NCBI GenBank assembly: GCA_025358575.1
Contig: JANYJA010000166.1
Coordinates: 1 to 32,201, forward strand
DNA: 32,201 nucleotides
Direction of reading: 5' to 3'
Source: Terriglobia bacterium
GTDB lineage: Bacteria > Acidobacteriota > Terriglobia > Bryobacterales > Bryobacteraceae
A model generated the notes under the pieces. It was not told where the DNA came from, ran no database searches, and saw only the letters and a list, made by a program, of their open reading frames with translations. Positions 1 through 32,201 of the stretch are shown piece after piece. The stretch's first letter is position 1, and the number at the start of each line of letters is the position of its first letter. Position numbers and translations under genes: made by a program.

Positions 1-450
1 CACCAGCAACCCTACAATCACCACCACCATCTGCGTCAGATTTTTAGTAAGGCTGGTCGCTGGAAGTTCACTGCCGCCCACGCGCGCCCCGTAGAACTTC
101 ACCAGATTGCCCGCCAACTTGGAAAACATCAGGGTGAGCGAGACGATCCACAAGATGTAGAGAATCTGCTCGATCTTAAGTTCGAAGCGCAGCGGAAGCT
201 CGGATGTCCGCAACCCCAAAATCAGCCCAATGATCAGCGCCCATAACATCATCGGGCGCCCCATGCTCTCGGTGAGGATAATGTCGAAATGATTGGTGCT
301 GCGCACCGCCCATTTGCGAACAAACGCGAACAGCAATTTTCGGACGACAAAGCCCGCCGCCAGCACGAGGAAGACGACACCTAGCGGAATAAGCAGCTTC
401 AGCCAGTCGTGCTCGACATAATTGCGAAAAGATTCCATGCCCCGCGGCAT
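1..450 (-). CDS. MscS-family mechanosensitive channel, N-terminal part (cut by window edge)
   Basis: The minus strand from an ATG at 450 (alternative ATG at 438) reads open to the window edge, giving about 150 residues with no stop. After a short polar start there is a hydrophobic helix (about residues 17-37), a basic turn with FVRKW, a second helix around MMLWALIIGLILGL, and a third around ILYILWIVSLTLMF. The sequence ends in a Val/Leu-rich helix start. This helix-basic loop-helix pattern, with an FDIILTES-like linker, is typical of the N-terminal transmembrane region of small MscS-like channels, which release solutes on hypo-osmotic shock. The pore helix and beta domain lie outside the window, so the family call rests on the N-terminus only. 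The start is 3 bases past the stop of the aldo/keto reductase, so the two are probably co-transcribed. Confidence 0.6.
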   Translation of the reverse strand, partial: MPRGMESFRNYVEHDWLKLLIPLGVVFLVLAAGFVVRKLLFAFVRKWAVRSTNHFDIILTESMGRPMMLWALIIGLILGLRTSELPLRFELKIEQILYILWIVSLTLMFSKLAGNLVKFYGARVGGSELPATSLTKNLTQMVVVIVGLLV

Positions 451-453
451 AGG

Positions 454-1350
454 TCAGGCGAAGCCGTGCTGCTTTTTGTGATGCGGTCCGTCGAAATCGC
501 GGCTGCTCTTGAATAACTCGTGCCGCCCGTCGGTCGCTTCCTCGCGCGTGCGGGCCAGCAAGACGGATTGCTCCTCGGCGCTCATGGGGCCGCGCCCCGC
601 CGAGGCCACATTCTCGTGCAGCTGCCGCAGCGATGTGATGCCCATTACCTGCGAAGCCACGGGCTGGCTAAGCGCAAAACGATAGCACTCCTCGGCGCTC
701 AAGCCGGCCTTCTCAAGCAGCGCGCCCGAGGGGAAGCCGCCACCCAAACCCTTCATCCCGATCACGCCGGTATTCTTCTGCTGGCACACCGGAACTACTT
801 CGCGCAGAAAACTTCGATACTGTGCATCCATGATGTTAATCGGCATCTGACACGCATCCCACACCTGCGGCTTGCCTAACATCTTTAGATGAATGCGCGG
901 ATCCTTGTGACCCGTGAAGCCGAGGTACCGCACCTTCCCGGCCTTCTGAGCTTCAAGTGCCGCTTTGATGCCGCCGCGCTCGAAAATCCAATCGGGATCG
1001 TTGTCATAAACCAGCTCGTGGAATTGCCACAGGTCGATGTGATCCGTCCGCAGGCGCCGCAAGCTATCCTCCAGACATTTCACCGAGCCGATATAATCGC
1101 GCTCGCAATTCTTCGTCATCAGAAACACGCGCGCGCGCCGCGCGTCCATCGCCAGCGCTTTGCCCATGCGCTCTTCGGATAACCCATCGTGATAGTCCCA
1201 GGAGTTGTCGAAGAAATTGATTCCTTCATCCATCGCGGCATGCATCACGCGGATTGATTCCGATTCGTCTGGAATCGCACCGATGTGCCACCCTCCCAAA
1301 CATACGCTCGATACGCTCTCGCCGGTGCGGCCCAGAATGCGGGTTTCCAT
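454..1350 (-). CDS. Aldo/keto reductase
   Basis: This 298-residue protein has the length and pattern of an NAD(P)H-dependent aldo/keto reductase, a cytosolic TIM-barrel oxidoreductase. The N-terminus has the family hallmark LGRTGESVS followed by LGGWHIG. The catalytic tetrad can be placed at D48 (in FFDNSWDYHDG), Y53, K80 (in LMTKNC) and H111 (in LWQFHE). The GKVRYLGFTGH segment matches the conserved barrel strand before the substrate loop. The C-terminus carries VASQVMGITSLRQL, the usual nucleotide-binding region. The substrate cannot be told from sequence. The start ATG at 1350 lies only 27 bp from the divergent start at 1378. The MscS-like gene follows 3 bp after the stop, suggesting a two-gene transcript. 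Confidence 0.93.
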   Translation of the reverse strand: METRILGRTGESVSSVCLGGWHIGAIPDESESIRVMHAAMDEGINFFDNSWDYHDGLSEERMGKALAMDARRARVFLMTKNCERDYIGSVKCLEDSLRRLRTDHIDLWQFHELVYDNDPDWIFERGGIKAALEAQKAGKVRYLGFTGHKDPRIHLKMLGKPQVWDACQMPINIMDAQYRSFLREVVPVCQQKNTGVIGMKGLGGGFPSGALLEKAGLSAEECYRFALSQPVASQVMGITSLRQLHENVASAGRGPMSAEEQSVLLARTREEATDGRHELFKSSRDFDGPHHKKQHGFA

Positions 1351-1377
1351 GGTTACTCTAATAATAGAGGACTATGG
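1351..1377. promoter_or_regulatory. Short divergent gap with an imperfect palindrome feeding both ribosome binding sites
   Basis: The 27 bp between two divergent start codons contains CTCTA-ATAA-TAGAG (1356-1369). The right arm plus the next base reads TAGAGG, a Shine-Dalgarno-like site 7 bp before the GTG at 1378. The left arm read on the minus strand gives TAGAG about 5 bp before the ATG at 1350. There is no room here for two full promoters, so transcription must start inside the opposing coding sequences. A regulatory role for the palindrome is inference. Confidence 0.4.
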
Positions 1378-4300
1378 GTGGCTGACGAATCAAAGTCGTT
1401 TGTATTTCACGATCCGAGCGGCAAGCGCTGGGTGCGTTTCCGCAGGGGCGCGCAGACGTTCGGCGTTTTAGCGATCGTGCTGCTGGTGCTCTTCGTGTTG
1501 AGCATCGTGTTTGTAATCCCGCAGTTGCCGGCGCTGGGCTTGCCTCCGGTTGCCCCAGGCGGAAACGTCGCCGAAGTCGCGAATATCATTCGCGGTGAGA
1601 AGGCCGAGCGCAATGTGCCATTCAAGATGCGGCGCGACGCCAAAAAGATTAATTACGTCCGCTCAAACTCACCCGTAATTCATCCCAAGACAGCGGCCCG
1701 AGCCTCCGACGGCCGTCCTTTAGTGTTTGGTTTTTACGTCAATTGGGACCGCGCCAGCATTGTCTCCCTACGGCTCAACCTCGCCCATCTCACTCACCTG
1801 ATTCCCGAGTGGCTGATTCTGCAAAACGGTAAGGGCGATCTGGACGATCAGAGTGACCCCACGGTCATCGCAATCGCTCGACAGGCGAATCTTCCGATTC
1901 TGGCTGAGCTCAATAATTTTCGCGACTCATGGCGTCCCGAAGACGTCCGTCAGTCGATTCGCGATTCAGATCGTCGCGCGGACCTGATCGCCAATATCTA
2001 TAACAATCTCGAGGAGCATAAATTCGCCGGCGTAAATATCGACTTTGAACAGCTCGGTGTGCGCGACAAGGAAGCCCTCATCACGTTTATGACGGAGTTG
2101 TACGCCAAGCTTCACCCCGCCGGCCTCATCGTTACGCAGAGCGTTCCGATCGAGGATGAAGCTTACGATCTAAAACGGCTATCGGCGGTAAACGATTACC
2201 TGGTGCCGATGGTCTATGACGAGCATTACCAGTCAGGCACTCCGGGCCCAGTCGCCAGCGAACAGTGGTTCGAGGATCAAATCGAGAAGCTTTCAAAAAT
2301 TGTTCCGCCGGAAAGGACCGTGATTGGCTTCGGCAACTATGGATACGATTGGATAATTGGCGCGTCGGGCGGCGCTGAAGTTTCATTTAGCGACGTGATG
2401 GCCGCCGTGGTCGCGAATCATTCGCGCATCGATTGGGATGCCGATACCGCGAACCCCGTTTTGCGCTTCGGGTCGGGGTCGACCCAGCATGAGATCTGGT
2501 TTCTCGATGCGGTGACCGCGCTCAATCAGGTTCAGTCTGTAAACGACAACAATTACCGCGGCGTTGCCCTCTGGCGGCTGGGCGCTGAAGATCCGAATCT
2601 GTGGAATGTGCTCCAACCGGAAAAATGGCCGGAGCAGAAATACGATCCGAGGCAACTTTCGCATCTTACGGCTGAGAAAGCCGTGAACCAGTATGGCGGC
2701 GGCGAAATTATTCGCATCGCGGAGACTCCTCGCGACGGCTCGCGGACCGTCACCGCACCGCCTCAGCCCGATGGTGATTACTACGAAAAATATGAACAGT
2801 ATCCGACTTATTACGTGGTGGATACCAGCGGCAAGACCGACGAGAAGGTTATCTGCCTGACCTTTGACGACGGACCGGATTCGAAGTACACCAGAGAAGT
2901 GCTGGATATTCTGGAAACGAAAAAGGTGCCGGCAACTTTCTTCGTGGTGGGCGTTAACGCCGAGCAAAATATCGACCTGATCAAGCGCGAATTCGCGGAT
3001 GGAGACGAAATCGGAAACCATACTTACTCGCACCCGAATATCGCCGCCGTGTCGGCGCGCCGCACCGAACTGGAACTTACATCCACACAGCGAATCATCG
3101 AAAACGCAGTAGGCAGGTCGATGACTTTTTTTCGCCCTCCCTACAACGCCGATAGCGAACCTCAGACGCCGGAGGAGATCATGCCCATCAAGCGCGCACA
3201 GGATCTGGGCTACATCACCATCGGCGAGAGTATCGATCCACGAGACTGGCAGCCCGGCATCACGGCGGAAGGCATCGTAAAAGAAGTAGAGTCCGAAAAT
3301 GAGAATGGCCATATCATTCTTCTTCACGACGGCGGGGGCGACCGTTCTCCAACCATTGCAGCGCTCCCGCAGATAATCGATTACTTTCACGCTCGCGGTT
3401 ATCATTTTGAAAACGTGGGCGCGCTTATCGGCAAGACACGAGCCCAAACCATGCCGGTTCCATCCGCGGATGAAATGCGCTGGGCTCGTTTTGAAGGTGA
3501 AGCCTTCGATCTAAAAAGCAACTTCAAGCGCGTTCTCGGAATTCTCTTTCTTACGGCGATCTATCTCACGCTGCTCCGCTCGGTGGTGTACGGGATACTC
3601 GCGATCATTCAGAAGATTCGAACGCGCAAAGAGAAGTTCGATGCTGCCTATCGCCCGTCAGTCTCGGTGATTATCGCGGCCTACAACGAAGAATCGGTAA
3701 TCGTCCGAACGGTGCAATCGATTTTGAACAACGGATATGGTCCGCTTGAAATCATCGTTGTCAACGATGGCTCGAAGGACAACACCTATCAGGTTCTGTG
3801 CGACAACTTCGCGGACAATCCAACGGTTCGAGTCCTGACGCAGCCAAACGGCGGGAAGTCGGCGGCACTCAACAACGCCATTGCGCATTCGCAATACAGC
3901 ATCCTAATCGCGGTTGATGCCGACACTCTATTTCAGACGGGCACTATCGAAAAACTGACCCGCCATTTCGCCGACCCGGAAGTGGGCGCCGTCTCCGGCA
4001 ACGCGCGTGTGGGAAACAAGAAGAAGTGGATCACGCGCTTCCAGTCCATCGAATATATTTACGGATTCAATCTGGATCGTCGCGCCCTGGATCTGCTGAA
4101 CGCGATCACCGTGGTCCCGGGCGCGGTGGGCGCGTGGCGCAAGGATTTGGTTGAAGAACTTGGCGGCTTCGGTCACGATACTCTGGCGGAAGACGCCGAT
4201 CTAACGCTGGATATTCGCCGTGAAGGCTACAGGGTGCGTTACGAACAGGACGCCATCGCTTACACCGAAGCGCCAGAGGACACGTACAGCCTTGCGAAAC

Positions 4301-4725
4301 AGCGCTTCCGCTGGTCCTTCGGCACGCTGCAAGCCGCGTGGAAACACCGCGATGCAATGTTTGTGCCGCGTTACGGAACGCTGGCCTTTATCGCACTCCC
4401 CAGCATCTGGCTTTTTCAGGTGCTGCTCGCGACGCTCTCGCCGTTCGCTGAAATCTGCATGATCCTGGCGCTCTTCGCGGGCAACTGGAAGATCGTCCTG
4501 CTTTATTACATGGCTTTCTTTGTCCTCGAATTGCTGACCGGTATACTAGCCTACTCGCTGGAAGGAGTTGCGCCGTGGGATCTGACACTGCTTTTCTTTC
4601 AGCGCATTTATTACCGCCAGCTCATGCATTACGTGCTTGCCAAATCGCTGCTGTTCGCGCTTCGCGGGCGCTTGGTTGGGTGGGGTAAAATTGAGCGCCG
4701 CGCGACAGTGGGCCATGTTGGATAG
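1378..4725 (+). CDS. Trimodular membrane protein: GH18-like, NodB polysaccharide deacetylase and GT2 synthase
   Basis: The frame is open from 1285, but the GTG at 1378, with AGAGG 7 bp upstream and outside the aldo/keto reductase gene, is the best start and gives 1115 residues. An N-terminal membrane anchor lies at about 28-48. It is followed by a GH18-like barrel with GVNIDFE, where E224 is the putative acid; the usual first Asp of DxxDxDxE is replaced by Ala. A NodB deacetylase module follows: TFDDGP with D497/D498, H548 and H552 in NHTYSH, RPPYN, and H650 in LLHDGG. After another membrane helix comes a processive family-2 glycosyltransferase: SVIIAAYNEE, D797, DAD at 847-849, ED at 938-939 and QRFRW at 975-979, ending in several membrane helices. 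Each motif set looks complete enough for activity. The arrangement suggests synthesis, N-deacetylation and trimming of an exported beta-linked amino-sugar polymer, by analogy with PgaC/PgaB. The polymer itself is inferred. Confidence 0.9.
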   Translation: MADESKSFVFHDPSGKRWVRFRRGAQTFGVLAIVLLVLFVLSIVFVIPQLPALGLPPVAPGGNVAEVANIIRGEKAERNVPFKMRRDAKKINYVRSNSPVIHPKTAARASDGRPLVFGFYVNWDRASIVSLRLNLAHLTHLIPEWLILQNGKGDLDDQSDPTVIAIARQANLPILAELNNFRDSWRPEDVRQSIRDSDRRADLIANIYNNLEEHKFAGVNIDFEQLGVRDKEALITFMTELYAKLHPAGLIVTQSVPIEDEAYDLKRLSAVNDYLVPMVYDEHYQSGTPGPVASEQWFEDQIEKLSKIVPPERTVIGFGNYGYDWIIGASGGAEVSFSDVMAAVVANHSRIDWDADTANPVLRFGSGSTQHEIWFLDAVTALNQVQSVNDNNYRGVALWRLGAEDPNLWNVLQPEKWPEQKYDPRQLSHLTAEKAVNQYGGGEIIRIAETPRDGSRTVTAPPQPDGDYYEKYEQYPTYYVVDTSGKTDEKVICLTFDDGPDSKYTREVLDILETKKVPATFFVVGVNAEQNIDLIKREFADGDEIGNHTYSHPNIAAVSARRTELELTSTQRIIENAVGRSMTFFRPPYNADSEPQTPEEIMPIKRAQDLGYITIGESIDPRDWQPGITAEGIVKEVESENENGHIILLHDGGGDRSPTIAALPQIIDYFHARGYHFENVGALIGKTRAQTMPVPSADEMRWARFEGEAFDLKSNFKRVLGILFLTAIYLTLLRSVVYGILAIIQKIRTRKEKFDAAYRPSVSVIIAAYNEESVIVRTVQSILNNGYGPLEIIVVNDGSKDNTYQVLCDNFADNPTVRVLTQPNGGKSAALNNAIAHSQYSILIAVDADTLFQTGTIEKLTRHFADPEVGAVSGNARVGNKKKWITRFQSIEYIYGFNLDRRALDLLNAITVVPGAVGAWRKDLVEELGGFGHDTLAEDADLTLDIRREGYRVRYEQDAIAYTEAPEDTYSLAKQRFRWSFGTLQAAWKHRDAMFVPRYGTLAFIALPSIWLFQVLLATLSPFAEICMILALFAGNWKIVLLYYMAFFVLELLTGILAYSLEGVAPWDLTLLFFQRIYYRQLMHYVLAKSLLFALRGRLVGWGKIERRATVGHVG

Positions 4726-4748
4726 GCCAGATGTAGCAGAATGAATCT

Positions 4749-5261
4749 ATGATTCGATCGCGAACTGTTCTGGACTCATGGAAGTCCATTCGGAATGACA
4801 CCGTACAGGCCGTTTTGGATTTTCCCGCCGATTCGTTGGATGAAAAACCGCTGGCCGAGTTAATGAGCTTTCGCGAAACGGCGATTCATATTCTGGATGC
4901 GGGCCTGGGCCTGAGCGGTGTTCTGCTGGATGGTATCGACAATCTGTCGACGCCCGAATTTCGCCCCATGCTAAAAAAATACTCGGCGAATTTGCCCGCG
5001 GATGCCTCGGCGCAAGCCATTGCCGACGCTCTCTCGAATGCCATGCAACAGAGCCTCCTTCGGTTGTCCGAAAAAGGCGCCGATTTTTACGCCGGCGAGA
5101 TCACGCGCATGGATAAGGCCCGCGTCACAAGGCTCGAAATGCTTCAGTTTGTAAAAGAACATGAGTTGGCGCACCGCGCTCAGCTGTTCTTATTCCTGCG
5201 CCTTAAGGACATTGTGCCACCGACGACGCGCCGTCGATTGGCTGCCGCGAATAAGGGGTAG
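4749..5261 (+). CDS. DinB-like family protein
   Basis: This 170-residue protein fits the DinB/YfiT-like four-helix fold. The three metal-ligand histidines are visible as H47 in the first long helix (ETAIHIL) and as H138 and H142 in KEHELAHRAQL near the C-terminus. Members are metal-dependent, often thiol-transferase-like enzymes or damage-inducible proteins of unknown substrate. It starts 23 bp after the stop of the synthase fusion. An ATG at 4741 is followed at once by a stop, so 4749 is the start. A functional link to the synthase is not evident beyond co-orientation. Confidence 0.78.
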   Translation: MIRSRTVLDSWKSIRNDTVQAVLDFPADSLDEKPLAELMSFRETAIHILDAGLGLSGVLLDGIDNLSTPEFRPMLKKYSANLPADASAQAIADALSNAMQQSLLRLSEKGADFYAGEITRMDKARVTRLEMLQFVKEHELAHRAQLFLFLRLKDIVPPTTRRRLAAANKG

Positions 5262-5314
5262 CGCTGCATATGCGCGGTTGCCAAATTGCAGTGGCACCGG
5301 AGATCAGAGTTTCG

Positions 5315-5320
5315 TATAAA
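5315..5320 (+). promoter_or_regulatory. Possible -10 element (TATAAA) before the LysW-like gene
   Basis: TATAAA lies 25 bp upstream of the ATG at 5346. No convincing -35 hexamer occurs at 16-18 bp spacing (TTGCAG is 23 bp away), so this is only a weak promoter call. Confidence 0.25.
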
Positions 5321-5345
5321 GGTATTTCGGGGAGGAGATTTCAGG

Positions 5346-5570
5346 ATGGTAACTTGTCCAGTTTGCGACGGTTCGTTTGATGTAGATGAAGAAGAAGTGG
5401 ATGAAGGTGACAGCCTGAGTTGCGATGAGTGCGGCGCGGACCTGAAAGTCCTTAGCAAAGATCCTCTGGAGTTGGAGTCGGCCGAGGAAGTTGAAGAAGA
5501 GGATGAGGACGAAGACGCGACCGACGACGAGGACGAAGAAGAAGAAGAGGAAGAAGACGAATGGAAGTAA
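5346..5570 (+). CDS. LysW-like zinc-ribbon mini-protein with long acidic tail
   Basis: The ATG at 5346 is preceded by GGAGGAG at 8 bp spacing, a strong ribosome binding site, so the longer frame opening at 5286 is not used. The 74-residue product has an N-terminal zinc ribbon with two CxxC knuckles (C4/C7 and C26/C29) and the MVTCPVC opening typical of LysW amino-group carrier proteins. From about residue 43 to 73 it is almost only Glu and Asp, encoded by GAA/GAG/GAC-rich DNA. True LysW ends in a short EDWGE-type tail whose final Glu carries the substrate. Here the end is DEWK, and no lysine/arginine biosynthesis genes (LysX, LysZ, LysY) are nearby. A carrier role is therefore unproven. It may instead be a small acidic zinc protein that only shares the ribbon. 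Confidence 0.72.
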   Translation: MVTCPVCDGSFDVDEEEVDEGDSLSCDECGADLKVLSKDPLELESAEEVEEEDEDEDATDDEDEEEEEEEDEWK

Positions 5571-5637
5571 CTGGCGTAACCCGGTTGGTTGGAACGCGGA
5601 AGCAGCCCTACGCGTCGGTGGTAGTGAGGAAACTCTC

Positions 5638-5991
5638 ATGACGCGCCGTGGTCTTGCTTTCGTGCTGCTCCCCATCTTGACGGTCGGTCTTGCCTTCGCG
5701 CAGACTCGGAAGGGTGAAGAAACGAACGTGCGAGCGGTTCAGGGCACCGTCTCCGACGCTTCCGGCAACGCGGTGTCGGGTGCCGTGGTCCAGTTGAAGA
5801 ACACTAAGACGCTGCAAATCCGCTCCTTCATCACCAAAGAACAGGGCGACTATTATTTTCATGGTTTGAGCCCCGACGTGGATTATGAGCTCAAAGCAGA
5901 GGCGCAAAGCGGCAACAGCGGCACGAAAACTCTCAGCTCATTTGATAGCCGCAAGCAAGCGGTTCTTAATCTCAAGCTCGACAAAAAATAG
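5638..5991 (+). CDS. Small secreted carboxypeptidase-regulatory-like (CarboxypepD_reg) domain protein
   Basis: The ATG at 5638, with TGAGGA about 8 bp upstream, gives 117 residues and is preferred over the frame's earlier opening at 5491, which lies inside the LysW-like gene. Residues 1-21 form a signal peptide ending in LAFAQ. The rest, from VRAVQGTVSDASGNAVSGAVV through GDYYFHGLSPDVDYELKAEA, is one beta-sandwich carboxypeptidase-regulatory-like repeat, the same fold as the N-terminus of the TonB receptor at 17466-20903. Such single-domain exported proteins are common in Acidobacteriota, and their role is unknown. It may bind carbohydrate or act in envelope protein assembly, which is inference. 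Confidence 0.8.
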   Translation: MTRRGLAFVLLPILTVGLAFAQTRKGEETNVRAVQGTVSDASGNAVSGAVVQLKNTKTLQIRSFITKEQGDYYFHGLSPDVDYELKAEAQSGNSGTKTLSSFDSRKQAVLNLKLDKK

Positions 5992-6032
5992 CGCTTCGGC
6001 GCGCAACCGGGCATTGTTGTAAGCTCACGGGT

Positions 6033-6932
6033 ATGCCTTTTAAAAGCTCCGTGTCGAGAAGGACTTTGCTCGGTTCAGCCGCAGCCGGTCTTGGAATCGT
6101 GCCGTTTTGCCGTGCTGCTGCCCATCCATTCACCCGTCCGCTGGGAGTTCAGCTTTACACCGTGCGTTCGCTTTTGCCCGCGCAGGACGAGGCCACCATC
6201 AAGGCCATTGCCGAAATTGGCTATAAAGAGGTGGAAGTGATCCATGGCGATCTGGCGCGCCTTAGTCCGCTGCTGAAGCAGCACAATTTGAAGCCCGTAT
6301 CGTGTCATTTCGAAACCGCGATCATCACCGGCAACTGGCCCAAAGATAAGGCCCCTGCGAATTCCACTTGGGAAGCCGCCATCGATGACGCCAAGAAATT
6401 TGGCGTCGAGTATATGGTGATGCCCTATCTTCCGCCCGCGGAACGAGGCGATTTGGACTCGTATAAGGTTCTTTCCGAGAAGATGAATCACATCGGCCAG
6501 GAGACGCGCGCCGCCGGGCTGCAATTTTGCTATCACAATCACGCGTTCGAGTTTAAAGGAGAAGCTGGCCAGCGTCCCATCGACGTGATGCTGAAAAACC
6601 TCGATCCGAAATCCGTGTTTTTCGAAATGGATGTCTTTTGGGTCAGCGTGGCAGGCAACGACCCTGTCGCTCTAATGAAACAGTTGAAGGGCCGCGTGCC
6701 GCTGCTGCATTTGAAAGACAAGAAGAAGGGAACGCCGGTGGGGTACGTGGAATCGGTGTCGCATGACACGTTCATGGAAGTGGGCAACGGGTCGCTCGAC
6801 TTCCCCGCGATTCTCCGTGCGGCGCCGCTCGATGGGGTCAAGCACTACTTCGTCGAGCAGGATTACACACCGGGAGACCCCGTCGCCAGCTTGAAGCAAA
6901 GCTATATTTATCTGCGCGGCCTTCGGGTTTGA
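6033..6932 (+). CDS. Tat-exported sugar phosphate isomerase/epimerase-like TIM-barrel protein
   Basis: The 299-residue product starts with a twin-arginine signal (SRRTLLGSAAAGLG at about residues 8-21). It continues as a xylose-isomerase-like (AP endonuclease 2 superfamily) barrel: LGVQLYTVR, then IKAIAEIGYKEVEV, CYHNHAFEF, FEMDVFWVSVAG, LLHLKDKK and FVEQDY. The His, Glu and Asp residues in these strands match the usual divalent-metal site. Exported members of this group are abundant in Acidobacteria and Planctomycetes and are thought to isomerise or epimerise free sugars in the periplasm. The substrate is unknown. Its stop is 9 bp from the stop of the convergent DUF1501 gene, and no terminator hairpin is visible between them. 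Confidence 0.9.
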   Translation: MPFKSSVSRRTLLGSAAAGLGIVPFCRAAAHPFTRPLGVQLYTVRSLLPAQDEATIKAIAEIGYKEVEVIHGDLARLSPLLKQHNLKPVSCHFETAIITGNWPKDKAPANSTWEAAIDDAKKFGVEYMVMPYLPPAERGDLDSYKVLSEKMNHIGQETRAAGLQFCYHNHAFEFKGEAGQRPIDVMLKNLDPKSVFFEMDVFWVSVAGNDPVALMKQLKGRVPLLHLKDKKKGTPVGYVESVSHDTFMEVGNGSLDFPAILRAAPLDGVKHYFVEQDYTPGDPVASLKQSYIYLRGLRV

Positions 6933-6941
6933 GTGTCTGCA

Positions 6942-8375
6942 TTAGGCAATTACTTCTTTGACCACGTTGCCGGCGACGTCGGTCAGGCGGAAGTTTCGGC
7001 CGCTGTAGGGATAGGTTAAGCGCTTGTGGTCCAGGCCCATCAGGTGGAGAACGGTGGCGTGAAGGTCGTTCACGTGGACTTTGTTTTCGATGGATTGATA
7101 GCCGAATTCATCGGTGGCTCCATAGGCGGTTCCGCCTTTTACGCCACCGCCGGCTAACAGGTACGTGAAGCCCTCATTGTTGTGGTTGCGGCCATTTTGG
7201 ACGTTGATGCGGCCGGCTACTTCGGTCCAGGGACGGCGGCCGAATTCGCCGCCGATAATAACGAGCGTTTCTTTGAGCAGGCCCGATGCCTTGAGGTCTT
7301 GCAGCAAAGCGGCGATGGGCTGATCGGCTTGGAAGCCGAGCTTGCGGTGAACCAGAATGTCGTGGTGACTATCCCAGGGCTTGTCATTGCCGAAGTAGAC
7401 TTGCACCACGCGGACACCGCGCTGAATCAGGCGACGCGCGACAAGACACCCACGTCCGAAATCGCCGTCGCGCGTGGCGGATTTGATTTTAGATTCGCCT
7501 TCGTTGGGCTTCGCGTTTACGCCGTAGCGCTCGCGCACGATGGCGGGCTCTTTCGAGATGTCGAATGCGTCCATGGCTTCGGACTGCATGCGGTACGCGA
7601 CTTCCATCGACTGAATGCGGCCTTCGAGTTGGGCGTCAGGACCGCGATGATCAAGATCGAGGCGGTTGAGCTGCTCCCAGAGATCCACGCGCTGGCGCTG
7701 CTCGGCGGAGTTGCCGGTGCGGTTCCGAAGGTACTGGATCATCTTTTCGGGATCGGATTCGTCGCTCGGAACATAGGTGCCTTGGTACACCGAAGGAAGG
7801 AAGGCGGAACTCCAAAGCTGCGGGCCGACGTCGGGCACACCCGCACAAAGCGAGATGAAGCCGGGGAGATTTTGATTTTCAGTCCCGAGTCCGTAAGTGA
7901 GCCAGGAGCCCATGGACGGGAAGCCCGGGATGATGCGGCCGACGTTCATCTGCAGGATGGCTTGCGGATGCGCGGGCAGGTCGGTGTGCATGGAGCGGAT
8001 GACGCAAATGTCATCAATGCACTTGGCTGTCTTTTCAAAGAGCTCGCTGACTTCAAGGCCGCTCTGGCCGTAGCGCTTGAAGGCGAATGGAGACTGCATG
8101 AGCGTGCCGCGCTCCTGTTTGGCTTTGGGATAGTCGCCGGGAATCGGCTGGCCGTTGTATTTGGCGAGCGCGGGCTTGGGATCGAAGGTATCGACTTGCG
8201 AGGGGCCGCCGTTGAGAAAGATGAAAATGACCTGCTTGGCTTTGGGCGCGAAATGCGGGGCCTTGGGGACGAGCGATCCAGAATCGGCGACCGCTTGACT
8301 GGCGAGGAGGTTGGCGAGGCCCACCATCCCGAAGCCGGTTCCGGTGTTTTTGAGTAAATCGCGTCGAGTCATCAT
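6942..8375 (-). CDS. DUF1501 protein (Tat-exported, sulfatase-like fold)
   Basis: This 477-residue protein begins with a Tat signal (TRRDLLKNTGTGFG) and continues with the DUF1501 core: IFIFLNGGPSQVDTFDPKP, GLEVSELF, IRSMHTDLPAHPQA, DVGPQLWSSAFLPSVYQGT, WDSHHDI, GGEFGRRPW and GRNHNNEGFTYLLAGGG. The family is related to alkaline phosphatase/sulfatase folds. Conserved Asp, His and Asn residues in these blocks probably bind metal. Its substrate is not known, but it is nearly always encoded with PSD1-type cytochromes, as here, where it begins 9 bp after the PSD1 stop. The ATG at 8375 has GGAAA 7 bp upstream, and a second in-frame ATG follows directly. Confidence 0.93.
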   Translation of the reverse strand: MMTRRDLLKNTGTGFGMVGLANLLASQAVADSGSLVPKAPHFAPKAKQVIFIFLNGGPSQVDTFDPKPALAKYNGQPIPGDYPKAKQERGTLMQSPFAFKRYGQSGLEVSELFEKTAKCIDDICVIRSMHTDLPAHPQAILQMNVGRIIPGFPSMGSWLTYGLGTENQNLPGFISLCAGVPDVGPQLWSSAFLPSVYQGTYVPSDESDPEKMIQYLRNRTGNSAEQRQRVDLWEQLNRLDLDHRGPDAQLEGRIQSMEVAYRMQSEAMDAFDISKEPAIVRERYGVNAKPNEGESKIKSATRDGDFGRGCLVARRLIQRGVRVVQVYFGNDKPWDSHHDILVHRKLGFQADQPIAALLQDLKASGLLKETLVIIGGEFGRRPWTEVAGRINVQNGRNHNNEGFTYLLAGGGVKGGTAYGATDEFGYQSIENKVHVNDLHATVLHLMGLDHKRLTYPYSGRNFRLTDVAGNVVKEVIA

Positions 8376-8384
8376 CTTGATTTC

Positions 8385-11054
8385 CTAATTCACAAACAAG
8401 AGTTCATTCGAACTCAGCAGCACTTCGGCGTAGGGGAGCAAAGCGTCTTTCTTGCTCGACAGGAACTGCTCGCCCAGTTTGAGTTCATCGGGGCGCGGGT
8501 CGCGACCGAAGACCGTTCGGTAGGCTTTGCGGATACGCTCATCGGATGAAGGCACGGCGTTGATGGACTGAGTTAAAGCTTTCGCGCGGCTCTCGAGAAA
8601 TGCGCTATTCAAGAAGAAAAGCTGCTGCAACGGTGTCGCGGTGGAGATGCGCTTTTCGGCGGAAAGATTGGGGTTGGGAAAATCGAAGAGCGCCAAAGTT
8701 CCATCCAGCTTGCGCCGGCTGATGAAGCCGTAGACGGAGCGGCGGTGGTTGTCTTCCTTTTCCAGTGACACGGGTGCGCCGCCGGCGTTGGTATCGAGCT
8801 CGCCAGTCACGGCGAGCAGCGTGTCGCGCATGGATTCAGCATCGAGGCGTTGGCGATTGGCGCGCCAGAGCAGGCGATTGTCGGGATCGACGGCGAAGTT
8901 GGCGGCGGAATAATCGGAACTCAACTGGTATGCAGTCGACAGCATGATTTCGCGCTGAAGCTTCTTGATGGACCAGCCGTTTTCGACAAAGCTGGCGGCA
9001 AGATAATCGAGCAGAGCAGGGTTGCTGGGCGTTTCTCCCATGCGTCCGAAATTACTGACGGTGCGGACCAGGCCGTCGCCGAAGTGATGCTGCCAGATTC
9101 GATTGACCATGACGCGCGCGGTCAACGGGTTGGTGGGACTGGCGATGGCTTCGGCGAGCTCGAGACGCCCGCTGCCATCTTTGAAGGGTTTGGGATCGCC
9201 CGCGGAAAGAATGGAGAGAAAGGCGCGCGGGGCGACTTCGCCGAGACGATCGGGCTGGCCGCCGATCTGAACACGCTCATCGTGCGGCGCGGAGTCTTTG
9301 ATGACGTGGGCGAAGGCGTATTGCGGCGGGAGCGCGGACGTGAGATCGCTGAGCTCGGCGCGCATGTCACCGAGGTAATTCTTCCAGCGGCCTTCGAGGA
9401 AGCGCTCGACGGTGCCGTCGGAGGTGAGGTATCCGCGATTGGGACCGAACCAAAGAATGCCGTCTTCTTCCTGCTTGAATTCACGCCCGTAGAAATCGTT
9501 GAAGAAGAGATCGCGCCAAAGGTAGTAGCGATCGGGCGGCAGGGCGGCGGGGACAGCCTTATTCTCGGGATCGTTGGTGGCTTGCAGGGTCAGATTCTTG
9601 CGATCGACTTCCTTGCGCTCGTTCAGGACGGAAAGGGCTTCCTGGCGGAAGCGGCTGAGATCGAAAGCGTCGTCGCGCCAGCCGTGAAGGAGCTTATTGT
9701 CCTCGGGGCCGGTCTTCAAATAAGTGACCCAGCGCTTCAGAACTTCGGGATCGAGACGATCAGCGGCGGCGACATCGGCGAGAGGCTGAGGCGCGAGAAC
9801 TTTGCGGGCGGCGCGGATGTAGCGCGGGGATTCAGAGGCGAGCATCTCGGCGAGAGAATCGGCCTGCTCCTTGAGGAACTGCTCGATGCGGGTCTTGACC
9901 GCCTCGACCTTGGCGTTCTGATCTTTCCAGCGCTTCACTTCATCGGCGGGGGCGAGTTCGAGCTCGGCGCGCTTGGTGCTGCTGAAGACGCCTTGGAGCG
10001 CGTAGAAATCCTTGGTCGGGAGCGGATCGAATTTGTGATTGTGACACTGGGCGCAGGCGGCGGTAAGGGCGAGGAAGCCGCGGGTGGTGACGTCGACGCG
10101 ATCGTCGGTGAGTTCGGGGCTGAGGCCGTAGAAACCGAGACCGACGGCCAGCTGTGGGTCATCCGCAGCGATCTGGTCGCCGGCGATTTGCGCTTTGACG
10201 AAAGTGTCGTAGGGCATATCGTCATTGAAGGCCTTGATGACCCAGTCGCGGTAGCGGAAAGAGTTCGGGTAGGGGAGTTCGACATCGCTATCGAGACGGT
10301 CGTCGGCGTAGCGTGAAACATCGAGCCAGTAGCGGGCCCAGCGTTCGCCGTAACGGGGCGAGGCGAGCAGGCGGTCGACAATTTTGGCGTAAGCGTTGGG
10401 GGATTGATCGGAGAGGAACGCTTGCGTTTCGGCGAAGGTGGGAGGCAGGCCAGTGAGATCGAAGTAAGCTCGGCGGATGAGATCGCGCTTATCGGCGCGG
10501 GCGTTGGGCTGAAGCGATTTGGCTTCCAGCTGCTGGAGCACGAAACGGTCGATGGCGGTGGTGGACCAAGCGGTGTTGTTAACTTCGGGAGTGACGGGTT
10601 TTTTGACCGGCTGGAAGGCCCAAAAGGCGCGCTGCTGGGGGGTGATAACGTACTTGCTGCCCGCGGGGATGGCGGCGGTTTTGCTCTCGGGCCAGAAGGC
10701 GCCGGCTTTGATCCAATTGGTGAGAAGCGCGATTTCGGCGTCGGGCATTTTGCCCTGGCCCATGGGCATCTTGAGCTTGTCGTTAGTTTGAAGAATGGCT
10801 TCGATGAGGAGACTTTCTTCCGGCTTTCCGGGGATGAGCGCGGGGCCGGATTTGCCGCCATGCAGGAGGGCATCGCGACTGGTCATGGTGAGGCCGCCGA
10901 GCGCGGAGGACGAGTGGCAGGCGAAGCAGCGATTGGCGAGGATGGGGCGGATCTTGAGTTCGAATTGTTCGCCGGGATCGGATGCGGGCGGGGCGGCGAG
11001 GAGGGGACCAGCGAAAGCGAGGGCCGTGAGGAGAGCCCGAGAGGAGCGCGGCAT
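8385..11054 (-). CDS. PSD1 / planctomycete-type cytochrome c protein (PSCyt1, DUF1549, DUF1553)
   Basis: The frame opens at 11282, but the ATG at 11054 starts a proper signal peptide (ALLTALAFAGPLLAAP), so the product is taken as 889 residues; the longer N-terminus overlaps the vapB remnant. The domains in order are: a cytochrome c-like PSCyt1 module with haem motif CFACH at 43-47; a DUF1549 (PSCyt2) domain from about AIDRFVLQQLEA, with RRAYFDLTGLPP, WARYWLDVSRYAD and a second CAQCH in AQCHNHKFDPL; and a C-terminal DUF1553 (PSD1) domain with NPLTARVMVNRIWQHHFG and SNFGRMGE. The pair with DUF1501 is widespread in Planctomycetes and Acidobacteria and is thought to act on polysaccharides or their derivatives with an electron-transfer step. 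The reaction is unproven. Confidence 0.92.
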   Translation of the reverse strand: MPRSSRALLTALAFAGPLLAAPPASDPGEQFELKIRPILANRCFACHSSSALGGLTMTSRDALLHGGKSGPALIPGKPEESLLIEAILQTNDKLKMPMGQGKMPDAEIALLTNWIKAGAFWPESKTAAIPAGSKYVITPQQRAFWAFQPVKKPVTPEVNNTAWSTTAIDRFVLQQLEAKSLQPNARADKRDLIRRAYFDLTGLPPTFAETQAFLSDQSPNAYAKIVDRLLASPRYGERWARYWLDVSRYADDRLDSDVELPYPNSFRYRDWVIKAFNDDMPYDTFVKAQIAGDQIAADDPQLAVGLGFYGLSPELTDDRVDVTTRGFLALTAACAQCHNHKFDPLPTKDFYALQGVFSSTKRAELELAPADEVKRWKDQNAKVEAVKTRIEQFLKEQADSLAEMLASESPRYIRAARKVLAPQPLADVAAADRLDPEVLKRWVTYLKTGPEDNKLLHGWRDDAFDLSRFRQEALSVLNERKEVDRKNLTLQATNDPENKAVPAALPPDRYYLWRDLFFNDFYGREFKQEEDGILWFGPNRGYLTSDGTVERFLEGRWKNYLGDMRAELSDLTSALPPQYAFAHVIKDSAPHDERVQIGGQPDRLGEVAPRAFLSILSAGDPKPFKDGSGRLELAEAIASPTNPLTARVMVNRIWQHHFGDGLVRTVSNFGRMGETPSNPALLDYLAASFVENGWSIKKLQREIMLSTAYQLSSDYSAANFAVDPDNRLLWRANRQRLDAESMRDTLLAVTGELDTNAGGAPVSLEKEDNHRRSVYGFISRRKLDGTLALFDFPNPNLSAEKRISTATPLQQLFFLNSAFLESRAKALTQSINAVPSSDERIRKAYRTVFGRDPRPDELKLGEQFLSSKKDALLPYAEVLLSSNELLFVN

Positions 11055-11060
11055 AGGGGA

Positions 11061-11081
11061 GACAAGCTGAAGGAGCTTGTC
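11061..11081 (-). promoter_or_regulatory. Perfect 8-bp inverted repeat just upstream of the PSD1 start
   Basis: GACAAGCT-5 nt-AGCTTGTC is a perfect inverted repeat in the leader of the PSD1 gene. In the mRNA it would fold into a hairpin ending 6 nt before the ATG at 11054, where a ribosome binding site is expected. None is recognisable. It could be an operator or a translational control hairpin. Function is inference. Confidence 0.45.
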
Positions 11082-11154
11082 CTTGGAGTTTATCGAAATT
11101 TGGGGTGGCGGCGCAAATTGGTTAGCTGTGTCATAATCTTTCTGGATTCTTACC

Positions 11155-11358
11155 ATGGAGACCACTAGGCTCTCAACCAGGGGCCAGATTATTCTGCCCA
11201 AAAAAATCCGCGTATCACGACGGTGGGCTGCCGGCACCACCAATCTCGCCGATGTAGCGGGGTGCCTGGCGACACACCACAAACCAAAAACGATCGCGCG
11301 GATGAACGCTTCTATAGGACCGGAAGCGGTGCGTCGTCATGATCGAGGTCGATACTAA
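11155..11358 (+). pseudogene. VapB-type (AbrB-fold) antitoxin with internal deletion
   Basis: The frame gives 67 residues. It begins METTRLSTRGQIILPKKIR, the start of the AbrB/SpoVT swapped-hairpin DNA-binding domain of VapB antitoxins. It ends KPKTIARMNASI...RRHDRGRY, the usual toxin-binding tail of this VapB group. The middle is missing: after RWAAGT the sequence jumps straight to LADVAGCL, so the second half of the AbrB domain (roughly 20-25 residues) has been lost in frame. A stable dimer is unlikely. It overlaps the start of the vapC remnant by 20 bp, as in intact vapBC operons. No good ribosome binding site is visible. Confidence 0.7.
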
Positions 11359-11591
11359 TATAGTCGTCCGACTGCTGACCGGAGATGACGCTAAACAGGC
11401 GGGCGCCGCGCGTACTCTATTTGCGTCCGAGGACATCTGGATCGCGAGCGGCATTCGGGCTTACCTCGCACGGAATTGAGTTCGCCGATGCTATGCACCC
11501 GACAGAGAGGCCGCCCGGCGCTGGTTTCGTCTCCTTCAACAGTTCTTTTGTTCGCCGAGCGCGACGGGCTGGGGTTTCGATGGAGCGCTAG
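11339..11591 (+). pseudogene. VapC-type PIN-domain toxin, deleted and frameshifted
   Basis: From the ATG at 11339 the frame reads MIEVDTNIVVRLLTGDD...ARTLFASEDIWIAS, a clear PIN-domain N-terminus with catalytic D5. It stops at TGA 11477-11479 after 46 codons. A second frame from about 11459 to the TAG at 11589-11591 reads HGIEFADAMH followed by GFVSFNSSFVRRARRAG, the PIN C-terminus. The central part, roughly 45 residues with the second acidic residue (usually in an ETEWVLR block), is gone. The last acidic residue of the TFD motif reads SFN (Asp to Asn). The toxin is therefore dead. Confidence 0.75.
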
Positions 11592-11599
11592 GGTGCGGT

Positions 11600-13786
11600 C
11601 TACTTCAACACGAACCCGACCGATTCTTGCGCGGTTTCGGTGCCCTGCTGCACGATGAAGCGGATTTTGTAGTTTCCGGGGGCGAGGGACGCCAATGGAG
11701 CGGTCGCCACATATTGAATTCTTCCGTCCTTGTCAGGCAGGCTGAGGGGCGGGCGGCCGCTGCCGAGAATCTGGCCGTCCTTGCTGAATTCCATCTCAAG
11801 CGCGAGGGCGGTGGCGTTGCCTTTGGCGGGGTAGATGACGACGTAGAACGGAAGCGTCGGCGAGACGGCCTTGTCGATGACCGGATTGAGAGTCAGGGTC
11901 ACGAGTTTGTCGGCCATCAGGAGCGGGTCGTCCGGGCTGCTGTCGGCGAGCTTATCCTTCAGGTTTCGAATCGCTCCAACGCTGCTGATCCCGAGCGTGC
12001 CGGAGTTGGGAGGCAATTCGAAGCTGCTCTTCTGGGCGCTGAGCCGGGTGCCGGAGCCGCCGAGCGCGGTGACGGCCTGATCGGAAACGGCGGCTTCCAC
12101 GGTATATTTGCCGGGATCGGCTGTAAAGTGTTCGGCGAAGGTGAAGTGACTTTCCTTCAGCGCTTGTATTTTGGCCGCGGGGACTTTCAGTGGAATGTCG
12201 TTCTGGAACTTTTTCACGACGTCGCCGCTCGAATTTTTCACGAGGATCACATAAGTCAGGTGGCCCTCATATATTTTGGCGGCTTTATTTTCGTCGAAGG
12301 TGAGATTGCCGAGCGGCACGTCCAGGATGACTTCGGCTGTGGATTCAGGGCCGGCTCCGCGAAAGTGCAAGCCCATGGCCTGAAACTGGAAAGTAGCGGG
12401 TAAAGTAGGCGCTTCCAGGGCTTGCAACAGGGAAACTTCATAGCCGCTCACCGGAACCGTGCCGCGGGTCAGCGACGCCGGGAGCGCGAAGTATCCCGAG
12501 CGGGATTGCACTTTGAAATCGCTGCGCGCAAGCTTCACGCCAATCTTATGGAAAGATCCGTCATAGTGCTCGATGGCGGGGTTGTAGCTGATTTCATAGT
12601 AAGTTTGGATATCTTCACTGATGCGGCGCAGAGGACCTTTGAAGTCGTTGGTATTGGCAATGAGCGTGCCACCCGTGGAGGAAGCGAGATTTTCGAGGAT
12701 GTTTTCAGTATTGGCTCCGGCGCTATCCAAAGCTTTATCCTGGGATTTCACTTGCTCCTGGGAAACGGCGCCACTTCGGTTCATGGAAGTGCGGGAAGCC
12801 GCAGCGGCAGAAGCGAGCTCGGAAGAGGCATTGGCGTTTCCCCCCTCCATTCCGAGACCGCTGGCTTCAATGGCATAGAAGCTGACGTTCGAGCGATTGG
12901 CCATGGTGATCACCGATCGGAAAGGCTCTTCCATTCCTTGCGGGATACGGAAGCCTTCGGAGAAATAGAGGATCGTTTTACGGCCCGGCAGGCGGTATTG
13001 TTCCTTGACGGCCGTGAGCAGGGCATAGATACTCGCTCGCCCGCCAGCGGCGTCAGCCATGCCCTGTTGGGCTTCCAGCATACGCAACATGATCACAGCG
13101 GTTAACTGGGCTACGATGGCGCTCGCGTTGGGAGCCGCGCCAGGGCCGGAAGTGGCGGTGGCCCCCGTGGACATATTGTCGACCTGTTCTTGCAGGCTTT
13201 GGGCATTCTGCGGAGTTCCCGCAAGCGACTGCACCTGGGAGCGAACCTGGGCGGAATCGGCGCTGTAGTCGCTGACTCCGCTGCTGGTGGCGCGGTCGAT
13301 TCCCTTCTTCAACAGGTCGCGATTGTTGGTGAACTGCTGGACCGCCTGAAGTCTTTGATCGATGGTCATAACGGCCATGTAGACGTTCTGGGGAAGTTCA
13401 CTCTTGATGACCTCGAGGGCGGCTTCCCGCGCGAGGCGGCGGGCATTCATGTCCAGCCGGTCAAAGATCAAGGTGACGAGACGAATTTGGCGCAATGGAT
13501 CGAGCGTGGTTCGGGCTCCCGAGGCTCCGACGGCTTCAGTTCCCTGCACCAGGCGGAACGATTCGATTTTACGACCCTGGCCATTGTCGGAGATCTCGAA
13601 ATCGCCCTCTTTCAAATCAGTGACGGAGCGGCCCTTTTTGTCACGGACGACAACGTCAACCAGGACGTTCTGAGTAGAACTCTTAATGGTGGCGCCGGGC
13701 GACGCGGGCTGCGCGGCTAAACGATGAAAGGGCGCGCCGAGAAGACATGCCCCGGATAGAATCAAGGCCTTGCAGTTCATATTCAT
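11600..13786 (-). CDS. Secreted VWFA-related acidobacterial domain protein
   Basis: The 728-residue product has a signal peptide (residues 1-25, ending RLAAQ). It then matches the VWFA-related acidobacterial family (TIGR03436 type): TQNVLVDVVVRDKKGRSVTDLKEGDFEISDNGQ, then LVTLIFDRLDMNARRL in place of a canonical DxSxS MIDAS, YMAVMTIDQRLQ, GRKTILYFSEGFRIP and a stretch ending in TYYEISYNPA. The C-terminal 250 residues are beta-rich and resemble accessory surface domains. Family members are exported, and their ligand is unknown. It is last in the minus-strand run from the TonB receptor, 30 bp after the TPR gene at 13817-14848. Two ATGs (13786 and 13780) are possible starts, neither with a clear ribosome binding site. 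Confidence 0.88.
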   Translation of the reverse strand: MNMNCKALILSGACLLGAPFHRLAAQPASPGATIKSSTQNVLVDVVVRDKKGRSVTDLKEGDFEISDNGQGRKIESFRLVQGTEAVGASGARTTLDPLRQIRLVTLIFDRLDMNARRLAREAALEVIKSELPQNVYMAVMTIDQRLQAVQQFTNNRDLLKKGIDRATSSGVSDYSADSAQVRSQVQSLAGTPQNAQSLQEQVDNMSTGATATSGPGAAPNASAIVAQLTAVIMLRMLEAQQGMADAAGGRASIYALLTAVKEQYRLPGRKTILYFSEGFRIPQGMEEPFRSVITMANRSNVSFYAIEASGLGMEGGNANASSELASAAAASRTSMNRSGAVSQEQVKSQDKALDSAGANTENILENLASSTGGTLIANTNDFKGPLRRISEDIQTYYEISYNPAIEHYDGSFHKIGVKLARSDFKVQSRSGYFALPASLTRGTVPVSGYEVSLLQALEAPTLPATFQFQAMGLHFRGAGPESTAEVILDVPLGNLTFDENKAAKIYEGHLTYVILVKNSSGDVVKKFQNDIPLKVPAAKIQALKESHFTFAEHFTADPGKYTVEAAVSDQAVTALGGSGTRLSAQKSSFELPPNSGTLGISSVGAIRNLKDKLADSSPDDPLLMADKLVTLTLNPVIDKAVSPTLPFYVVIYPAKGNATALALEMEFSKDGQILGSGRPPLSLPDKDGRIQYVATAPLASLAPGNYKIRFIVQQGTETAQESVGFVLK

Positions 13787-13816
13787 GATTGAGGGTACTT
13801 TTCCAATGATCTCGTG

Positions 13817-14848
13817 TTATTGGGCAATTTCATTCTTCAGCCGCAGGAATTCGGCGCGCTCTTTAGCGGCTTCCACTTTTCGTCCGGCCTTGGCATAGGC
13901 AGCGGCGAGCGCGAAATGGGTTTGGGGACTTTCGGGCGCGAGGCGGGCGGACTGCCGCAGCTCTTTCATACCGTCGTCCAAATGACCGGTTTCGACCAGG
14001 GCTCGTCCCAAAATGTTGTGCGCTTCGAATGATTGCGGATGGTTTTCGACAGCTTCGCGCGCAAACGGCAGCGCGGCGGCGGCATCGGTCCTTCGTAAGT
14101 TCTCTACCGCAATGGCGACGAGCGCTGGGAGGTGATGGGGCGAGATGACGAGCTCTTGTTTCAACTCAGCCAGGGCGCGATCGGGATCGGCGACCAAGAG
14201 ATAAGAGCCATAGGTATAGTGAACGTTCGGGACGTCAGGATAAGTGGCGACCAAAATTTTGAAGTCGGCTTCGGCTTTATCGGGGCGGCGGGCCAGGGTA
14301 TCGAGGACGGCTTTGCCGGCGGCGGCGACGAGCGCGCGATCTTTTTCGGGAACGCCAAAGGGAAGCAGCGGCCGGCGGAGTGCGGCGAGACCGGCGACAG
14401 CGGTAGTGGGTCCGTCCTCATCCGCGCCGCTGGCGATGAGTTCGGTGAGCTTTTCCAAGGCGGTCTCGAATTGGGCGGCGCGGGTGAGGAGAGCGATGAG
14501 GTGAAATTCAGAGATCTGCGCCAGGGACCCTTTGCCGCGAACGCCGAGTGTGTATCCACGGCCAAGGTGGGCTAGGGCGGCATCATACTCCATGGTGCGG
14601 TATTCACAGAGGCCTAGGAGCGAGAAACCAGGGCCGGCTTCGGCGTTAAGTGAGACCAAGTGCTTGAGGGCGTCGCGAGCTTCGGCGTATTTGTCCTGGT
14701 CGTAGTAAAGAGTGCCGAGCGCCCACCAGGCATCCTGCGAGGAGGGATGAAGTGCGACTTCTTTTTGAGCACGGGCGAGCTGGGGAATGTCCTGAGCGGT
14801 GGCGGCCGAGGCAGCGCAGATTAGGGCGAGAAGGAGGAAGCCGCGCAT
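13817..14848 (-). CDS. Secreted tetratricopeptide repeat protein
   Basis: The 343-residue product has a signal peptide (MRGFLLLALICAASAATAQ) and then TPR helices, for example WWALGTLYYDQDKYAEARDAL, GFSLLGLCEYRTMEYDAAL and PHLPAL-type spacing, ending with a repeat in THFALAAAYAKAGRKVEAA. It is a clear paralogue of the product of 21222-22343 along nearly its whole length, with shared blocks LLGLCE, ALRRP, YPDVPNVHY and AYAKAGRK. TPR proteins act as protein-binding scaffolds; this one is probably periplasmic. It begins 5 bp after the previous TPR gene's stop, so the two are almost certainly co-translated. Confidence 0.85.
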   Translation of the reverse strand: MRGFLLLALICAASAATAQDIPQLARAQKEVALHPSSQDAWWALGTLYYDQDKYAEARDALKHLVSLNAEAGPGFSLLGLCEYRTMEYDAALAHLGRGYTLGVRGKGSLAQISEFHLIALLTRAAQFETALEKLTELIASGADEDGPTTAVAGLAALRRPLLPFGVPEKDRALVAAAGKAVLDTLARRPDKAEADFKILVATYPDVPNVHYTYGSYLLVADPDRALAELKQELVISPHHLPALVAIAVENLRRTDAAAALPFAREAVENHPQSFEAHNILGRALVETGHLDDGMKELRQSARLAPESPQTHFALAAAYAKAGRKVEAAKERAEFLRLKNEIAQ

Positions 14849-14853
14849 GAGAA

Positions 14854-15978
14854 CTATTTCGGCTGCACGACGCCGGGTTGTTTGGCTTGGGTGGCGGCGT
14901 TCATCTTCAGGATCAGGGCACGCTCGCGGTCGCCATCTTCACGGCGCTTGAGTTTGTAATAGGCGGTGGCGAGGGAGACGTGCGCCTCGACGAAATTGGG
15001 GGTCTTGGCGATGATGGATTCGAGCTCCCTTCGGGCCCCCTCTACCTGCTGCTGGCTCATGAGCAGAAGGGCCATCTGGTACCGGGTGGCGGCGTCGCCG
15101 GGGCGTGCTTCGAGAGCCTTGGCGAGGTGCGCGGTGGCTGCATCGTATTCCTGATCTTCACGCAGCATGGCACCGAGCTGAAGCTGGGCTTCATAGCTGT
15201 TAGGGTTGCGTTTGATTTCTTCGAGGAACTCCTTAGACGCGCCGCCGCGGTCTCCGGTGCTCATGAGGGCGGCGGCGTAATAGCCGTGCACGTCGGGAAG
15301 CTCGGGATTCAGTTCGACGGCTTTTTGGAGGTCGGGGAGGGCGCCGGAGAAATCGCTGGCCGTGAGTTTGGCGGTGCCGATCATGAGGCGGGCTTCCGCG
15401 GAATCACCGTTGCGCAGAATGAGTTCGACCAGCTTCTGGCCTTCATCGGGCTGCTTATCGCGGATGAGGGCAGTTCCAAGCATGTAGGCGATGGCCAGAT
15501 TGGCGGCGGCTTGGGCTTTATGTGGTTCGAGAAGCTCAATGACGGCTTTGTTGTTGCCCTGACGAAGCTCGGAATCGGCCAGGAGCTGCAGGGCTTGCGC
15601 GTTGGCGGGCTGGAGGGCGTGGAGGGCGGTAAGGGGCGGAATGGCGAGGGCGAGCCGATCTGTTTTGTAGTAGGCAAGGGCGAGATCGAGGAGAGCGTTA
15701 GGATTCTTCGGATCGGTGGCTAGGGCGCGCTGATATTCAGAGATGGCGTCGGCGTAGCGGCCAAGGTGGGCGAGCGAGACGCCGAGATTGATTCGGGCAT
15801 CGGTGACTTGAGGGCGAAGCTTGAGTATGTCTTTGTAGATTGTAATGGCGCCTAGGTAATCGCCAGACTGCTGGAGCTCAATGGCGTGCTTGAAGAGGGA
15901 GTCGGGAGTGGGGGTGTCGGCGGCGACCAGCGCGAGGGCCGCGGCCAGTGGCACCAGCACGCGCCATTTAGCGGACAT
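14854..15978 (-). CDS. Secreted tetratricopeptide repeat protein
   Basis: A longer frame begins with TTG at 16002, but the ATG at 15978 gives a standard signal peptide (MSAKWRVLVPLAAALALVAAD) and is preferred, for 374 residues. Several TPR units follow, such as ATDPKNPNALLDLALAYYKTDR and NPNSYEAQLQLGAMLREDQEYDAA, ending in FVEAHVSLATAYYKLKRREDGDRERALILK. The central part (LGTALIRDKQPDEGQ) is nearly identical to LGTALIRDKQVDEGQ in the upstream gene, so the two are tandem duplicates. The start overlaps the end of the upstream gene by about 10 bp, which implies translational coupling. The binding partner is unknown. Confidence 0.85.
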   Translation of the reverse strand: MSAKWRVLVPLAAALALVAADTPTPDSLFKHAIELQQSGDYLGAITIYKDILKLRPQVTDARINLGVSLAHLGRYADAISEYQRALATDPKNPNALLDLALAYYKTDRLALAIPPLTALHALQPANAQALQLLADSELRQGNNKAVIELLEPHKAQAAANLAIAYMLGTALIRDKQPDEGQKLVELILRNGDSAEARLMIGTAKLTASDFSGALPDLQKAVELNPELPDVHGYYAAALMSTGDRGGASKEFLEEIKRNPNSYEAQLQLGAMLREDQEYDAATAHLAKALEARPGDAATRYQMALLLMSQQQVEGARRELESIIAKTPNFVEAHVSLATAYYKLKRREDGDRERALILKMNAATQAKQPGVVQPK

Positions 15979-17407
15979 GGGTGGGGCTACCGAATTTTTC
16001 AAGGGCGGCGGCCATGTCGGCGGGGCGGAAGTCGAGTTCGGTCAGGGCGCTGGTGTAAGCGATGCGGCCTTGGGGATCGATGACGAAAACGCGGCTGGGC
16101 CAAGCGGAATAGCGGGATTCGACTGCTCCATCCATGCCGTCGATCAGAATCGGAAAGTCGATTTTCAGCTTACGAGCACAGAGGGCGGCATGGCCGGATT
16201 TTTCTTGCATATTCGTGGCGGGATCTAGAGCGACTTGCTCGCGTTCGTTGCGGGTGCTCTGCCAAGTACCGGCGGCGTGGGCCTCTCGAATATAGACCAT
16301 ATAAAACGGCATATGGTTACCATATTGGCGGTAAAACGCGTTCAATGCAGGGGCAGCGGCGCGGAAGTTTGGACAAGTATAGCTGCCAAGGATGAGGATG
16401 ATGGGGGCTTTACCGAGAAGTTGGGCAAGATGGACGGGGTGGCCGGTTTTGGGATCGGGGAGTGAGAAATCGGGGGCGATTGAGCCAGCGGGAGGGCCGC
16501 TTTGGGCAGGGGCGTCGCTGAGACGCTGCGCCAGTGCGGAACGCGCTTCCACTGAATCCGGGCGGAGCTGAAGAGCTCGCTTCAGAAAAGCTTCAGCTTC
16601 GGCGTATTTTCCGCGCTGCTTAAGGATTTCGCCAAGGTAGAGATTGGCCTCGAAATCGGCGGGATTGGCGGCTAATTCGTTGTGAAAGGCTTGCGAGGCG
16701 GCGTCGGGATCGCCAGTGTTCAGGAGCGCTTGGCCGTAGGCGGATTGGAGTCCGGGAAGACTCGGGTTGATGGCGATGGCCTTGGCGAACTCGGTGACAG
16801 CGTTCGGAAATGCACCCGCCGCGGACATTTGAGTGCCGAGGAGGAAGTGAGCTTCGGCGGACTCACCGTTGGAAAGAATGCGATTGACCCACTGCTGACC
16901 TTCGTCCACTTGTTTGTCTCGAATGAGGGCGGTGCCGAGAATGTACGCGACGGCGAGGTTAGATGCGTCCGCCTGCCCGACGAGACGCAAGAGCTTGATG
17001 ACTTTTTCATTTTGACCGAGACGGAGCCAGGAGTCGGCAAGGAGGAGAGTGACTTGCTGGTTTTTGGGGTCGGCGGCGCGGAGATCTTCAAACTGAGCTG
17101 CGGCGGGATCGAAGCGGCCCATCTTGTAGAGTGACAGCGCTAGGTTGAGCTTGAGAGCCGCGTTAGAGGGATCGGAGCGCAGGGCGATGCGGTATTCGGT
17201 GGAGGCTTCTTCATAGCGGGCGAGTTTCGACAAAACGAAGCCAAGGTTGGAGTGGACGGCGGCTAGCGAGGGATCAGCTTTGAGTACTTCGCGGAACTTA
17301 TCGGCGGCGGCCGCGAGATCGCCGGATTGCTGAAGACGCAGAGCTTCTCTGAGAGCGTCCGAAGGGGAAATCTGCAAAAGAAAAAAAACGAAGAGGGGAG
17401 CAAGCAC
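15968..17407 (-). CDS. TPR protein with C-terminal deiodinase/thioredoxin-like domain
   Basis: The 479-residue product starts at a GTG (17407) with a short hydrophobic leader (MLAPLFVFFLLQ). Residues about 18-300 are TPR helices, duplicated from or into the next gene. From about 318 (SIAPDFSLPDP) it becomes a thioredoxin-fold domain whose landmarks fit the iodothyronine deiodinase-like family better than ordinary peroxiredoxins. These are LILGSYTCPNFR with Cys345, FYMVYIREAHAAGTW, and FPILIDGMDG...WPSRVFVIDPQG. In animal deiodinases the Cys345 position is selenocysteine; here the codon is TGT. The histidine in YIREAH matches the conserved deiodinase His. Bacterial relatives are probably thiol peroxidases or reductases. 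The start lies about 10 bp after a strong terminator that ends the receptor transcript. Confidence 0.85.
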   Translation of the reverse strand: MLAPLFVFFLLQISPSDALREALRLQQSGDLAAAADKFREVLKADPSLAAVHSNLGFVLSKLARYEEASTEYRIALRSDPSNAALKLNLALSLYKMGRFDPAAAQFEDLRAADPKNQQVTLLLADSWLRLGQNEKVIKLLRLVGQADASNLAVAYILGTALIRDKQVDEGQQWVNRILSNGESAEAHFLLGTQMSAAGAFPNAVTEFAKAIAINPSLPGLQSAYGQALLNTGDPDAASQAFHNELAANPADFEANLYLGEILKQRGKYAEAEAFLKRALQLRPDSVEARSALAQRLSDAPAQSGPPAGSIAPDFSLPDPKTGHPVHLAQLLGKAPIILILGSYTCPNFRAAAPALNAFYRQYGNHMPFYMVYIREAHAAGTWQSTRNEREQVALDPATNMQEKSGHAALCARKLKIDFPILIDGMDGAVESRYSAWPSRVFVIDPQGRIAYTSALTELDFRPADMAAALEKFGSPTHVR

Positions 17408-17417
17408 GGGGCTAATG

Positions 17418-17448
17418 AAAAAAGCGGGATGGCCGAAGCCACCCCGCT
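17418..17448 (-). terminator. Rho-independent terminator of the TonB receptor gene
   Basis: On the minus strand an 11-bp stem (AGCGGGGTGGC paired with GCCATCCCGCT, one G-T wobble) closes a TTCG loop and is followed directly by six T residues. It lies 18 bp after the receptor stop codon and ends about 10 bp before the GTG of the TPR-deiodinase gene. Confidence 0.92.
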
Positions 17449-17465
17449 CGATTTAAAACGACTGA

Positions 17466-20400
17466 TTAGAAGTAGAACTTGACCGCAAGCTGAATGGTTC
17501 GATGACCGAACTTATCAGTGACGATGCCAAAGTTCTTGTTTTCGTTCTTCCCGTCTTTACCCAGTTGGAGGGTTAAGTTGTTGGCACCCGAATCGATGAA
17601 GCTGTTGATCGGATGGTTGAGGAAGTTGTAAGCCGAGAAGCGGAACTGCAACTTGCGCGACTCGCCCATCTGGAAGTTCTTGAACATGGAAAGATCGCTG
17701 TCGAAGAACGCTGGGCCGAAGACTTCGGGGAGGACGGTCGGGCCGTTATGACCGATCGTCGGAGCCGCGAAGCAATTGCCGTTGATGTACTGATTCTTAC
17801 CCAGACCCTTTGAAGGGTTACAGGTCACCAGGGGATGCAGATCGATGGAACCGGTGCCAGTAACGTAGGTCCCATTAAAGTTTGGCAGATAATCGCCGCT
17901 CTGCAGGTTAAAGCTCTGGTTGCCGTTCTGCTCCAGATTCTGTCCGGAGGAGAACTGCGTGATTCCGGAGATCTGCCAGCCGTTAACGACGCCCTTCATG
18001 AGAGCATTGCCTTCCTTGATTACGTTGGGGAGTTCGTATGAATACGCCGCGTTGAAAATGTGACGACGATCATTTGAGGTCGGCCCATAGTTGTTTTTGA
18101 GGTTGAGGCGATCAGCAGTACCGGTGATTCCCAGCGCCTTACCGAACGTGTAATTGGCCTGATAATTCCAGCGACCGCTCTGGCGAACCCAGCTCAACTG
18201 CAAGCTGTGAAAGTTCGAGTAGAGGTTATTACGAGCGACGTTCAGATCCTGATAGTTCACCAGGGGACGGGCGTTATCGTAAGCGTCGGAACTGACGTTT
18301 CCGTTTCCGATGAACGTACCGTAGGGAACAGCGTTGACGTTGTTGAAATTCCCGTTCGAATCGGGAAGATACCGCGACGAGTTGCCGACATAAGATGCTT
18401 CAAACAAGCTATGTCCAAAGGTGCGCTGCGAGACAGTGAAGCTCCAGCTATAGGTTAAAGGCTGTTCGGAGTCTTTCTGGTCGAGCACGTTGAGACCTTG
18501 CCGTCCGCTGGTGGCGAGCGTTGGGGTCAGCGCCTGCAACTGATTGAACGAGAGTAGACTGCCTTGGCTGTAATTCAACACGCCGAAGCCCACGTCGAGA
18601 CCGTTTGTAAACTGCGGCGTATGATAACGGAATGCGCCCCAGCCACCGCGAATAACAGTTTTGCCGGTGCCGAAGACGTCGTACGCCAACCCAAATCGGG
18701 GTGCCCAGAAAAGAGCTTTCTGATTGAACCCGGAAAGCGGCACACTCTTGTTGCGCGCATGCCAGAGAACACCGTCATAATTGGTTGGAGCGGTGGGGGT
18801 ATTGGTGTAAGTGGACGGAGCCCAAACCGAAAAGCCCACGCCCTGGCGGTCATACCAGTTACCAAGATGCGAAGCTCTTAACCCAAGCTCCAAGGTCAGG
18901 CGGCGGCTGGTCTTCCAGCTATCCTGCACGAAGCCTTCATGAACACTATAAGCTTCATTGTGAAGTGGATTCAAGTTGGTCTCAGAGTATTGAGCGGCAT
19001 TGCCAAGGATTAGATCGGCAAACGTGTTGCCCGTCGAACCGCCAGCCCAGGGCGCTTCAATAATCAACCCATTGGTGTTGTTGTTGGCTGGCTGATTGTT
19101 GATAATTTTTTCCCAGTAATAGCCAAATTTGAGCGTGTGCGTCCCAGCTACCTTGGTCAAGGTATCGGAGAAGGAGGGCAAATATTTGGTGGCGAAGAGC
19201 GTTCCGTTTCCGCCCTTTTCGAAACCGCCCGGATTGAAGATGGCACCAATGCCACTGCCCCATGACAAAACCGAGGGGATCTGGGCCACGCCATTCTTAT
19301 AAACTCCAGTGAATGGAATACCGAGATTTTTGCGGTCTACTTTCTTGGGATCTTCAAAAGTATTCGGGAAATTGATGTAGGTGTATCCGACCACGGCTTC
19401 GTTGGTGAGCGTTGGATTGAAGACGTGAGTCAAACTAGCCGACAAAGACTTTGAAGTGTTGCGACCGTCAATCGGAGTCGGGTAAGGCACCTGACCGGTA
19501 TTTCTCCACCAAAGGCCGATGGGAAACTGCTGAAGTTCATTCTGCAGGTTGTAACGCACAAACAACTTGGTATTGTCGCTGATGCTGTAATCCACGCGAG
19601 AGAGCGACTGATAGGAATTCTGATTCAGATTGTACTGCTTCGCGAAATTGAAGCCCTGGGTTTGGGCCGGGTTCGCATTAGGCAGCGGATAAAGAGCCGA
19701 AAGCGCCTTACCCGTGGGATCGACAGAGCCCGCCGGAATGATACCGCTGGGATAGTTCTTGATGAACGCCTGCGCGGCAGTGTTACCGCCATTGGCTGCG
19801 GAAGTGAGCGAAGCCAGGTCGGCGGAGAAATCGCCGATTCGCTCCCCAGCGGACGGGACATTAGAAGTCACCAGACCCGTATCGAGCGTCTGCTTGTAAT
19901 ATTCAAATGCCGTAAAGAAGAACAGCTTGTCGCGGTTCTTATTGAAGTTGGTTCCAGGGATAAGGACCGGACCGCCGATCTGGCCGCCCGGGAAAAAGTA
20001 CTTATTTTCCGGTTTGACCAAACCTAGCTTGTTGTTCTCGTAGTCATTGGCGTTCATCGCATAGTGGCGTGCGTAGAGGTAGGCTTCGCCATGAAAATCC
20101 TTACCGCCCGACTTGGCGATCGAATTCATGACAATCGGCCCCTTCGAATTCTCGGCGCTGAAGTTCGAGGTCATAACCTTGAACTCCTGAATCATGTCGG
20201 TGTTCGGATTGACCGGGGTGGCGCAGTTGCAACCGGGGTCGGAGACGTGTGAGCCGTCCGCCGTGATATCGATCGAAGAGGAACCGAGGCCATTCGCCGA
20301 ATATCCGCCGAGCGCGCTCTGCCGTCCACCTTCACCGCCGCCATTGATTCCGATCACTTCGCCGCTATAGCCGGGCTTGTTTTGGACGCCGGTGTTCGCT

Positions 20401-20903
20401 GACGCAAAGCCCGGGAGAATTTTGATGAATTCGGCGGCACTCCGGCCAACCACGGAAAAATCTTGAAGCTGTTTGGTGGTTAAGACGGAAGCTTTTTCGC
20501 CGCTATCAACCGTTCCTACGATGTCGGCGGAACTGGTAACCGTGACTTCGGCCTTGGAACTGCCGACCTGGAGAGTGAAATCCGCCTTGCGGGTTTCCGC
20601 GCCGAGCAGGTTCAGACCGGTTTGTTCCGTCTTCTGAAAACCTGGGGCGTCGACCGCGATCGAATAACCGCCTGCTGGAACTGAAGAAAATACGTAATAG
20701 CCGTCGGAATTGGTGACCGAGCGGCGGATGTCACCGGATGCAGAGTTCGTGGCGATGACGTTGGCCCTGGCTACGACCGAGCCGGAAGCGTCAGTGACGG
20801 TTCCAGTGATCGTGCCGAAAACGGACTGCGCTTGGAGTCCGGCGGAGAAAATGAGAAGCAGACCCAACACACATGGGAAGACCCTTGATACAAGTTTCGA
20901 CAT
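17466..20903 (-). CDS. Oar-like TonB-dependent receptor with carboxypeptidase-regulatory N-terminus
   Basis: The 1145-residue product has a signal peptide (residues 1-25, ending LQAQ). A carboxypeptidase-regulatory domain (GTITGTVTDASGSVVARANV to about residue 110) is followed by a plug domain (VLTTKQLQDFSVVGRSAAEFIKILPGF) and a large outer-membrane beta-barrel with TPR-free, aromatic-rich strands. It ends AVKFYF, a typical barrel C-terminus. GVNGGG-like and SSIDITADGSHVSDPGCNC segments match the acidobacterial Oar/TonB-receptor family. These proteins import or bind large substrates such as oligosaccharides or peptides, but the ligand cannot be read from sequence. The ATG at 20903 has AAGAGG about 5 bp upstream. 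A near-consensus promoter and a terminator bracket the gene, so it can be transcribed alone. Confidence 0.93.
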   Translation of the reverse strand: MSKLVSRVFPCVLGLLLIFSAGLQAQSVFGTITGTVTDASGSVVARANVIATNSASGDIRRSVTNSDGYYVFSSVPAGGYSIAVDAPGFQKTEQTGLNLLGAETRKADFTLQVGSSKAEVTVTSSADIVGTVDSGEKASVLTTKQLQDFSVVGRSAAEFIKILPGFASANTGVQNKPGYSGEVIGINGGGEGGRQSALGGYSANGLGSSSIDITADGSHVSDPGCNCATPVNPNTDMIQEFKVMTSNFSAENSKGPIVMNSIAKSGGKDFHGEAYLYARHYAMNANDYENNKLGLVKPENKYFFPGGQIGGPVLIPGTNFNKNRDKLFFFTAFEYYKQTLDTGLVTSNVPSAGERIGDFSADLASLTSAANGGNTAAQAFIKNYPSGIIPAGSVDPTGKALSALYPLPNANPAQTQGFNFAKQYNLNQNSYQSLSRVDYSISDNTKLFVRYNLQNELQQFPIGLWWRNTGQVPYPTPIDGRNTSKSLSASLTHVFNPTLTNEAVVGYTYINFPNTFEDPKKVDRKNLGIPFTGVYKNGVAQIPSVLSWGSGIGAIFNPGGFEKGGNGTLFATKYLPSFSDTLTKVAGTHTLKFGYYWEKIINNQPANNNTNGLIIEAPWAGGSTGNTFADLILGNAAQYSETNLNPLHNEAYSVHEGFVQDSWKTSRRLTLELGLRASHLGNWYDRQGVGFSVWAPSTYTNTPTAPTNYDGVLWHARNKSVPLSGFNQKALFWAPRFGLAYDVFGTGKTVIRGGWGAFRYHTPQFTNGLDVGFGVLNYSQGSLLSFNQLQALTPTLATSGRQGLNVLDQKDSEQPLTYSWSFTVSQRTFGHSLFEASYVGNSSRYLPDSNGNFNNVNAVPYGTFIGNGNVSSDAYDNARPLVNYQDLNVARNNLYSNFHSLQLSWVRQSGRWNYQANYTFGKALGITGTADRLNLKNNYGPTSNDRRHIFNAAYSYELPNVIKEGNALMKGVVNGWQISGITQFSSGQNLEQNGNQSFNLQSGDYLPNFNGTYVTGTGSIDLHPLVTCNPSKGLGKNQYINGNCFAAPTIGHNGPTVLPEVFGPAFFDSDLSMFKNFQMGESRKLQFRFSAYNFLNHPINSFIDSGANNLTLQLGKDGKNENKNFGIVTDKFGHRTIQLAVKFYF

Positions 20904-20931
20904 AGAACCTCTTAAAGTGGAAGTTGGACTA

Positions 20932-20961
20932 ACTATATAGTGGATTTCTACGAGATGTCAA
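20932..20961 (-). promoter_or_regulatory. Near-consensus sigma70-type promoter for the TonB receptor
   Basis: On the minus strand TTGACA (20961-20956) is separated by 18 bp from TATAGT (20937-20932); a TATATA shifted by two bases offers a 16-bp spacer. This is the strongest promoter seen in the window. It lies about 30 bp before the ATG at 20903, whose ribosome binding site AAGAGG is also good. Confidence 0.7.
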
Positions 20962-21221
20962 CTGTGGTACAGAAGTTTTTAGATGCTGCGGAGCAGTCAG
21001 GGCAAGCTGGCGGGCGATACGACATGGAAGAGGCCACGCATTTATATTAGAAATGGGATTAGATTACTGTTTAGTGGAGAATTCGGGATCTCTAAGAGAC
21101 CGCGTACGCTTTTAAGCTATTGTAAACAAATGATACAGGAGCCGAGCCCGCTATCACCGCACTAATGGTGTCGCAATTCTCATGAGGATGGGGGCGGGTC
21201 GACGGACAATACAAAATAGTC
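20962..21221. other. Intergenic region between divergent receptor and TPR genes
   Basis: Together with the receptor leader, this makes a 318-bp gap between the starts at 20903 and 21222. It is more AT-rich than the flanking genes. I see no ORF with coding character, no repeat and no RNA gene. A plus-strand promoter for the TPR gene at 21222 must lie here, but no convincing pair of hexamers was found. Confidence 0.5.
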
Positions 21222-22343
21222 ATGATATTTTTCCTACTTTGGTTATTGGCAGGTCAGTTGTCGGGCCAGTCTACCCTTAAAACAGGAACAGTAACGCCCT
21301 TCGAGCAACTGAGCGCACAGGCGGCGGCGGCGCGCGATTCCAACGACGTGGAGCGCGCGATTGCGCTTTATCGCCAAGGCGTTACGCGCCGACCGAAATG
21401 GGCCGAAGGCTGGTATTTCATTGCCACTATGGAATATGACCGCGACCGTTATAAGGAAGCGCGCGATGCGTTCCGGAATTTTCTGCCGCTCGATCCAGGG
21501 AAGGGTGCTGGATGGGCGCTCCTGGGACTTTGCGAATTCCAAACAAAGGGATATGAGTTGGCACTGCAGCATATCGCGCGCGGCCTGCGTTTAGGAGCCG
21601 GAAGCAGCGAGGAATTGAATAAGGTAGCGCGCTATCACGAGGCTTTGTTATTAACGCATTTTGGGCGTTTCGAGGAAGCCGCCCAACAGTTGATGTGGTT
21701 TGCGCGCAGCGGATCGGAGGAGCGGCAAATTGTTCTCTTGACCGGCTTGGCGTCGCTGCGTAGACCGATCTTCCCTGAGGATGTGGCCCCCCAGGACAGT
21801 GAATTGGTGACGGCGGCGGGACGCGCGGTTTTGGATTTGATGGCGCGACGGGCGGCGCAGGCGGCGGAGGAGATGAGGCATCTGGCGAGCGCTTATCCCG
21901 ACACGCCGAATGTGCACTACATTTACGGAACGTATTTGATGGAGGCGGATCCGGAGGCGGGACTGCGCGAGTTGAAGCGGGAGCTGGAAATCTCGCCCGG
22001 GCATGTGCCAGCTTTGACCACGATCGCGATTCAACTTCTGAAAGACGATGCGGCCGGGGCGCTGCCCTATGCACGCAAGGCGGTGGAATTTGGGCCGGGG
22101 GTATTCGTCACGCACAATGTCTACGGGCGCGCATTAATGGAGCTGGGTCAATTGAAGGCGGGAATTGCCGAGCTGGAAGTTGCGGCAAAGCTGGCGCCGG
22201 ATAGCGTGCAGACACGGATCACCTTAGCGAGCGCATATGCCAAGGATGGGCGGAAAGAAGATGCGGCGCGGGAACGAGCGGCTTTTTTGAAGCTGAAGAA
22301 GGCGGAGGGCAAGGGGGCGGCCTCCAGCGGTCAGATCGAGTAG
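21222..22343 (+). CDS. Secreted tetratricopeptide repeat protein, paralogue of 13817-14848
   Basis: The 373-residue product begins with a signal peptide (MIFFLLWLLAGQLSGQ) and continues with TPR units. It aligns along most of its length with the TPR protein at 13817-14848. Shared blocks are YKEARDAFRNFLPLDP/YAEARDALKHLVSLNA, LLGLCE, LASLRRP/LAALRRP, AYPDTPNVHYIYGTYL/TYPDVPNVHYTYGSYL and ASAYAKDGRKEDAA/AAAYAKAGRKVEAA. It is transcribed away from the TonB receptor. Such paralogues flanking a receptor suggest a common role, perhaps binding of substrate or partner proteins in the periplasm (inference). Its stop overlaps the convergent regulator pseudogene by 13 bp. No strong ribosome binding site is visible. 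Confidence 0.85.
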   Translation: MIFFLLWLLAGQLSGQSTLKTGTVTPFEQLSAQAAAARDSNDVERAIALYRQGVTRRPKWAEGWYFIATMEYDRDRYKEARDAFRNFLPLDPGKGAGWALLGLCEFQTKGYELALQHIARGLRLGAGSSEELNKVARYHEALLLTHFGRFEEAAQQLMWFARSGSEERQIVLLTGLASLRRPIFPEDVAPQDSELVTAAGRAVLDLMARRAAQAAEEMRHLASAYPDTPNVHYIYGTYLMEADPEAGLRELKRELEISPGHVPALTTIAIQLLKDDAAGALPYARKAVEFGPGVFVTHNVYGRALMELGQLKAGIAELEVAAKLAPDSVQTRITLASAYAKDGRKEDAARERAAFLKLKKAEGKGAASSGQIE

Positions 22344-23577
22344 TAGCGGCGGCGAGGGTCCTTCGCACTACTCCCGATCTCCGCCACTAAGCCTCGCTCG
22401 ACCAAAGTAGCCAGCCTGGTTCGCGCCGCTCGCGCCGATATGCCCAGCTCTCTGGCGATTTCCGATGTCGAGAGCCCGGCTGAACCGTTCTCGTGCAGTG
22501 CCGCCAATAGCTTCTGTTCGCGGGTATCGATTTTAACCGGCCGCTTTCGCAGGGTGGACAAGGTCACGCGGAAGTGCGTGCCTATCTCTTCGAATTTGGG
22601 TGCATCAAGGCCGACATCCGTGCATGCGGCGGTCATCCGCTGAATCCCGCTGCCCCATTGCTCGATGAGGTTAAGCTCCTGGAAAACGCGGCCGATCACG
22701 CGATTGCGAAGCTTGGAGACACCTTGCTGGATGTCCTCAATGGTCAAGCCGAGGGGAAGAAGTCCAGGGTTCTCAATTTCGAGCCGGTCGTCGAATAACG
22801 CGACTCGAATGGGCGCCCCTCGTTGGGCATAGTCGGCGTGGACGATGGCGTTGATGATGGCTTCACGCAAGGCTATCGGCGGCAAGGTCCAGAGGTCAAT
22901 CCGTTTGACACGCCCGATCACGGCTTCGCGTGAGGAATGTTTTCGCAGGAACGCCAGGACATCTTCGGCGGCATTGGGGAGCGGCGATCGAACCTCCATG
23001 GAGTCGAGGATCTTGCGCTTGTCGTGGCCCGCGAACCGGCCGGCCTGAATCCATGCATCGGGAAATCGGTCGAACCGATCGGAGCCGAATAGAAGGAGGC
23101 CGCCAATGGTGAGGACCGTCCGGCCTTGATAGCTGGTGGTGAGTTTGAGCGTCTTGAGATCGGAACGAAGCAGTTTGCGAAAAGGTTGAAAGCACTCGGA
23201 AGCAACTCGGAAGTCGAGTGCTTCTGAGTGTAAATCAGGTAGAGGCTGTTCATCGAAGGATGCAACTTGGCCATAGCGCTTTAGTTCTTCGATTAAGATG
23301 TTGTCGGCGCGGCGGTTTGTCGAGCCCACCCGCACGTATACACCGGCTTCCGAGCCCAGGCGAGTTATATGGTGGGGACGGTTCGTTCTTCTTCGGACAG
23401 AACATTTTTGATGCCCCGCACTCTTTTGGTTCCGTCCTCAATGCCAATCACGATGCGGCCGCCGGAGGTGTTCGCGAATGCGACGAGAGTCCGAAGCACG
23501 CCGTCTGGGGAAGTCAGGTCGCGCTTGAACTCCAGCGTCTTGCCTTCGTGTTTACTCAGAATCTCGACGACATTCAT
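22331..23577 (-). pseudogene. AlbA_2/Schlafen-type ATP-binding transcriptional regulator, broken by internal deletion
   Basis: The N-terminal fragment starts at ATG 23577 (MNVVEILSKHEGKTLEFKRD...FANTSGGRIVIGIEDGT...VRGIKNVLSEEER), an AlbA_2 (Schlafen AAA-like) domain. It stops at 23365-23367. A second frame, readable from about 23393 as NRPHHITRLGSEAGVYVRVGSTNRR, runs to 22331. It holds the HATPase-like domain (ALREAIINAIVHADY, FDDRLEIENPG, NRVIGRVFQELNLIEQWGSGI) and a C-terminal winged helix (TSEIARELGISARAARTRL). In intact COG2865-type proteins about 40 residues lie between EEER and RPHH. Here they are missing and the frame is shifted. The second part could still be translated from the GTG at 23335 as a 334-residue ATPase/winged-helix protein, so residual function is possible. 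Confidence 0.8.
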
Positions 23578-23699
23578 TACTCTGCATTTTACTCGGAAGG
23601 AAGTGTGGGTGCAATGCTTCCGAGTGGCGGGGCCCTGAATTTCAGGCGAACCGATGCGTGACAACGATTTAACAGTATGGCTGTTTCAAAATAGCGGGG

Positions 23700-24052
23700 G
23701 TGAGTTCCAAAAGGGTAAGGGTCTTGGTACTAATTGTGTTGCTTGGCAGGACAGCGATCGCCGCGCCGCAAGAGGAATTCTGGCGCAGGCGCGGCGGCTG
23801 GCCGCCCCGGAGCACCGTGGCGAAGCGCTGGCGCTGCTTCGTTAACGACTGGAGGAAGCGGCCTACCCATGTCGATTGCCGCACGCTATTGGCATTATTC
23901 TGTACTGGCAGGGACGGTGCTACGAGGCTCGGGTGGAACTCGAGCGGGTTTTGGCATGGAGCCCGGGGTACTACGATGCGGACTTCCGCTTCGGCTATGA
24001 TCGCAACATGGAAGAGTTGATTAGTGATCCCGGATGGGGCGGTCACTCGTGA
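23700..24052 (+). pseudogene. Decayed secreted TPR protein
   Basis: From the GTG at 23700 the frame gives a signal peptide (RVRVLVLIVLLGRTAIAAPQEEF). At about 23778-23782 the sense moves to another frame: LAQARRLAAPEHRGEALALLR, a TPR-like helix pair. An in-frame TAA at 23843-23845 interrupts it. The same frame then continues RLEEAAYP...IILYWQGRCYEARVELERVLAWSPGYYDADF to TGA 24050-24052. Joined, the pieces make a sensible TPR N-terminus with one frameshift and one nonsense codon. The end is also probably truncated. It resembles the TPR region of YaiO-like outer-membrane proteins, but that is uncertain. Confidence 0.65.
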
Positions 24053-24061
24053 GTAAAGCTG

Positions 24062-24553
24062 GTGAGTAAAGGACGAGCGATTCGCTGCTACGACTACGTT
24101 AACCATCCGTACGAGCAGGTCCGCAATGCCCTAGGGGAGAACGCTCTCTCGGTGTTTCAGATGGCTACGAAGTCCGCTGTGTCGCGGGCGCGATCTGTCG
24201 CAGCCGAACTGCGCGTTGACATAGGCGGAGTTACTGTCGGAGCGGATATCAGGATTTCGATCAAGAAAATTGAGCGAACGACCGCCGGGACCACCGTACC
24301 CCCCGCCACTCATATTCATTTGGAATGGGAGGCGGCGACACTGCCAAGGCTGTTCCCCCTCATGCAGGCAGAACTTTCCATTTACCCATTGACTGCTGTC
24401 GAAACTCAGTTGGATTTCGCAGGCATCTACGAGCCACCCTTGGGCGTTCTGGGCCAAGCCGTCAACGCGATTGCCGGATATCGCCTCGCGGAGGTGACAG
24501 TTCACCGCTTCGTCAGCGATGTGGCCGCGCACCTTCGCGAAAATCTCGGTTAG
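24062..24553 (+). CDS. Conserved-looking protein of unknown function, possibly SRPBCC-fold
   Basis: A GTG at 24062 opens a 163-residue frame with normal codon use and no breaks. It has no signal peptide or membrane helix. It begins with a possible ligand-binding helix region (YDYVNHPYEQVRNALGENALSVFQ) and then alternates beta-strand segments (ELRVDIGGVTVGADIRISI, THIHLEWEAA, AELSIYPLTAVETQLDFAGIYEPP). It ends in a long helix (AEVTVHRFVSDVAAHL). The order of a helix, several strands and a C-terminal helix recalls SRPBCC/START-like proteins that bind hydrophobic ligands, but no diagnostic motif proves it. It lies between decayed genes, and no clear ribosome binding site is seen. Confidence 0.55.
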   Translation: MSKGRAIRCYDYVNHPYEQVRNALGENALSVFQMATKSAVSRARSVAAELRVDIGGVTVGADIRISIKKIERTTAGTTVPPATHIHLEWEAATLPRLFPLMQAELSIYPLTAVETQLDFAGIYEPPLGVLGQAVNAIAGYRLAEVTVHRFVSDVAAHLRENLG

Positions 24554-24579
24554 ACCCGGCAAGCAGCCCAAATTTATTC

Positions 24580-24987
24580 TTACGTTCGCGGCACGGAAAC
24601 CGCTTTTGCCATCCCCTCATGATCGGCCGCAAGTTTACGTGCATAAATTGCCGCTTTACGCATCGACGCGGCGAAATAGTCGCAATGTCCAGCGGTCTGT
24701 CCGCTCATGGGATGTTTCATCTCGTGGATTGTGGGGTTAGATTTATATTGCGCCGCTAACTCGGTATGATCCTGAGCTTCTGCTTCCAATTGCTCGGCTT
24801 TGGCCATAAAGTGCGCTGCCAGACGGTGGTGGTCCAGGGCTGTCTCCGCAGTGGCGACGAGATGTTTCAGTTCGGCCTTGTTTAACAGTTTACTTTCCTC
24901 CGCCCGCAGTGAAACTCCACTTACGAGCATGGTCATGAGGGTGAGCAGGAGTGCGCTTTGCATGCCACGGAAATTGAAATGTTTCAT
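24580..24987 (-). CDS. Small exported His-rich protein of unknown function
   Basis: The frame opens with a TTG at 25011, but the ATG at 24987 starts a proper signal peptide (MKHFNFRGMQSALLLTLMTMLVSGVSLRAEE), so 135 residues are preferred. The mature part is helical and rich in His, Ala and Glu. It has LDHHRLAAHFMAKAEQLEAEAQDH, then HEMKHPMSGQTAGHCDYFA, then a helix ending in DHEGMAKA. The HPMSGQTAGHC block with several His, Met and one Cys might bind metal, which is inference. I do not recognise a named family with certainty, though similar small exported proteins occur in Acidobacteria. It is convergent with the gene at 24062-24553, 26 bp apart. Confidence 0.6.
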   Translation of the reverse strand: MKHFNFRGMQSALLLTLMTMLVSGVSLRAEESKLLNKAELKHLVATAETALDHHRLAAHFMAKAEQLEAEAQDHTELAAQYKSNPTIHEMKHPMSGQTAGHCDYFAASMRKAAIYARKLAADHEGMAKAVSVPRT

Positions 24988-25206
24988 ATCGTCTTTTTTC
25001 CCTTGCGTCAATTTTGGCGAGGCAGTGGATCTCTCCGAGTTACCCTTAATGCCGGGATTCAGATAAATCGATCCACGTTTTCGCGTCGTTCAATTACGGT
25101 TAGTGCACTCCTACGCCCATTTCAAAAGCAGGTATTCGGGCGTGTTGAGTGATTTACAGCGCTTCCAGTGTAAAATTACGCATCCCGCTGCGTTGCCTGA
25201 CAAGAG

Positions 25207-25927
25207 TTGCGCGTGGTGGCGCAAGATTCATTTCGCCCCAGGTTCATCGCAACCTGGAAAACGGTAGAGCGCGAGTGGGTACCGAGCGGGGACGCGGTCA
25301 ATGAAAAACCGCGCGCAGCCCTGGCGAGCACCATGTGGAATCATGCCCTACCATTCGGGAACAAAATGTTCAAAAGGTCAGCCTGGATGAACAAGCCGCG
25401 GCTGAACTTTTCGCCTATTTCTATTCCTCGCGATTCTGTGAAAAACCTGGCGACGCGGTTTCGCAATGGCAAGCTCTGGGTGATCCGATCGCACTCACAG
25501 AGGCCATGTGGAACCACGCAGGCAGTATGCGCGATGAACTCGCCAAAGCAAGGTGTGACGCCTCCCCGTCTTTCCGCGCAGGAGCTATCCGATTTACTGG
25601 TCTATTTACGAAACCTGCCTTTCACAAAGGACATACCGGCCGTCTTCGAAACCGCTTTGTTCGTGGCAAAAAAATGCCAGGAATGTCATCAAAGCGGAGA
25701 TCCGCCGGTCATCGCTCAGTCCATGGTTTCACATGCTGGCCGCAACGTCGGTTAAGGTCTCGCCTTGCACATGCCGAGGCAAGAAGGTCTTCGCGACCAA
25801 ACATTGTGGCGGTTGCCATGACGTGATGCTTGATCGTATGCGTGAGAAGAAGCTCGAGTGGCCGCGATTTACTTCGCGTGAAATGTCGGATTTGATCGCT
25901 TATTTGAATCAACGATGCCCTCGATAG
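25207..25927 (+). pseudogene. Decayed multihaem cytochrome c protein
   Basis: Pieces of one cytochrome c protein lie in order but in three frames. Frame 1 reads AALASTMWNHALP (to about 25345). Frame 0 reads REQNVQKVSLDEQAAAELFAYFYSSRF...EKPGDA, then jumps to VSQWQALGDPIALTEAMWNHAGSMRDELAKAR (to about 25545). Frame 1 then reads PPRLSAQELSDLLVYLRNLP...FETALFVAKKCQECHQSG (haem motif at 25675-25689). Frame 2 reads GKKVFATKHCGGCHDVMLDRMREKKLEWPRF...SDLIAYLNQR (haem motif at 25805-25819) to TAG 25925-25927. The haem motif expected after EKPGDA is absent, so small deletions as well as frameshifts have occurred. The repeated MWNHA units show a repeat-built periplasmic cytochrome. The exact 5' end is unclear. 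Confidence 0.75.
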
Positions 25928-25999
25928 AAAGCGCGCGGCACCTTCGATTACTAGGGACTTAGTCGAAAAGAACGAGTTAACTGCCTTATACTGAATTTA

Positions 26000-26027
26000 T
26001 TGAATGACTTGCTACGATTCATAAAAG
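26000..26027 (+). promoter_or_regulatory. Possible promoter of the cytochrome bc operon
   Basis: TTGAAT (26000-26005) and TAAAAG (26022-26027) are spaced by 16 bp and end about 30 bp before the ATG at 26058. Each matches consensus at four positions or slightly better. The preceding gap from 25928 shows nothing else. Confidence 0.3.
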
Positions 26028-26057
26028 TTGTAGCGACACTAAGAACCGAGGACAAAC

Positions 26058-26411
26058 ATGCGCTCCACAAAACGGAACTTATCTAGCCGAGTAATTCCAG
26101 TAATGGCCTTTTCACTAGTGATACTGGCGGCCTCAACGTCGCAGAGTCTTTCAGGGCAACCAAACGCGGCTGCCGACTTCAAAGCCAAATGCGCCGCTTG
26201 CCACGGAACTAACGGGGGCGGCGACACAGTTATGGGAAAGAAGTTTACGGTTCGAGATCTTCGTTCTGCCGTGGTGCAAAAGCAGTCTGACGAGGATATT
26301 CACGAGATTATCACCAAAGGCAAGGGCCACATGCCCGCTTTCGGGAAAACGTTAGATGGCACCACAATCCACAGTATGGTGGCGTATATCCGCGGTATTG
26401 CTCAGAGGTAA
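26058..26411 (+). CDS. Small periplasmic class I-type cytochrome c
   Basis: This 117-residue protein has a signal peptide or membrane anchor (residues about 11-33). A single haem-binding CAACH follows at 45-49 in FKAKCAACHGTNGGG. Met92 in GHMPAF is the likely axial ligand, and the helix SMVAYIRGIAQ ends the fold. It is a minimal mono-haem cytochrome c that can carry electrons in the periplasm. GAGGAC lies 6 to 8 bp before the ATG. It is the first gene of a run with the Rieske and cytochrome b genes, so it is likely the electron acceptor or an extra subunit of that complex. Confidence 0.9.
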   Translation: MRSTKRNLSSRVIPVMAFSLVILAASTSQSLSGQPNAAADFKAKCAACHGTNGGGDTVMGKKFTVRDLRSAVVQKQSDEDIHEIITKGKGHMPAFGKTLDGTTIHSMVAYIRGIAQR

Positions 26412-26448
26412 TTGAGCCTAATCCGGCAATTAAAAAAAGAACACCGCC

Positions 26449-26994
26449 GTGACCCCTCCCATAACTGACGCTACTGGCGCACCCACGCAGCACACCCGCC
26501 GATCTTACCTGGGCTGGTTGCTGGGCCTGTGTTCGGCGGGCGTAAGCGCAATCTTGGCAGTCCCGTTAATTCGGTTTGCGTTATATCCGTTGACGGCCAA
26601 GACCACCGAGACGAAGTGGTCCGACATTGGGCCGTCGGCCGACTTTCAAGAAATTACCACACCGATCCAGCGCCTGATCAACGTCGAACAAGTAGACGGC
26701 TGGCGCAAGCAGATCTCGGACAAGGTGGTTTACGTTACTAAGACCACTGGCGGGGAGACGTGTGTCCTTTCATCGGTTTGTCCGCATCTTGGGTGTTCCG
26801 TACAGTGGGCGGTCGCCCAGCATCAGTTCGTTTGCCCCTGCCATGGCGCGACATTTGGAATTGACGGTGCGCGGCTGGGGGGACCGGCTCCGCGGGCGAT
26901 GGACCGGCTCGATAGCAAGGTGGAGGCTGACAGGCTGATTGTCCGTTACCGTTACTTTAGACAGTTGGTTCCGGGTAAGGAAGTGATCGGTTGA
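26449..26994 (+). CDS. Rieske iron-sulfur subunit of a cytochrome bc complex
   Basis: The 181-residue product starts at a GTG (26449), as no ATG precedes the membrane anchor. Residues about 20-47 form a Tat-like signal-anchor (RRSYLGWLLGLCSAGVSA). The [2Fe-2S] site is CPHLGC and CPCHG: C111 and H113 with C129 and H132 bind the cluster, and C116 and C131 form the stabilising disulfide. The protein passes electrons from quinol at the Qo site to cytochrome c. The stop TGA overlaps the start of the cytochrome b gene by one base (TGATG), so the two are translationally coupled. Confidence 0.93.
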   Translation: MTPPITDATGAPTQHTRRSYLGWLLGLCSAGVSAILAVPLIRFALYPLTAKTTETKWSDIGPSADFQEITTPIQRLINVEQVDGWRKQISDKVVYVTKTTGGETCVLSSVCPHLGCSVQWAVAQHQFVCPCHGATFGIDGARLGGPAPRAMDRLDSKVEADRLIVRYRYFRQLVPGKEVIG

Positions 26995-28451
26995 TGAACG
27001 AACCAGAGCGTGGTCCCGCCCCTAAGACGGGCGGCCTGTTCCACTGGTTCGACCAGCGAACAGGCATCGATGAAATTCTTCGAAAGTCACTGGACGAGCC
27101 CATCCCAGGCGGCGCGCGTTTCGCGTATGTCTTCGGATCGGCGCTGCTGTTAGTTTTCATCTCGCAGGTCATCACCGGCGCCTTTTTAGCTCTGTATTAT
27201 GTGCCGTCCGCCGACCACGCCCACACCACTGTCGCTTACATCATGAAGCAAGTATCGGCCGGATCGTTCCTCCGGAGTATTCACGCTTACGGCTCGAGCG
27301 CGATGGTGATTTTGCTGCTGCTGCATGTGACCCAGACTTTCTTATACGGCTCGTATAAAGGGCGTCGTGAGCTATTGTGGCTTTCCGGATGTGTCCTGTT
27401 CGCCCTGGCTCTGTGCATGGCCTTCACCGGCTACCTGCTGCCTTGGGATCAAAAAGCTTATTTCGCGACCGTCGTGGGCACCAATATCGCTGGAGAAATC
27501 CCGTTCGTCGGCGCATGGATCAAGAACGCCATGCGGGGCGGCGTGGACATGGGGACACTGACGCTCTCCCGGTTCTTTGTCGCCCATGTTTTTCTGGTGC
27601 CCGCGGCTATATTTAGCTTCATTGCGTTGCACGTGTATATGTTTCGCAAAGCCGGTGCCGCCGGCCCGATTCACGAAGATCCACTAACTCCGAAACTGCC
27701 GCCGGAGACATTCTATCCGCGCCAGGTCGTCATTGATGCGCTTTTTGCTCTGGTAATCATCGCGGTGCTGGCTGTGCTGTCTCAGTTTTTGCCCTTTGAC
27801 CTCGGACCCAAAGCGAACCCGGCGGACACCCGCTACCTGCCTCGGCCCGAGTGGTACTACATTCCAATCTTCCAATATTTAAGATATTGGCCAAGCTCAT
27901 TGTCATTTCTTGGCGTGGTCGTTATCCCCGGCGTCGTAGCTTTCTTGTTTGCAAGTTTGCCGTTCCTGGATCGCAGAATGGAACGCCGACCCTGGAAGCG
28001 ACCCATTGCAGTCGGCGCTTACGTGTTTATATTGCTGGCCTTGTTTGGGTTGGGAGCCGTGAGCTATCGCAACGATCGTCTCGACCCTGCTTTCGCCACT
28101 CAGTTGCTGGCACAACAAAAGGCAGCTGAAGAATTCAGCCAGCAGCCCTTTGAGCTTGAAGTGTCGCAAACTTCGTTAGCGTCCTCGAGCGCCGCGCCGA
28201 CGGATCCGTTGGTGGTCGCGGGCGAGAAACTCTATCAGGCCCAGTCTTGCGGGGCCTGCCACGGGGACACGGGGGCGGGCACTGCCGCTGCCCCCAAGCT
28301 TGCAGGAATCAAAACGCGGTTTTCCGCCGCGGCCCTGGCCGCTTTGCTAAGAACCCCTTCAGCAAAGATGACGGCTGGCGGCATGACCCCGGTGACTCTT
28401 CCCGACCCGGACCTTGCGGCGCTAATTGATTACCTCAATTCGTTGAAGTGA
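26994..28451 (+). CDS. Cytochrome b (b6-like N-terminus plus subunit IV-like part) fused to cytochrome c
   Basis: The start is taken as the ATG at 26994, one base overlapping the Rieske stop, for 485 residues; a TTG one codon earlier is not needed. The first half holds four membrane helices with haem ligands H97/H111 and H198/H213. The second pair is spaced by 14 intervening residues, as in cytochrome b6, not 13 as in mitochondrial-type cytochrome b. Three further helices follow, with PEWY at 285-288 at the quinol oxidation site. After about residue 400 comes a periplasmic cytochrome c domain with CGACH at 419-423 and a Met-containing segment (KMTAGGM) as likely axial ligand. The complex oxidises quinol, pumps protons by the Q cycle and reduces cytochrome c. 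Confidence 0.93.
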   Translation: MNEPERGPAPKTGGLFHWFDQRTGIDEILRKSLDEPIPGGARFAYVFGSALLLVFISQVITGAFLALYYVPSADHAHTTVAYIMKQVSAGSFLRSIHAYGSSAMVILLLLHVTQTFLYGSYKGRRELLWLSGCVLFALALCMAFTGYLLPWDQKAYFATVVGTNIAGEIPFVGAWIKNAMRGGVDMGTLTLSRFFVAHVFLVPAAIFSFIALHVYMFRKAGAAGPIHEDPLTPKLPPETFYPRQVVIDALFALVIIAVLAVLSQFLPFDLGPKANPADTRYLPRPEWYYIPIFQYLRYWPSSLSFLGVVVIPGVVAFLFASLPFLDRRMERRPWKRPIAVGAYVFILLALFGLGAVSYRNDRLDPAFATQLLAQQKAAEEFSQQPFELEVSQTSLASSSAAPTDPLVVAGEKLYQAQSCGACHGDTGAGTAAAPKLAGIKTRFSAAALAALLRTPSAKMTAGGMTPVTLPDPDLAALIDYLNSLK

Positions 28452-28471
28452 CAGTTTGGCTGATCAAACTG
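28452..28471 (+). promoter_or_regulatory. Perfect 7-bp inverted repeat between the bc operon and the foldase gene
   Basis: CAGTTTG-6 nt-CAAACTG starts at the base after the cytochrome b stop codon. It has no T-run after it, so it is a weak candidate for a terminator. It could be an operator or mRNA-stabilising hairpin. The foldase ATG at 28489 lies 17 bp further on, with no good ribosome binding site. Confidence 0.35.
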
Positions 28472-28488
28472 CGAGATAATGAAATCAT

Positions 28489-29688
28489 ATGTTCAGCAAG
28501 TTTTGGCTCCTTGTGGGAGCTATTTCCGGCATTTTTTCGCTCGGGGCCGCAGACGCGCCGCGCGTTCGCGTCATCGAAGAAATTACCGCTAAGGTCAACG
28601 GCGAAATTATCACGCGCGGCGAATTGGAAAAGACCAAGCAGCAGATCGAAGCGGAAATTCGTCAGCAGGATCCCAACATTTCGGCCGACAACTTAGCTAA
28701 AGCTGTTAATCAGAAGCACGCCGACGCGTTGCGCGATCAGATCGACCAATTGCTGCTGGTGCAACGCGGCAAGGATTTGAATATCAACGTCGATCCGGAA
28801 ATCACGCGCCGCGTGGCCGATATTCAGGCGCAGAGCAAGATCACCGATCCCGACAAATTCCAGGCATTTATCCGCGAACAGTCGGGTGGGCAGACGCTGG
28901 AAGATTTCAAGCAGCAAATGAAGAACACCCTTCTGACGCAGAAGGTGATCGGCCAGGAAGTCGGCTCCAAGATCAACGTGCCGCAGGATGAAGTTCAGAA
29001 ATACTATGAGGAGCACAAGAAAGATTTCGTGCGCGAGGAGATGGTGTTTTTGCGCGAGATTTTGATCTCAACCGGCGATAAATCTCCGGCCGCCGTTGCC
29101 GCCGCCGAAAAGAAAGCGAAAGATATTCTGGTGCGCGCCCGCAAAGGCGAGAAATTCGCGGAGCTCGCCCGCACTTATTCCAGTGCCGCCACGGCTCAGA
29201 ATGACGGCGAACTCGGCGCCTTCAAAAAGGGCGACCTCAAGCCCGAGATTCAAGAGATCGTTTTCAAAGCCAACAAGGGGTACATCACCGACTTGATTCG
29301 CACTCCGGAAGGCTTCGACATTATCAAGGTGGAAGAGCGCTACGCGGCCGGACAAGCCTCTCTTGAAGAAGTTAAGAACGATGTGATGGAGAAGCTGTAC
29401 ATGCCCCGCATGCAGCCCGCCGTTCGCGCTTACTTGACCAAGCTTCGGCAGGAGGCGTTTCTGGAAATTCGCGGCGGCTATGTGGACAGCGGTGCCGCCC
29501 CGGACAAGGACACCACCTGGAAAGACCCGGCAACGCTCAAGCCCGAAACCACCACGAAAGAGGAAGTGGCAGCCCGCGGACGCAAGCGGAAATTTCTCAA
29601 AATAATTCCGCGCCGTGGAAGCGGCGAGTCGGCCACAATGCCGCCCCCCACGGTAACACCGGTTCCGCCGCCGCCCGCCGCGAAATGA
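28489..29688 (+). CDS. SurA-type periplasmic peptidyl-prolyl isomerase/foldase
   Basis: The 399-residue product has a signal peptide (residues 1-21) and a SurA N-terminal chaperone region (ITAKVNGEIITRGELEKTK...DALRDQIDQLLLVQRGKDLNI). It has one parvulin (PpiC) domain at about 184-283 (VFLREILIST, GEKFAELARTYSSAATAQNDGELGAFKKGDL, VFKANKGYITDLIRTPEGFDIIKVEE). The C-terminus is a low-complexity Pro/Thr-rich tail. It assists folding of exported and outer-membrane proteins such as the TonB receptors. Its end overlaps the next gene by 4 bp (ATGA), so the two are coupled. Confidence 0.92.
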   Translation: MFSKFWLLVGAISGIFSLGAADAPRVRVIEEITAKVNGEIITRGELEKTKQQIEAEIRQQDPNISADNLAKAVNQKHADALRDQIDQLLLVQRGKDLNINVDPEITRRVADIQAQSKITDPDKFQAFIREQSGGQTLEDFKQQMKNTLLTQKVIGQEVGSKINVPQDEVQKYYEEHKKDFVREEMVFLREILISTGDKSPAAVAAAEKKAKDILVRARKGEKFAELARTYSSAATAQNDGELGAFKKGDLKPEIQEIVFKANKGYITDLIRTPEGFDIIKVEERYAAGQASLEEVKNDVMEKLYMPRMQPAVRAYLTKLRQEAFLEIRGGYVDSGAAPDKDTTWKDPATLKPETTTKEEVAARGRKRKFLKIIPRRGSGESATMPPPTVTPVPPPPAAK

Positions 29689-30785
29689 AGTCACCTTACG
29701 TGAAAGACCTGGAGCCGGGTAAGGCCGTCACCACCTCGTTTCTGGTCCAATCGAAGGAAATTCGCGAGAAGAAGACTGGCGAGCCTTACCTTTCTTTGCT
29801 GCTCAGCGACCGCACCGGTAAGATCGACGCCAAGATGTGGGACAACGTCGCCGAGGCCCTCGACGGCTTTGATCGCGACGATTTCGTCAAGATTAAGGCC
29901 ATGCCGCAAATCCATCTGAACCGTCCGCAGCTGACGATTCATAAGATCCGCAAGATGGAAGACGCCGAAGTCGATTTCGCCGACTACTTTCCCGCCGCCG
30001 AGCGCCCGCCCGATGTGATGTGGGCGGAGTTGCGGCAAATCGTTGAGGGCATCGGCAATACGCATTTGCGCGGATTACTGACCGCTCTGCTCGATGATGA
30101 AGATGTCGCGCGCCGGTATCGCATTGCGCCCGCGGCGAAAAGCATCCATCATGCGTTTCTCAGCGGACTCATCGAGCACGTGCTCTCGCTTTGCAGTCTC
30201 TGCAAGGCGACCGCCGCGCATTACGGCAACATCGATCTCGACCTGCTTCTCACGGGCGCCGTTCTTCACGACATTGGCAAGATCTACGAACTCAGCTACG
30301 AGCGCGGTTTCGGTTACACCACTGAAGGGCAGCTCCTCGGCCACATGATGATTGCGCTGCGCATGGTAGGCGATAAACTTCGCGGGCTCCCGGATTTCCC
30401 CATCGAGCTGCGCAATTTAGTCGAGCACATGATCATCAGTCACCACGGCCAGTTGGACTTTGGATCTCCCAAGGTGCCCCAATTTCCCGAAGCGCTGCTG
30501 CTGCATTACCTCGACGATTTGGATTCGAAAATGGAGTGCATGCGCGCGCTGATCGATGGCGACCGGCAGAGCCAGAACGATTTCACGACTTATCATTCGG
30601 CACTCGAGAGAGTGGTGCTAAAGAAGCTGAAGTACCTGGCTGGGCCGGTAGCAATTGCTATCACCCCGTCGTCAACAAAGGCGGAAGCGCCGTCAGCGCC
30701 GGCGGCGGTAGTAGAACCCCCTCCTGCTCCTCCGTCGATTTCGCCGTTCGCGGGAAAACTGCAACAAGCGCTGCAGCCGAAATAG
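29685..30785 (+). CDS. YhaM-like 3'-5' exoribonuclease (OB fold and HD domain)
   Basis: The 366-residue product has an N-terminal OB fold (residues about 10-90; VTTSFLVQSKEIREKKTGEPYLSLLLSD). Its HD domain follows, with H155/H156 in SIHHAFLSGLIEH, H165, and the metal pair H195-D196 in AVLHDIGKIYEL. This is the layout of YhaM/CbfA exoribonucleases, which shorten RNA 3' ends. Residues after about 310 are a Pro/Ala-rich tail without a domain. Overlap of 4 bp with the foldase gene and 11 bp to the NAD synthetase gene make a tight three-gene operon. Function in RNA turnover is inferred from the family. Confidence 0.87.
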   Translation: MKSPYVKDLEPGKAVTTSFLVQSKEIREKKTGEPYLSLLLSDRTGKIDAKMWDNVAEALDGFDRDDFVKIKAMPQIHLNRPQLTIHKIRKMEDAEVDFADYFPAAERPPDVMWAELRQIVEGIGNTHLRGLLTALLDDEDVARRYRIAPAAKSIHHAFLSGLIEHVLSLCSLCKATAAHYGNIDLDLLLTGAVLHDIGKIYELSYERGFGYTTEGQLLGHMMIALRMVGDKLRGLPDFPIELRNLVEHMIISHHGQLDFGSPKVPQFPEALLLHYLDDLDSKMECMRALIDGDRQSQNDFTTYHSALERVVLKKLKYLAGPVAIAITPSSTKAEAPSAPAAVVEPPPAPPSISPFAGKLQQALQPK

Positions 30786-30796
30786 AATGGTTTTGA

Positions 30797-32201
30797 ATGC
30801 GTATCGCCCTCGGCCAGATCAATCCAACCATTGGCGATCTTGCGGGGAACGCGGACCGCATTGTCGCGTTCGCAACCAGAGCGGCTGACGCTGGCGCGGA
30901 GTTGATCGTCTTTCCGGAACTCTGCATCACGGGGTATCCGCCGCGCGACCTAGTCGAAAAGCCAAGTTTCCTGGATCGTTCCGAATTCGCGTTACAAGAA
31001 CTCGCGCGCCGCACCGCGAAATTGCCTTTAGCCAGCATCGTCGGTTACGTGGGCCGCTCCACGTCCGCCACGGGTAAGCGGGCTACCAACAGCGCGGCTC
31101 TTCTTCGCAGCGGAGAAGTCGCCTTTCGGCAGGTTAAGATGCTGTTGCCGACGTATGACGTCTTCGACGAAGGGCGCAACTTTGTGGCCGGCGAGCGCCA
31201 AGGAGTATGGCCTCTCGGCGAAAGCACGCTGGCGCTTGCCGTGTGCGAGGATGCCTGGAATGACAAGCAATTCTGGGAGCGGCCGCTCTATGCGCGAGAC
31301 CCCGTGCAAGAGCTCATCGCGCTCGGCGGCAACGTTCTCATCAGCATCAACGCTTCGCCATATCACATGGGTAAGCGCGCGCTGCGGCATGACTTGTTCG
31401 CGGCCACCACGCGCCGCCATTGCGTCCCCGCGGTGGTCGTGAATCAGGTTGGCGGCAACGATTCCCTGGTCTTCGATGGCTCCAGCTTTGCAATGGATGC
31501 GCGCGGGAATGTTATCGCCTCCGCCGCATCTTTTCGCGAAGATCTGGTGATTGTCGATACCTCGACAGGCGCGGGCGAGAAGCACATGGATTTCGATAAT
31601 GAGTGCGACGCCGTCTATGAGGCGCTGGTCCTCGGCACGCGCGATTACATCCGCAAATGCGGTTTTGCGCGCGTCCTCATCGGCCTCAGCGGCGGCATCG
31701 ATTCATCGTTGACCGCAGCCATCGCCGTGGACGCGGTGGGCGCCGAAAATGTGATCGGCGTCGGAATGCCCGGGCCGTATTCATCCGAAGGAAGCGTCAA
31801 CGACGCCCGCGTGTTGGCCGAAAATCTTGGCGTGCGCTTTGAGATTGCATCCATCAAGCCCGTCTACAACGATTTTCTCGGCATGCTCCACCCGCTGTTT
31901 CATGGCGCTCCGGAAGATGTGACGGAAGAAAATTTGCAATCCCGCCTGCGCGGAGTCACGCTAATGGCGTTGTCGAATAAGTTCGGGTCGCTGGTGCTGA
32001 CCACGGGCAACAAAAGTGAACTCGCCGTCGGTTACTGCACGCTGTACGGTGACATGTGCGGCGGCTTGGCGGTCATCAGCGATGTGCCAAAGACCCTGGT
32101 CTACTCGCTTTCGCGCGTTGCCAATCAGCGGCATCCCGGCGTGATTCCGGAATCGGTTTTTGAGAAGCCGCCTTCCGCCGAACTCCGCGCCGATCAGAAG
32201 G
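30797..32201 (+). CDS. nadE: Glutamine-dependent NAD synthetase, 3'-truncated by window edge
   Basis: From the ATG at 30797 the frame runs open for 468 codons to the window end. The first half is a nitrilase-type glutaminase domain with the triad E41 (VFPELCITGYPP), K114 (QVKMLLPTYDVFDEGR) and C150 (AVCEDAW). The second half is the ATP-pyrophosphatase synthetase with the P-loop SGGIDSS at 298-304. Conserved blocks LTTGNKSELAVGYCTLYGDMCGG and the start of the helix that binds deamido-NAD follow. The enzyme makes NAD from nicotinic acid adenine dinucleotide, ATP and glutamine-derived ammonia. The last residues of the protein lie beyond the window. Confidence 0.95.
   Translation, partial: MRIALGQINPTIGDLAGNADRIVAFATRAADAGAELIVFPELCITGYPPRDLVEKPSFLDRSEFALQELARRTAKLPLASIVGYVGRSTSATGKRATNSAALLRSGEVAFRQVKMLLPTYDVFDEGRNFVAGERQGVWPLGESTLALAVCEDAWNDKQFWERPLYARDPVQELIALGGNVLISINASPYHMGKRALRHDLFAATTRRHCVPAVVVNQVGGNDSLVFDGSSFAMDARGNVIASAASFREDLVIVDTSTGAGEKHMDFDNECDAVYEALVLGTRDYIRKCGFARVLIGLSGGIDSSLTAAIAVDAVGAENVIGVGMPGPYSSEGSVNDARVLAENLGVRFEIASIKPVYNDFLGMLHPLFHGAPEDVTEENLQSRLRGVTLMALSNKFGSLVLTTGNKSELAVGYCTLYGDMCGGLAVISDVPKTLVYSLSRVANQRHPGVIPESVFEKPPSAELRADQK

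Follow-up and report, generated by a model that had tools for sequence, protein, structure and literature searches.

A cysteine-type deiodinase-like domain on a TPR scaffold, found in a clade with a shared acidobacterial gene cassette

The window analysed here is a 32,201-nucleotide stretch of a Terriglobia bacterium genome. An open reading frame at 15968–17407 on its minus strand, confirmed here, starts with GTG and encodes a 479-residue protein with a putative signal, a TPR scaffold and a C-terminal Cys-type domain; the initial annotation gave no strand for it. The scaffold (about residues 17–293; 16529–17359, minus strand) scores 98.2 bits against TPR_19, far over the cut-off of 25, and forms successive helices in the AlphaFold2 model. 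The deiodinase-like, thioredoxin-fold domain (about residues 303–472; 15992–16501, minus strand) is defined by profile, model and fold comparison. It contains the three blocks previously claimed for it, GSYTCP (residues 341–346; 16370–16387), YIREAH (residues 372–377; 16277–16294) and WPSRVFVIDPQGR (residues 436–448; 16064–16102), all on the minus strand; Tyr372, Glu375 and His377 of the second block are counterparts of proton-relay residues of the animal deiodinases (Dio). The whole protein has two cysteines and no others: Cys345, encoded by TGT at 16373–16375 at the position occupied by selenocysteine (Sec) in relatives, and Cys410 (16178–16180, minus strand), a candidate resolving cysteine. 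The description of the protein as secreted is based on a hydrophobic N-terminus judged by eye; it is probably exported, and may reside in the periplasm.

The adjacent receptor reported earlier is present as a TonB-type outer-membrane protein (17466–20903, minus strand) with matches to CarboxypepD_reg and the OMP_b-brl_4 barrel (PF25183, 460.7 bits). Upstream of it is a sigma-70-like promoter (20932–20961, minus strand, 11 of 12 matches), and a terminator-like hairpin (17422–17449, minus strand) with 12 pairs, a TTCG loop and a T run separates the end of the receptor gene from the start of the TPR-deiodinase gene; both are pattern matches only. The GTG start lies after the hairpin, and no ribosome-binding site is visible by eye. 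In the other direction are genes for TPR2 (14854–16002, minus strand), a sister TPR protein with profile matches and no cysteine that is 43% identical to the TPR scaffold over 280 residues; TPR3 (13817–14848, minus strand), identified by profile matches and cassette comparison; and a VWFA-like protein (11600–13786, minus strand; TIGR03436, acidobact_VWFA, 241.6 bits), the last gene of the run. By eye, TPR2 more likely starts further along its frame, at an ATG at 15978 that overlaps the stop codon of the TPR-deiodinase. A divergent TPR protein (21222–22343, plus strand) is 47% identical to TPR3 over 332 residues. No tRNA gene was found in the window.

The domain alone matches T4_deiodinase (PF00837) with 62.4 bits (E 5e-17, cut-off 27), above AhpC/TSA (42.1 bits), Redoxin (36.4 bits) and Thioredoxin_8 (20.9 bits), although AhpC/TSA and Redoxin also exceed their own cut-offs. 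The whole protein matches T4_deiodinase with E 4.9e-16, all 46 aligned members match this profile too, and in a phmmer search of the domain the first solved relatives are Dio3 (4tr3, E 4.7e-10) and Dio2 (9h48, E 3e-8). The structure prediction that the initial annotation had called for gives AlphaFold2 models with pLDDT of 91.5 and 93.6, and by this prediction the domain has the deiodinase catalytic-core fold. With the predicted model as query, the top Foldseek matches are 4tr3 (E 4.1e-13) and 9h48 (E 8.2e-13), the next being 5.8e-10, and VIA-align likewise ranks Dio3 (Z 20.3) and Dio2 (Z 20.2) above the next structure (18.0), over 168–172 residues with 22–23% identity. ResA, DsbE and CcmG share the thioredoxin fold and come next in the ranking (DsbE 3gl3 Z 17.7; ResA 17.0 and below), but with lower Foldseek and VIA scores and fewer aligned residues (131–145). 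A clearly higher score for AhpC/TSA or ResA-like families had been named as the result that would count against a deiodinase-like assignment; the deiodinase family is best both by profile and by predicted fold, so this objection fails, and placement in AhpC/TSA or ResA instead is rejected on the same rankings.

The sequence blocks agree with this placement. Bacterial deiodinase-like (seleno)proteins of PF00837 (PMC1088965; PMC13188914) match the same profile with Sec or Cys at one position, and they share with the window protein the order of blocks, GSxT(U/C)P followed by Y-I-x-E-A-H. Ser342, Tyr372, Glu375 and His377 are invariant in all 46 aligned members. The NF038285 'deiodinase family protein' model is matched below its cut-off: the whole protein scores 155.3 bits where 250 is needed, and the best match covers profile positions 172–340 of 347, missing the first half of the profile, where the window protein has TPRs instead.

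To collect relatives we searched the phylum with NF038285: 222 of 396 genomes had matches with E <= 0.001, and no match exceeded the cut-off. Many of these are weak and partial, and 6 of 14 control genomes match as well, so the search was used solely to collect strong loci. Of 158 confirmed loci 80 were analysed, with 34 classed as TPR-Cys because the match is preceded by more than 180 residues and the frame contains no TGA (L096 and L118, cut by contig ends, were counted by motif alone), 34 as Sec, and 12 others comprising fragments, a hydrolase fusion (L138) and Cys forms whose N-termini do not reach TPR length. A single in-frame TGA is present in 21 of the 30 best loci among these acidobacterial relatives, and it aligns with Cys345, in agreement with the earlier proposal that this residue occupies the selenocysteine position. 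The domain is a Cys form of the known bacterial deiodinase-like family. Our reading of the TGA codons as Sec derives from their conserved place and the known family, and not from SECIS energies, since single folds of the sequence following this codon have mean energies of -13.4 (34 Sec loci) versus -10.8 (33 Cys loci), which are no test of the element.

The TPR-fused Cys forms group as one clade in the tree (35 of 35 rows, support 97/90; L144 is mislabelled CYS in the tree and carries an in-frame TGA) and differ from the Sec forms in several respects. In 30 of the 34 Sec loci the match is preceded by at most 127 residues, and full-length scans of 17 Sec proteins gave no match to a TPR family, in contrast to the TPR-fused window protein, which also has TCPNFR, WQST and LxExDF in place of the TUPPFR and GPxGF of Sec forms. 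Counting from 43 residues ahead of the catalytic Cys to 135 beyond it, each of the 34 TPR-Cys loci encodes two cysteines and no more, the counterparts of Cys345 and Cys410, 63–69 residues apart (L096 and L118 being cut at a contig end); more distant Sec relatives, such as L036 and L042, lack Cys410. In two loci (L077 and L094) the TPR-deiodinase is fused to a TPR2 homologue. A longer apparent fusion, L114 (1330 residues), was set aside, its first 850 residues looking like wrong-frame sequence before the real start. We did not find the clade, its invariant cysteine pair or the cassette described below in print.

Comparison with Dio2 and Dio3 shows a partial correspondence. The domain retains the conserved Trp382 and the proton-relay counterparts Ser342, Thr344, Tyr372, Glu375 and His377, the exception being the relay histidine of the loop, Dio2 His182: Ala397 aligns with both this residue and Dio3 His219 (numbered by count along the aligned sequence). 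The window protein has Cys rather than Sec, has Tyr343 in place of the proximal Cys, and adds the TPR scaffold; its distal cysteine, Cys410, lies 8 columns before Dio3 Cys239 in the phmmer alignment. Absence of selenocysteine is not decisive by itself, because Cys deiodinases exist in invertebrates and, in the portion of PMC9141512 available, substitution of Cys for Sec leaves some deiodinase activity. At the positions of the Phe gate (Dio3 Phe258) and the carboxylate clamp (Dio3 Arg275), roles proposed in the accessible part of PMC11592359, are Pro437, invariant in all 46 aligned members, and Leu455. As judged by alignment, the window domain lacks the residues with which Dio3 handles thyronines.

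The receptor's barrel family has 71 matches in this genome, fragments included. An adjoining receptor alone therefore says little, and we examined chance neighbourhood using the receptor subfamily, which has two close members in the genome (with the L082 receptor as query, the window receptor is at 58%, another at 49%, and the next at 30%). Among the 34 TPR-Cys loci, 23 have a receptor of this subfamily, 23 a cytochrome c (usually a seven-haem form; 18 of 21 copies contain seven CxxCH motifs), 23 TPR2, 18 an FG-GAP/UnbV protein, 15 a TPR3-type protein and 11 a VWFA protein; stricter clustering gave 20, 21 and 16 loci rather than 23, 23 and 18. Eleven of the 34 show no cytochrome and 11 no subfamily receptor in the sequence available, partly reflecting contig ends. 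In L079 (KBS 96, a cultured relative; 20.5 kb) the genes for the TPR-deiodinase, TPR2 and the cytochrome adjoin one another, and the sole receptor is distant (27%). The cassette sets this clade apart from the Sec forms: none of its genes is present in a first control of 11 named Sec loci from Acidobacteria, which mostly belong to other groups of the phylum, and the cassette is absent from all 12 Sec loci from the window's own family or order, save a distant FG-GAP/UnbV protein in two, the control loci L182, L186, L190 and L191 being short (8–12.5 kb). Among 61 related genomes, the cytochrome is present in 5 of 5 with a TPR-Cys gene versus 8 of 56 others. In the window itself there is no adjacent cytochrome or FG-GAP gene; the same genome has both, on contigs 214 and 123. 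The contig-214 cassette lacks the deiodinase domain, so the redox arm is optional. Our searches of the open-access literature found no description of this cassette; the part of PMC3174227 (on Solibacter paralogs) available to us has tables that mention genes for UnbV, TonB and von Willebrand proteins, and no such cassette.

We give an even chance to the interpretation that the protein is an exported two-cysteine thiol reductase on a TPR scaffold that serves this cassette. As the nucleophile, Cys345 would reduce a group that is oxidised or electrophilic (a peroxide, disulfide, sulfenate or similar), Cys410 would resolve it as a disulfide, and a thiol donor in the periplasm, itself supplied by a DsbD-type protein, would reset the pair; the genome has one DsbD_TM gene (105 bits). 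The TPR superhelix may dock the redox arm onto cassette partners, namely the TonB receptor, the sister TPR protein, the multi-haem cytochrome c, and the FG-GAP/UnbV and VWFA proteins. Family, fold, the single clade, the cysteine pair and the cassette come directly from the analysis; periplasmic location, disulfide cycle, substrate and docking are inferred from them. The initial annotation suggested thiol or halogen chemistry on a bound partner or substrate in the periplasm, next to the receptor. Of these, thiol chemistry is the best reading and is strengthened by the cassette, and action on a bound partner is what the TPRs suggest, whereas halogen chemistry is without specific support because Dio3 His219, Phe258 and Arg275 are replaced.

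An enzyme of Cys type that takes up the role of a reductive dehalogenase, stripping iodine or a different halogen off an aromatic compound after its import, would nonetheless fit the family, the fold, the retained proton-relay residues and the compatibility of Cys with deiodinase activity. We consider this very unlikely given those three replacements (column 397 has no His in any of the 46 rows, one having His in the next column, and Pro437 is present in all 46), and given that, this domain apart, no halogen-enzyme family is represented among 15 window and 5 cassette proteins; the discoverers of the bacterial proteins also thought another function likely, in the part of their report available (PMC1088965). 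Another alternative is a thiol switch without turnover, in which the domain would sense oxidation and alter partner binding by the scaffold. That the protein has two cysteines in all, both conserved, is consistent with this, as are the several TPR proteins of the cassette and the contig-214 cassette without the domain, but the domain retains most of the proton-relay residues of the animal enzymes, and we see only a very slight chance that it is correct.

The association with a multi-haem cytochrome could also reflect a role in its maturation, with the TPRs holding apocytochrome and the domain keeping CxxCH cysteines reduced for haem attachment. CcmI and CcmG perform such holding and thiol-reduction tasks, and this would be a CcmI-plus-CcmG/ResA-like function for the neighbouring cytochrome. 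Although the seven CxxCH motifs in most cytochrome copies and the rank of ResA, DsbE and CcmG folds after the Dios favour it, we regard this as unlikely: the domain has Cys345-Pro-Asn-Phe348 and not the CxxC active site of ResA and CcmG, 8 of 13 related genomes with the cytochrome have no TPR-Cys gene, and one cytochrome copy of the window's genome is in a cassette without one. Equally improbable is a peroxiredoxin-like peroxide scavenger whose cassette linkage reflects co-transcription only. AhpC/TSA and Redoxin both score over their cut-offs but below the deiodinase profile, and in the peroxiredoxin motif PxxxT/SxxC the Ser342 at minus 3 fits whereas minus 7 is Leu338 and not Pro; moreover, fusion to TPR2 and differing gene orders round the same partners exceed what one operon would give. 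Returning to the thiol reductase interpretation, the TPR-deiodinase protein probably provides thiol-based redox function to a system of uptake or electron transfer, rather than acting on hormones.

Listings of bacterial deiodinase-like proteins appeared in 2005 and in 2026 (PMC1088965; PMC13188914, as far as available), and our searches of the accessible open-access literature turned up no function that had been tested. A clade tied to one receptor/cytochrome cassette provides a testable context for the deiodinase fold in bacteria, and a Cys form sidesteps the difficulty of producing selenoproteins. Because the counterparts of Dio3 His219, Phe258 and Arg275 are lost and the remainder of the proton relay is retained, the domain helps to distinguish residues of the catalytic core from those for recognising the hormone. 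More speculatively, and in our estimate quite improbably, these genes may constitute an acidobacterial outer-membrane/periplasmic system in which a TonB receptor imports an oxidised or halogenated compound, TPR proteins relay it, and the two-cysteine deiodinase-fold arm and multi-haem cytochrome together reduce it. If so, this receptor/TPR/cytochrome system would reveal a bacterial role of the deiodinase fold outside thyroid hormone chemistry.

The TPR-deiodinase gene (15968–17407, minus strand; GTG start, 479 aa) is the second in a same-strand run, behind a receptor gene (17466–20903, minus) and ahead of genes for TPR2 (14854–16002, minus; start more likely the ATG at 15978, overlapping the TPR-deiodinase stop), TPR3 (13817–14848, minus) and a VWFA protein (11600–13786, minus), the last listed. 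As pattern matches only, a promoter-like site (11/12 matches, minus) lies upstream of the receptor gene, and a terminator-like hairpin (12 pairs, TTCG, T run) at 17422–17449 (minus), between the receptor gene and the rest of the run, stops 14 bases ahead of the GTG start. The hairpin may attenuate expression downstream of the receptor gene; terminator-like sites in the scan were fewer than in shuffled sequence (6 versus 10.7). Elsewhere in the window, 1285–4725 (plus) encodes one 1146-aa protein with GH18, polysaccharide deacetylase and family-2 glycosyltransferase domains.

The protein has a short hydrophobic N-terminus, a TPR superhelix (about residues 17–293) and a deiodinase-like domain (about 303–472), and the three sequence blocks from which the initial annotation assigned this domain to the deiodinase family are located at residues 341–346, 372–377 and 436–448. 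The domain alone scores 62.4 bits against T4_deiodinase, 42.1 against AhpC-TSA and 36.4 against Redoxin (59.2, 38.0 and 32.5 for the whole protein), and these profiles are matched by 46, 36 and 35, respectively, of the 46 aligned members; NF038285 gives 155.3 bits with the whole protein, under its cut-off of 250. Dio3 and Dio2 are the top phmmer matches of the domain among solved structures. AlphaFold2 models have pLDDT values of 91.5 (full length) and 93.6 (domain), and Foldseek ranks Dio3 (4tr3, E 4.1e-13) and Dio2 (9h48, E 8.2e-13) top, above a ResA variant (5.8e-10). VIA-align of the domain gives Z scores of 20.3 and 20.2 for 4tr3 and 9h48 (rmsd 3.3–3.4 over 171–172 residues), followed by 2ls5 (18.0) and 3gl3 (17.7), and the whole protein returns the same two structures (Z 20.2 and 20.0). 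The deiodinase-family placement is thus upheld by both profile scores and predicted fold.

Among 61 related genomes, including the window's own, 24 contain a domain match at E <= 0.001; the 18 matches with E below 1e-30 include 12 that carry one in-frame TGA, as do 21 of the best 30 loci in a phylum search. Read through, this TGA aligns with Cys345 in the aligned relatives' rows, bearing out the proposal that Cys345 occupies the selenocysteine position. Absence of SelA or SelB is not the reason for the cysteine, because both are matched in the window's own genome (483.5 bits, and 308.8 bits, above cut-off), where TPR-deiodinase is the single PF00837 match. One locus with Sec-type surroundings (L011 in genome G009, match 1501–1995) has glycine at this position (GSYTGPPFR), either an inactive copy or a sequencing error.

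A named-genome scan queried with Cys-form peptide patterns, and so favouring Cys forms, gave 158 confirmed loci, of which the best 80 comprise 34 TPR-fused Cys forms (TPR-Cys), 34 with the in-frame TGA (Sec) and 12 others. Within these best 80, all 34 TPR-Cys loci are named as Acidobacteria or groups within, 18 of them as Bryobacteraceae, Bryobacterales, Solibacteraceae, Solibacter or Sulfopaludibacter. In a 104-row tree a branch with support 97/90 keeps all 35 TPR-Cys rows, window included, together on the same side, a grouping recovered in 96% of 200 bootstrap trees. TPRs are Pfam-confirmed in the window protein, L077, L094 and L114 and visible in the alignment for 28 more. Over 280 residues the TPR part shares 43% identity with TPR2, and for that reason TPR gene duplication together with domain gain is the likely origin. 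A different fusion occurs in Aporhodopirellula aestuarii (L138, 8738–10507), where a deiodinase domain with CS in place of CP is joined to an alpha/beta hydrolase (BD-FAE) and an EF-hand-like repeat.

Alignment of 29 TPR-Cys (window included) and 17 Sec members shows Ser342, the Cys345 position, Arg349, Tyr372, Glu375, His377, Cys410 and Pro437, among others, to be invariant; position 344 holds T in 36 members and S in the other 10, and position 382 holds W in 42. Position 347 is Asn, Lys, Gln or Arg in all 29 TPR-Cys and Pro in all 17 Sec members, and position 384 is Ser in 29/29 versus 0/17; judged by this alignment, both are markers of the TPR-Cys clade. PMC11592359 proposes a Dio2 proton relay of Ser127, Thr129, Tyr157, Glu160, His162 and His182, and also covers Trp167; the window domain keeps counterparts of all these but His182. 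Against Dio3 in the phmmer alignment, His219 (author's count), Phe258 and Arg275, tied in the same paper to the relay, the opening of the cleft and the carboxylate of the substrate, respectively, are replaced by Ala397, Pro437 and Leu455.

All 34 TPR-Cys loci of the best 80 have exactly two cysteines in the domain stretch, 63–69 residues apart, and the whole window protein has no cysteine beyond Cys345 and Cys410; Cys410 is missing from some Sec relatives outside the 46 aligned members. The animal enzymes are no proof of a Cys345–Cys410 pair, since in DIO1, according to PMC9141512, the distal Cys showed no kinetic role and the bond is formed by the proximal Cys, whose place is occupied here by Tyr343.

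The TPR-Cys genes lie in a recurrent cassette, whose counts are lower bounds because many loci end at contig ends. Among the 34 TPR-Cys loci of the best 80, the receptor subfamily (>=40% identity), cytochrome and TPR2 each occur in at least 23, FG-GAP/UnbV in at least 18, a malectin-domain protein, possibly a regulator, in at least 16 (e.g. L087 273–1973, L111 152–1792), the TPR3 type in at least 15 and VWFA in at least 11. The order TPR-deiodinase, TPR2, cytochrome, FG-GAP/UnbV is found in L077, L098, L099, L102, L105, L111, L112 and L120, with different orders of the same genes in other loci; in L077 and L094, the deiodinase-like domain is followed by a fused TPR2. No cassette gene was found at any of 11 named acidobacterial Sec loci. 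A closer control, drawn from genomes of the window's family or order, supports the cassette: all 12 of its Sec loci lack the receptor subfamily, cytochrome, TPR2, TPR3-type, malectin and VWFA genes, and two have a distant FG-GAP/UnbV protein (41–42%). A looser search of all 34 named Sec loci of the best 80 gave four distant receptors, one weak TPR3-type match and no TPR2.

Seven CxxCH motifs are present in 18 of 21 cytochrome copies and fewer in three; one scanned copy has modest but above-cut-off matches to Cytochrom_c3_2, MtrC/MtrF-like and Cytochrome_C554. Of the 61 related genomes, 13 contain the cytochrome (E <= 1e-60), among them all five with a TPR-Cys gene (G000, the window's own, and G006, G008, G018 and G029; the G018 gene is split by contig ends), a co-occurrence with a hypergeometric p of 2.2e-4, uncorrected for kinship. 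A further cassette, on contig 214 of the window's own genome (L160, 5032–14316), has TPR3-, TPR2-, receptor-, cytochrome- and VWFA-like genes and no deiodinase domain, so TPR-deiodinase is not required in the cassette; contig 123 (L161, 9730–12574) carries a separate cytochrome and FG-GAP/UnbV gene pair. In the window itself, 26991–28451 (plus) encodes a cytochrome b with a C-terminal cytochrome c domain, and the protein ahead of it (26449–26994) is Rieske-like by eye.

We favour TPR-deiodinase as a putative periplasmic two-cysteine thiol reductase, because of the invariant cysteine pair, most of the proton relay and a signal-like start. A DsbD-type protein, whose gene is present in the same genome, would be a possible electron source. 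Location beside the receptor and multi-haem cytochrome suggests that the enzyme may serve this system, docked by its TPRs. Deiodinase-like proteins with Sec or Cys are known from bacteria since a 2005 description (PMC1088965), and a 2026 review (PMC13188914) lists them; no report of the TPR fusion or cassette was found in the open-access papers searched. The TPR-Cys form is a real, new addition to the known deiodinase-like family, in a context that is interesting and testable.
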